64,000 nt of DNA from positions 124,001-188,000 of the forward strand of contig JAQMWT010000548.1 in the NCBI GenBank assembly GCA_029834535.1, read 5' to 3'. Position 1 is the stretch's first letter; each line of letters begins with the position of its first letter. Positions 1-64,000 of the stretch are shown in pieces. Origin of the DNA: Chrysophaeum taylorii. Lineage: Eukaryota; Sar; Pelagophyceae; Pelagomonadales; Pelagomonadaceae. The position numbers and the translations under genes were made by a program. Under the pieces are notes generated by a model. It did no database searches. It had not been told where the DNA came from and was given only the letters and a program-made list of their open reading frames with translations.

Positions 1-35
1 ACCTGGTTCCAGTAAGTTCACCCGGTCCCAGTAAG

Positions 36-656
36 TTAACCTATAGTGCGCGTGTAGACGCCGGGAGGGGGCTTATCGGTATTGCGCAGCACGTGTGGGG
101 TAGGGTGGAGTCGTCGACCCAGAAGAGGATATCCTCGGGGTTGCCGATCGACAGAGAGCCACGTAGAGCTGCACGTGGCAGAAGACGGGCTTCGCCAAGA
201 GGACGCCGACCTCGCGGGGCGTCTGGCCCTGGCTCTTGGTGATCGTTTGGCGTCGGCGGGCCTTAAGGGATACAGGTTGGAGGAGCCTCGGTGACAACGG
301 CACGATCGATCATGTATCTGGTACCGTTGCAGTGGCCGTGCGACGGGTCGAGGTTGCGAAGACTTTAAGTCGCGATCAAAGTCAGCATGCCGTTGGTTGT
401 CGGGGAGTTCAAAACTCGACTGTAAAGAGCGAGGCGTCGTCTTCCGACCCAGCCTAGTCAGCCGAAAAGAACTCCGACGCCTCGTCTCCGGGAAAAAAAG
501 GCCGCGGTCATGCGCGCGTTGTCAGCATCGACAACATCGTTTCGACGGGGCGTGAGAATGGCGCGCCGAAAGAGCCGCCGCGGGTCGTGGAAATAGTCTG
601 CGAGGTCGCCGTAGACGGCTTGGAGGATCACTGTCTGGCTCGCGGGCCAACCTGAT
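36..656 (-). pseudogene. Helitron helicase C-terminal fragment, copy 1
   Basis: Read on the minus strand, this segment resembles the end of a Helitron/PIF1-type helicase. Near 73-303 one frame has TITKSQGQTPREVGVLL followed by HVQLYVALCRSATPR, matching the family's T-I-N-K-S-Q-G-Q-T and H-x-Q-L-Y-V-A-L-S-R motifs. Near 540-640 another frame has RAILTPRRNDVVDADN-like sequence, matching the R-A-I-L-T-P-x-N-D-D-V-D motif. The pieces lie in different frames with stops, so this is a decayed remnant of about 200 codons of a rolling-circle DNA transposon. Four related copies lie at 4562-5440, 6222-6830, 7191-7800 and 8050-8667. No Rep domain or intact Helitron ends were seen. Confidence 0.72.
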
Positions 657-969
657 CTAACTAACTAACTAACTTCAGACCTCTCCCGAGCATGGGAGCC
701 AGGCCGGACCGACAGGAGCCAGTCCGGAATCACGGGCCTGTATACGAGGGGCGCCGAAAGGTGGGTCGGCGGAGAGTGATCATCAAGCTTGTCGCCATGC
801 GACGAGGAGACCGCGATGTGACTGACAACCAACTCGTCGATAATCTTCCGTCTGCGCCCCCCGGCCATACCCCGTCCCACTGCGAACGTTCCGGCTGCCA
901 ACCGGCCCGCCCGGGAGGCGAATAGGTGCCAACCTACGCCGGGGGGGCGGATGCCCTCGCAAGGCTCAG
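657..969 (-). mobile_element. SINE-like insertion with (TAAC)n end
   Basis: The other repeat copies run straight from CCTGATC into CTTACCCTAAATCGAGGG. Here about 313 bp interrupts that join, flanked by GATC on both sides. The inserted piece starts with (TAAC)n and then CTTCAGACCTCTCCCGA. On the minus strand this would be a short element ending in a (GTTA)n tail. The same terminal sequence with a variable tail recurs at 63957-64000, which supports a dispersed family. No protein or convincing Pol III boxes were recognised, so SINE versus truncated LINE is open. Confidence 0.5.
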
Positions 970-983
970 GATCCTTACCCTAA

Positions 984-1573
984 ATCGAGGGACAACAGCG
1001 GCTACGTAGCTACGGCACCGTCGCCGGCCTCGTCTTTGGTGCCTTCGGTGAGGCCAGCGCGGCGTGCCACGCTCTCGCCCAAACATGCGCAGAGCGCATC
1101 GCTGCGCGAACCTGGGTGGCAAGCGGCTGCGCCAACTTCACAGAGGCAAAGGCGGCCCAAACTCGCCGCATCTACCGTGAGTGGGGGATCGCCAACGCAT
1201 TAGGCCGGGCTCGCTGTGCCCTCACCGCCCTCACCCATGTCGCCGCCTCGGGGAACCCCACCCAGGCCGCCCGATCGCAGCAGGACGTCACCCTTCGTCG
1301 CACATACGTCCGGCGGCAGCACGCGTACGACCTACGGGCGGGGCCCGTCCTCTCTTCGCCTGCCCCACGCCTCGGCGATGACCCCGACTATTTCCCGCGT
1401 ACTTATCTCCGCCCGTCAGGCACATCCCTCATACCCCACAAACCCACCCACATCCTTCATGCTCCCCACACACACCCCCCTCTTAGCAGTCGACATTTAA
1501 AGACAAACAGACAAACAGACAAACAGACAGACAGACAGACAAACAGACAAACATCTGTCGATTAGTAGTTAGG
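984..1573 (+). mobile_element. LINE-type 3' end remnant with microsatellite tail
   Basis: An open frame from about 984 to 1400 reads YGTVAGLVFGAFGEASAAC, followed by a helical Ala/Arg-rich stretch ending near ALGRARCALTALTHVA. I recall this type of conserved C-terminal segment from repeats in algal and dinoflagellate genomes and think it is the end of a non-LTR retrotransposon protein; that is from memory and unverified. It is followed by a 3' region (1429-1498) that recurs at 4129-4199 and 5503-5577, then a (CAAACAGA)n-type tail and the short sequence ACATCTGTCGATTAGTAGTT, which also recurs at 6841, 7886, 8747 and 8855. The 5' end is missing. Confidence 0.42.
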
Positions 1574-1674
1574 ACAAGGAGGAGGAGGAGCACTCAAACT
1601 TCCAAACCCTCCAACTTCTTTACCCTCACGCCCAAGCTACCCTCATTACCCTCGCACCTCCTAAACCCCCGCAC

Positions 1675-2670
1675 CTAGGCGGGTGGGGCGAGGAGGGGAA
1701 GGACCGGCTCTTCGTTGGAGAAAACCGACGCGAGCGCGTCGACGATAGCATCGAGGGCCGCGATGTCGCCAATGCTCAGCTCCTTGATGTAGACGGGCGA
1801 CAAATGGCCGCCGGGGAGGCGCACGGGCGCCCCCCTTGCCCCGACGGCGCCGACAAAGTCGGTTGTCGAGTCGAGGTCGTCGTTGTCGAAGGAGAGGAAT
1901 CTGGTGGGGCAGGCAGCGCCTCTTCTTAAAATGTCGAGGGTGTCGGAGGGCGACGGCGCGACCTCGATACCCGCCATGGTGGCGCCGGCGATGACCACGT
2001 CGAGGAGGCCTGTCCACGAGGGTTGTTGGTCGTTGGACGAGGGGGGCCTGACGGCATCGAGGAAGTTTCGCATGAGCCTCGCCGAGTCGGCGACGCCAAA
2101 GTTATTGGGGGCCACGAGGCCAAGCTGGTCGTAGGCGTCGTCGCGGTTCGCCATCGTCAGCAAGAGGAGCTTGCAACCTAGCGAGTGGCCGAGGCCGAGG
2201 ACCCGACAGGCGCGGGGCCAGGCGCGCTCGGTCCTCGCCTCGTCGAGGGCTCGTCGAAACAGCGCGTCGACAGCCTGGGCGGCGGCCTCGTGGTCGAGCG
2301 ATAGCGAGTAGGGCGTCGCGACGCATCCGACGCCGAGTCGGTCGCACAGCCTCGAGAGCAGCTCGCCGTACGCGAGATCCGGAAAGCTCCCAAAGGCCGC
2401 GCCTCCTACGAAGTGTACGACGGCCCACGGTGTCCGAAAGTCGCTCGGTTCGTACACCACCACGCCGTCCTCGTCGGTGCGGCCTTGGCCTTGAGATGAC
2501 CTGTCGGCGCGCGCAAGCGCCTTCAGCAATTCGTCCGCCGCCGTCCCACCCACGCGCGTCAGCGCCGTTTCGTCCTCCTTTGCGCCGCAGACGACCCTGA
2601 TCGCACGGCTCCTCGGCGGGCTTGGCGTCCAGCCGCTAGCAGGACACAACAAGAACCACCACAACCGCAT
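1675..2670 (-). CDS. DUF1350 family protein, probably plastid-targeted
   Basis: This single-exon gene encodes 331 aa when started at the ATG at 2668-2670; an upstream in-frame GTG gives 335 but is a less likely eukaryotic start. It matches the DUF1350 alpha/beta-hydrolase-like family of plants, algae and cyanobacteria: VHFVGGAAFGSFPDLAYG, then GCVATPYSLSLDHE, then a nucleophile-elbow-like GLGHSLGCKLLLL, and near the end LPGGHLSPVYI. The family's reaction is unknown. The N-terminus, MRLWWFLLCPASGW followed by an Arg/Ser/Pro-rich stretch, looks like a signal peptide plus transit peptide with an aromatic residue near the cleavage site, as in stramenopile plastid targeting; that location is inferred. 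Length is normal. It ends about 100 bp downstream of the preceding repeat block. Confidence 0.85.
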   Translation of the reverse strand: MRLWWFLLCPASGWTPSPPRSRAIRVVCGAKEDETALTRVGGTAADELLKALARADRSSQGQGRTDEDGVVVYEPSDFRTPWAVVHFVGGAAFGSFPDLAYGELLSRLCDRLGVGCVATPYSLSLDHEAAAQAVDALFRRALDEARTERAWPRACRVLGLGHSLGCKLLLLTMANRDDAYDQLGLVAPNNFGVADSARLMRNFLDAVRPPSSNDQQPSWTGLLDVVIAGATMAGIEVAPSPSDTLDILRRGAACPTRFLSFDNDDLDSTTDFVGAVGARGAPVRLPGGHLSPVYIKELSIGDIAALDAIVDALASVFSNEEPVLPLLAPPA

Positions 2671-2751
2671 CAGCAAGCACACGGGTTTTTGATTGGGGTC
2701 TGAGAAGCAAAAGGGGAAAATCGTGCCACATCAGAAGAAGAATCCTGCCCT

Positions 2752-4117
2752 TCAGAGACTTGTGTATTCAACGAAACCGCCTAACATTTCGTAAACTTGT
2801 ACAAGATTGTCTTTGGCTGCTTTATATGGCAACATCGGCATCAAAGCCGAACGCTTGTGGGACGGGAGTCTCGATGCGAAGTCGGCGAGGAGGTCGCGTC
2901 GCCGATGTCGTCCTCGCGGAAGCTTTTCGCGCGCAGCCATAAGTGGTCGGAGAAGCTCTAATCGACGTTGGGGAGTCAGCTCCGCCGCATCATCAGCTTC
3001 TTCTCTGGCACCGGTGCTTTGGTACGAAAGTCGAACAGCATCAAGTTCGGCCTGTACGCGACGGAATTCTTCTTGCTGGGCAGTGATCTTGTCCTCTTTC
3101 TCGTCCAGCGCGCAATACAGACGGTTGACTGTCGTGCGTAGCGACTTCACCAGAGCTTTATAATCACAGAGCCGCTTTTGCAGCTCCTCCAAACTCAACT
3201 CCGCGTCCATCTCGTCGCTGTCGCGGTATTCGCCGTCATCTTCCTGACCACTCGTTCGACTCTTCTGGCGAGGCGGCGTGGCGTAGCTTCGGCCGCGTTG
3301 GACGCGTCGCTTGCTCCCAGACGACGGCGTCGACAACGGGCTTCGAACTCGGCCGGTGTCGGTGCCCTGCACGACCGGGGCTGCCGGGGCGGGCGCCGGA
3401 GCCGGCAGAATCGGAAGCGCTGGCTCACGCGAAAGGCTGCGGGCTTGTTTTCGCTCGTCGGTGGTCCAAAACGTATCATTCGTAGCCTCCGGAAACGGAA
3501 TTCGGCCGGTTGGCCACGGTAAGCTCTCGCGCAAAATTCAGCGAGTCGAGGGCCACGCCTCGGAGATTCTTCGACTGGTCGCGCGCAACGACAGCGTTCA
3601 GTAGTTTCCAGTCGGACCAGACCTGTCGGCAGGTGCCGGTGGCCAGGATAGCCTTGACAAGTGGCGCGTCGACGTTGAGCTCGAACGTTCGCGGCATGCG
3701 TCTCGCGTGTTCGACCGAGTGTAGCGGGTCGCGATGGAAAGCCTTTACTTACCCAAGCTGACTCCAGGTCCGGAACAAGGTCTCCTGACGGCGTGGCTCA
3801 GCGGAGTAAGTAAAGGCCCTCGGCGCTCGGGCAGGGCGGCCTCAAACGTGCGAGCTAGGGTTTGGACGGATTTTTGCGACGGCTTTCAAACGAGTGCCGC
3901 TGATCTCGATGTGCCCCGGCGCGCGTCGTAGCCCAAGGCGAGAGGGTCGGCGACGTGTTCCCACCTCGCACGACCGCGCTCGGGGGAGCAGTCCTCCGGA
4001 GAAGCAGGGACTAGAACCAGAGGGTCCTGATTTCGAAACATGCGCTGCAACGTCTGAATCTCTCTCTCTCGAAAGCTTGTGACGTCAAGCTGACTCAGTT
4101 TTCTACACAGCTGGGCA
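2752..4117 (-). CDS. Hypothetical coiled-coil protein, exon joins unresolved
   Basis: I do not recognise this gene. The clearest coding part is 2752-3534 on the minus strand: a Pro/Ala/Ser-rich segment, an acidic stretch, then a coiled coil (about LSLEELQKRLCDYKALVKSL to AELDAVRLSYQS), and a basic C-terminus ending GGFVEYTSL. Two further minus-strand open segments lie upstream, 3476-3700 (PRTFELNVDAPLVKAILAT) and 3886-4117 (LCRKLSQLDVTSFRE), in other frames. They are probably exons of the same gene or of a neighbour, but no clean set of splice sites was found. An inverted repeat with the core CCTTTACTTACYCC lies at 3747-3820. The 5' side runs directly into the 12-bp repeat bounding the composite insertion at 4130-8877, which may have disturbed the gene's start or promoter. 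Confidence 0.35.
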
Positions 4118-4129
4118 ACAGTGATTTGA
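4118..4129. repeat. 12-bp direct repeat, left flank of the insertion block
   Basis: ACAGTGATTTGA here is repeated exactly at 8878-8889. The repeat-rich DNA lies precisely between the two copies, so I read them as a target-site duplication of one insertion event. Confidence 0.65.
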
Positions 4130-4206
4130 TACCCCACAAACCCACCCACATCCTTCATGCTCCCCACACACACCCCCCTCTTAGCAGTCGACATTTAAAG
4201 ACAAAC

Positions 4207-4561
4207 AAGTGCAGGCCAGTAAGTTCACCTAGTCCCAATCTCTCACCCCAGCATTTTCACCCCATTAAGTTCACCTAGTCCCAATCTCTAACCCCAGTAA
4301 ATTCCGCGTAAACCCAATCTCTATAGTTCGGCGTAAACCCACACCCACTCACCCCACTCTCCTTTAAGCTCGTCGCTCTCACCCCCGCCAATCTAAGCTG
4401 CTTTGATCCGCACACGCCGCTAAGCTTTGAGTTTATTCTAAAAGCCCCAGTAAGTTTGCACTTGGTCTCAGTAAGTTCACCTGGTCACTAAGTTCACCTA
4501 ATCCCAATCTCTAACCCCAGTAAGTTCACCCGGTTCCAGTAAGTTCACCTGGTCCCAGTAA
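4207..4561. repeat. Minisatellite spacer, AAGTTCACC-type units
   Basis: This is a run of imperfect units such as AGTAAGTTCACCTAGTCCCA and ATCTCTAACCCCAGTAAGTT, with a diverged middle. The same motif family occurs at 1-45, 5926-6221, 6880-7190 and 7915-8049, always just before a helicase fragment. No gene was seen. Confidence 0.75.
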
Positions 4562-5440
4562 GTTAACCTATAGTGCGCGTGTAGACGCCGGGAGGGGGCT
4601 TATCGGTATTGCGCAGCACGTGTTGGGTAGGGTGGAGTCGTCGACCCAGAAGAGGATATCCTCGGGGTTGCCGATCGACAGAGAGCCACGTAGAGCTGGA
4701 CGTGGCAGAAGACGGGCTTCGCCAAGAGGACGCCGACCTCGCGGGGCGTCTGGCTCTGGCTCTTGGTGATCGTTTGGCGTCGGCGGGCCTTAAGGGATAC
4801 AGGTTGGAGGAACCTCGGTGACAATGACACGATCGATCAAGTATCTGGTACCGTTGCAGTGGTCGTGCGACGGGTCGAGGTTGCGAAGACTTTAACCTCG
4901 CGATCAAAGTCAGCATTCCGTTGGTTGTCAGGGAGTTGAAAACTCTACTGTAAAGAGCGAGGCGTCGTCTTCCGACCCAGCCTAGTCAGCCGAAAAGAAC
5001 TCCGACGCCTCGTCTCCGGGAAAAAAAGGCCACGGTCATGCGCGCGTTGTCAGCATCGACAACATCGTTTCGACGGGGCGTGAGAATGGCGCGCTGAAAG
5101 TAGGGTCGGATAAGAAAACGAGACTAGCCCGCGCCGCAACGACGGGTCCTACAACGCGTGGGCTTTTTCCTTTTTTTGCGTGAGGGGACGAAAGGATGCC
5201 GACTTCACTATGGGGACTAGTTCCATCGCGACGATCTCGCGGCGTGGCGGCACATACTGCTTGAGTACAAATGAACATAGCTCAGCGATCCGATGAGTAT
5301 GTCTTAGTATAAACTGAAACATAGTTAACGGCTCGTACGAACTTTCTTATCCGACCCTACTGAAAGAGCCGCCGCGGGTCGTGGAAATAGTCTGCGAGGT
5401 CGCCGTAGACGGCTTGGAGGATCACTGTCTGGCTCTCGCG
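4562..5440 (-). pseudogene. Helitron helicase C-terminal fragment, copy 2
   Basis: This copy carries the same minus-strand motifs as copy 1 (TITKSQSQTPREVGVLL, HVQLYVALCRSATPR) and is interrupted by the 259-bp MITE at 5101-5359. Apart from the MITE it aligns closely with copies 3-5. It is decayed, with the frame broken. Confidence 0.7.
5101..5359. mobile_element. MITE, 259 bp, inserted in helicase fragment 2
   Basis: The ends are perfect inverted repeats of 17 bp (TAGGGTCGGATAAGAAA at the left, its complement at the right). The flanks are CTGAAAG at 5094-5100 and again at 5360-5366, whereas the sister helicase fragments have a single CTGAAAG at the matching place. This gives an empty-site proof of insertion with a 7-bp duplication. 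A near-identical copy lies at 61277-61535. There is no coding capacity; the superfamily is not settled by these ends alone. Confidence 0.85.
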
Positions 5441-5502
5441 CCTACCTGATCCTTACTCTCGCGCCTGCCTGATCCTTGCCCTAAATCGAGGGACAGGCAC
5501 AT

Positions 5503-5925
5503 CCCTCATACCCCACAAACCCACCCACATCCTTCATGCTCCCCACACACGCCCCCCCCCTCTTAGCAGTCGACATTTAAAGACAGACAGACAAACAAAC
5601 AAAACAAACAAACAAACAAACAAACAAACAAACAAACAAACAAACAAACAAACAAACAAACAAACAAACAAACAAACAAACAAACAAACAAACAAACAAA
5701 CAAACAAACAAACAAACAAACAAACAAACAAACAAACAAACAAACAAACAAACAAACAAACAAACAAACAAACAAACAAACAAACAAACAAACAAACAAA
5801 CAAACAAACAAACAAACAAACAAACAAACAAACAAACAAACAAACAAACAAACAAAAAAAAAAACAAACAAACAAACAAAAAAACAAACAAACAACAAAA
5901 AAAAACAAAAACAAACAAACCAAAG
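5503..5925. repeat. LINE-type 3' segment plus long (CAAA)n microsatellite
   Basis: 5503-5577 repeats the 3' segment also seen at 1429-1498 and 4129-4199. It is followed by an almost pure (CAAA)n array from about 5590 to 5850, with a few longer A runs to 5925. On the minus strand all frames read as Cys-Leu-Phe-Val runs, which are artefacts of the repeat. The array sits where a LINE tail would be, so it may be an expanded retroposon tail. Confidence 0.8.
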
Positions 5926-6221
5926 CCGCCAAGTTCACCTAGTCCCAATCCTAACCAGTTCACCTATCCGTCAAGTTCACCCAGTCCCAATCTCTAACCC
6001 AACCTGGCGCGCCACGTCGCTCACATCCACTCACCCCACTCTCCTTCGAGCTCGTCGCTCTCGCCTCCGCCAATCTAAGCTGCTTTGATCCGTACACGCC
6101 GCTAGCCTTTGCGTTCACTCTAAAAACCCCAGTAAGTTCACTTGGTCCCAGTAAGTTCACCTGGTCACTCAGCTCACCTAGTCCCAATCTCCAACCCCAG
6201 TAAGTTCACGTGGTCCCAGTT
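5926..6221. repeat. Minisatellite spacer
   Basis: AAGTTCACC(C/T)AGTCCCAATCTC-type units surround a unique-looking stretch that also occurs in the spacers near 4340 and 6980 (around GAGCTCGTCGCTCTCGCCTC). No gene was seen. Confidence 0.7.
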
Positions 6222-6830
6222 CACCTATAGTGCGCGTGTAGACGCCGTGAGGGGCTTATCGGTATTGCGCAGCACGTGTGGGGTAGGGTGGAGTCGTCGA
6301 CCCAGATGAGTATATCCTCGGGGATGCCGATCGACAGAGAGCCACGTAGAGCTGGACGTGGCAGAAGACGGGCTTGGGAAAGAGGACGCCGACCTCGCGG
6401 GGCGTCTGGCCCTGGCTCTTGTTGATCGTTTGGCGTAGGCGGGCCTTAAGCGATACAGGTTGGAGGAGCCTCGGTGACAACGACACGATCGATCATGTAT
6501 CTGGTACCGTTGCAGTGGCCGTGCGACGGGTCGAGGTTGCGAAGACATTAAGCTCGCGATCAAAGTCAGCATGCCGTTGGTTGTCAGGGAGTTGAAAACT
6601 CTACTGTAAAGAGCGAGGCGTCGTCTTCCGACCCAGCCTAGTCAGCCGAAAAGAACTCCGACGCCTCGTCTCCGGGAAAAAAAGGCCGCGGTCATGCGCG
6701 CGTTGTCAGCATCGACAACATCGTTTCGACGGGGCGTGAGAATGGAGCGCTGAAAGAGCCGCCGCGGGTCGTGGAAACAGTCTGCGAGGTCGCCGTAGAC
6801 GGCTTGGAGGATCACTGTCTGGCTCTCGCG
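6222..6830 (-). pseudogene. Helitron helicase C-terminal fragment, copy 3
   Basis: Minus-strand motifs TINKSQGQTPREVGVL and HVQLYVALCRSASPR are present, and TINKSQGQT here matches the helicase consensus best of all the copies. Frame breaks make it a remnant. It is followed by a short CAGA/CAAA run and ACATCTGTCGATTAGTAGTT (6831-6860). Confidence 0.72.
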
Positions 6831-6879
6831 CAGACAGACAAACATCTGTCGATTAGTAGTTAAGAAGAAACAAGTGCAG

Positions 6880-7190
6880 GCCAGTAAGTTCACCTACTCC
6901 CAATCTCTAACCCCAGTAAGTTCACCTGGTTCCCAGTAAGTTTCATATAAGTTCACCTGGTCAGTAAGTTCACCTAGCTCACACCAACTCCTTTGAGCTC
7001 GTCGCTCTCGCCTCCGCCAATCTAAGCTGCTTCGATCCGCACGCGCCGCCTACCTTTGAGTGAGTTTACTCTAAAATCCCTTTGCTCTAAAACCCCAGTA
7101 TGTTCACCTGGTCCCAGTAAGTTCACCTGGTCACTATATTCACCTATCCCAATCTCAAACCCCAGTTAGTTCACCTGGTCCCAGTAAGTT
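6880..7190. repeat. Minisatellite spacer
   Basis: Imperfect AGTAAGTTCACCTGGTCCCA units flank a middle part shared with the spacers at 4340 and 6040. No gene was seen. Confidence 0.7.
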
Positions 7191-7800
7191 CACCTACAGT
7201 GCGCGTGTAGACGCCGGAGGGGGCTTATCGGTATTGCGGAGCACGTGTGAGGTAGGGTGGAGTCGTCGACTCAGAAGAGCATATTCTCGGGGTTGCCGAT
7301 CGACAGAGAGCCACGTAGAGCTGGACGTGACAGAAGACGGGCTTGTGGGCAAGAGGACGCCGACCTCGCGGGGCGTCTGGCCCTGGCTCTTGGTGATCGT
7401 TTGGCGTCGGCGGGCCTTACGGGATACAGGTTGGAGGAGCCTCGGTGACAACGACACGATCGATCATGTATCTGGTACCGTTGCAGTGGCCGTGCGACGG
7501 GTCGAGGTTGCGAAGACTTTAAGCTCGCGATCAAAGTCAGCATGCCGTTGGTTGTCAGGGAGTTCAAAACTCGACTGTAAAGAGCGAGGCGTCGTCTTCC
7601 GACCCAACCTAGTCGGCCGAAAAGAACTCCGACGCCTCGTCTCCGGGAAAAAAAGGCCGCGGTCATGCGCGCGTTGTCAGCATCGACAACATCGTTTCGA
7701 CGGGGCGTGAGAATGGCGCGCTGAAAGAGCCGCCGCGGGTCGTGGAAATAGTCTGCGAGGTCGCCGTAGACGGCTTGGAGGATCACTGTCTGGCTCTCGC
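7191..7800 (-). pseudogene. Helitron helicase C-terminal fragment, copy 4
   Basis: TITKSQGQTPREVGVLL and AILTPRRNDVVDADNARMTA are readable on the minus strand, the latter in a longer open frame at 7271-7786. The copy differs from the others in the segment between these motifs and the C-terminal HVQLYVAL region. It is a decayed remnant. Confidence 0.7.
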
Positions 7801-7914
7801 TTCTACCTGATCCTTACTCTCGCGCCAACCTGATCCTTACCCTAAATCGAGGGACAAACAAACAAAGAGACAGACAGACAGACAAACATCTGTCGATTAG
7901 TAGTTAGGACAAGT

Positions 7915-8049
7915 GCAGGCCAGTAAGTTCACCTAGTCCCAATCTCTAACCCTAGTAAGTTCACCTGGTCTGGTCCCAGTTTCACTTGGTCACTCAGCTC
8001 ACCTAGTCCCAATCTCCAACCCCAGTAAGTTCACCTGGTCCCAGTAAGT
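7915..8049. repeat. Minisatellite spacer, short
   Basis: A few AGTAAGTTCACCTAGTCCCA-type units precede helicase fragment 5. The preceding stretch 7801-7914 holds CCTGATCCTTACCCTAAATC, a CAGA run and ACATCTGTCGATTAGTAGTT. Confidence 0.65.
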
Positions 8050-8667
8050 TCACCTACAGTGCGCGTGTAGACGCCGTGAGGGGGCTTGTCGGTATTGCGC
8101 AGCACGTGTGGGGTAGGGTGGAGTCGTCGACCCAGATGAGTACATCTCCTCGGGGTTGCCGATCGACAGAGAGCCACGTAGAGCTGGACGTGGCAGAAGA
8201 CGGGCTTCGCCAAGAGGACGCCGACCTCGCGGGGCGTCTGGCCCTGGCTCTTGGTGATCGTTTGGCGTCGGCGGGCCTTACGGGATACAGGTTGGAGGAG
8301 CCTCGGTGACAACGACACGATCGATCATGTATCTGGTACCGTTGCAGTGGCCGTGCGACGGGTCGAGGTTGCGAAGACCTTAAGCTCGCGATCAAAGTCA
8401 GCATGCCGTTGGTTGTCAGGGAGTTGAAAACTCTACTGTAAAGAGCGAGGCGTCGTCTTCCGACCCAGCCTAGTCAGCCGAAAAGAACTCCGACGCCTCG
8501 TCTCCGGGAAAAAAAGGCCGCGGTCATGCGCGCGTTGTCAGCATCGACAACATCGTTTCGACGGGGCGTGAGAATGGCGCGCTGAAAGAGCCGCCGCGGG
8601 TCGTGGAAATAGTCTGCGAGGTCGCCGTAGACGGCTTGGTGGATCACTGTCTGGCTCTCGCGCCTAC
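8050..8667 (-). pseudogene. Helitron helicase C-terminal fragment, copy 5
   Basis: This is the clearest copy. TITKSQGQTPREVGVLLAKP, VFCHVQLYVALCRSATPR and, further upstream on the minus strand, VYGDLADYFHDPRRLFQ are readable. Relative to known Helitron helicases it corresponds to the last part of the PIF1-like domain only. Several frame breaks. Confidence 0.72.
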
Positions 8668-8877
8668 CTGATCCTTACTCTCGCGCCTGCCTGATCCTTA
8701 CCCTAAATCGAGGGACAAACAGACAAACAGACAAACAGACAGACAAACATCTGTCGATTAGTAGTTAGGACAAACAAACAAACAAACAAACAAACAAACA
8801 AACAAACAAACAAACAAACAAACAAACAAACAAACAAACAAACAAACAAACAAAACATCTGTCGATTAGTAGTTAGG
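8668..8877. repeat. CAGA/CAAA microsatellites with a repeated 3' tag
   Basis: CCTGATCCTTACCCTAAATC is followed by a short CAAACAGA run, ACATCTGTCGATTAGTAGTT, then (CAAA)n from about 8771 to 8853, and the ACATCTGTCG tag again. The duplicated tag suggests unequal exchange or two successive tail events. Confidence 0.75.
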
Positions 8878-8889
8878 ACAGTGATTTGA
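8878..8889. repeat. 12-bp direct repeat, right flank of the insertion block
   Basis: This is an exact copy of ACAGTGATTTGA at 4118-4129. The coding sequence that begins at 8895 lies 5 bp beyond it. Confidence 0.65.
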
Positions 8890-8894
8890 AAAGC

Positions 8895-9812
8895 ATGTTG
8901 GACGCCCGCTTGGAGCCGTCGCCAGACGATGAGCCGCGCGCGCGGAAAAGACTGCGGCGGTCTAAAAAGGTGACGACGAAGCCAGTGAAGAGCCTCGCGC
9001 TGGAGGAGGAGACGTCGCCTGAGGTTGAGTTAACACCCAGGAAGCGATTGCGGCGGCGTCGACAGTCAGCTCAATCATCATCAGCTCAAAGATCACAATC
9101 ACCGCCGCGTGACGGCGCGGTGTCTCCGAAGAGCCTCGCGCTGGAGGAGAAGACGTCGCCTGAGGTTGAGTTAACACCTAGGAAGCGATTGCGGCGGCGT
9201 CGAAAGTCAGCTCAATCATCATCAGCTCAAAAACCACAATCACCGGCGCGTGACGGCGCGGCGTCTCCGAGCGCGCTGGCCCAGGAGCCGCAAAGCGCGC
9301 CGACGATATCTTCGCGGGCTCGAGAGTCACCTCAGCCGAAGCCAGCGTTATCTCGGTCGTCGCCACCGCCGAGCGCGCGGAAGGGGAGGCTGCGGCGGGC
9401 CAATGATCCACCTCAGACGCCGGAACGAGCGACGACAACGCGGGAGTCTCCACCGGCGAGCACCGCGAAAAACCGCGAGCGACGGCCTGTCTCGACGCCG
9501 CGGCTTAAGATGACCATCGTCAAAGCGTTTCCGAGGGGCGCGTGCGTCGAGGTGTACGTTGACGGCGAGTGGTGCAAGTGCCGCGTGTGCAGGTACGAGC
9601 GTGAACGCATGGTGGTGAGTTTCGCGGGGGACAAGAAGTCGGTGTACTTTGTCGATTTGACCGATGTAACGTCGGACGTGCGAGAGTGCGACGAACTTTT
9701 CGACGACGACTCGGACGAAGACGCTGACGTCTCGTACAGCTCTGAGGACTCGGACAGCTCGGACAGCACTGACGAATCGGACAGCTCTGACGGCGACGGC
9801 GGGCGGCTTTAG
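8895..9812 (+). CDS. Charged nuclear-type protein with Tudor-like region
   Basis: I do not recognise a family. The first ATG (8895) gives 305 aa. The N-terminal half has two ~47-residue direct repeats, each containing SLALEE(E/K)TSPEVELTPRK followed by RLRRRR(Q/K)SAQSSSAQ, rich in Arg/Ser/Pro and resembling nuclear localisation signals. Residues about 205-260 (KAFPRGACVEVYVDGEWCKC to VYFVDLTDVTSDVRE) look like a small Tudor/agenet-type beta barrel. The C-terminus is an acidic Asp/Ser run. A chromatin or DNA-associated role is a guess. The start codon lies 5 bp from the insertion block, so its original upstream exon or promoter may have been displaced. Confidence 0.5.
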   Translation: MLDARLEPSPDDEPRARKRLRRSKKVTTKPVKSLALEEETSPEVELTPRKRLRRRRQSAQSSSAQRSQSPPRDGAVSPKSLALEEKTSPEVELTPRKRLRRRRKSAQSSSAQKPQSPARDGAASPSALAQEPQSAPTISSRARESPQPKPALSRSSPPPSARKGRLRRANDPPQTPERATTTRESPPASTAKNRERRPVSTPRLKMTIVKAFPRGACVEVYVDGEWCKCRVCRYERERMVVSFAGDKKSVYFVDLTDVTSDVRECDELFDDDSDEDADVSYSSEDSDSSDSTDESDSSDGDGGRL

Positions 9813-10997
9813 CTCTTGTGACGGCGGCCTCTGCGCAGCCGCTGTCGCCGAGGACGAGTATCGACTGAGTTCCTGATTTCCGAAGCTTCGTTGGAGCGGT
9901 TTGATGCGCTGTTTCGCTCCTGGCCCGAGTACGAGCACCCCTGGTCGGGGGACCAAACCACCAACGGGGTGGGTACTAGGGTCGTCCGCGGATGGCAGAT
10001 CCTTTGGTTCTCTCGAACTTTGATTGGGGCACGCGCTTACTTCGCCTCCAAGATCGACCAGTGCATTGCACGACCTCGGTCCGCCGCGGCGTTTTTGGGA
10101 GCGAGCCCACAAACGCGACGGCTCGTTTGATTCCTTCGCTCTTTTATTTCTTGATGCGAGTTATATTGTGAGCGCGAGCGGCTCTGTTTAGCCACAAACT
10201 CGCCGATGGCGCGGACGCGCTCGTCGCCGTACCCGGCCTCACAAAAAAAAAAAAAAACCTCCGAGAGGTTCTCGTTTTCGTCTCGAGGCTGCTGCCATCG
10301 ACGTCGAATAGGTCGTCGCACCCCAGTAGTGTCGACTACTACTGCGCTGTCGATGACAGTATCAACCACTGCGTACGCATGCATGCATGATACGGGGGCG
10401 TGGATTCAGATAGCGAGTTGACCAGTCTTTCTCCACGCAAAAACGTAGGACGCCAGATGACGCAGTTCCAGGAGACCACGACGACATGTTGTTTTATCGT
10501 GGATGATGAAGACGAAGAAGGAGATTCGGCGGATGTTAGTTTAAAAGCTAATAACTATGATGAATCGTCGAGAAGCTGAGTGCGACGTCGTCGTCGTCGT
10601 CATCGTCGGATAAGATGCTGAATCTCCCGATGATACTACCTGCCCCCGTAAATCGATAACAAGCCAGAAGCTCGAAGCTCGCGTCTTTCTCTTGCTGAGT
10701 CTTGCAGATGTCATTGCCCGCAAGGAAGGAAGGAAACAGCTGTGCGCAGAAGACCAAATAAGCATAAGGATGGGCGCGCGAGCCTTGGAGCGCAGGCGCC
10801 GAGGTTGTGGAGGTCGTAGCGAGGTGCGGAGTTTGAAAAAGAAGCCGAGCGCCACCACTATAGTAAGGACCGGGAAAGCGATCGATCGCTTGCTCGAAGG
10901 CAAAACTGGAAACGCCAGGGAGGTCTGGGGTACGACAAAGACGAGGTGGTCGGTCGGTCGCGATTCGCCATCGTTGAAGGAAGGAAAGGAACGGAGA
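9813..10997. other. Intergenic stretch, no gene recognised
   Basis: A plus-strand open segment at 9822-10130 without an early ATG contains LERFDALFRSWPEYEHPW and GWQILWFSRTLIGARAYF, which looks protein-like but matches nothing I know. It could be a remnant or a further exon. A short poly-A run lies at 10240-10256, and 10540-10997 should include the 3' end of the YIF1 transcript. Confidence 0.3.
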
Positions 10998-12127
10998 TTA
11001 CAAGTCGCGGTTGTAGCCGAGGAACCAGATGGAGAAGCCTTGGATAAGGCCGAGGCCGCAGACGAGGAATTCGCGCCTGGGGGCGGCGGCGCTGGTTTTC
11101 GCGGGTACCGTCTGGGCCATGGTCTTGAGCATGAAGTAGGAAGAGGAGAGGGCGGTCCAAAGGAGCGCGGCGTAATAGGCTCTGACGCCGGCGAGGAGTC
11201 CTGCGAGCATGTTGACGCAGAGGGAGACGTATTTGTAGCCCGTGTAGCAGGTGAGGTCGAGGAGGGGCGCGCCGGCGCCCGAGAGGTAGAGACCCGCGGA
11301 GTACAGCGTAAGTTCGAAGAGCTGGAAGCCGGCGCACGAGGTGAGGATGTGGGCGAGGACCTCGGGCGTGAAGGTCCCCGACTGTCCCTTAACGTAGCCC
11401 GTCACGAGCGCGAAGGTGAGGAAGGAGACGAGGGGTATGTAGAGGTCGGGGGCGTTCTCGTCGTCGACGGGCAACGCGTAGGAGACGACGTCCTGGTCTC
11501 CGAGCTTTTGCCGTCGCCAGGCGCGCTTGATCCACGGCACAACGAGCGCCCGCAACTTGAGTCCGACGTAGCGGTGGGAGACGGCAAAGTACGAACGGAG
11601 CTTGTCCCAGACGGCGGCGACGCCCGGCATCCAGCGCGCGGCGAGGTTGAGCCGCTGGGTCTCGAGGAGCTGCGCGCCGGCCGTCGCATCGCCGCGGAAC
11701 ACCGCGGCAGCCGCAGCCGCCGTCGCGACGGCGGCGGCATCCCCAAACGGCGTCGCGGGCTGCTGCTGCGGCGGCGGGCGCTGCCGCGCGTAGCCAGAGT
11801 CGTGCGGCATTCCGTACGACGCGCCTGTGGTCGCGCGCGTCACTCGAGCGCGCGTGCCGTGATCGTACCTTGGTCCACCCCCTGTGCGTACCCGGGATAC
11901 GCTTGCTGAAATTGCGGTGGTTGCATCATCTGCTGCTGCTGCTGCTGCTGAAATTGCGGTGGTTGCATCATCTGCTGTTGCGGCTGCAGCTGCGGGGGAT
12001 ACCCTCCGTACGCATTGTTGTTGGCGTACGCCGGGGCAGCGGCGAAGCTCGCGTGGAAGTTGGGATTGTAGTTTGGGGGGTTGCTAAACTGGGCCTGGGT
12101 TGGCGGCGGCGCGTTGCCACCGTACAT
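10998..12127 (-). CDS. YIF1: YIF1 family ER-Golgi membrane protein
   Basis: Exon 1 is 11869-12127 and exon 2 is 10998-11824, joined over a 44-nt intron (donor AAG|GTACGA, acceptor CCACAG|GC), giving 361 aa. YIF1 acts with YIP1 in vesicle traffic between ER and Golgi. The N-terminus is a Gln/Pro/Asn-rich cytosolic tail with two QQMMQPPQFQQ repeats. The conserved part starts near LNLAARWMPGVAAVWDKLRSYF and continues through YVGLKLRALVVPWIKRAW and LYIPLVSFLTFALVTGYVKG. It contains about five membrane segments and ends GLGLIQGFSIWFLGYNRDL, as is typical of the family. The ATG at 12125-12127 is preferred over an in-frame GTG two codons upstream. The retrotransposon begins only about 130 bp upstream of this start and may lie in the promoter. 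Confidence 0.9.
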
Positions 12128-12258
12128 CGCCACTCAGTCAGTCGAGAGCTCGGCGCTCACACCCGCTTGGAACCAACTACCACTCGAGCCTAGCCCTCTC
12201 CGAGCGAGCTGAGTTTGCTCCTCCTCCTAAACCCTCTCGAACGCTTTGTTGTAGAAAC

Positions 12259-12597
12259 TGCGGCGGGAACTCCTGACTGCTGAGGCTTACCCCGCTTCTC
12301 AATGCTTATACCCGTTCAACGGAATACCTTTTTCTTACATTCCTCGTGATGTCATAGGATTTGTCCTACTGACGTCACCCTGTTCTCTCGAGTTCTCTCG
12401 ATAAGAGAGTATCTTGCTATCATAAATCGACTCTCCAGCCTCAAGTTGGGAGGCTTCGTGAGCGTGAGCAAGTGTTGTGGCGAGCGTAACCGACCCCAAG
12501 TCCGCATTGACCTCGAGCAGTGAGGTCTCTCCGGCGTGTGTCGGTGAGTAACCCCCTCTGTCTGTCACCCCGGGTCGGGAGCATTTTTGCGACCACA
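12259..12597 (+). repeat. Left LTR of the retrotransposon
   Basis: This 339-bp copy matches the 323-bp right copy over its whole length. Both contain the shared blocks TGATGTCATAGGATTT, AAGAGAGTATCTTGCTATCA and GTGAGCGTGAGCAAGTGTTG. The length difference comes from small indels in simple-sequence stretches. Confidence 0.85.
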
Positions 12598-13619
12598 AGC
12601 GGTGGAGGATATGAGATTCGTGCGACTATATCGGTCGCCGACGGACGAGTGCCCGCATTGCACTACTATCTACTACGCGGTCCGGATCCACGTGCGCGCC
12701 CTGATCAAGCGGGCCAGATTCCAGAAGACCGAGTTGCGTGGAGAGTTCCACGCGGATTTTGATTTTTTCGTGTGTTTCGTCGGAAGACCGACGCGTGAAC
12801 CCGGGAAAAGCGCGAGGACGGCGGAAGCTGTCGAGCGTGTGAGTTAGCTACTCACTGCGGACGGGAAGTTCGCAACCACTGTCCCCAGATCCGATTGGGC
12901 AGTGAAGACGCGTTGAAAATTATAACGCGTGCTTTGAACAAAGAGTGGCGGATCCCAGCAGGACCTGGAGATTCAGCATCACCGATAGTATGGAGGGCGC
13001 TGACGAGCATGAATAAGGACCACCTCCGAGGCTTCCCGCAGCCGTTGAACCAGGCCGCGAGGAAGGAGAAACGCGCGACGACGAAAACGTCGACGTTGCT
13101 GAAATACATGCCGAAACTGCGATTTTCTCGCCGCTAAGTCCAGCAACCCCTGACCGCGGCGAACGCGTTACGGCCGAACACGAGACGGACCATCGAAGTC
13201 GGATTCGAGAAGACCTCGAACGAAGACGACGCGAGAATGAACGATTAGCCGAGCGATTCGCCCGGGACAGGGCTGAAGCAAAATAAGAAGCAGCTCGGCA
13301 AGAACTTTTCGAGTTAAATGAAGCACTACGACAAGAACTCGAGACATCTAAGACCTTGCGCGAGCAGGTCGACCAATTTCGTCGTGAGCGGGACGAGCTG
13401 GCAGCAGAACGAGCAACTCGACGACCGAGTGGCCACGATCGCCCCGCGAGACGGACCGAACCGGAGAGAAGAACGGAACCCAGGGAGGGAACCCGTGCCA
13501 GACCTGAAGAGGGATCCGATGAGAAGGCGGAACCCGAAGACGAAAGTACGTAAGTGGATTATCGGAGACATTCGCGACTGCCTTCGAGAAGGTCAGTCGA
13601 CCCCGACGCCCTAATTCCG

Positions 13620-15500
13620 GCTTGAAGGCCGGCACTTTCAAATTAGTGGTCGACGGCCGCGACCAGCGACAATTCAACCTTGACTCGGCAGCAGTGATGA
13701 GCTCGTTGTCCGACGAGCACTTTTCGGTTGAAAAGCTTCGTTATTTACTACCCGTGCACCTACGCGACACGGTCGCTCCGATTTTTCGAAGAGCATTTGA
13801 AGAAGTACGAGCAGCTCTGCGAAGAGTTAGAGCACTCTCCGCCCTTTTACCTCAAATATGAGGCGGACGACAACGATCACGGGCCGGCTGTACGTCGGAT
13901 CCGTCGTTTGAATAAACATTACTGTGGGCGCATTTCGGTTTACTTTCGATCGACCTGCCGCCCCCCGAGTACGCAGCAGGAGCTCCTCGACTCGCCCCGG
14001 AAGGTCACCCAAGCTTCGGTTCCAAAGGGGCGCGGAGAACGACACGTGCAGACGTATTGCGCGGAATTTCAGACGGTAGCGTTGGCGTTTTTTCCCGCAT
14101 CCACGCGCACGTTGGACGATGTCGACATCGTCGACTACCTGATCACTGGGTTTGCGTCTAAGGAATTAAGAAGCCGCGTGCGGACCATGAGGAGCGGCCA
14201 TCCCGATAGCTATGACGCGTTTAAGGCTACGGTGGCGCTCATCTCCCGATTAGACAATGATTTTCGGAAACTAGTTGAGGAAGAAATGGAACAAGGACAG
14301 CCGCCATCCTCGAATCCGAAACCCAATAAACCGCCTCGATGGTGGGGAGGCAGAGCCATGGCCTCGGATTAACAGTTGAAAGACGCCCAAGGAAAATCGA
14401 CGTGGAATCACGCAGTACGACTCGAAGACAACCCCACAGAATGGTGTTGGCTCACGGGCAAAGATTGCGGATATTTCTGGTCCACCATGACCAAGATGAG
14501 CACGGGAATCGCGTGGTGTGCAATAAGCCTCCGAATCCCTACTATCTCGCAATGCGGAAACGTGTCCTGAAAGATAAGAAGAAACCGATATCTCGAACGG
14601 CATGGGAGAAGCAAGCTGGTGCCTCCAGTGCACAGGCTACGCACGGATCGGAATCTGCTCACGACCTCAAGATGGCGCTCTCCGAGATCGGATCCGCCAT
14701 GGCGTCGATGAGAGATGAAATTAGAAGTATGAGGGACGACCAGTCGTCGTCTACAAGGCCACGAGACGATCGTGCGTCACCTACTCGACCGTCACGCCGA
14801 CGCCGAAGTAAGAGCCCCGACCAGCGGGTCAACAGCCGAACGCCCAGTGCGAGCCCCCGCCGTCGCCGAAATAGCCGGAGCCCCAGTCGAAATTCGCGCC
14901 GGCGCAGCCGACGCCGACCACGCGACGAGGAGTACGACGGCGGACTTTATCAAGATAGTGATTCGAGCGCCACCCTTGCGTTCCAGACCCCGTGCGAAGC
15001 GCAGTTCCCATTGGGTGTTGTTATCTACCCAGAGACTCGCTCCGCCCAGCCCTCCGATGATATTGCCGATGCCGCCGCGCCGAGCAGCCATCGCTTGCAA
15101 CCGGAGGAAACGATCACCGACGCTCAGATTGCTCGGTGCCCCTCCACAACGACTATGGAAGGAATATCAACAGAAGATTTGGAATCTCCGCGCTACTGGG
15201 AAGACTCAGATGCAGAGGAGGACGACCCATCGCACCAAGATCCAGTGTCCCCCAATTTGTCATTGTGCATGTCGTTCAGGGACGAGCGCGTTGACGACGT
15301 CACACCCACCGAGTTGACGTCGGGGACGACGTCTTCTTTTCCTGCCGCCCCCCCCGAAACGGTTTTGATCTCAGATCGGACCACAGTGCACCGATGGAGG
15401 AGACAGATCAGACGACAGGCGCGCCGATGGAGGAGAAGTGGGCAGAAATGCCCAACTGGACGGACGTGCCATTGCAGGAAACGTCCGATGAAATGAAGGA
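13620..15500 (+). other. Gag-like region of the fossil element
   Basis: A helical segment around 13.73-14.37 kb resembles retrotransposon capsid (VQTYCAEFQTVALAFF, then VDYLITGFASKELRSRV). It is followed by a basic Ser/Arg-rich stretch near 14.8 kb and a negatively charged tail. No zinc knuckle was seen. Confidence 0.6.
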
Positions 15501-16079
15501 GGAAGTGAATTTACCTCCGATTGAGAAGTGTCAGAACTCGCCGATGAGAACAGTCGAAGCGCCGATGAAGCTGAGAAAGGCACGATTGGTGGGTACGCGA
15601 GCTGGATGAAGTCGTACGGCTTTCGCGGAAATAATACAACGTGGAGCTTTCAGAAATTGTGGACGAAGGCTCAGAGCTTCCTGCGGAAGAGACCGCCGGA
15701 GCAAGGAGGGTGTCGATCGCCGAGCTGCAGCGAAGAAGCCGCGAGGAGCCGAGACCCGACTGGAGTCGGTAGTGGAGAGCGACGATCCGAGGGCGAGTCG
15801 ATGGAAGTATCGTGGGAGGACGAAATGAACGCCATATGGGAGAACCCAGAGGCGCCAGCGGAACTTGGAGATGAGGAAGCAGCTGAAGCGCCGAGCTCAC
15901 CCGAGGTCGCGATGGAAAAAGAGAGAAAGCCACCAGACAAAAAGAGTGCAGCGGACGCTAATGTAGAGCCAGAGACGAGACGCGTGGCGCCTGAGATGGC
16001 AGCTGTGTCGATGCAGCTGCCGGGCGACGCGGATCTGGAGAGGCGATGCCACCATACCGCCCTGTCGCCGCGCGATGGG

Positions 16080-16640
16080 AAAAAGATCGAGGAAGACCTC
16101 GCCACCATCGGTTGCTTGGATACTGGCACGCTTACGTCCATAGTTGGACATATTTACAAAAGACGAGACGAGCCGAAGTTCGCAACGATCATAGGTGTGG
16201 ATGGAATGGCTGATGTCTCTTATATTTGCCACGAGATGGTCGCCAAGCTGGCGAAGGATAAGATAATCTTCGACCAAGGCGAACTCCCAGTCGAGCGCAC
16301 TCTGTACGGGTCGGGATTGAACAAGACGACTATCTACAAATGGGTTGCATTACGAGTCGCTCTTGCGGACGACGTGGCAGTCCCAGTGGTTGCTATCGTA
16401 GCCTATACGAATCATTTATTTTTATTGGGAGCGCGCGATATTCGAGTGCTGGGAGCCGTGGTGGACTACTCGCACAATCGCATTGCGTTTCTCCGCACGC
16501 AAGTCGCATATGGGCGCAAGTGGTTGAAGGTGCAGGGTCAACGAGTCGATTCCCCCATCCTGACGTTCAGATCAGCTTATGATGAGCGCAGCCCAGTGGT
16601 AGTGCCGATTTACGGTCACCAGCACCCCGCGATGAAGCAG
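16080..16640 (+). other. Aspartic protease region of the fossil element
   Basis: A single D-T-G active-site motif (CLDTGTLTSIVG, near 16.12 kb) is followed by a beta-rich segment with LLGARDIRVLGAVVDY, as expected for retropepsin-type proteases of Ty3/gypsy elements. Confidence 0.6.
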
Positions 16641-17379
16641 AGCCTGAACACGGTCGAGGATTGCGTTTACGCTCGCTTGTGCACGATTAGAGACCGCCAG
16701 AGTCCACCGCCAGACCAGACCGAGCGGCAGCTTCGACGACTTGGGGAGTCTCGGCCGTTATGCCTTCTCGAGTTTCGAGCAGCGCTGCCCACGAAGTGGT
16801 GGCCTACGCTGCGCGCACGATGAAGGTCGAGCCTGGGCGCACTTGCTGCGTGCCAGTCACCCTTTCAGAGCCCTTGGAATCCGGGCAAGTTTTCGTTGCT
16901 ACACCCCCTGGATACGAGCAACTCGGGGTAGTCGATGGAATGTGTTCCTGTTCCGAGGACACGACAAGTCCGCCGCTCGAGTGGCGATAGATATCCTCCA
17001 CCCAAGATGTGCCGACCGTGATTACTCAAGGCGAAATACTTGCTCTGTGTGATATTATTCGTTTTGATGACGAGTTGGATGTTGCTACGGTCGAAGAGTT
17101 AACAGAGGATTGTGAGGCCGGTCGAGTACGACAAGGCCAACCTGTCGTTCGCTGTTTCGGTCGCAAGTCATATGACGCAATGCGAAGCGGCCCCCGCGCC
17201 GATGCTTTTGAGCTCGGTACAAAAGGCGGTCCCGTATGCCGAAAAGGGCGTGGCCTCTCGTCCGGAATCGCTCGGTAACGACGCTTTCGACCGACCATCC
17301 GACGAAGAGGAAAAGAAGTGCCGAGAGGCGACAGGAGGCGAGATTCGCCGAAGATCTGAAAAGGTCCAATGGCTGCCGA

Positions 17380-18110
17380 TCACGTATCGCAAAGTGGTGA
17401 TGCTATTCGACGGCGCCGGAAGCAGCACTTTAGGGCTGCAACGAGCGAACGAGTTGTGCGGGACGTCGTTTCGAGTCGTCCTTGCTCTTGACTCTTCAGC
17501 AGCTGCCAACAAGATCCATCAGAAGAATTTTCTTAAGGTGCCTGTGGTTCAGCATACGCTCTGCGGACGCTATGAAACGACCCTCCGATTGATAAAGGGC
17601 TATTTGCCGTAAGTAGAATAGTCGTCGTCGATGTGCATCGCATCCCCGCCCTGTGTTCATTCAGCACTCTGCAATTTGACGTCCAGAGATGTCGGCAAGG
17701 GAGTGACGGCCACTCATTGGACGATGAAGCTGTGCAAAATGGCGGGCTTCATGATGTGGCTGATTGAACAAGAAGCATCGATCATCTCATATATTGCGCG
17801 TTTACACCCCTACGTGTACGTCGTCAATTTTCACGACACTACGCCCAATTTGATGAGCTGTCGCGTGCGGTTGTTGGTCTCCAGTCACCCACTGCACCTG
17901 CAAGAGGCTCCGAAAACGTGTGCGAATATGCAACAAAAATTCGCTGCAGCATTAGGTTATGCGGATGAACGCCACCTGCTCCAGCTGAACAATCTAGGCT
18001 CGTCCCGAGACGCGACGGATACGGCTTACACCGTTACGCGAATTCCTCTCTCACCGCTCGGACACTCCGCCTTTGATTCTCAAGATGACCACAAAGTTGC
18101 TGACGATGCC
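17380..18110 (+). other. Cytosine-C5 DNA methyltransferase-like region of the fossil element
   Basis: Several C5-methyltransferase motifs occur in the right order: a motif I-like VMLFDGAGSSTLGLQ, an acidic residue in VVLALDSSAAANKIHQKNF, the catalytic motif IV as ASPPCVHSALCN, a motif VI-like MWLIEQ, and a motif VIII-like MSCRVRLLVS. It lies between protease and reverse transcriptase, in the same orientation, inside the LTRs. Capture of C5-methyltransferases by retrotransposons is known in dinoflagellates and charophyte algae (work of de Mendoza and colleagues, from memory); I know of no stramenopile report. It is a fossil and part of a broken element. Confidence 0.68.
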
Positions 18111-19123
18111 GCTGGACCATGATTGGGCTGGCCTGTCTAAGACAGATTCGTTCAAGCACTTGGCGTCTGTCGTGCCCCCAGACACTATGGCAATTTTAGC
18201 CCTCGATCTGCATAACTCCGTGACCCGAGGTTTCCGCCAAAGTGGCGAAGTCCTGCCGACCGCGCTGAGCCCTACAGATCGACCCTCTGAGCAGTATCTA
18301 CGAATTACCGACACCACCCTTCGTCACGTACAGGTTCCGCTGCTGAATACGCGTACCCGTGTCGTTAAGTGGGTGTCAAAAGATGATCTCCAGGATCGCA
18401 CCAAATGGAAACCGCCAGAAGTACCTTTGCTTCCGCTTCCAACAGATGCGCCCGGGACGGCTCATGCTTCTTCTGCTGCCCCCCCCCCGACACCCAAAAT
18501 TGGACGTTCCGCCGGATCCTCAACCTGATCGGGCGCCGAAAGTGAGGAGCGAACCGAGTGTGCGCGTCAAAGGTGAAAAGATCAATAAGAGCCATCCCGA
18601 AGTGAGGTTCAACTACGAAGAAAAGTTCGATGTGCCGTGGAAGGATGCGCCGCGCGACGCGGACAGTTGGCCGCTGCCGCAAACTCCGGAGCACGTAAAG
18701 GACAACGAAGCGATGAAAGTCGAAACTCCGACGAAATAAGAAGTCGAGAAGGTTTGCAGAGAAATCTGCTAACTCCAACCCTTATTCCGTCCGTTGAGAA
18801 CGCGATCTCTTCCTTGCCCTTCTTCTTCCTTTCTACAAAGTCAATTAGTCCTCTGATATGTGCTCACGCTCACCATCATGGTCTAGCGCGTCCCGCAGGT
18901 ACGTAGTAATTACATGTTACACTGATGTGTTGCTATGTATCGTCTGTCGTGTGCCGAGGCTAGGGGGACCACTGCCTGGGTTCCCTGAAACCTACCTTGC
19001 CAGACTCACGCGGTGAGACGGGATGGTCTCTCAGTGATCTAACCACTGCCTAGCGGAATACTCTGCAAGGTTGTTCGAAAACTGGGAATTCCCGACAATC
19101 CGCATCTGGATGAAGATGCGAAG

Positions 19124-20530
19124 ATGATGCTAAGCCACTGCGTGCAATACGCGTGGGCTTTTTTTGACCCGATAAACCCGATTACGAGACCTGTGGACTC
19201 GCCGCCGGTTTCTCTACGATTTAAGGACGAAAACCCACGACCGATCAAGATGACGCCTTACAGGTTGACGCCAGCGAAGCTCGATTGTCTCAGAAAGCAG
19301 ATCACCGAGTGGTGCCGCGATGGAGTCATCCGACCGGCGAACTCTCCGATGGGATTTCCTGTGCTGATGCTGCCCAAGAAGGGAGCAGAGATCGGGACGT
19401 CGAACGCTTTTCGTGCTGCAGTCGACTTACGTCAGCTCAACGATCGGCAGGTCAATGATAGTTGGCCGAATATTCGCCAAGATGACGCGTTGGCCTTTCT
19501 TGCCTTGCGCCGTAGGCGGACTTGCATTGACATTCGATGGGGATACCACAACCTGCGTTTGGACGCCGCCGCTCAGGACGCCGTCACGATGGTTAGCCCA
19601 CTCGGAGCCCATAGTTTCTTGCGCTTGCCTCTGGGAGTGAAAACAGCAGGAGCTCTTTTCTGTAAGCAGATGGCCAGCGATTTGTCAGAATGGATGTATA
19701 AGGACTTGGTCGCGTTTGTCGACGATATTATGATGGGATCGGACGACCTCCACCGTCACTTACAAGTCTTGATTGAAGTACTGTGCCACTTAGCACAACG
19801 AGGATACAGTGGACGAACAGCGAAGTTTCACCTCCTCAAAGATGAAATCGAGTTTCTGGGACACATTTCGACTCCGGAAGGCTTGAAGCCGAATCCTAAG
19901 ACGTTAGAAGCGTTGCAGCAGATGCCGATCCCCGGAACGCTGCCGAACACGTCTCCGAAGACCCAGATTCGATCTTTCATCGGCATGAGCAACTATTGCC
20001 GCCGATATGTGAAGAATTATTCGAAGATTGTGGAGCCGTTGAGGCGATTGTGTCTCGAGGGCGTGCCGTTCAAGTGGACGCCCGAGTGCCAAAAGGCGTG
20101 GGATACGATCATCGAAGCCTTGGTGGACTCTCGCGGAGTCTATCACCCGGACTACGATCTTCCCTTTCAGATCCGCTCGGATGCTTCCAAGGACGGCCTG
20201 GGCGCGTATCTTTTCCAGCTCGTGGAAGTCACAGACGACACCGGAAAGGTGACACGAGAGGAACGAGTGATCGAGTATTGGAGCCGAGCTGTGCCGAGAG
20301 AAATGCGGAACTATGAGCCCCGTCGGCTAGAGCTACTGGCAGTTATTCTTTCTCTCGAACATTTTCGCTCTTACATTGAAGGACACAAGACGGTCCTCGA
20401 AACGGATCACCGCAATTTGACGTTCTTGCGGAAGGCGACACATTCGTCTGGGCAGTTGGCTCGATGGGCGATGCGACTTGCCACTTTGATCCTGAACTGG
20501 GCTACAAACCAGGGAAGTCACCGGGAATGA
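19124..20530 (+). other. Reverse transcriptase and RNase H region of the fossil element
   Basis: RT motifs include GFPVLMLPKKG, AVDLRQLNDRQVND, LPLGVKTAGALF and the catalytic FVDDIMMGSDD, followed by a connection segment (RSFIGMSNYCRRYVKNYSK) typical of Ty3/gypsy. RNase H follows with FQIRSDASKDGLGAYLFQ and ETDHRNLTFL. Confidence 0.9.
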
Positions 20531-20859
20531 GTATCCCTGACTGCCTCTCTCGCAATCCCATCGATCACGTTATCGAGACGGATGAGTTTGGTGAACCCTT
20601 AAATCATGCCTATTTGGTGTGCCAAGAACTTCCTCGGCCCATTGATGACAAAGGAGTACCACTAGCTGGATGTCATGTCATTTTGTCGTTTATCACGACT
20701 GAGTTGCCTGAGGAGGAAGAAGAAGATGATCGCGACGACCCGATGCAGTTGGCTACGTCTCACGCCACGAGACAACGTCAGAATGAAGCGTCTGCGATCC
20801 CCACCGAGTATTTTCCGAGATGCCGATGATTACCAAGAGTACATCGACAAGATTCCGGA

Positions 20860-22640
20860 TAATTTGACTTTTGAAGAGACTGCCAAGGAACAGATCACTG
20901 ACGCCACTTGCGAAGACATTCGTCATCGCATGGCTCAGGGGCATACTGTTCGCCGACAAGAGGCTAAGATTCGCTATCAAGTTGTGAAGGGTGTCCTCTA
21001 CCGTGTCGCGCCTGATGCTCATCCAATGATAGTCGCGCCCCGCAGAGACTGCCAAGGAACAGATCACTGACGCCACTTGCGAAGACATTCGTCATCGCAT
21101 GGCTCAGGGGCATACTGTTCGCCGACAAGAGGCTAACATTCGCTATCAAGTTGTGAAGGGTGTCCTCTATCGTGTCGCGCCTGATGCTCATCCAATGATA
21201 GTCGCGCCCCGCACCGTGCGGAAGCGCATCATCAGACATTACCATGATACCCCTCTCAATGGTGGTCACATGGGTCGTGACAGTACTGTGCAATCGATAC
21301 TTGAACGTTTTTGGTGGCCCCACATGTCAAACGAAGTGGGCAGATACATCGCTGGATGTTTGGTGTGTAAGAAGTCCCGCACGCCAGAACCCAAGTGACC
21401 TGGTCTTCTTCAGCAACCAGTGTATGACGGCGACTGCGCCGTCATCTGCATGGGTGTGTTCGGACCTTTGCCCAGTGCAGGTCCCGAGACGTATCTCATG
21501 GTGTTCTTCGATCCATTTTCTCATTTCCTGATTCTCGACGTGCTGCACCATAAGACTGCTGAGGCGATCCTCGAGTCTTTCGTCGCGAATATCTTGCTCA
21601 GGGGGTACTTGCCTCTGATGATTCGTACTGACAATGGTACAGAGTTCGTCAACAAATGGATGGAAGAGTTTTGTCAGCTCTTCAACATGCGGTACAGCAC
21701 TACGATTCCGCATCATGCTCAAGCAAATCCGGCTGAGCGGGTCAACCGCTTTATTAAGGCCTTTTTCCGTGCGTGCCTTCAGGACCGACACATCACGGAC
21801 TGGCCTGCTTTTGCAGAGTATATCGCGTTCTGCTATAATCGCAAGATCATCCCGGGTACGCAGATTTCTCCGTTCATGCTTCGCCTCAATCGACGGCTGC
21901 TGCTTCCGACTGATTACACGATCATGGATCTGGACGCCCGACGTTTGCCGAAAACTCGCTCTGATGTTGTGTCAGAGACCCGCGAGAAATTGAAGTTCTA
22001 CACCGCTACGGTGAATGATGCTCGCAAGAAAGCTCTCCAGAAGCAAAGGCTCGCTTACAATGCGGACCATGTTGATGTTGAGTATGAAGAGGGATCGCAT
22101 GTTTTGCTCTACATTCCTTTTCTTCAGAACAAGCTTCGACCGGAATGGAGCGGCCCGTTTAATATCGTGGAACGCCTGTGTCCTGTCACCTACAAGATCG
22201 AGTCTCTCGACTCTCCGCCCGAACGCCGTTATGTTCATGTTAGTCAGATCACCCCTGTGATGGTTTCTCCAGTGGTCGATCGAGCCGTGCCTAAGCCCAA
22301 GGAAACCTTTCGGAGCGATTTTAAGCACGGTAAGTTCGTTGTCTTTCGGATTCCAGATCGCAAACGGTCCGATTGGCGCAAGAAGATCTACGTGGCTGAA
22401 GTTTATGAGCCTTATGATTACGCGAACGATCGAGTAGCTCTGCATTTCTACTCTGACCTCGGTCCGCAAGACAAGGTCTCCTACTACAAGCCCACCTCAC
22501 ATCTCTCTACTCGCAAGCTCAAGCCGGAGTACAAGGACGTGGACGGTCGCAGTTTCACCGACAAGTCCAAGGTCAACAGCAGTACCACTCCCTGTGTCAC
22601 CGACTTCGCTCCCCACCACGCGAGATCGATCTGTTGATTC
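20860..22640 (+). other. Integrase region of the fossil element
   Basis: An HHCC zinc-binding module (HYHDTPLNGGHMGRD and CLVCKKSR) precedes a DDE core with IRTDNGTEFVN and HHAQANPAERVNRFIKAF. A C-terminal SH3-like part follows (LRPEWSGPFNIVERLCPVTY). No chromodomain was recognised. Confidence 0.85.
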
Positions 22641-22745
22641 CCAAGTTCACTCTGCGTAGTGGACGCGTCCCCGAACCCGTCGTCGAGCACGTCTACAAGA
22701 AAATCCGTTCCCGAGATGCGCATTCAGCCAGGGCTCTGCGCCGAC

Positions 22746-23068
22746 TGCGGCGGTAACTCCTGACCGCTGAGGCTTACCCCGGTTCTCAATGCTTACACCC
22801 GTTCAACGGAACCTTTTATTTTCTTGCATTCCTTATGATGTCATAGGATTTTATCCTACTGACGTCGCCCTGTTCTCTCGATAAGAGAGTATCTTGCTAT
22901 CATAAACCAACTCTCCAGCCTCAAGTTGGGAGGCTTGGTGAGCGTGAGCAAGTGTTGTGGCGAGCGTCACCGACCCCGAGTCCGCATTGACCTCGAGCAG
23001 TAAGGTCTCCGGCGTGTCGGTAAGTACCCCCTCTGTCACCCCGGGTCGGGAACGTTTTTGCGGCCACA
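22746..23068 (+). repeat. Right LTR of the retrotransposon
   Basis: This 323-bp copy of the left LTR begins TGCGGCGG and ends GGCCACA. It ends about 16 bp before the first base recognisably shared with the tandem array units. Confidence 0.85.
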
Positions 23069-23084
23069 AAAGCGATCTAAAAAT

Positions 23085-24909
23085 GAGATCCGCCGTGTTG
23101 TGGAGAGAGAGAAACGTTGGACACAACAACGATAAGAGAGAAGAAGCAACCCATGATCAACCCCTTCATCACATACCGAAACGCAGAAATTGAAATCAAA
23201 TAATCGCGCACGTCCAAACGAAAACCACAAGTCAGACTCCCACAGATTGATGAGCCCCCAACGTGAGCTCGAAACGTGCTCAGGTAGCCGGCGCAAACTT
23301 ACCAACCGGCTGATTACAATTTCGCAAATATTCGCCACACTCTTTAAGATGTATACTGGCAATGCGTGCGTTTACGAACCTGGGAGGACACCAAACTCCG
23401 CACAGACTCTACACGGACTGCACACAGACTGCACGCAGTCTATAGTCTGCTAATTCGCCAAGCAAATCCGCCGGTTTACCCCGCAGAAAAATGCAGCAGC
23501 AAACCCATCAGACTCCGACCAAGTGAGAGTTCGCAACATGAGCTCAAAGAAAACGCGCGCACGAAGCCGCAGCAGTTCACCCATCAGATTCCCTCAACGG
23601 AGCAACAAAAGCATCCAACACAAAAAAAGTCAACAATCTCACCAACCGTTCCCCGCTTATTCACCAAATTCTTCTTGCGCTTCTGTCACCGACGTCGAGT
23701 ACGATTCAAGGTTCTACCAGGCCATTTCAGCGCCATCGCCAGCTCAATCCGGTTCGCGGACAACAAACACCCTGCAGCACGGCATCGCCAACTGCGTCAT
23801 TTTGATCTGCAAAAAGGCCCAATGTCACCGAATACACACGAGCTCGATCCGCCTAAAGACAACACCAGCAACATGCCGGGTGCGACGTAGCCGGTCGCGA
23901 CCGTCGCCCTGCCGGTTGTACGCGCTGCGTCACAGGTTGTACGCGCTGCGTCACAACTGAATCGTCCCGAGTTTACTAGCTCCACACGAAATAATATCCG
24001 CAGTGGAACGTACAATTGACTGCTCCCCGCTTGAGCATTCAAATCCGCCGCCACGACCGGATCAAGGCCATATGCTACCTGCAGTCGCGCCCACCTCCGT
24101 TCTCGCAGCTAAGCAACCCCCGCCTCAAGGTTGCAGTTCCGTACCTACAAGAAGTTGCTCGGCATTGGCCTTGAGAAACTGCGCCAGTTGAGCTGTTAGA
24201 GCCTTGAATGCCGCACAATTCACCTCTTCGCGCTACATCAAAGAATGAACCGCGTCTTGACCACCGGCCTACGCACGCTGACGTCTGCGGGAAAGTCTCC
24301 GCGACGCAAGCGCGCTGGATGCGCCTTGGCCGGCGACGTCGACAACGAGCGCATTTCGCATCCGACGAGGTACAAAAGTCGTTCTTGACGTCGCGTCGTC
24401 GTCGCGAAGCACGCACACCGCACTCCATCGATCCTCGTCGTCACCGCCGTCACCACCGTCCGAACCACTGCTTTTCACAACCCCAAAATCGACGATTTTC
24501 CACAATGGTGCAGCGACGTTCTCGTCCTCCCTAATCCTACTTTTAGTTAGCTAGTCATTTTTATTTGACGTCGACCTCGGCGCGAGACTGAGAACATACC
24601 CCCTAATCTCCCCTCCCGATGATCTGATGTTACAGGCATTTTCAATGCTTGTATGACAAAAAAGCGCACAAGGGAAGGAGATGGCAGTCAATACTCGAAA
24701 GCTGTCGTCGGTATGTGCGTGGTGGCGGGAAGATGAAGACGTGGTGCTCGTAATTCATGCTGGTCCGCCGCCGCAAAGCTAAACCAAGCGCATTTACTAG
24801 CTGACTACACTTGAATCGACCGGAGTCATGGACAAAAGCACCGCCGGCTCTGGAAGTTTCACGCTCGTGCACCGCTCAAGCCGCAATGGAGTGTTGGGAC
24901 GAGAAGAGC
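23085..24909. other. Downstream part of array unit 1, no gene recognised
   Basis: Several open frames of 60-170 codons exist on both strands, mostly basic Arg/Ser/Pro-rich. Examples are a plus-strand frame at 23523-23960 (SSKKTRARSRSSSPIRFPQR) and one at 24208-24534. None matches a family I know and none shows a clear exon structure. Unit 1 has a tandem duplication of GGTTGTACGCGCTGCGTCAC near 23915-23955, where units 2 and 3 have a single copy. The matching stretches are 29147-30905 and 35136-36893. Confidence 0.4.
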
Positions 24910-27047
24910 TCAGCCGCGCAAACGACGGTCTCTTTCGTCGCAGAAGGTGCCTCCCCAGCCGTTTGCACAATCGCATTCGCACACGTTCGACCCAAGGTCC
25001 AAGAATTTGGCGTTGTTCTTGCAGAGTTGACGGCCCTCGGTCTCGCAGCAAGTGCCGTAGTGACCGTTTTGACATACGCACGCCATAGCCTCCTTATCAA
25101 AGGATCTTCCGCGAGCCGAGCATAGGTTGTTGATGGTGATGCGGCTCTCGCAGTCGCCGTCGCCGTCGGCGTCGATGCCGATACTGTCGGACTGCACGTC
25201 ACAGTTGACGTTGAGCGTCTCCGGAAGGCACGCGTCAACTACGGTGCCGTACGGGTCGTCGCACGCGAACTGGCCGGGGCCCAGCACAGTTGTGTCATCG
25301 CAGCTGGGCGTGAGATCGATTTGAAAGGCGCCTCTGCTTTGAAAATGGTACGAAAGGTCGCCATCGCCGTAGGCAAAGAGGAAGTACCCACCCCAGTTGT
25401 CAAAAATCGCGATTTCATCGGCCGGGGCCAGAGACCGGGTGAAGTAAAACACGAGGTTCCCGTCGTCGTCGAGAGTAGTCGAAACGTCGACGAGCGTCTG
25501 CGCGTCGGCGAGCGTGGGTCCCGACCAATCGTACGGCGCGATATTGTAGTTCATCGGCACGTTGCCTCCGGTGGCGATGATTGCGTTGGTGTCGGGCATC
25601 TGATCGTCGAGCGAAACGCCGAGCGCAGCCCAACCGTCGCCAGATTTCACCACTTTGGCTCGAATGGCCGGATAGAAGTCGGCGTCGCCGCCTTCCGTCT
25701 CGAGTGTCCAATAAAAAGCGTAGCTTTCGTCCGGCCGAACAACATACTCGAAGTTGGGGTCGTCTGAAAGGTACATCTCGTCGCACAGCGTCGGCGCGAT
25801 GCTTGGGGTCGACGTCGGCGCGACGATCGGAGCCGACGTCGGCAGGAAGGTGATGGAGTCAGGATCCAAGGTCGGCTTGGGTGTGGGAGCTTCGGTCGGG
25901 CTCGGAATCGTTGGCTGCGAGCTCGGACTCGGGACCGTGGGCATGGGCACAGGCTTGGCCGACGTCGGTGGCAGCGTCACCGTCGGCGCCTCGGTAGTGA
26001 TCCCTTCAATCTCGACGTCCATGCATGCGGCCCAAACTTGGGGTGTGCTCGAGCACCACCACACCCACTGCATCACCGTCTTGCCCGACGGGAAGTCGTC
26101 CGGAATCTTCACTTTCACCTCCGAGACTTGACCCCTGGTGCACTCCTCGTTCGAGTTGGCGCAACCAAAGTCGCGGCCATAGCCGCCCTGGCAATGGTGG
26201 AAGCGTCCCGGGTCGTCACATCCCCAGCCCTCCTTGCACCGCGGCCCGCGTTCACAATTGTTCTCTTCGACGTCGTCGCATCGCAGCTCGCCCGCCTCGT
26301 AGCACTTCTCGAGAGCGAGCATTTCCTCTGCGGTCGGTGGCACGTCTCCCAGGAGCTTGGCGACGAGATCCTGGTCGCGGCACAGCCGGTACGAGAAAAG
26401 GCCTCCGTGGTCAGCCGTGGCGCACCAGCGCATGTTGTAAGTCTCGCCGGCCGTGAGGTTCGCGGTGCTGGGGTAATTGAAGCCGAAGTTGTAGTTCTTG
26501 TCGGTGTCTTTAGTGCCGCAGATGCCGTACGGCGTGACGTGCGCGTCATTTGTGACGCGGTCCTCCCACGGCGTCGAGTCCGGGTCGGCAGCAGGGTGCT
26601 TACCGTACCACGGTCGGCCGCTAACGTCGACATCGGGGTAGATGTCGTCCACAAAGAGGCACGTTGGGCAGTAATGGCGGTACCCCTCTTGCCACATCCA
26701 AACATTGCGTGAGATCGGCCAGTCTTGGAACCTGGGATCGAGTTTGACGTGAGGTTCGCGCTATAGCCACGCGCGCACGATCAGGACACATAGACAAGCG
26801 AGCGGACTCTAGCACACGCAGACACACGGACTACTCGAAGACGTAGACAAGCGAGCAGGCGCAAGCACGCACGGAATCACGGGGGGGGGGGGATATCCGA
26901 CATAGACAAGCGCGGTGTTTTTGCACACACGCGCTCTTGCAGGGGGAGATCGATCCCCCAGAACAAGAGAGGGACTCTGCTAAAAACTCACCCGTGCGAT
27001 GAAGAGCGATCGACGAGGGCTGCGGCGACGATGAGCTTGAGGTGCAT
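24910..27047 (-). CDS. Secreted LPMO-like protein with DOMON and EGF-like domains, copy 1
   Basis: Exon 1 is 26992-27047 and exon 2 is 24910-26731 (260-nt intron, donor GG|GTGAGT, acceptor CCCAG|G), giving 625 aa. Exon 1 encodes a short signal peptide (MHLKLIVAAALVDRSSS). Cleavage there leaves HG as the mature N-terminus, continuing FQDWPISRNVW, as in copper-dependent lytic polysaccharide monooxygenases. A second His (residue 127) lies in WCATADHGGLFSYRLC, and a C-terminal motif VMQWVWWCSSTPQVWAACMD follows; together they resemble family AA15. A Pro/Thr-rich linker (262-333) leads to a DOMON domain (about 335-495) with both usual haem ligands, Met397 (DDQMPDTNAIIA) and His481 (SYHFQSRG). A Cys-rich EGF-like tail follows (CVCQNGHYGTCC, CECDCANGWGGTFC). 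Predicted role: extracellular oxidative attack on a polysaccharide with a built-in electron donor. This is inferred from motifs; the LPMO family assignment is tentative. Confidence 0.8.
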
Positions 27048-29146
27048 GTCTTGACGGTGGAACAGGGCTGTGTTGAAAACGACCTCTTCCCGAAGTGGGG
27101 CGTTGTGTAATCGTCTGGTGACGTTGTGCAATCGTCTGGCGACTCAACGAACAATCGCTCCAGTAAATAGATACAAGGTCTTGGCTGCACATATACCAAG
27201 CCTCGTGAAATATAGATACGCTTGTGGCAAATTGATCTCGAAAACCAAGAAAATACTTTGTACATCCGAGAAAGGTGAGGGGGTTCTGCGCCTGAAGCGA
27301 GACTACAACTGTACTGCTCGTAAAAGTCCCAGAAATCTTGACGCGAGTACCGCGTAGAGTAATCACAAAGTCGGTTTCCTGCGATATCTGTGACTCTCGC
27401 GCAAGAGTCAGCACGAATCATAACCCAGGCTCTCGGCCGTCGCCATTAGTGGTCGTCGTCGACCAGGGGAACTGGTGGCGGGGAGACCCGGTGTCTGCCG
27501 CGTCGCCGGGTGGGGCCGGCGCCCGCATGTAGGCCGGGTAGCGTGCTTTTCAACTTGCGCGCCTTCTCGATCCCAGAGCAAGCTGTTTGGGCACTCCTGG
27601 TCGTGCGCGCCTCGACCGCAATACATTCCGCCTAGTCGCTGCGCTCACCATGATCTACCTTCTCCGCTTACTCAACAATCACCACCACATCGCGGCTCCT
27701 TCGGTTCGCGGCTGCTGCTCGTATTCGCCGCGCTCGTCGTCGCCGCGACGCTTCTGCCACAAAACGCCCAATTGTGCCCTGGTCAGCTTCATCGGTCGGC
27801 GGTCGGTGGTATCTTTCTTTAGCACGGTGCGCGATCTTTTAGCCCGCCGAGAGCCGGGGGGTTGGGGGAGCCAAGAGAGGCTCGACCGTTGTTCGGCCGC
27901 GCCAGAATGCGGCGCGGACAGCATACAGGCGAGGATGAACAAGAAAGGAAGCTGCAACAAGGGCAGGGCGCAGTGCAGAGAGAGCGCGGCCGAGGAGATG
28001 AAGGGCCCGAAGCCAGGGGCTGGGAGTTCGCAATCGTGCGGGGCGGCGAAATAAAAAGGAGGGGCGTCATCAAGGGCAGAGCGAGAGGACGTCCAGAGGA
28101 GGTGCACGGACCACTCACAGTCAATCAATGTCTTCGACGCCGAACACTTCATCATCGACTTCCGTATCGCGCCGATGCCGCCGTCGAGTTTCTTCCAGTG
28201 CTGAAACCAATGGACTTTCTGTACTGGTTGGTAGATAAGGAAGTAAGTCAGCAAGTTTTATTCTCTCCTGCTCCTTCGTCCTTCTGCTCGTTTGACCTCG
28301 TCTTGAGTCGCCCTCTCTGCTTGCAACATTTCTTCGGCCTTCTTGAATCTGTTGCCATTTGGTTCAAATTTGCTTCCCATTGTTTGCTCCTATACTGCTT
28401 CCTTCTTTGCGGTCCTCGTCCTTTCCCCCCTCATTTCCTCTTCTTTTTCTCCCTTGGCTCCTCCCCTTTACGATTCCATTTTCTTCTTCTTTGCTGCCCT
28501 CACTGGCCATCCTCTGTTTCTGTCTTTTCCTCTGCGCTCATCCATTCTGGCTTTTTGAGCCTTGAAGTCGCTAACAATAACGTCAAGACGACGTTGCTCC
28601 TCATCTGCGAACGCCGGCGAGGAAAGACTACTAGATACTAAATGTCGGCGGCACCAGTCGCCGTGGTGGCGAATTGTTGCACTGAAATGCCTATACTCTC
28701 GTGTGGTATTGTTTTCTGATATTTGAAAAACTGCCGACGCCCCTCGATCCGACGGCGTCGGTCAGGCTTCGCCCCTGACAACAGCAGGTTGTAAAAAGTG
28801 GGAGGGCAGAAAAAGTAAGCAAATGGAAAAAGAGACAAAGCGACCCAGGGTCCGCGGCCCGGTACTTTCTGAGCATATAATGGCTCGCGTTGATCTCTCT
28901 TTGCGACCAAATGCTGGCGCTTGGGACTCGGCGGGTGGTGGCACCATGAGAGCGTCGCGATGGAGCACACGAGAAGCGTTGTCGCCTCGGTTAGTAGTGA
29001 CCAGATCGCAAGCTTGCGCATCAACCTAGGGGCGACCTTCACGTTCTTCGTTGTGGGGTCAGTTGTGGTTGCGCGTTCGTTCGGGAAGGCGAGATGCGAC
29101 CCTTGTAATCTTCGGCTTGCCTGACCGGGGGAAAATGAACACGATT
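27048..29146. other. Upstream part of array unit 1, possible minus-strand exon
   Basis: No complete gene is recognised. On the minus strand a short frame ending at 28121 reads RHRRDTEVDDEVFGVEDID, an acidic stretch that looks like a protein C-terminus and is kept in all units, preceded by charged AG-rich sequence. Another minus-strand frame at 28640-29234 contains a hydrophobic MRKLAIWSLLTEATTLLVCS. A plus-strand pyrimidine-rich tract lies at 28260-28560. Matching stretches are 33046-35135 and 39034-40640. Confidence 0.3.
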
Positions 29147-30905
29147 GAGATCCACCATGTTGTGGAGAAAGTGAAAGCATACTACAAAGATCAGAGAGAA
29201 GAAGCAAGCAAGACATCCAAGCATGCACGTCCAAAGGGAAACCACATTTCAGACTCCCACCGAGGTATTAGTCCACAACGTGAGCTCGAAACGTGCTCAG
29301 GTCGCCGGCGCAAACTCACCAACCGGCTGAATTCAATTTCGCAAATACTCGCCACACTCTTTAAGATATATACTGGCAATGTGTACGTTTACGAACCTGG
29401 GAGGACACGAAACTCCACACAGACTCTACACGGACTGCACACAGACTGCACGCAGTCTATAGTCTGCTAATTCGCCAAGCAAATCCGCCGGTTTACCCCG
29501 CAGAAAATTGCAGCAGCAAACCCATCAGACTCCGACCAAGTGAGAGTTCGCAACATGAGCTCAAAGAAAACGCGCGCACGAAGCAGCAGCAGTTAACCCA
29601 TCAGATTCCCTCAACGGAGCAACAAAAGCATCCAACACAAAAAAAGTCAACAATCTCACCAACCGTTCCCCGCTTCTTCACCAAATTCTTCTTGCCCTTC
29701 TGTCACCGACGTCGAGTACGATTCAAGGTTCTACCAGGCCACTTCAGCGCCATCGCCAGCTCAACCCGGTTCGCGGACAACAAACACCCTGCAGCACGGC
29801 ATCGCCAACTGCGTCATTTTGATCTGCAAAAAGGCCCAATGTCACCGAATACACACGAGCTCGATCCGCCTAAAGACAACACCAGCAGCATGCCGGGTGC
29901 GACGTAGCCGGTCGCGACCGTCGCCCTGCCGGTTGTACGCGCTGCGTCACAACTGAATCGTCCCGAGTTTACTAGCTCCACACGAAATAATATCCGCAGT
30001 GGAACGTACAATTGACTGCTCCCCGCTTGAGCATTCAAATCCGCCGCCACGACCGGATCAAGGCCATATGCTACCTGCAGTCGCGCCCACCTCCGTTCTC
30101 GCAGCTAAGCAACCCCCGCCTCAAGGTTGCAGTTCCGTACCTACAAGAAGTTGCTCGGCATTGGCCTCGAGAAACTGCGCCAGTTGAGCTGTTAGAGCCT
30201 TGAATGCCGCACAATTCACCTCTTCGCGCTACATCAAAGAATGAACCGCGTCTTGACCACCGGCCTACGCACGCTGACGTCTGCGGGAAAGTCTCCGCGA
30301 CGCAAGCGCGCTGGATGCGCCTTGGCCGGCGACGTCGACAACGAGCGCATTTCGCATCCGACGAGGTACAAAAGTCGTTCTTGACGTCGCGTCGTCGTCG
30401 CGAAGCACGCACACCGCACTCCATCGATCCTCGTCGTCACCGCCGTCACCACCGTCCGAACCACTGCTTTTCACAACCCCAAAATCGACGATTTTCCACA
30501 ATGGTGCAGCGACGTTCTCGTCCTCCCTAATCCTACTTTTAGTTAGCTAGTCATTTTTATTTGACGTCGACCTCGGCGCGAGACTGAGAACATACCCCCT
30601 AATCTCCCCTCCCGATGATCTGATGTTACAGGCATTTTCAATGCTTGTATGACAAAAAAGCGCACAAGGGAAGGAGATGGCAGTCAATACTCGAAAGCTG
30701 TCGTCGGTATGTGCGTGGTGGCGGGAAGATGAAGACGTGGTGCTCGTAATTCATGCTGGTCCGCCGCCGCAAAGCTAAACCAAGCGCATTTACAAGCTGA
30801 CTACACTTGAATCGACCGGAGTCATGGACAAAAGCACCGCCGGCTCTGGAAGTTTCACGCTCGTGCACCGCTCAAGCCGCAATGGAGTGTTGGGACGAGA
30901 AGAGC
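29147..30905. other. Downstream part of array unit 2, no gene recognised
   Basis: This is near-identical to the matching part of unit 1 except for the diverged first ~250 bp; the short tandem duplication seen in unit 1 near 23.93 kb is absent. Nothing further was recognised. Confidence 0.4.
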
Positions 30906-33045
30906 TCAGCCGCGCAAACGACGGTCTCTTTCGTCGCAGAAGGTGCCTCCCCAGCCGTTTGCACAATCGCATTCGCACACGTTCGACCCAAGGTCCAAGA
31001 ATTTGGCGTTGTTCTTGCAGAGTTGACGGCCCTCGGTCTCGCAGCAAGTGCCGTAGTGACCGTTTTGACATACGCACGCCATAGCCTCCTTATCAAAGGA
31101 TCTTCCGCGAGCCGAGCATAGGTTGTTGATGGTGATGCGGCTCTCGCAGTCGCCGTCGCCGTCGGCGTCGATGCCGATACTGTCGGACTGCACGTCACAG
31201 TTGACGTTGAGCGTCTCCGGAAGGCACGCGTCAACTACGGTGCCGTACGGGTCGTCGCACGCGAACTGGCCGGGGCCCAGCACAGTTGTGTCATCGCAGC
31301 TGGGCGTGAGATCGATTTGAAAGGCGCCTCTGCTTTGAAAATGGTACGAAAGGTCGCCATCGCCGTAGGCAAAGAGGAAGTACCCACCCCAGTTGTCAAA
31401 AATCGCGATTTCATCGGCCGGGGCCAGAGACCGGGTGAAGTAAAACACGAGGTTCCCGTCGTCGTCGAGAGTAGTCGAAACGTCGACGAGCGTCTGCGCG
31501 TCGGCGAGCGTGGGTCCCGACCAATCGTACGGCGCGATATTGTAGTTCATCGGCACGTTGCCTCCGGTGGCGATGATTGCGTTGGTGTCGGGCATCTGAT
31601 CGTCGAGCGAAACGCCGAGCGCAGCCCAACCGTCGCCAGATTTCACCACTTTGGCTCGAATGGCCGGATAGAAGTCGGCGTCGCCGCCTTCCGTCTCGAG
31701 TGTCCAATAAAAAGCGTAGCTTTCGTCCGGCCGAACAACATACTCGAAGTTGGGGTCGTCTGAAAGGTACATCTCGTCGCACAGCGTCGGCGCGATGCTT
31801 GGGGTCGACGTCGGCGCGACGATCGGAGCCGACGTCGGCAGGAAGGTGATGGAGTCAGGATCCAAGGTCGGCTTGGGTGTGGGAGCTTCGGTCGGGCTCG
31901 GAATCGTTGGCTGCGAGCTCGGACTCGGGACCGTGGGCATGGGCACAGGCTTGGCCGACGTCGGTGGCAGCGTCACCGTCGGCGCCTCGGTAGTGATCCC
32001 TTCAATCTCGACGTCCATGCATGCGGCCCAAACTTGGGGTGTGCTCGAGCACCACCACACCCACTGCATCACCGTCTTGCCCGACGGGAAGTCGTCCGGA
32101 ATCTTCACTTTCACCTCCGAGACTTGACCCCTGGTGCACTCCTCGTTCGAGTTGGCGCAACCAAAGTCGCGGCCATAGCCGCCCTGGCAATGGTGGAAGC
32201 GTCCCGGGTCGTCACATCCCCAGCCCTCCTTGCACCGCGGCCCGCGTTCACAATTGTTCTCTTCGACGTCGTCGCATCGCAGCTCGCCCGCCTCGTAGCA
32301 CTTCTCGAGAGCGAGCATTTCCTCTGCGGTCGGTGGCACGTCTCCCAGGAGCTTGGCGACGAGATCCTGGTCGCGGCACAGCCGGTACGAGAAAAGGCCT
32401 CCGTGGTCAGCCGTGGCGCACCAGCGCATGTTGTAAGTCTCGCCGGCCGTGAGGTTCGCGGTGCTGGGGTAATTGAAGCCGAAGTTGTAGTTCTTGTCGG
32501 TGTCTTTAGTGCCGCAGATGCCGTACGGCGTGACGTGCGCGCCATTTGTGACGCGGTCCTCCCACGGCGTCGAGTCCGGGTCGGCAGCAGGGTGCTTACC
32601 GTACCACGGTCGGCCGCTAACGTCGACATCGGGGTAGATGTCGTCCACAAAGAGGCACGTTGGGCAGTAATGGCGGTACCCCTCTTGCCACATCCAAACA
32701 TTGCGTGAGATCGGCCAGTCTTGGAACCTGGGATCGAGTTTGACGTGAGGTTCGCGCTATAGCCACGCGCGCACGATCAGGACACATAGACAAGCGAGCG
32801 GACTCTAGCACACGCAGACACACGGACTACTCGAAGACGTAGACAAGCGAGCAGGCGCAAGCACGCACGGAATCACGGGGGTGGGGGGGGATATCCGACA
32901 TAGACAAGCGCGGTGTTTTTGCACACACGCGCTCTTGCAGGGGGAGATCGATCCCCCAGAACAAGAGAGGGACTCTGCTAAAAACTCACCCGTGCGATGA
33001 AGAGCGATCGACGAGGGCTGCGGCGACGATGAGCTTGAGGTGCAT
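30906..33045 (-). CDS. Secreted LPMO-like protein with DOMON and EGF-like domains, copy 2
   Basis: Exon 1 is 32990-33045 and exon 2 is 30906-32727, with a 262-nt intron. The 625-aa product differs from copy 1 only at residue 81 (Gly instead of Asp) as far as I can read. The signal peptide, mature His, second His, DOMON Met and His ligands, linker and Cys-rich tail are all kept. The intron differs by a 2-base length change in a G-run. All features suggest a functional gene copy. Confidence 0.8.
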
Positions 33046-35135
33046 GTCTTGACGGTGGAACAGGGCTGTGTTGAAAACGACCTCTTCCCGAAGTGGGGCG
33101 TTGTGTAATCGTCTGGTGACGTTGTGCAATCGTCTGGCGACTCAACGAACAATCGCTCCAGTAAATAGATACAAGGTCTTGGCTGCACATATACCAAGCC
33201 TCGTGAAATATAGATACGCTTGTGGCAAATTGATCTCGAAAACCAAGAAAATACTTTGTACATCCGAGAAAGGTGAGGGGGTTCTGCGCCTGAAGCGAGA
33301 CTACAACTGTACTGCTCGTAAAAGTCCCAGAAATCTTGACGCGAGTACCGCGTAGAGTAGTCACAAAGTCGGTTTCCTGCGATATCCTGTGACTCTCGCG
33401 CGGGAGTCAGCACGAATCATAACCCAGGCTCTAGGCCGTCGCCATTTGTGGTCGTCGACCAGGGGAACTGGTGGCGGGGAGACCCGGTGTCTGCCGCGTC
33501 GCCGGGTGGGGCCGGCGCCCGCATGTAGGCCGGGTAGCGTGCTTTTCAACTTGCGCGCCTTCTCGATCCCAGAGCAAGCTGTTTGGGCACTCCTGGTCGT
33601 GCGCGCCTCGACCGCAATACATTCCGCCTAGTCGCTGCGCTCACCATGATCTACCTTCTCCGCTTACTCAACAATCACCACCACATCGCGGCTCCTTCGG
33701 TTCGCGGCTGCTGCTCGTATTCGCCGCGCTCGTCGTCGCCGCGACGCTTCTGCCACAAAACGCCCAATTGTGCCCTGGTCAGCTTCATCGGTCGGTGGTA
33801 TCTGTCTTTAGCACGGTGCGCGATCTTTTAGCCCGCCGAGAGCCGGGAGGGTGGGGGAGCCAAGAGAGGCCCGACCGGTGTTCGGCCGCGCCAGAATGCG
33901 GCGCGGACAGCATACAGGCGATGATGAACAAGAAAGGAAGCTGCAACAAGGGCAGGGCGCAGTGCAGAGAGAGCGCGGCCGAGGAGATGAAGGGCCCGAA
34001 GCCAGGGGCTGGGAGTTCGCAATCGTGCGGGGCGGCGAAATAAAAAGGAGGGGCGTCATCAAGGGCAGAGCGAGAGGACGTCCAGAGGAGGTGCACGGAC
34101 CACTCACAGTCAATCAATGTCTTCGACGCCGAACACTTCATCATCGACTTCGGTATCGCGCCGATGCCGCCGTCGAGTTTCTTCCAGTGCGGAAACCAAT
34201 GGACTCTCTGTACTGGTTGGTAGATAAGGAAGTAAGTCAGCAAGTTTTATTCTCTCCTGCTCCTTCGTCCTTCTGCTCGTTTGACCTCGTCTTGAGTCGC
34301 CCTCTCTGCTTGCAACATTTCTTCGGCCTTCTTGAATCTGTTGCCATTTGGTTCAAATTTGCTTCCCATTGTTTGCTCCTATACTGCTTCCTTCTTTGCG
34401 GTCCTCGTCCTTTCCCCCCTCATTTCCTCTTCTTTTTCTCCCTTGGCTCCTCCCCTTTACGATTCCATTTTCTTCTTCTTTGCTGCCCTCACTGGCCATC
34501 CTCTGTTTCTGTCTTTTCCTCTGCGCTCATCCATTCTGGCTTTTTGAGCCTTGAAGTCGCTAACAATAACGTCAAGACGACGTTGCTCCTCATCTGCGAA
34601 CGCCGGCGAGGAAAGACTACTAGATACTAAATGTCGGCGGCACCAGTCGCCGTGGTGGCGAATTGTTGCACTGAAATGCCTATACTCTCGTGTGGTATTG
34701 TTTTCTGATATTTGAAAAACTGCCGACGCCCCTCGATCCGACGGCGTCGGTCAGGCTTCGCCCCTGACAACAGCAGGTTGTAAAAAGTGGGAGGGCAGAA
34801 AAAGTAAGCAAATGGAAAAAGAGACAAAGCGACCCAGGGTCCGCGGCCCGGTACTTTCTGAGCATATAATGGCTCGCGTTGATCTCTCTTTGCGACCAAA
34901 TGCTGGCGCTTGGGACTCGGCGGGTGGTGGCACCATGAGAGCGTCGCGATGGAGCACACGAGAAGCGTTGTCGCCTCGGTTAGTAGTGACCAGATCGCAA
35001 GCTTGCGCATCAACCTAGGGGCGACCTTCACGTTCTTCGTTGTGGGGTCAGTTGTGGTTGCGCGTTCGTTCGGGAAGGCGAGATGCGACCCTTGTAATCT
35101 TCGGCTTGCCTGACCGGGGGAAAATGAACACGATT
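33046..35135. other. Upstream part of array unit 2, no complete gene recognised
   Basis: The content is the same as 27048-29146 with scattered substitutions and a small indel near 33794 relative to unit 1, which changes the reading of a minus-strand frame (33785-34243). Because that frame is not conserved between units, I do not call it a gene. Confidence 0.35.
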
Positions 35136-36893
35136 GAGATCCACCATGTTGTGGAGAAAGTGAAAGCATACTACAAAGATCAGAGAGAAGAAGCAAGCAA
35201 GACATCCAAGCATGCACGTCCAAAGGGAAACCACATTTCAGACTCCCACCGAGGTATTAGTCCACAACGTGAGCTCGAAACGTGCTCAGGTCGCCGGCGC
35301 AAACTCACCAACCGGCTGAATTCAATTTCGCAAATACTCGCCACACTCTTTAAGATATATACTGGCAATGTGTACGTTTACGAACCTGGGAGGACACGAA
35401 ACTCCACACAGACTCCACACGGACTGCACACAGACTGCACGCAGTCTATAGTCTGCTAATTCGCCAAGCAAATCCGCCGGTTTACCCCGCAGAAAATTGC
35501 AGCAGCAAACCCATCAGACTCCGACCAAGTGAGAGTTCGCAACATGAGCTCAAAGAAAACGCGCGCACGAAGCAGCAACAGTTAACCCATCAGATTCCCT
35601 CAACGGAGCAACAAAAGCATCCAACACAAAAAAAGTCAACAATCTCACCAACCGTTCCCCGCTTCTTCACCAAATTCTTCTTGCCCTTCTGTCACCGACG
35701 TCGAGTACGATTCAAGGTTCTACCAGGCCACTTCAGCGCCATCGCCAGCTCAACCCGGTTCGCGGACAACAAACACCCTGCAGCACGGCATCGCCAACTG
35801 CGTCATTTTGATCTGCAAAAGGCCCAATGTCACCGAATACACACGAGCTCGATCCGCCTAAAGACAACACCAGCAGCATGCCGGGTGCGACGTAGCCGGT
35901 CGCGACCGTCGCCCTGCCGGTTGTACGCGCTGCGTCACAACTGAATCGTCCCGAGTTTACTAGCTCCACACGAAATAATATCCGCAGTGGAACGTACAAT
36001 TGACTGCTCCCCGCTTGAGCATTCAAATCCGCCGCCACGACCGGATCAAGGCCATATGCTACCTGCAGTCGCGCCCACCTCCGTTCTCGCAGCTAAGCAA
36101 CCCCCGCCTCAAGGTTGCAGTTCCGTACCTACAAGAAGTTGCTCGGCATTGGCCTCGAGAAACTGCGCCAGTTGAGCTGTTAGAGCCTTGAATGCCGCAC
36201 AATTCACCTCTTCGCGCTACATCAAAGAATGAACCGCGTCTTGACCACCGGCCTACGCACGCTGACGTCTGCGGGAAAGTCTCCGCGACGCAAGCGCGCT
36301 GGATGCGCCTTGGCCGGCGACGTCGACAACGAGCGCATTTCGCATCCGACGAGGTACAAAAGTCGTTCTTGACGTCGCGTCGTCGTCGCGAAGCACGCAC
36401 ACCGCACTCCATCGATCCTCGTCGTCACCGCCGTCACCACCGTCCGAACCACTGCTTTTCACAACCCCAAAATCGACGATTTTCCACAATGGTGCAGCGA
36501 CGTTCTCGTCCTCCCTAATCCTACTTTTAGTTAGCTAGTCATTTTTATTTGACGTCGACCTCGGCGCGAGACTGAGAACATACCCCCTAATCTCCCCTCC
36601 CGATGATCTGATGTTACAGGCATTTTCAATGCTTGTATGACAAAAAAGCGCACAAGGGAAGGAGATGGCAGTCAATACTCGAAAGCTGTCGTCGGTATGT
36701 GCGTGGTGGCGGGAAGATGAAGACGTGGTGCTCGTAATTCATGCTGGTCCGCCGCCGCAAAGCTAAACCAAGCGCATTTACAAGCTGACTACACTTGAAT
36801 CGACCGGAGTCATGGACAAAAGCACCGCCGGCTCTGGAAGTTTCACGCTCGGGCACCGCTCAAGCCGCAATGGAGTGTTGGGACGAGAAGAGC
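35136..36893. other. Downstream part of array unit 3, no gene recognised
   Basis: This is near-identical to the matching part of unit 2. No coding sequence was recognised. Confidence 0.4.
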
Positions 36894-39033
36894 TCAGCCG
36901 CGCAAACGACGGTCTCTTTCGTCGCAGAAGGTGCCTCCCCAGCCGTTTGCACAATCGCATTCGCACACGTTCGACCCAAGGTCCAAGAATTTGGCGTTGT
37001 TCTTGCAGAGTTGACGGCCCTCGGTCTCGCAGCAAGTGCCGTAGTGACCGTTTTGACATACGCACGCCATAGCCTCCTTATCAAAGGATCTTCCGCGAGC
37101 CGAGCATAGGTTGTTGATGGTGATGCGGCTCTCGCAGTCGCCGTCGCCGTCGGCGTCGATGCCGATACTGTCGGACTGCACGTCACAGTTGACGTTGAGC
37201 GTCTCCGGAAGGCACGCGTCAACTACGGTGCCGTACGGGTCGTCGCACGCGAACTGGCCGGGGCCCAGCACAGATGTGTCATCGCAGCTGGGCGTGAGAT
37301 CGATTTGAAAGGCGCCTCTGCTTTGAAAATGGTACGAAAGATCGCCATCGCCGTAGGCAAAGAGGAAGTACCCACCCCAGTTGTCAAAAATCGCGATTTC
37401 ATCGGCCGGGGCCAGAGACCTGGTGAAGTAAAACACGAGGTCCCCGTCGTCGTCGAGAGTAGTCGAAACGTCGACGAGCGTCTGCGCGTCGGCGAGCGTG
37501 GGTCCCGACCAATCGTACGGCGCGATATTGTAGTTCATCGGCACGTTGCCTCCGGTGGCGATGATTGCGTTGGTGTCGGGCATCTGATCGTCGAGCGAAA
37601 CGCCGAGCGCAGCCCAACCGTCGCCAGATTTCACCACTTTGGCTCGAATGGCCGGATAGAAGTCGGCGTCGCCGCCTTCCGTCTCGAGTGTCCAATAAAA
37701 AGCGTAGCTTTCGTCCGGCCGAACAACATACTCGAAGTTGGGGTCGTCTGAAAGGTACATCTCGTCGCACAGCGTCGGCGCGATGCTTGGGGTCGACGTC
37801 GGCGCGACGATCGGAGCCGACGTCGGCAGGAAGGTGATGGAGTCAGGATCCAAGGTCGGCTTGGGTGTGGGAGCTTCGGTCGGGCTCGGAATCGTTGGCT
37901 GCGAGCTCGGACTCGGGACCGTGGGCATGGGCACAGGCTTGGCCGACGTCGGTGGCAGCGTCACCGTCGGCGCCTCGGTAGTGATCCCTTCAATCTCGAC
38001 GTCCATGCATGCGGCCCAAACTTGGGGTGTGCTCGAGCACCACCACACCCACTGCATCACCGTCTTGCCCGACGGGAAGTCGTCCGGAATCTTCACTTTC
38101 ACCTCCGAGACTTGACCCCTGGTGCACTCCTCGTTCGAGTTGGCGCAACCAAAGTCGCGGCCATAGCCGCCCTGGCAATGGTGGAAGCGTCCCGGGTCGT
38201 CACATCCCCAGCCCTCCTTGCACCGCGGCCCGCGTTCACAATTGTTCTCTTCGACGTCGTCGCATCGCAGCTCGCCCGCCTCGTAGCACTTCTCGAGAGC
38301 GAGCATTTCCTCTGTGGTCGGTGGCACGTCGCCCAGGAGCTTGGCGACGAGATCCTGGTCGCGGCACAGCCGGTACGAGAAAAGGCCTCCGTGGTCAGCC
38401 GTGGCGCACCAGCGCATGTTGTAAGTCTCGCCGGCCGTGAGGTTCGCGGTGCTGGGGTAATTGAAGCCGAAGTTGTAGTTCTTGTCGGTGTCTTTAGTGC
38501 CGCAGATGCCGTACGGCGTGACGTGCGCGTCATTTGTGACGTGGTCCTCCCACGGCGTCGAGTCCGGGTCGGCAGCAGGGTGCTTACCGTACCACGGTCG
38601 GCCGCTAACGTCGACATCGGGGTAGATGTCGTCCACAAAGAGGCACGTTGGGCAGTAATGGCGGTACCCCTCTTGCCACATCCAAACATTGCGTGAGATC
38701 GGCCAGTCTTGGAACCTGGGATCGAGTTTGACGTGAGGTTCGCGCTATAGCCACGCGCGCACGATCGGGACGCATAGACAAGCGAGCGGACTCTAGCACA
38801 CGCAGACACACGGACTACTCGAAGACGTAGACAAGCGAGCAGGCGCAAGCACGCACGGAATCACGGGGGTGGGGGGGGATATCCGACATAGACAAGCGCG
38901 GTGTTTTTGCACACACGCGCTCTTGCAGGGGGAGATCGATCCCCCAGAACAAGAGAGGGACTCTGCTAAAAACTCACCCGTGCGATGAAGAGCGATCGAC
39001 GAGGGCTGCGGCGACGATGAGCTTGAGGTGCAT
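36894..39033 (-). CDS. Secreted LPMO-like protein with DOMON and EGF-like domains, copy 3
   Basis: Exon 1 is 38978-39033 and exon 2 is 36894-38715, with a 262-nt intron. The 625-aa product differs from copy 1 at four readable positions: 77 (Arg to His), 153 (Ala to Thr), 444 (Asn to Asp) and 500 (Thr to Ser). None is a proposed copper or haem ligand. It is the most diverged of the three but still intact, which argues against simple decay after duplication. Confidence 0.8.
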
Positions 39034-40640
39034 GTCTTGACGGTGGAACAGGGCTGTGTTGAAAACGACCTCTTCCCGAAGTGAGGCGTTGTGTAATCGT
39101 CTGGTGACGTTGTGCAATCGTCTGGCGACTCAACGAACAATCGCTCCAGTAAATAGATACAAGGTCTTGGCTGCACATATACCAAGCCTCGTGAAATATA
39201 GATACGCTTGTGGCAAATTGATCTCGAAAACCAAGAAAATACTTTGTACATCCGAGAAAGGTGAGGGGGTTCTGCGCCTGAAGCGAGACTACAACTGTAC
39301 TGCTCGTAAAAGTCCCAGAAATCTTGACGCGAGTACTGCGTAGTAGTCACAAAGTCGGTTTCCTGCGATATCTGTGACTCTCGCGCAAGAGTCAGCACGA
39401 ATCATAACCCAGGCTCTCGGCCGTCGCCATTAGTGGTCGTCGTCGACCAGGGGAACTGGTGGCGGGGAGACCCGGTGTCTGCCGCGTCGCCGGGTGGGGC
39501 CGGCGCCCGCATGTAGGCCGGGTAGCGTGCTTTTCAACTTGCGCGCCTTCTCGATCCCAGAGCAAGCTGTTTGGGCACTCCTGTTCGTGCGCGCCTCGAC
39601 CGCAATACATTCCGCCTAGTCGCTGCGCTCACCATGATCTACCTTCACCGCTTACTCAACAATCACCACCACATCGCGGCTCCTTCGGGTCGTGGCTGCT
39701 GCTCGTATTCGCCGCGCTCGTCGTCGCCGCGACGCTTCTGCCACAAAACGCCCAATTGTGCCCTCGTCAGCTTCATCGGTCGGTGGTATCTGTCTTTAGC
39801 ACGGTGCGCGATCTTTTAGCCCGCCGAGAGCCGGGAGGGTGGGGGAGCCAAGAGAGGCTCGACCGGTGTTCGGCCGCGCCAGAATGCGGCGTGGACAGCA
39901 TACAGGCGATGATGAACAAGAAAGGAAGCTGCAACAAGGGCAGGGCGCAGTGCACAGAGAGCGCGGCCGAGGAGATGATGGGCCCGAAGCCAGGGGCTGG
40001 GAGTTCGCAATCGTGCGGGGCGGCGAAATTAAAAGGAGGGACGTCATCAAGGGCAGAGCGAGAGGACGTCCAGAGGAGGTGCACTGACCACAGTCAATCA
40101 ATGTCTTCGACGCCGAACACTTCATCATCGACTTCGGTGTCGCGCCGATGCCGCCGTCGAGTTTCTTCCAGTGCTGAAACCAATGGACTTTCTGTACTGG
40201 TTGGTAGATAAGGAAGTAAGTCAGCAAGTTTTATTCTCTCCTGCTCCTTCGCCCTACTGCTCGTTTGACCTCGTTTCCTCTTCTTTGTCTCCCTTGGCCC
40301 CTCCCCTTTGCGATTCCATTTTCTCTTATTTGCTCTCCTCACTGGTCATTCCATGTTTCTGTCTTTTCATCTGCGCTCATCCATTCTGGCTTTTCGAGCT
40401 TGGAAGTCGCTAACAATAACACCAAGACAACGTTGCTCCGTCCGAGAACGCCGGCGAGGAAAGACTACTAGATACTAAATGTCGGCGGCATCAGCCGCCG
40501 TGGTGGCGAAAGGCGGCGAATTATTGCAGTGAATTGCATGGCGTCGGTCAGGCACCCCCCCCTACAACACCATTTTGCGAAAAATGGGATTACAGAAAAG
40601 GGGAAAACGGAAAAAGAGACAAAGGTATGTTGTGAAAGAA
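39034..40640. other. Upstream part of array unit 3, shortened outer edge
   Basis: It follows units 1 and 2 to about 40250 and then shows deletions and substitutions to about 40640, where similarity ends. The minus-strand DEVFGVEDID frame (ending at 40094) extends here upstream to 40342 as a basic, Lys/Arg-rich sequence with KLADLLPYLPTSTESPL. It could be the last exon of an unrecognised gene. Confidence 0.3.
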
Positions 40641-40712
40641 AGAAACTTAGATGAGGAGACGACCGCGACTCGATCACCGCACCTCAAGTAGCATCTTAAT
40701 GGACTCTGTTAT

Positions 40713-41556
40713 TTAAAACTCAATTGGTTCGCCGTCCCAGGCAAAGAAGCCGCCGGTGTGCTCCCACTCGAGACCATCGATAATGGTAAGGAGCTGGTGC
40801 GCCGTGAACGAGCGATCAAACAGCTTATCCCGAGCCACATTGCGCTGATACGGAGCCGACAAATCTGTGTCCGTGGTGCCAGGATGCAACGAAACAACGA
40901 TGGTGCCGTGGCGCTTGAGTTCGATGGACAGGCATTTCGTAGCCATATTGAGAGCGGATTTCGACATCCGGTAAGAATACCATCCGCCTGCACGAGGATA
41001 ATGATGTCGTGGTACAACACAACGCGCCTAAACGATTATCTGTGATAGAGCCGACGCGCGCCGAAAGGTTGGCGACGACGGTTGGCCGGGCCTTCGCCGG
41101 GCGCCGCAGACTCGTGGCGAGCGCCTGCGTCATCAACACGGCGCCTCCGGCGTTGACGGCGAACGAGCGCAGGAGCCACTCGGGGTCGATCTCCGCCACA
41201 GAGCGCTCTGGACGGTGCGTCGCGTCGTGCAAGACGCCCGCGTTGTTGATCAAGACGTCGCAGCGGTCGATTTGCTCTCCCAGACGTTTGACCGAGACCA
41301 CATCTGCGACGTCGACCTCGATGGCTCGCACGCGGTCGTGGCCTCTGAGTCTCACGTCGAAGTTCGAAAGGTCTCTGCAGCACGCCACGATAGTGCCCGC
41401 AGTGCGTTCAAGCAACTGCGCGCAGAACTCGGCACCAATGCCCCGGCTCGCGCCCGAGACGACGAAGACGGCATCGGGGTCGGCGTTCCGAGCCGTTGCG
41501 TGTGATGATGCTGGAAACGTCGAGGCTGCGCGGGCCACCAAAGCCAACCGCAACAT
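40713..41556 (-). CDS. Short-chain dehydrogenase/reductase
   Basis: Exon 1 is 41028-41556 and exon 2 is 40713-40987, joined over a 40-nt intron, giving 267 aa. It is a classical-type SDR: cofactor motif VSGASRGIGAEF, then CDVLINNAGVLHD, the Ser segment VVANLSARVGSI and the catalytic Y-x-x-x-K in SYRMSKSALNMATKCL. The C-terminus (HPGTTDTDLSAPY) resembles the C-factor subgroup, whose substrates are mostly unknown; NAD(P)-dependent. The donor is GC rather than GT (TTTAG|GCGCG). I chose it because it gives NRLGGWYSYRMSK, the family consensus; a GT donor 11 nt downstream would insert extra residues. The N-terminus (MLRLALVARAASTF) may be an organelle presequence. It is divergent to petJ, with 202 bp between the start codons. 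Confidence 0.88.
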
Positions 41557-41758
41557 AACGTCCGTTGGGGCATGTTTTGAGGGCTATTTAATAACTGCAA
41601 TGAGGGTTTGTAAAGCCGAGATAGCCACGTGGGTTGAGGGTCGCTAACTCGATCAAAACTCAACCACCTCAGGTCATTTCGACGACGATCCTACGAGATA
41701 ACTTCAACAGCGAGTCCGTCTTCAACTACGCGTTCCTTACTGGCGGCGCGCAGGCAAC

Positions 41759-42231
41759 ATGATGATGATCCTCGCTCTCGCCACCTGCGTCGCGGCTTTC
41801 CAGCCTCACCAGGGCCGCCCGGCGGCTTCGGTTAAGATGAACGGCCTCAAGGAGGACGTCGCTGCCGCCGCGCTCGCGACTGTTGCTGTCTTCTCCCCGA
41901 TCGCCGCCTCCGCTGCCGACATTGACAACGGCGCCACTATCTTCGCCGGCAACTGCGCGGCTTGCCACGCAGGCGGCAACAACGTGAGCACGACACGTCG
42001 ATAATTGCATCGACACGTCCCGCGCAGGTTATCCAAACGGAGAAGACCCTCCGCAAGGAGGCCCTTGACTCCTACCTCGATGGCGGCCGCAAGGTCGAGT
42101 CGGTCGTTTACCAGGTCACCAACGGGAAGAACGCCATGCCTGCTTTCGGCGGGCGTCTCTCAGACGAGGAGATTGGCGACGTCGCGGCCTACGTTATCGA
42201 CCAGGCCAACGGTGACAAATGGGACGAGTAG
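41759..42231 (+). CDS. petJ: Cytochrome c6, plastid lumen electron carrier
   Basis: Exon 1 is 41759-41983 and exon 2 is 42028-42231, with a 44-nt intron (GTGAGC...CGCAG), giving 142 aa. Cytochrome c6 carries electrons from cytochrome b6f to photosystem I in the thylakoid lumen. Haem is bound by NCAACH, with the axial Met in GKNAMPAFGGRLSDEE. The leader has three parts: a signal peptide (MMMILALATCVAA), Phe at the presumed cleavage point (AAFQPHQG) as in stramenopile plastid precursors, then a lumen-targeting hydrophobic segment ending SPIAASA before ADIDNG. The insert YLDGGRKVESVVYQVTNG is typical of red-lineage c6. It is the best single marker in this window for a photosynthetic alga with a secondary red plastid. 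Confidence 0.95.
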
Positions 42232-43361
42232 ACGCATGCCCTCCACCACCGCCACACAACGTCCGAGCCTATACATTGTGAAAGTCCACGCCACGTCGCT
42301 GTGAGCTATGGGAATCATGGCGCGCAGTCTTACGTCGAATTCGAAAAGTCCGAAAACACTATATACCTTTCGGAGTTGTTTGTGGCGGTACTCTCCCGCG
42401 AGTGGGGTAAAGTTTTTTTGCCGAGCACTCCCAAGTACGATGAGTAGCAGAAAATATTATCTCGCAGCTCAACTTGTGCAGGAGAGCGGAGTCTGGTGTG
42501 GACTCGCAACTTAACCTCTCACCTGGCGTTTAATGTCGTTTGGCTACGTGCGTGATGACTAAACAAGCCATAAACCGGGGTTGAGTCTGCGGATGCTTTC
42601 ACGCGGAAAAAAAAAGCCCGTCGATTTTTTCGACCCGAATTTCGATAGGGATGACGTCATTCACATTATTATATAATTAGGGTCACCGAGAGGACCTGGC
42701 CTGGGGGGTTGCGTGATGGTACAAGTGCCTCCAGGCCGACCCGCACTCGCCCTCCAGCCTATTATGCCTGAAGTCGACGACACTGCGGCGAGGAGTGGCT
42801 AGTAGTCGAATCACGGTCTTCGCGAGTTTCTGCGGAAAGAACAGACGCCTTGGCGGTGCTGTGGAATGTGTGCTTGCGCTTGAGGCGCTCGGTCTCGCGC
42901 TGGCGTTCGATTCTAGCGAAGTGAATTCCGTCGTCGATCTCCGTCTTCGACACTATTGTGTCAGCTTTGCGCTTATCATTCGGGGTTGGGCGATGCTGAG
43001 ACTTCTGCAACCCAAGCACCACTAGGCGTGGCGTCTTCGCGCTGGAGGCTGCGCGCCTCTGTCCTCGACATGGTCGCTCTTTATGTGAGGTGAGAATCGG
43101 ATGCCTTGGCCCGTCTGGCATACGTCCTCGGCTCGTAAGTCCTCCGAACTTCCTCCACGGCGGCGAAGGCTTCTTCAAGCGCTGAGCAAGTGCCCACTTT
43201 CGTCCTCGTCGACTTCCCGTCGCCGGCGCGCCTCTTCCAGACGTCCAGACAGACATACAATATTGTAGCGCACCCGTGTCGTGCCGGTTTTTCTTCGGCG
43301 CGGCAATTCCGCGCCGTGCTGTTGTGCCGTGCTGGTTGTTCCCGGCACGGGCACGTGTTGT
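42232..43361. other. Intergenic stretch with a possible minus-strand small gene
   Basis: On the minus strand 42762-43060 contains a coding-like frame, DGIHFARIERQRETERLKRK, ending in a stop at 42762, and another open segment near 43080-43200 reads ALEEAFAAVEEVRRTYEPR. They could be exons of a small hypothetical gene, but no convincing splice set was found. 42540-42720 holds an A-run and an AT-rich stretch. No RNA gene was recognised. Confidence 0.3.
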
Positions 43362-44974
43362 CTACTTGAGGGCAGATTGGAGGATATCCACGCGGCGCGG
43401 AATGGGAACGACGCCGGGGACACCCTCCGCCACGGCGAGATTGATAAGTCGAAGTTGAGTGGCAAGATCTGGACCCCGACTGGAGGTCGTCAGGGCGAGT
43501 CTTAGGATTGGCATGAAAGTTCGCCGCCGGTGCAGTTGGGTGGTCTCGAGGGCAGCATCGATCCACGCGTGAAAGGCGTCCACGGATTGCTGGGTGCCGT
43601 CGAGGACGGGAAGCTCGGCGGCGAGAATGACTTCGACGACGCGTCGCACGGCCGCGATGTTCTCGTCGCTTTCGAGGAGCAGAGCGCCAAGATCGAAAGT
43701 GACGGCCTCTCGCGCTCCCTGGGAAATGTCGAACGCGGTCATCGAGTCGTCGCCAAAAAGCTCAAAGGCGCAGAAGTCGACGAAGGTCGGCGGGATGACC
43801 TCGGCGAAGCACCGCTCGAGCTGCTCGCGGACGAGCTCGCGTCGGCCGGCGGTGCTAAGGAGTCGCAGGCACCGCGCATCGATCCATCGAAGCTTTGCGG
43901 GGTCGTACGCGGCGGGCGCCGGGGAGACGCGGCTCAAGTCGAAGACGCGAGCGAGGTCGTCGAGGTCGTCGAACACCTCCCGCGGCTGCTGCCCGTGCCC
44001 GGCTGGCGGAGAGAAGCCGAGGCTCGCGAGGTACGTCGCGAGCCCCAAGGGCGTGATGCCGTCGCGCCTGCGCTTTCAAGTCATCCGGAGGAAAGGGCAG
44101 CGAGCTTACCTCGCCGCCTCGACCGTCAATCCCGCGTAGGGGGCGCCCGCGGGGCGGTGGGTGTCGCGCTTCGACAACTTCTTGCGATGAGCGTCAACGA
44201 CGAGCGCGCCTGGCCGTGGGGTCATCTTACAACTAAAGCTCATAGGGCGCACAGTGCGCGTAGGTCGGGAGCTCGCGACGGCCGAGAGCCTCGAGCAGCA
44301 GAACCTGGCAGAGCGTGTTGGGGACGTGCTCGTCGCCGCGGATGACGTGCGTGATTTCCATGAGATTGTCGTCGACGGCCTGAAGGAGATTTCACGTAGA
44401 AACGGGGATGCGTACGCACGGTGCAGAAATTGTAGAGGGGCGACCCGTCGCGTCGCGCGAGCACGACGTCCTCCGGCAACGCTCTCGCAACGTCGGCCCA
44501 AACCAGAGGCCCGCGAACGGCGTCGACCACGCGGATCGTTCTTCTGGCGCCGCGTGGGACGCGGAAGCGGAGCGCGTGCGGCTCGCCGGCGCGCAGCCGG
44601 GTCCTGACCTCGGCGGGATCGGCTCGTCGCCATCGTTGCCAGCCGCGAGGCTCGGCGGAGAAGTCAGGGTAGGCGACGCCGCGGTCGACGAGGTCCGCCG
44701 CCGCGCGCGCGTAGATGTGCGAGCGATGCGAGGCGCGGGCGACGCCGTCGGCCCACGAGACGCCGAGCCATCGAAGGTCGCGCACAATCGCTGCCTCCGC
44801 CTCCTTCGAGCCTCGTTGCGCGTCGGTATCGTCAATGCGCAAGACCAGCGCCGCGTCGTCGCCGCGCAGCGCTGCCCCTCGCACGAGCAAATGGTTGAAG
44901 AGAGCCGTCCGAGCCCCGCCGAGGTGGAGCGCGCCGGTCGGGGATGGCGCGAATCGCGCTCGAAGTTTCATCAT
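43362..44974 (-). CDS. gltX: Glutamyl-tRNA synthetase, bacterial/organellar type
   Basis: Four exons (44420-44974, 44253-44379, 44110-44209, 43362-44067) with introns of 40, 43 and 42 nt give 495 aa, a normal length. The enzyme charges tRNA-Glu with glutamate. The N-terminus [20 protein letters not shown] carries the class I HIGH-type motif. [37 protein letters not shown] and the KMSKS-type motif KKLSKRD (exon 3) follow in family order. The C-terminal anticodon-binding half starts in exon 4 ([17 protein letters not shown]). It is of the kind used in plastids and mitochondria, yet no presequence is visible and an in-frame TAG lies directly before the ATG. A GGTAAGT donor-like site 14 nt upstream leaves room for an unseen 5' exon. 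It is divergent to the ERD2-like gene, with only 39 bp between start codons. Confidence 0.92.
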
Positions 44975-45013
44975 CTAGGTATACTTACCCTCTTGAGCGA
45001 CCGGCGTCCCACG

Positions 45014-45921
45014 ATGATGGGCCGCGCACGGCAACTGCTCTCCAAGCAGCGCAAGAACGGGATGCTGCCGGCGTGGGGGGCATTCATTTGCTTGTCGTTG
45101 TTCGTCTTCTTTGTGTTTTCGGACGGCGATTTCTCCTTCCTGTTGACCTATTCCTCGCTCTCGCGTTGCTTCGGGATGCTGCTGCTCGTCGTCAAGCTCC
45201 AGCGGAGCAAGTCGGCCGCCGGCGTCTCAGCGAAGAGTTTGCAGTGCTACGTGGTTGTCTTTGCGACGCGACTGTGCTCGATCCTGCGACACGAAGGGTA
45301 CTTGCCGTACGACAAGTCGGGCGACTGGTTGTACCACGTCATCGAAGGCGGCTCGCTCGTCGCGACAGTGGCGGCGCTCTTTTTGGTTCAGGTGACGCAC
45401 AACTTGACCTACGAGGAGAACAACGATTCCTTTGGCGCGATCCCGCCGTTGCCCGCCAATCTTGGCGCTCTGAGCATCGTCGCCCCTTGCGGCCTCGCTG
45501 CCGCGCTGTTGCACCCGAGCCTTAACCGCGACTGGTTCTCCGACACGACCTGGACCTATTCGATGTACACCGAGTCCTTTGCGATCCTCCCTCAGCTCTT
45601 TCTCTTCCAGAAACAAGCCAACGCCCGCGAAACGGTCGAGCCCCTTATCGGTAAAAGCCCGATGCCGTGTCAATGCGAAACCTCGCCACCGCAGGCCACT
45701 TCGTCGCCGCCCTCGGCTTCTCGCGCCTCGTCGAAATGGCCTTCTGGATGTCCTCCTTTACTGAGCTCGCCGACAGGTACGGCAACAGGCACGTCGGCTT
45801 CCTCGTCCTGATCGCACAAGTCGTCCACCTCCTCATCATGGCTGATTTCTTTTACTTCTATATCACCAGCCTCAAACGCGGACTCCCCTTGCAGCTCCCC
45901 ACGGGGTCCACCAACGTTTGA
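45014..45921 (+). CDS. ERD2-like (KDEL receptor family) membrane protein
   Basis: Exon 1 is 45014-45650 and exon 2 is 45695-45921, with a 44-nt intron (ATCG|GTAAAA...CGCAG|GC), giving 287 aa. Receptors of this family retrieve escaped ER proteins from the Golgi; this one is longer than the usual ~212 aa and resembles the ERD2-like branch. The family core is visible: SFLLTYSSLSRCFGMLLLVV, KSAAGVSAKSLQCYVVVFAT, then YMYTESFAILPQLFLFQKQ-type sequence (here TYSMYTESFAILPQLFLFQK) and GHFVAALGFSRLVEMAFW. About seven membrane segments are predicted, with a basic N-terminal extension (MMGRARQLLSKQRKNG). The first of two adjacent ATGs was used. It shares a 39-bp promoter gap with the glutamyl-tRNA synthetase gene. 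Confidence 0.85.
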
Positions 45922-46408
45922 TCATTGATAGGCCCGATCGACGGCTCCCACCCTCGGCACTCTTCTTCTCGAGAGGCGGCGCACGGGGTCACACATGGGG
46001 CCGATGCGGCTCAGGCTTTCTTCTTAAGGCTCCTGCCGCCGCTGCTGCTGCTGCTGCTCCCGGACCGCCGCGCCCCGTCCTATCGGGGTGTCGCCACCTC
46101 AAACCATCGTCTCATGTCGCGCGACTTTCGTGCCTAATATGTAGCGCTAACGTCGCATACGAAGTGGGCGCGCGCAGGCTGTGGCCATTCCTCCAAACGG
46201 ACTAGACTAATAACGCCGTTCGACGAGCACTACTACGGTACTGGGGCGTTTGCTTGTCACCACCCAACGTGCGCACGTTAGGTATTTGAATTTCGGCGAA
46301 CCCACCAAACCCTCAACGCCGTGTCCAACTCAGACAATAATAAACCAAACACAGTTTGCTTTCTGCTGCCAAACGACGACGACACCGACGCCAGCCGACC
46401 GCCTCAAG
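45922..46408. other. Intergenic and 5' UTR region before the reductase gene
   Basis: No gene was seen. 46020-46080 holds a CTG/CCG-rich stretch. The last 160 bases stay open in the frame of the downstream gene (from about 46250), but the best family match begins at the ATG at 46409. TTTCGGCGAAC near 46290 loosely resembles an E2F-type element, which would suit an S-phase gene; this is weak. Confidence 0.35.
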
Positions 46409-47571
46409 ATGCCTGCCCTCGCCGAGATCAACCAGAATGTGATGCCATCGGCCGTTGTCGAGAAGCGCGTGGCCAAGCTGAGTGTGCGCGAAGAGGAGCC
46501 GATCGAGCCAGAACCCCTTCTCGCCGAAAACCCCAACCGCTTCGTCCTCTTTCCCATCGAGCACCACGACGTGGTACGTGACGACCCTTTCCCTTGCCTT
46601 ATCACGCGTGCGCGCAGTGGGCCATGTACAAGAAAGCCGAGGCGTCGTTCTGGACCGCGGAGGAGCTCGACCTCGCGCACGACCACAAGGACTGGAACGA
46701 CAAGCTCACCGACAACGAGCGCCACTTTATCTCGCACGTCCTCGCGTTCTTCGCCGCGAGCGATGGCATCGTGAATGAGAACCTCGCGCAGAACTTCGCG
46801 ACCGAGGTCCAGTGGCCCGAGGCGCGTTGTTTCTACGGCTTCCAGATCGCGATCGAGAACATCCACTCGGAAGTCTACTCGCTCCTGATCGATACGTACA
46901 TCCGCGATACGACCAAAAAGATGTCGTTGCTGCGCGCAATCCACACGCTCCCCTGCGTCCAGAAGAAGGCCGAGTGGGCGCTGCGATGGTGCGATGCCAA
47001 GTCGGCAACGTTTGCCGAGCGACTCGTCGCGTTCGCCGCCGTCGAAGGCATCTTCTTCAGCGGCTCGTTCTGCGCCATCTTCTGGCTTAAGAAGCGCGGC
47101 CTCATGCCCGGGCTCTGCTTTTCCAACGAACTTGTCAGCCGCGACGAGGGCCTCCACTGCGACTTTGCCTGCCTCCTTCACGCGAAGCTACGCAACAAGC
47201 TCGACCCGGCACGAATTCAGCACATCATCGACACTGCCGTCAAGATCGAGCAGGAGTTCGTCACAGACGCTCTGCCTGTCGAGCTCATTGGTATGAACTC
47301 GAAGACTATGCAGGAGTACATCGAATTCTGCGCCGACCGACTCCTCGTCGCCCTCGGCTGTGAGAAGATCTACGGTGCCAACTGCCCGTTCGACTTTATG
47401 ACCATGATCGGCCTCGATGGCAAGACGAGTGAGGACAAACCCGCCGCTGCCTTGACTTACATTCGTGTGTGTTGCGCAGACTTCTTCGAAAAACGAGTCG
47501 GTGAGTATGCGAAGTCCAACGTCGGAGTTGACAGCAACGACAACAAGTTCGTGCTCGATGAAGACTTCTAG
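46409..47571 (+). CDS. RNR2: Ribonucleoside-diphosphate reductase small subunit (R2)
   Basis: Exon 1 is 46409-46573 and exon 2 is 46618-47571, with a 44-nt intron, giving 372 aa. R2 holds the di-iron tyrosyl-radical cofactor that supports dNTP synthesis. The exon join makes [20 protein letters not shown], the family signature. Iron ligands and the radical Tyr are present in [39 protein letters not shown] and [10 protein letters not shown]. The C-terminus FVLDEDF fits the peptide that docks on the large subunit. An in-frame upstream extension exists but lacks homology, so MPALAEINQ is taken as the start. Two near-perfect repeats of AACATGGCGCGGCGCGCATC follow the stop (47609-47660). Confidence 0.96.
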
Positions 47572-48312
47572 ACAATGACAGCAACGAAGAAACCGCGTTT
47601 TTGTTGGAAACATGGCGCGGCGCGCATCGGTTGTGTTGGCAACATGGCGCGGCGCGCATCGGCATCGTTTGCTGCGACGGCTTCGTTTCTCCTCTGTTTC
47701 TTCTTCGCCCGTGTCGACTTCGCATTGTCCATCGCATCGTATCGCATCGCATCGTATCGCATCGATATTAACATCTGCTTTCGAGAGCCTCCTACATCGC
47801 GCGACGAACGCCTTCAGTGGAGCTCTTATCTCCTGTTAGATGGTCGGGGATCCGCCCACAAATATAGTTAGTAAATACGTGCCTGGTATGAATATACTTC
47901 CCATGATGTAGATGTCTTGCGCTGTTGACCTCCTCGCTCATATCCCGCCGCATGACCGTCATAATTTTGAGCTTGGAGGCGTGACTGCGGGGCCTGCTGT
48001 GAGTCTTTGCCAAGAGGACGGCGCTGAAAATCCCTGGCTAGCTGACAACTATCTTCCACAACGAAGTCTCGCAATTGAATGATGGTGACTCTGCACCCAC
48101 CGTTGAGAAAAATCAACGGCTCTGTGGCTTTATTCCACATTCCGTTGGACGGTTTCATAATGGAATCGGGATCCTCCGACGTACTGCGCAACGATCCTGG
48201 ATCTTGGAACCTAGATTTTGGAACCGGAGAGGAAGCCAGGGAGGGAAATGCGCATCGGCTTGCGGAGCGACCATTAAGGCTCCCTGGCTTTTTGCGAACT
48301 GAAGTCGTCGTC
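47572..48312. other. Intergenic stretch with short simple repeats
   Basis: It contains a ~32-bp tandem duplication (47609-47672), an ATCGC/ATCGT microsatellite at about 47728-47766, and no gene that I can support. The in-frame extension upstream of 48313 shows no domain and is treated as leader. Confidence 0.45.
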
Positions 48313-50456
48313 ATGGCGTATAATCATTTTTTGATGCTGATCTTCATGACCGTCATGGTCTCGATGGTAAAGTCGGGATATGCACCGTGTCCGAACCTGT
48401 GTAGCGGACACGGGAACTGTTTCTCCTCAAGAGTATGTCAGTGTTACATTGGGTGGACGGGCGCCGACTGCTCGCTGCGAACATGCCCCTACGGGGCCGC
48501 TTGGGCGGATGATGTGGAAGACTTCACCGGTGTTGACGGCGGCCACAACTTGGCTGAATGTTCCAACCGCGGCATCTGCGACCGCACCACGGGAATATGC
48601 ACTTGCGAAGACGGACGATTTGAAGGGTCTGCCTGCGAACGTAGGACATGCCCGTCCGACTGCAACAAGCGAGGCCGATGCCAGTCGATGAGGTACTACT
48701 CGACTCTGAAAGATCCCGGCGAGGGTACCGTCTACACCTACGAGAAAATATGGGACGCCGACATGATGCACGGCTGCAACTGCGACGACGAGAGCATCGG
48801 GCCTGATTGCTTGCTTCGGACTTGTCCTACTGGCGACGACCCGCTCACTGGAACAGCGTTTGATCCCGACGGCATACAGGAGGAGGAGGTGCAGACGCTC
48901 GAATGCCGGGCGACCTCGGGCTATTTGGTGCTCTCGTTTCGCAACGAACACACGGCTCAGATCCCCTATGACGCGAGCGAGAGCGAGCTACAGGCGTACC
49001 TTGAGGCGCTCACAACAATAAACAACGACTACGGCGACGCGCTCTCGATCTCAAACGCCGGCCAGGACATCTGTGCGTTCGCCAAAGTCTCCACGACTAT
49101 CAAGTACGCCACGTCTCTGCGTGGCACCCTTTTTGAATTGAAGCACAGGTTTTTGCAGAACTTTGGCGACCTCCCGCTCATCCAAGTAGACGATAGCAAC
49201 CTCGGGTTATCCGTCGGGAGCAGCGCCTACGCTAGAATCAAGGAAAGCACAACCGGAACAAAAGAGGATGACATCTGTAAGTTCTGAATGTTTGCCTTAT
49301 GCGTGAGCGAGCTCATATCGTCGTAGGCTCCAACCGCGGGACCTGCGATCGCGAGACCGGCGTGTGCACTTGCTTGGACTCGATGAGTACGAGCGACGGA
49401 CACGGCAACGAAGGTCAGCGCGGCGATTGCGGCTACGAAGGCGAGGCGCTCACCGACTGCCACACGGCCGATAGTCCGTGTAATCTCCACGGCACGTGCA
49501 CTGGCGATCCGACATATCGTTGCGAATGCCAAAGTGGATGGACTGGCGCAGACTGTTCACTTATGACGTGTCCTTCAGGTCGTTCTTGGTTTTCGCGCCC
49601 AACCGCAGATGACAACGCTCACATGAGTGATAGTGTCGCCGAGTGCTCGGACATGGGCATCTGCGATCAGTCGACCGGGACGTGTTCGTGCATGGACGGC
49701 TTTGAGGGGGCGGCGTGCAACGTGATGAGCTGCCCCGGAGACCCCGTGTGCAATTCGCATGGCGAGTGTCTCACCATGGCCCAGCTGGCTCTTGCAGCGA
49801 CGGACAACGGGGCCGACACTGATTACACGTATGGTGCCACACCGAACAACGCAGAAACGTGGGACTACGATAAGATCCAAGGGTGCAAGTGCGACGATGG
49901 CTACGAGGGCTACGACTGCTCGCTGATAAGCTGCCCCAAAGGCGACAACCCGCACACGGAGTTTCAAGACAACGAAGTTCAAACATTCACGTGCACGACA
50001 ACCGATTCCTCTGCGACGATCGGTTTCACGTTCCGCCAACAGTCGACAAGCTTGCTTCCGCACGGTACTCGTCTCTCGGAACTCGAAACCGCTCTCGAAG
50101 GACTCAGCTCGATCACGGATGTTCAGGTAACGAACCCAAGTGGAAACTCGTCTGCTCCGATCTGTTCGTCGTCCGGCAGTACCATCTACATTGAGTTTCT
50201 TTCGCCCACTGGTGATGTTCCCCTCATCACGCTTGACCTCGTGAGCGTAAACGCTGCTTCGGTGTCGGAGAGCACCAAAGGCACCAAGGAGTATGAAGTG
50301 TGTTCCGGTCGCGGCCTGTGCGATTACACCACGGGCGAGTGCACGTGCTTTAACGGCTTTGGGTCAAGTGATGGCCAAGGAAACAAAGGGACGCTCAAGG
50401 ACTGCGGCTACGTTCTCCCCATCTTCCGCTGCGAAGATGGAAGCACATCATGCTGA
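48313..50456 (+). CDS. Secreted EGF/tenascin-like protein
   Basis: Exon 1 is 48313-49276 and exon 2 is 49327-50456, with a 50-nt intron (ATCT|GTAAGT...TAG|GC), giving 697 aa. The start MAYNHFLMLIFMTVMVSMVKS is a good signal peptide. Two large repeats each carry EGF-type modules: CPNLCSGHGNC, CYIGWTGADCSLRTC and ECSNRGICDRTTGIC in the first, and CNLHGTCTGD, CQSGWTGADCSLMTC and ECSDMGICDQSTGTC in the second. Each is followed by a ~150-residue beta-rich segment starting NEVQTF(T)C or EEVQTLEC. Such proteins are common and mostly uncharacterised in stramenopiles; an extracellular adhesive or wall role is inferred. No membrane anchor is visible at the C-terminus (RCEDGSTSC). Confidence 0.85.
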
Positions 50457-50774
50457 TGCTGGCTCATCTCCACTGCGCCCCCCGTTTGGTTTGTACGAGC
50501 CTGCTCATTTCATTTTGAGAGGCGCCCTTCCCATTTCCACTTTTTGTCTCGCGGCAGTCGCGCCAAGGCGGGGGGTGGAGTAGGATAGCGGTCCGGTACG
50601 TCCGTTACTGGACCCTAATTATGTGGTCGGTCGTTTTCCTGTCGAGAAGAACTTGAAGAAGGTGGACCGGACCCGCGCGATAATTAAATATGTGCACACT
50701 CCAGTTCACATCGTGCGAAAACTCGTGCTGTGAGTTGTCGTGGAATCCTTCGTTGATCCGACCGCACAGGCTAC
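50457..50774. promoter_or_regulatory. Intergenic region before the Cys-rich gene
   Basis: About 320 bp with an AT-rich patch near 50678-50695. It should hold the 3' end of the EGF-like gene and the promoter of the next gene. No defined element was recognised. Confidence 0.3.
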
Positions 50775-51523
50775 ATGGACTCGAAGGAGCCATGGGCGAA
50801 GGGTTGCACGTTTGCAGAAAATGTAAACGCTTGCTGCACTCGGCACCAGCCGTTCCGACTTGATAGCCTCGAAGTCGTAGTCCAAGTCCCCAGCATCAAT
50901 GATATGATGTGCCGTTCGGCTTGTTGCTGCTGGTACTGTGGGCTTGCGTGTGGTCCGTGCATTGAATGTAAGCTCGCAGAAGAAGCAGCCGATCTCTGAC
51001 GATCCGCGTCGACACAGGCTTCGCTTGCCGGACGGCTGGGTCGTGCCTGGGTTGTCTCGATTCTCGGGGAGCTGTGTCATGCCTCGATGGAAATGACACC
51101 CGAGGGTGCTATAGAGGCAAGTGTATGCGCAAATGTTGCTCGTGCGATAATGCGTCCGAGCCGGGCGCGTGGTGCGAGGACGTCTGCGAAGGGATCTGCT
51201 GCTGCATCTTCAAGGTCGAAAATTTCGCGCGTTGTACCTTTCAGCCCCAGCAGATCACCTGTTGCTACTGTCGGATGCAGCGATGCTGCGTTTTTGGGAA
51301 GTGCGCGTTCCCGAACAACGACGAGGTCCCGTGCGAAATTGGCTGCTGCAGCATCTTTTGCATTTCAAAGCCCCAAGCCCACGAAGTATTTGAAATCAAG
51401 AATCCCGGCAAAGTAGGTTTTAATGAAAGTGCTCAAGTTAAGCCTGAAGGCGCGCCCTGCACTGTTGATAACGCCGGTCCCCTCTCGCCCATCACGTCGT
51501 CACACATGGCGCGAAACGAATAA
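50775..51523 (+). CDS. Cysteine-rich protein of unknown function
   Basis: Exon 1 is 50775-50967 and exon 2 is 51018-51523, with a 50-nt intron (GAAT|GTAAGC...CACAG|GC), giving 232 aa. The join keeps the Cys pattern: ACCCWYCGLACGPCIEC continues into FACRTAGSCLGCLDSRG. Cysteines are clustered throughout (CMRKCCSCDN, EGICCCIF, TCCYCRMQRCC, CAFPNNDEVPCEIGCCSIFC) up to about residue 185, followed by a plain hydrophilic tail. There is no obvious signal peptide, although parts are hydrophobic. The double-Cys pattern faintly recalls PLAC8-type proteins, but I would not assign it. Metal binding or membrane palmitoylation are both possible. Confidence 0.7.
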
Positions 51524-52231
51524 CGTGCCTCTCGCTTTTATGCGGCACAGCTTCGGTAGGGTCGATCGAGGAAACAATCGTCGCCGCCCGATATATGGTG
51601 TTTCATCATCCTAAGCACAACAAGAACGCTGCAGTCACCACGTCGCCAGTCCCCAGAAATTGCGTGGGCCACTTCGAGTCGCCGCACTCACCAACGCGCA
51701 TTACACTACTGTAAATTTGGGTTTTCTGCTTTTTCTTCTGCTACGAAGAATGTGGGACCCGCATCTAGAGGGATCCTTAGGATGGTAGGGCCCGCGCGAC
51801 GGTTGGCATCTCCCTCTTTATGGCTCATGTTTTCATAAGCTCGGGTTCATGGACGGATGGCTCTCCACTTGGCGAAACGGATGGATAGATAGATTGAGTG
51901 AGGGCTTGTACCCGCCTCTTCCCATCGGCCAACAAGAAACTAGATGCGGCGGTCACCATGTTGGTGGCGCTACTCCGAAGCGTGCGCGAGCGTTGTTTTT
52001 CAACTCCGAAGCATGCGCGAGCGTTGCTTTCAGTAGTCACTCGGTCCAGCTTCGGAGTTGCGCCACCAACAAGGCCGCCGCCGCCGCAACATCATCGTCG
52101 TCTTCTTCTTCCTGTTGTTCTTGGGGCCTGGGTCGACTGCTATGGAGGGGGGGGTGCTTGAAGTTTTTGGCGCAAGGGTCTTTGGTTGCTGCTTCAACTT
52201 GGCTCAACGGCTCATATATGAGGAGGTCTCG
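51524..52231. other. Intergenic stretch before the DENN gene
   Basis: It contains an imperfect direct repeat (CTCCGAAGC(A/G)TGCGCGAGCG) at about 51973 and 52005 and no recognised gene. An in-frame ATG at 52142 would add 30 residues to the DENN protein; the choice of start is open. Confidence 0.4.
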
Positions 52232-55200
52232 ATGACGGTCTCCGTGGTGACCGAAAGGTTTGAGATGGAGGAGAACCACGAAACGGAGAACTTGTTCGAC
52301 GCGTACGCCGTGGTTGGCGCCGTGAGTCCGCTCGAGCCGACCGATGAGACGGTGGAGAAGTGGGATGATCGCGCGGCGGACTTGGTTGATGTGGGCTTGA
52401 TCCGCGATGACGAGGAAACCCCAGAAGGATACGTCGCCCTGCGGCGCACGCCGGCGGGCGCCTCGGCTGCCATTCCCGCGGAGGAGGGCTCGGAGCACGA
52501 GTTTTACGTGTGCGTGAAGCGACGGGGCAAGGAGCGGCGGAACGAGGGTAGGGTTCGGGCGAACGCCGTCACGGAGATCCGGGTCGAGGCGTCGTCCAAG
52601 CCGTCAGAGCACAAGAGCCCGAGGCTGCGGACGAAAAAGGCGAGCACCGGTTTTGGGGGGCTGTTCGGTGCGAGCCGCCAGCGCGCGGATCCTGGGGGTG
52701 ACGAAGAGGGTGCGACGTGGAAAACGATCGAATCGACGCCCTCGGGCCACCGCGCTCGACTTCGGCTCGGCAAGCTGAAAATTCGATTCGCGCGACGCGC
52801 GGACGCGTGCCGACAGCCCTTTCTGGACATGTGCGTCACGGCAGCCGGCGAGAAGCCGCCGCGCGGGTACGTCGAGGAGGCAGTGGTCGTGAAACACGGC
52901 GGGTTGCTGACGACGTCGTCGCGGATCTGCGCTCGACGCGGAGCGCTGCGTGGCGCGTGCGATGTCACGTGGCGGTCCGCCGTCCTCGACCGCTATCCCA
53001 ACGCAGGCGAAGACCCCGGGGGTGGTTTCGAATGGGATGTCCTGCCGATGCTCGCGTGGCCCCACGGACTCAAGCTCGAGCGCGCACCGGCGTCGGCGCC
53101 GCCGCCGGTGAGGTACATACCGTACGCGCTCACCGGCGACTCGCGACGGCCGACCTTTGTGTCGTCCATTGTCTTCTACGAGCCACTACCACCCGAGGAG
53201 CGCAAGCGCGCGCGCTTCCTCGCGGCCGAGGACGACGAGGAAATGGAGAGTTCGACGAAGAAACCGACGACGCTCTACGCGCCCAAGAGCGTGTGCGTGC
53301 TCACTCGTTGCGCGGGCGTCGCCGAGGGCGCTCGGCGCTGGCTGGCCGCGCTCTACACGCTCGCGCTCTCGGCGCTCGAGATGCCGCTCGAGCATGTGGT
53401 CGCCCACGCCGTGTCGCGCATCCCGGCGCCCGTCCGCGGCGGCGCCCCGCTCTCGATCCGCGTCAACCCCTCGCTCCCGCCCATCGAGATCAAGCTCGCG
53501 CGCGAACCGCCCGACGCCGAACTCCCCCCTTTGGGCGCGAGCGCCTCGATCCGGTCCCTCTTCGCGTGCTTCGAGCCGCAGGACGCGGTCGCGGCCTTCT
53601 CTGCCGCACTCCTCGAACGCAGACTTCTGCTAGTTTCCAAGCGCGCCGCGCTCGTCAGCGACGTCGCCGAGGCCCTACGCTCGCTCGTCTTCCCTCTGAG
53701 GTGGGAGGGCGTCTACGTGCCTCGCTTGGCGCTCCCGATCCTCGACTCTCTCGACTTCCCGGGGGCGATCCTCGCGGGGGTCGACGCCGGCGATCGCGGC
53801 GGCCAGAGGTTCGCCGAGCTCGCCGTGGCCAAGGCGCGCGAATCCGGAGGCTACGTCATTCTCTTCCTCGACGTCGGCGCGATCGAGTACTGCGCCGGCG
53901 CGGCTCCCGTCGACCTCGGGGGGCACAATCCGCGGGCGATCGCGACGACCCTCTTCTCCAAGACGCCGCTGCTACCCGAGTCCCTCGCGACACCCCTCGT
54001 GCGCCGCTGGAGCAAGGTCGCAAACGCTGCCGGCTTGAGCCCGCGCGACCGAGACCGCGCCGTCGCCGAGCAGGTTTTCGACAACGCTCCCGCGCCCTCC
54101 GCGCTTCGCTTCAACAAGCGAAGAGCGCACAACAAGACCTTCTACGATTCATCGGACGACGACCCCGACGACTGCGGTCCACCCGAGTGGACGAGCGGCT
54201 GCGAGCGCGACCCAGCGCCTCTCCGTCGTGTATTCTTGCTGCGTAAGAGCGCGCAAACGACGATACCGCCCCCGCAGGCGCGCCGCGCGCGACGCCGCGC
54301 TGACCACCATGGTGTGCGTGCTCGACGGCTACAGCGACCAACTGATCGTGCCGCACGTCGACTACTACTCGGTCTCGTCGTCGCGTCTCTTTGGAGAGGA
54401 CGAGTTCGTCAAGTCGCCGCGCTGCGCGGCGGCGACGCAGCAGTTACGCCGCAGGCTTGTCCGAACCCAGTCTTGGGCGCGATTCATCCAGCGACGCGTC
54501 GAGACGAGCGATGCCGACCTCGTCCTTTTCGACGAGTGTATGCAGGCGCTCCGCGACGCGAGCGACGCGCACCGCAACGCCATAATCCGCGGCGACGCGC
54601 TCCTCCTCGACAGCGTCGACGCCGCGCACCACATGAGGCGCCTGCTCGCCAAGTCTATGGACTCGATCGCGTCGCCCACCGGAGGGGAAAAGAAGCACGT
54701 CGAGCGGAGCGACAGCAACGGCGAAGCCTCGAGCGAGCGCGAAAGACGCTCGGAGCGAGTCTCGTGGCATATGCGATCCTCGCGCTGGCGCGACGAGCGC
54801 CTCCTAAAGAGCGCGCCGGCTCGCGAGTCGGAGTGTACGTACGGCAGCGACGCGCGCGGCCGACCACGCATCGAGGTGCCGCCGCCGCCCCCTTTCATGG
54901 CGCAGAGTGACGACCACGTCGTACCCCAGCAAAAAAAAGGCTCTCCCGGTAAAAGGTACCTGTACTTCGTGCTCGGCCGCGGGTTACGCTGGCCGTGCCC
55001 GCTCGATCCAAAGCTTCTTCCGCCGGTGCCAAAGTCCCGCGAGCTCAGTCGCCGAAGGCACTCCTTCCATCGCAAACCCAGGAACTCGAGGGTCAGTTCG
55101 GGAGATTCGACGCGCATGCTCGCTCGAAGCCAGGCCGAACTCCTGCTCGACATGGGACTTTCTGTCGCGGGCCTCCGCCTCGGCGGCGGCGGCAACGCGT

Positions 55201-58200
55201 CGCAGACGAACAACGGGTCATCACCACCATCATCTCAGCGGCGCGAGGACCACCACCGCATCGACAGGCACGATGCGTCGCGTGCGACGGCCGCCCGACA
55301 GGCTCTGCACGCGTTTGGGGCGTGGTTCCTTTTTGCGCCAGCGCTCGTTCGGCTGTTTTCGGGCTATGAGCAGCGCGACGCGACCGACCCGTCGTGGTCC
55401 ATCCTTACCAAGGGACTGGGCGGTGCGCCGTCGCCCATGCTCGTGGCCCTCGGCGTCCTGCGTCGGGTGCTGGATGCACCGTGCGAGCCGGACGAGGCGA
55501 TTTTTCGTGCCTTGCTCGTCGCCGCTGGCCGTTCGGGCAACGCGTGCAAGCCTATAGTCGCGGACCTATTTGCACAACTTCGCAGCAAGGGTATTCGACC
55601 AAACGTTTTGACCTTTGGGCGCTACACGCAAGCTATTGCGCAGCGCGATTTGCGCTCTCAGCAACTTTCGATAGATTCGCGCAATGAAGACGTTCTCGTC
55701 GACAAAGAAGGGAACGACTCTCAACCACCGCTCCTCGAAGCGCTCGGCCAGGACCAACTCGGCGGGTCCGATATTGCTGATCTCATTCGTGTCGGCCTCG
55801 ACCACCACCGCGAGCTGCGTGGGTGCGGGGACGTTGTCCGTGTTGTCGCTCGTTTGCCCAAACCAATGGGCATCATCTTCGAGGAACGCCACGCCCCCCT
55901 TCGAGGGGTCGTCATCAAATCACTCAATGAAGATGGCGCTGCCGCGCGCGACAAGACCGTGAGACCCGGCGACGTTCTTGTTGCTGTCGGTGAAAGTCCG
56001 TGTGCGGATGCTGACTTCGACACGTGCATCGAACTCATCCAGCGTAGTACGGCGCCCCTCGCTGAAATGGTCTTTGAGAGAAGTCGACGGCGCCTTCCTC
56101 GACAGCTTACAGATAACGAGCCTGCGCTGATTCAGGACGACGACGGAAGCATTGTAGGCGCTTCTCCTGTTTCGGGTGGCGAAAAAGTCTCTCTGGATAT
56201 TCCTGTGGCGGTTTCTGAAGCTGGTGACAATTTGAACGCGAAGCAGGATGAGGAGAACGCGACGCAGGATGCTCCGATTAAGGCTGAGATGGAGGAGGAA
56301 GACCACACTAAGGACACACTAAGCGATGACGCGCAGAAGCTGCAGACTGAATGCAACGAGATCGGCGAGCATGAGGGCATGCACCTTGAAACCGAACTTC
56401 CCGTGAACGTGTCTCGTGACTGCGAATCGGCAGATGCTACCGACGACACCACCAGGGATTCTGCCTCAGTGAGCGGTCTGAAAATTCCTCCAGAGACCGA
56501 CGAGCCCTCGAAACCGAAGGACGAACACCTTTGTGATGCCGCAGGGGCCGCATCCGATAAATGTCGTGTTTCGGAGACTGTTAAAGTTCCAGAACCCGAG
56601 CGCATCAAAAGAGCTGAAGAGGCGCTGCAGGACCCGATGACTCCTCCCGACGACACATTCGAATTTGAGGGTAACTCTACTGCGGTGGAGTTGTTCGATG
56701 ATGTGGACCATTATCATCCTGAAAGTGCTAAAGTGGAAAGGAGTGACCCTCTTCCTGTCGTTGACAACGATGAGACCACACGACAATCCACCGAACCAGA
56801 ACTCGCAACAACTTATGATCCTGTCTATGATGATGTACACTCAGACTCCCAGATTCCTGACAAGGCGGGTGGCCCACGCGAACTTGCCAACTATACAAGC
56901 ACCCGCACCGAAGAAAATCATGGCTCGAGCCCGGAGGTCGCGCCAAATGCGGACGGGTTACGTGCTGCGGCAACCAATGACAGCCGAATCGAAACACCGG
57001 TAGTAAACGATTGTTCAACAGTCGTGAAGGAAGAAGACCTGACTCTCGGCGCTACGCAGGGTCCGGAGAGTGCGGAGGACTGCGCGGACGAATGCCCGGT
57101 AGACGCTCTCGCAATTGCACCCGAAAGAAGTGCTGGTGGTGACAAACCTCGATCATCTGATGAACCAGTTATGATTGAGGATAAGCTCGAAGATGAGAGC
57201 AGAGTGACCGCGTCTGCTAAAGAAGATGAACCGGGTTCTCAATCGAGCCATGATTTGATGGGCAAGTTAGAAAATACCGAAACACACGAGATCTCAGAAA
57301 AGCGGCACGATGTTGCCTCGACCGAGGGATCGTCTAGCGCGCCTGCTGTCGGTCCACGGAGGTCAAAGATAACCGGAAGGGGCGTGAGGTTTTTCGTACC
57401 AACCCGTGAATCTTGGGCCAAGGCAGTGCGTCAAGATTCGCGCTTCGTCATCTCTCAACTGTGCGCGTAGGCTGCGGCGTTAAGTGGCGCAACGAAGGCA
57501 TCCACGGCGCACGCTGCTAAGGCACTTGGAAGTGCTGGTGGTGCTGCGTATGACCAGGCTGCAAAGCGCCTCGCATCTTTGGTCGACGAGGCGGAGCAAG
57601 CGCTCGACATCGCGCAGGATATCGAAGCAGGTGACCCTCAAGCAAGTGCACGCCTCTCTGCTGCTCTCGTAAGTTTTCGAAAGTGAATTGCCAGATTCTC
57701 ACTGTGTGCCACCGCGTAGGCGAGTACGCTCACTCAACACGCGAAGGCGCCGGGACTTGTTGGTGAGGACGCTGGATCGCGACCTTGCGTCGCAGTCATT
57801 TGGAGTGGATGTGCGTCGCCACACCATCCACGTGAACCGCCTCTCGACGAAGACATCATGGCGGCGTGGCCTGAGGAGCTGGGCCAACGCGAGGTACGGT
57901 GCGCGTTCACGTCACGACCGTATGAACCACAGCTTGCATACTCGGTTTTAGAGGTTGTAGAGCCACCCGAGTCGGCTCCTGATCAGACCGACGCTGATAT
58001 TTGGGTACGTCTGTGGCGCCCGAGATGGCGAAATCCGGAAGAATCGAGCGCCCTTTCAGATTCTTCTAGCAGAGATATTGCACATCCTGCTGCACTTTCG
58101 GTATCAGATGAGGGCGTGTCGATAGCTCCACAGAATCGCGTAGGTGACGAGCCAGTGAGACTCTCCACGCTTCTCCGAGCCGCTGGGATCGAACGTGACG

Positions 58201-58236
58201 TGTCAAGTTCTGAACACGCAGCGAGCAGAGGTAGTT

Positions 58237-58268
<32 letters not shown>

Positions 58269-59135
58269 GTGGTGGTGAATGATGATGTCTACCCCGCTGA
58301 CGATACCGAGACGCGGCGTGCGAACTGCGAACTTTCTGAGGGTGTTGGTCGCTGCGCATACTTGAGCCCGCTCCAACTCCGATACGATCTCGAGCTTCAG
58401 TTGCAACGTCGGGGCGAACACGCCCTCGAGGGGAAGCTCCTCGCCTTGGAGAAACCGGCCCTCTTCTGGGGACTCTGGTGGTTTTGTGCTCGCCTTGAAA
58501 TACCGTTCCCGGTGTTACCAACGATGAGCACCGATGCACGAAGGAGGAGGTCTAGCATTGACGAAATCCCCTTCACGACGCCACGCCTCGCCGTTGCTGC
58601 TTGGAGTCGGCATGCTGCGCTTGCAGGTGCCGCCGCAGCGTTGCGCGCCATGTGCAACCAAAGGCATCCGCCCGTGGCCGTTGCCGCTAGGGCGGCGCTG
58701 TCGCCGCAACAGTGCGTCGCGCGGCTGCTCGAACCTGTTCGCGTAGCTCTTCTCGGTGGAACCTCTCGGAGCTTTGTCAAGCGGGCCTCGCCCCGAGACC
58801 GTGTCCGCGACGCCTGCGCTCTCTTCGTGGAAGCTCGGGCCCTCGCGGCGAAACAAAATGTCGATACGGTGACCCACGCCCTCGCGGACGACATGTACCG
58901 CACTCTGCTGCGACTCAACAGCGTCCACGTGCCGGGGTCCATCCCAACGACAGGGCCGCGCTCTCCGAAGGGATCGTTGGTTGAAGGTGCCTTCTCAGCC
59001 TCGATGTTCGACCACTCTTACCGGGAAGCCCTCGCCTCCCTCCACGAAGACGGTGCCGAGGGTCTCCGGGCGCGCGACGAGCCACCTTCAGAGCGGGCGA
59101 TCATCTTCAGAAGTATCTTTGGCCATTTGTTCTGA
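52232..59135 (+). CDS. DENND4-like Rab guanine-nucleotide exchange factor with PPR and PDZ parts
   Basis: Exons are 52232-54240 or 54242, 54278-57425, 57471-57668 and 57720-59135, giving about 2256 aa. The last two introns are 45 and 51 nt. Domain order: uDENN from LFDAYAVVG, cDENN around 53.3-53.95 kb (SIRSLFACFEPQDAVAAFSA), dDENN at 54.28-54.52 kb (RDAALTTMVCVLDGYSDQL to WARFIQRRVE), PPR-like helices near 55.44-55.65 kb (RSKGIRPNVLTFGRYTQA), a PDZ domain at 55.83-56.09 kb (MGIIFEERHAPLRGVVI), a long acidic disordered stretch, and a C-terminal segment (YLSPLQLRYDLELQLQRRGE, FWGLWWFCARLEIP) like that of animal DENND4. DENN proteins activate Rab GTPases. The first intron is uncertain: the good GTAAGA donor at 54243 gives the wrong phase, and a GC donor at 54241 restores it. 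Confidence 0.82.
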
Positions 59136-59913
59136 CTCCACCAAACGGCGTATATGAGCTTAGATTTTCACAAGGACTGTGAATGGCGCAGCATCATCTG
59201 TCATTCGCACGATCGTGCGTCCACGTTCTGCACCAGAACCCCAATTACAGACTGAAGAACCCTCTCTGAAGACTGCCTGCGCAAGATGTAATTCGGAGGC
59301 GCGGCGCTCCGTGAGTTTCCCCCCATATGGCCTTCCTTTTCTCCTTCCCAGTCTCTGGAGGTGCCGTGCACGCGTGGGATCATCACGTGCCTTTTATGCG
59401 TCGGGCGTTTGTGGAGGGTTCTTGGCCGCCGGATACTGTGACTTAGGCGTAGCAATGTATTCCGCACTTGTCTTTTCCCCAACACGAGAATATTGTATCG
59501 ACCTCCCATTCTATCGCTCCAGCCAGTTTTTGACGGGGCCCTTCTAAAAGCTCCCCTACATCCGCCGCTGTCGTGCGGAAGGGCAAGGAGTGACTCATGA
59601 GAAATAACGGCTCAACCACGGGTTAGTAGTCAAAGCCGATTTTGGGACCCCTTTTCCCCGCCGTGTTGGAAGCACGGGAAGGCCGTGGGGGGGGATTTAC
59701 TAGAGTCTAGCTGGATGGCACTCTGTGGGCATCACAGGCTGGAAAAACACCGCACTCCGAGAGGGCTCTGGAGGAATTGCCTCGGAGTTGGGGGTGAGGC
59801 GACGAGAGGAGCGGGCCAGCAGCCCAAAAGTCGTACGCGTGCTGCCGCTAGTCGCGCGTGACTTGGGTCCTTCTGAGAACCGCGTAGCAATAAGGGTAAG
59901 CGTATCTCCATAA
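59136..59913. other. Intergenic stretch, nothing recognised
   Basis: A plus-strand open frame of about 120 codons (59179-59547) has no recognisable feature and no clear exon structure. The rest holds nothing I can support. Confidence 0.4.
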
Positions 59914-60987
59914 ATGTTGACATCAAGATCTATTGCCCGCGTCGTCGGCGTCGTCTTGTGCGCCACAGCCGTGGACGCGCTGGCTTCGTATCCTGATCGA
60001 CGTAGCGTGCTCGGGGGTGTCGTGGGTCTCGGTGTTGTCCCGCCAGCGAATGCAGCAGTTGGTCCAGCCAAGAGGTTGAGTGACGGTGTGTCGTTCCCCC
60101 TTGTTTCATTCGGCCTCCAAATCTATGACGACGAACGCGCGAGGAAGTACACGCTGACAGCATTGGAGTGCGGCTATCGTAATTTCTTCGCCTCGGTGCT
60201 CGCCGGCAACCAGCGAGGGTTCGGGAGGGCCATCAGGGAGAGCGGAATTCCGCGGGAGGATATTTTCGTCTGCGGCTCGGTTCTCTCGAACCGCGCTCGG
60301 GGCTTCGACGCTGCGCTTCGAGCTACGGCGCGAGGCTGCGACGAGAACGTGGCAGCGCTCGGCGTTGGACCGCTCGTCAGTGTCTGCGTCGATTCGCGAT
60401 ATGATATTTTATCCCCTCGTCTTTAGGACATGATAATGCTTGACTATCGTGAGCTGCTTGAGTACTTCGCTAAAACATGCCGCAGCTGGCCCGGATGCCG
60501 AGTCGATCAGAGGTCAATGGCAGGGCCTGGAAGAGATGAAGAAGGCGGGCGGTGTTCGCTCCCTTGCCGTCTCCAACTTCTCGCCCCAACAGCTCGACGT
60601 CGTCATTAAGGATGACGGCAAGCCGTCAGTCAACCAACTTCCCTTCGGCGTTGGCTACAAACCAGAAACCAATCGGCGCCTCCTCGAAGAAAATACCAAA
60701 AGAGGAGTCTTCGTCCAGGCTTGGTCCCCGCTCCGCGTCGTCGGTCCGACAGCCAAGGCTGAATGCGCCCAGGTCGGCCAGGCTTATGGGAAGTCCCCCC
60801 AGCAAGGTGCGCCTCTTATTTTTTTCGTACAGACGGCCTGCGCACAGTTGCGCTAAAGTGGATCCTCCAGAAAGGAGCGAGCTTCACGACGCAGACGACG
60901 TCCAAAGCCCACTTTCTCGAGAACATTGATATATTCGATTTTACCCTTTCTGACGCTGACGTCGCCCGCCTCGATGCCGCGAGTTAA
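59914..60987 (+). CDS. Aldo/keto-reductase-like protein, lumen-targeted, catalytic tetrad lost
   Basis: Exons are 59914-60375, 60427-60448 (22 nt), 60486-60806 and 60848-60987, with introns of 51, 37 and 41 nt, giving 314 aa. The fold is supported by LVSFGLQIYDDERARKYTLT, ECGYRNFFASVLAGNQRGFG, ALGVGPLDMIMLDYPG, EMKKAGGVRSLAVSNFSPQQ and VALKWILQKGAS. Aligned by eye to active family members, all four catalytic residues are replaced (Asp by Phe, Tyr by Ala, Lys by Ser, His by Asp), so it is probably not a normal reductase. The leader has a signal peptide followed by a twin-arginine motif and hydrophobic stretch (DRRSVLGGVVGLGVVPPANA), suggesting export into the thylakoid lumen. A binding or regulatory role is inferred. 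Confidence 0.82.
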
Positions 60988-61276
60988 CGTTTGTGCCGCT
61001 CCTGGGCATCTACGGTGGTTAATTGTACCCGCAGTTATAGACATATTTATTATTATAATACTAGCCTTGGAGTGGCTGCGAACCAAAATAATATTAGTCT
61101 TGGCTCCTTGTTTCATTCCTGCCCTCTCTCCTTTGACGTGCTCGCTCTCCCCCTTTCTCTCCATCTACGCTCATCCAATCTGGCGCTTTTTTGACCACCA
61201 ACCCGTATAATAAGACCCATCCTTACTGCACTTATATCTTCTGTTTTCCTGCATCTCCATTTTGAAGCACCCTTTT
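60988..61276. other. Intergenic stretch, AT-rich
   Basis: It holds the 3' ends of the flanking genes (AT-rich TATTTATTATTATAATA near 61043). No gene was recognised. Confidence 0.4.
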
Positions 61277-61535
61277 TAGGGTCGGATAAGAAAACGAGAC
61301 TAGCCCGCGCCGCAACGACGGGTCCTACAACGCGTGGGCTTTTTCCTTTTTTTGCGTGAGGGGACGAAAGGATGCCGACTTCACTATGGGGACTAGTTCC
61401 ATCGCGACGATCTCGCGGCGTGGCGGCACATACTGCTTGAGTACAAATGAACATAGCTCAGCGATCCGTTGAGTATGTCTTAGTACAAACTGAAACATAG
61501 TTAACGGCTCGTACGAACTTTCTTATCCGACCCTG
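61277..61535. mobile_element. MITE, second copy
   Basis: This copy is nearly identical to the MITE at 5101-5359 (two internal differences seen plus one terminal base) with the same 17-bp-type inverted ends (AGGGTCGGATAAGAAA). No clean target duplication is visible here. The similarity of two copies 56 kb apart points to recent movement. Confidence 0.82.
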
Positions 61536-61911
61536 GGCCTTTTCTCTTGCTCTTTCCCTGCTCCCTTCTCTATTTGCTATCCTCATTCTTCTTTCTATCT
61601 CTTTTCTCTCCCATGGCTTCAACCGCCTTTGCGCTTTCTTGCTTCTTCTTCGCCCGCCTGCCTCCCAGGCCCTTTCATCAACTTTTTTTCCTCTGCTGCT
61701 CTCTCGTCCTTCGTAAAAAAAAGAGCGCAGCTACCAGGCTAACGATCGCGATCAGAAAGCAGGTCGAGAAGAGCTTACGGGAAGCGAAAATTATTCGTCG
61801 AAGACGCTTCACGAGCATTATGCCCTCGTCGTCGTCGTCGTCGGGAGGGAAAAAATGTAATAATCGGACAAGATATGAGTCACAGACGTGGTGGTCGTCG
61901 GGCTCTGGTCT
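61536..61911. other. Pyrimidine-rich intergenic stretch
   Basis: 61540-61700 is a T/C-rich tract similar in composition to the tracts at 28260-28560 in the tandem array. 61800-61911 should be the 3' UTR of the phosphate transporter. No gene was seen. Confidence 0.35.
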
Positions 61912-63779
61912 CTAATCGTTCCAGGGGCACGAGCTGCAGAGCGCCGGGCGAAACATGAGCATAAGTACGGCTGCCAGCATGCCCGCGAAAGGCAGCGTGA
62001 GAATCCAGGAGACGACAATCTTGCCCAACTCGCTCCAGTTAACCTTGTCGACGCCGAGGGAGACGGCGCCAATAGCAGTGACCGCACCTATGATCGTCGT
62101 GTCACATGGAGGTCACAGAGACGCAAAGACACGCACCAATTTGACAGTGCGTCGTCGAGACGGGCATTTCGAGTACGGTGGCAACGACAACCGTGGTGGT
62201 CGAGGCCTGCGGCGAAGGCTTCTTCTTCGAGTGCGATCCCGTTCGCATCGACGCACAAATTCTGTGCACCAGGCCGTGTGGAAGTCGACGATGGTCAAGT
62301 TCTTGCCGACCGTCTCGATGACCTTGTAGCCGAGGGAGTAAACCCCCGCGCAGATGAACAAGCCCCCGACGAACATGATCGCGACCGACGTCGGTTTCTG
62401 CGAACAATTGGACAGGTTCTCCTTGAAGGTCGAATAGACGGCGGTGAAGGCGGCGGTGGAGTTGGCCGTATCGTTGGCGCCGTGTGCAAAGCTTTCGAGC
62501 GTCGCGTTAAAGACGAGTACGTACTTGAAACAGTAGATGGCGTCTTTGACGCTGTCGGTCACCTTTTTGCCGCGGATAACGTCGACGTTGGCGGCGTGGT
62601 CGCCGATGTCATCTTGTTCGGTTGCAGCCTTGAACGCGTCGTGAAAAGTGGCGCTCGCCCGCATCTCGAAGAGTCTCTCGGGGTCCTCGGAGCGACCGGG
62701 GAACGGAATCGGATTCATCACCGATTGCCTTTTCTGGAGTGCGCGCTCGTCGGCCCGAGTTCGGAGCCCTCGGACGTCGGCGAGGGTAAAAAGCGAGACA
62801 GCGATTCCCACGAAGAGTGCGAGTGCCCCAGAACATGCCGCTGCCACATAGGGGACCCACTCCGCGAGGTGCAAGTGCTTGATGCCGTTGCTCTTGATCG
62901 CGACGATAAGCGTCATCGCGAAGGCGACCGCGCCGTAGAGGAAAGGCATAAAAGCTCGAGCGCGGGCGAGCGGGTCCGGGCTGTCGATGATCGCGATTTT
63001 GGTACCGAGGTAGGTGCCGGCGGCGATCAAGCCCGAGAGCGCGGGGCTGATAACCCAGGACAAAACGATCCCGAGCATACCGCCGTAGGTCCAGTCCACG
63101 CACGAGGATCCGACGCCCGCCATCGTCACGCCGACGATGCCGCCGACGATCGCGTGAGACGTCGACACGGGCATCTTGGTGAAGGTTGCTAGGAGCATGA
63201 AAATCGAAGCTCCGACCAAAGCTGTCGTCATCCCGAGCATATAGACGGTCATTCGCGAATCGCAGTACCCGCACTTCCAGCAAGAGTCGTCCTTGATATC
63301 TGAGACGGCCGTTGCGACCTTCGTGGAGACGCCGCTGCCGAGGGCGACGGCCCCGACCAGATTGGCAACGCCGGCGATGAGGGTCCCGCGCGCCAATCCG
63401 ATCGCGCCAGAGCCAACGCTCGTAGCCCACGCGTTCGCGACGTCGTTCGCGCCGATGTTGAAGGCCATGAGGCACATAACGATCGCGGCGAAGACGACCA
63501 TCCCTACCATCTTCCGTGGCTTCTTGTAGGCATTATTGTAGTCGGCGCAGAACCGCGCCGAGTCGTCGTCGTCGTCGTCCTCGAACGCAAGCTGCGCGAG
63601 AGGATGGTCGTCACACGAGCACAGTGGAGGCCCGCACGCACGTTTTCCCAGGCTTGGCAGGACCAAGTGCCCGAGTGGCACTCCTGCACTTCGATTGGCT
63701 GCGAGCGGTCGCCGAGTTCCGTCGGCAAGAACGATGGCTGCTGCGCCTCGACGACGGCGAAAAGCGCAAGCACCAACAT
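61912..63779 (-). CDS. PiT-family phosphate transporter
   Basis: Exons are 63642-63779, 62257-63591, 62137-62206 and 61912-62087, with introns of 50, 50 and 49 nt, giving 572 aa. PiT proteins import phosphate with Na+ or H+. Both family signatures are present: AFNIGANDVANAWATSVGSG in the first half and SFAHGANDTANSTAAFTAVY in the second; PVSTSHAIVGGIVGVTMAGV and LEMPVSTTHCQIGAVTAIGA are the matching repeat motifs. A large hydrophilic loop (about 62.4-62.8 kb) separates the halves. The start MLVLALFAVVEAQQ is a signal peptide-like segment followed by a Cys-containing luminal or extracellular stretch and an Asp run. A plasma membrane or plastid envelope site cannot be told apart here. Confidence 0.93.
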
Positions 63780-63956
63780 TGTTGTGTGGCAGATTCTAAG
63801 CTTCAGATTGACGACTAGCACGTTCCGGAACAATATTGTTTTGAATTGTGACTTCGTCTTTTTACTTTGTTCATTTCGCCAAGCGTCGTCGTGACGACTG
63901 TACGCGAGATCAGCGAGTAGGTGCGCCGGCGCGCGCGTTGGTTTATGAGCGGCTTT

Positions 63957-64000
63957 AATTAATTAATTAACTAACTTAACTAACTTCAGACCTCTCCCGA
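63957..64000. repeat. Start of a repeat shared with position 657
   Basis: An (AATT)n/(AACT)n stretch is followed by CTTCAGACCTCTCCCGA, which also occurs at 674-690 after (TAAC)n. The element runs off the window edge. Confidence 0.6.

Follow-up and report, generated by a model that had tools for sequence, protein, structure and literature searches.

A stretch of DNA of 64,000 nucleotides from the pelagophyte alga Chrysophaeum taylorii (the whole stretch is called the window here) raises the question whether a copper-dependent LPMO and a haem domain that passes electrons to it can be carried by one protein chain. The combination of a polysaccharide-cutting copper enzyme with a haem electron donor is best known from separate fungal proteins. 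In our judgement it is an open question how LPMOs are reduced in nature, and a chain bearing both a copper and a haem-b site would allow electron delivery to be measured directly in a defined system of 1:1 stoichiometry. The cytochrome donors named for LPMOs in the available text of PMC8981238 are separate secreted dehydrogenases. C. taylorii is described as a bloom- and mucilage-forming alga (PMC6521808, accessible part). Its published assembly comprises 71 Mbp in 702 contigs according to the portion of PMC10366177 at hand, and a term search of the main text of that genome paper gave zero occurrences of 'polysaccharide', 'CAZy' and 'monooxygenase' (PMC10366177). Genome searches reported here were run on a C. 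taylorii assembly of 70.8 Mb in 697 contigs, to which the C numbers refer.

Gene structure and N-terminus of the encoded protein

The gene is encoded on the minus strand. Exon 1 (26992..27047) runs from the ATG to CAC-GG and encodes the signal peptide MHLKLIVAAALVDRSSS and His18 (codon 26996-26994), the predicted first residue of the mature protein. Signal peptide and cleavage site were assigned by eye and hydropathy. A predicted GT-AG intron of 260 nt in phase 2 (26732..26991) separates exon 1 from exon 2 (24910..26731), which ends with the stop codon. Joining and translation of both exons in frame yielded a protein of 625 aa with the predicted mature start HGFQDWPISRN. The same predicted intron measures 262 nt in two further tandem copies of the gene. 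The 625-aa frame is intact in all three copies of the window, and CTAYLR_008447 (P0002), a C. taylorii protein that was annotated separately, matches the window protein with 71% identity over 98% of the query length. The open frame, roughly 600 codons long, is therefore not a chance occurrence.

The entry for the window protein in the protein database (P0001) is a 595-aa form lacking exon 1. It could accordingly be argued that exon 1 is not joined at all and that the protein starts at an internal ATG without an N-terminal His. Such a gene-model artefact is very improbable, as intron position and frame are identical in all three tandem copies, a further copy on contig C362 encodes residues 1-19 too, and ten paralogs show leader and HG together without that intron. 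One of these is L017, the gene of P0002, in which the intron is found about a dozen codons further downstream and leader and HG lie within one exon; in the nine others, which are intronless, the hydrophobic leader runs uninterrupted into HG. These paralogs support the predicted exon join at His18. The signal-peptide exon ending in a His codon and the 260-nt intron proposed in the initial annotation are recovered with the same in-frame join, and the HGFQDWPISRN start, His18, His127, Met397 and His481 were all found where that annotation had placed them. The 625-aa LPMO-DOMON protein is probably secreted.

Tandem array and paralog family

Window positions 23208-40274 are made up of tandem units of about 6.0 kb starting at 23208, 29225 and 35214, the last being shorter, with 98-99% identity and one LPMO-DOMON gene per unit. 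Copy 2 is located at 30906..33045 (exon 1 33045-32990, exon 2 32727-30906) and copy 3 at 36894..39033 (exon 1 39033-38978, exon 2 38715-36894), both on the minus strand and both encoding an intact protein of 625 aa. Over the gene, their DNA is 99.86% and 99.49% identical to copy 1, respectively. Since the copies differ only slightly (dS 0 to 0.008), we read the array as a recent amplification; the alternative is an assembly error.

Upstream of the array, a reverse transcriptase/RNase H open frame (19124-20527, by Pfam) and an integrase-like open frame (21420-22637, by eye) constitute a retroelement. ACAA microsatellites are located at 5583-5920 (about 84 copies) and 8770-8854 (about 21 copies), either inside or flanking a repeated block that spans roughly 1-8800. 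At 48079-50453, near the LPMO array, two adjacent open frames carry EGF-like repeats scoring over the Pfam cut-off.

A genome search with the LPMO domain of a paralog detected 18 places, including the three window copies, C134, C376, C531, C581 and partial matches at C672 and C667. Six similar LPMO genes reside on C309, C495 (two), C578, C584 and C677. Some of the near-identical LPMO genes may be alleles. Contig C362 harbors an LPMO-DOMON copy with 98.8% identity and one TGA in the DOMON (243403-245208, L011) as well as, about 8 kb from it, a decayed copy with several stops (252489-254003), two fragments of which are among the 18 places. LPMO-linked DOMONs are found on C548, the contig of the window (three), on C362 (one with a stop, one decayed) and on C134. 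In 9 of the 11 paralog loci fetched the LPMO frame has no DOMON, so a DOMON is not required for an LPMO in this genome.

By eye, the AA13-like LPMOs of L009, L010, L012-L015, L018 and the metagenomic protein P0003 carry, behind Pro/Thr linkers, Cys-rich modules with the pattern CCWW...C...C...C, possibly uncharacterised binding modules. L016 (C581) encodes an AA13-like LPMO with a Cys-rich stretch behind it and, close to the C-terminus, a hydrophobic segment, also seen by eye, which may be a membrane anchor.

Among the best 8000 candidates by shared words (256 in one search), protein-database searches returned only the window protein (P0001), CTAYLR_008447 (P0002) and P0003, an LPMO in which Pfam detected no DOMON. 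Patterns derived from the LPMO part only gave 17 matches in viral and 124 in prokaryote contigs, none of which was confirmed.

The N-terminal domain and its kinship to AA13

Precursor residues 18-262 (26002..26731, minus strand, with His18 in exon 1) form an AA13-like LPMO domain. The Pfam model LPMO_10 matched the exon-2 frame with 45.2 bits at a curated cut-off of 23 (E 2.2e-11) and P0002 with 48 bits. The best match among the sequences of solved structures was AoAA13 (4opb); the single sequence gave E 3.1e-17, a seven-sequence profile 1.3e-41. With this profile it was followed by 7p3u (E 9.2e-6), which we take to be an AA16, the AA15 5msz and 5aa7 (E 0.033), presumably an AA10. On these matches the N-terminal domain of the window protein is an LPMO, a strongly supported assignment; the LPMO-like domain recognized in the initial annotation has thereby gained AoAA13 as its nearest solved relative. 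As a separate matter, an AA15 identity was rejected on score (E 1.5e-3 for 5msz versus 1.3e-41 for AA13).

Residue correspondence with AoAA13 was counted by hand along the printed alignment. His18 stands at His1, the His of DHGGLFSYRLC (His127, codon 26409-26407, minus strand) at His91, and Trp252 (codon 26034-26032, minus strand) at the axial Tyr224. The N-terminal His and DHGG are present in all 11 sequences examined, namely the window protein, P0002 and nine intronless paralogs, and the two His are kept together with the Cys framework. His18 and His127 are the predicted histidine brace.

According to the available text of PMC4338556, His91 and Tyr224 are invariant across AA13. At the axial place we find Trp (QVWAACMD) in the window protein and P0002 and Phe (EVF) in the nine paralogs, so that Trp252 stands in for the invariant Tyr. 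A CBM20 was not found by Pfam on the chain of the window protein; one match exists elsewhere in the genome. As the domain is related to AA13 but fails to show its axial Tyr, starch should not be assumed as the substrate.

The DOMON domain and its b561-linked relatives

Residues 335-500 (25288..25785, minus strand) were assigned to a DOMON domain from a weak Pfam match and from kinship to b561-linked DOMONs. PF03351 matched below its cut-off of 32.7 bits, with 19.1 bits (E 1.6e-3) in the exon-2 frame, 22.9 bits (E 1.1e-4) for the domain alone and 15.9 bits for the DOMON of P0002. A genome search with PF03351 listed three places, and the window's own DOMON was not among them. Among the b561-linked loci, DOMON-1 scored 33.1 bits at C28, which is over the cut-off, and 27.5 at C306, which is under it; when six DOMONs were aligned, only four of them were recognized by the Pfam model at E 0.1. 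A search of the genome with the window DOMON itself detected 14 places, among which C306, C164 and C28 have two DOMONs apiece. A b561 match over the cut-off is located in the same open frame at C306 and C164, and just downstream in another frame at C28. The N-terminal extensions of these DOMON-DOMON-cytochrome b561 loci (L055, L054 and L056, respectively) differ; by eye, they consist of long repeats in C164 and of very Cys/Ser-rich repeats in C28.

Eight domains were aligned and used for tree construction: window copy 1, P0002 and the six b561-linked DOMONs. The other two window copies, four places on C362 and a C489 DOMON from the PF03351 search were left out. In this alignment the LPMO-borne DOMONs share 48-54% identity with DOMON-1 of the three b561 loci (47-55% when the genome search with the window DOMON is included) and 38-43% with DOMON-2. 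The unrooted tree separates an LPMO-borne pair (support 100), a DOMON-1 group (76) and a DOMON-2 group (100), with the LPMO-borne DOMONs as a pair of their own that is not nested within the DOMON-1 sequences. The identities show the kinship; the separate placement notwithstanding, the LPMO DOMON probably derives from DOMON-1 of the alga's DOMON-DOMON-b561 proteins, a direction of transfer that we infer.

The window DOMON contains three Met and one His. Only Met397 (codon 25599-25597) and His481 (codon 25347-25345), both on the minus strand and both candidate haem ligands, are kept in all eight aligned domains, while the other two Met are not. They are spaced by 84 residues, with a range of 82-89 across the eight domains. 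This fits the spacing of M90 and H174, the proposed haem-b ligand pair of Arabidopsis HYP1 (PMC10784544). In the accessible part of the same source HYP1 is described as a DOMON-b561 protein that moves electrons from ascorbate through the plasma membrane and has Fe(III) and Cu(II) reductase activity.

The initial annotation had named a DOMON with Met/His haem ligation. The b561-locus kinship and the conservation of Met397 and His481 in eight of eight sequences speak for this assignment, whereas the Pfam scores stay under the cut-off, the PF03351 genome search does not list the domain and no usable fold was obtained. AlphaFold models calculated from four-row alignments reached a pLDDT of 29.7 for P0002 (602 aa) and of 34.5 for the window DOMON (166 aa) and were unusable. 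Comparison of DOMON profiles with PDB sequences gave no meaningful match, the best hits being unrelated proteins with E 0.89 (2 rows) and 0.32 (6 rows).

We also considered the DOMON as a marker of an AA8 domain, which the CDH-cyt profile (PF16010) did not uphold. The profile is absent from the Pfam matches of the window protein at E 10, a search whose filters drop most weak matches, and gave zero matches in the genome search, where control genomes gave zero as well. GMC matches in the genome number six.

In the literature, haem or sugar binding is ascribed to DOMON domains (Iyer 2007, cited in the available text of PMC6950343 and PMC10784544). On an alternative reading the LPMO is real but the DOMON would be a sugar- or surface-binding targeting module comparable to a CBM, with soluble reductants feeding the copper directly. 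Known LPMO accessory domains are mainly carbohydrate-binding, although only 19% of sequences have one (PMC6950343, accessible part), a CBM is reported on 65% of AA13 enzymes (PMC8615602, available text), and by eye most of the fetched paralogs bear Cys-rich modules where the DOMON would be. A purely binding role is nevertheless rather unlikely in our view: among three Met and one His, exactly the two candidate haem ligands are invariant in all eight domains, and the nearest relatives of the DOMON adjoin b561 electron carriers.

Linker, tail and selection

LPMO and DOMON are connected by a Pro/Thr-rich linker (residues 263-334; 25786..26001, minus strand). The DOMON is followed by a Cys-rich, weakly EGF-like tail comprising residues 501-625 and the stop codon (24910..25287, minus strand). 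All EGF-like Pfam matches are under the cut-off, the best being EGF_Teneurin with 20.5 bits in P0002 at a cut-off of 24.3. From the EGF-like tail of the initial annotation we thus retain a Cys-rich region with sub-threshold EGF matches. A tail with 44% identity is present in the C376 paralog, which lacks a DOMON; this domain has therefore either entered the chain between LPMO and tail or disappeared from C376.

We estimated dN/dS for the different parts of the protein from one sequence pair, copy 1 and L017, with dS about 0.87. Values were 0.114 for the LPMO (residues 32-262), 0.238 for the DOMON, 0.161 for the tail and 0.837, that is near neutral, for the linker. This comparison shows purifying selection on LPMO, DOMON and tail and hardly any on the linker. 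Maintenance of three domains around a linker that is nearly free to change is what would be expected for a tether.

These values also bear on the possibility that the protein is no longer lytic and acts as an extracellular copper/haem protein on an LPMO fold, for instance in metal handling, as a reductase, in adhesion or in matrix cross-linking. The axial Trp is present in all five type-A copies read (the three window copies, P0002 and the C362 copy), the tail is EGF-like below threshold and open frames with EGF domains are located in the neighborhood, and of the further copies one is interrupted by a stop codon and one is decayed. We give this explanation little probability, since neither the two His nor the Cys framework has been lost, the lowest dN/dS of the protein (0.11) falls on the LPMO domain and W is a listed option in the LPMO motif N/Q/E-x-F/Y/(W) given in the available text of PMC6950343.

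Proposed mode of action

In our best reading of the sequences, copper catalyst and electron donor are located on one chain. We propose, as a moderately probable arrangement, a secreted, AA13-related copper LPMO flexibly tethered to a haem-b DOMON which is kin to b561-linked DOMON-1 and would supply the copper with electrons. In this arrangement we infer that haem and copper are bound and that electrons cross from one domain to the other, and likewise the reductant and the substrate. The haem held by Met397 and His481 would take up an electron outside the cell, either from a membrane DOMON-b561 protein, for which the genome contains three loci, or from a small reductant, e.g. ascorbate or a phenol. 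The electron would then pass from the haem to the copper at His18 and His127 while the flexible linker holds both domains together. This relay is proposed by analogy with CDH and AA12 enzymes, whose attached b-type cytochrome domain passes electrons on to LPMOs (PMC8981238, accessible part). The reduced copper would oxidatively cut a glycan, perhaps of the alga's own mucilage or wall, of prey or of detritus. The initial annotation had called the enzyme 'self-contained', which is too strong, because the DOMON haem would only relay electrons and must itself be reduced by another donor.

A more tentative version, which we consider less likely than not, has the LPMO powered from the membrane: electrons of cytosolic ascorbate would pass through DOMON-b561 to its outer DOMON, from there to the related DOMON of the secreted enzyme and finally to the tethered copper. 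If true, extracellular glycan cleavage would be driven and switched by the redox state of the cell without a sugar dehydrogenase. More generally, a chain with both sites would link LPMO action with b561 trans-membrane electron export in C. taylorii.

Beyond the initial annotation, the analysis adds the three tandem copies, the AA13 kinship and the b561-linked relatives of the DOMON. It would place AA13-like LPMOs in a photosynthetic stramenopile.

Comparison with known systems

One sentence of a 2019 paper by Voshol names sequences with DOMON/EGF and LPMO_10 as an early-branching cluster in a profile tree (PMC6950343, available text). The three domain names are shared with the window protein; that text does not say whether they are on one chain or whether the sequences are orthologous, and it differs from the present description in giving no sequence, domain order, ligand or mechanism. 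In the literature searched, which mostly lay outside subscription journals and was in part represented by partial texts, we found no further account of an LPMO fused to a DOMON or a cytochrome. By term search, 'cytochrome', 'AA8' and 'DOMON' are absent from the main text of a 2023 review on LPMO modularity (PMC10154629). In the accessible part of PMC6950343, AA13 is stated to be over 90% fungal. AA13 genes were reported in 2023 from marine flagellates with higher expression in heterotrophs, and the phototrophs compared there had a single annotated AA13 sequence (PMC10268365, available text). As far as our searches show, the b561 kinship of the LPMO DOMON and the AA13 kinship are new.

AA15 LPMOs of algae, oomycetes and animals are likewise eukaryotic LPMOs of the LPMO_10 type and occur in algae. 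They match the window protein only weakly, the fusions named for them are CBM1, CBM14, GH18 and GH19, and the word 'cytochrome' is absent from the accessible text on them. AA8 domains of cellobiose dehydrogenase and AA12 pyranose dehydrogenase share the proposed role, a haem-b domain reducing the copper of an LPMO, but according to the available text they sit on the dehydrogenase and meet the LPMO as a separate protein.

With AA13, represented by AoAA13 (4opb), the window protein has in common the N-terminal His, the second His in DHGGxF/YxxRxC and a Cys-rich domain of similar size. It differs in its axial Trp compared to the invariant Tyr224, in that a CBM20 was not found, in the added DOMON and Cys-rich tail and in its algal instead of fungal origin. 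With the DOMON-b561 proteins (CYBDOM; Arabidopsis HYP1 and the loci on C306, C164 and C28) it shares the kept Met/His pair and, within the genome, the kinship to DOMON-1. There the DOMON is joined to a transmembrane b561, whereas the DOMON of the window protein is on a predicted secreted chain together with an LPMO.
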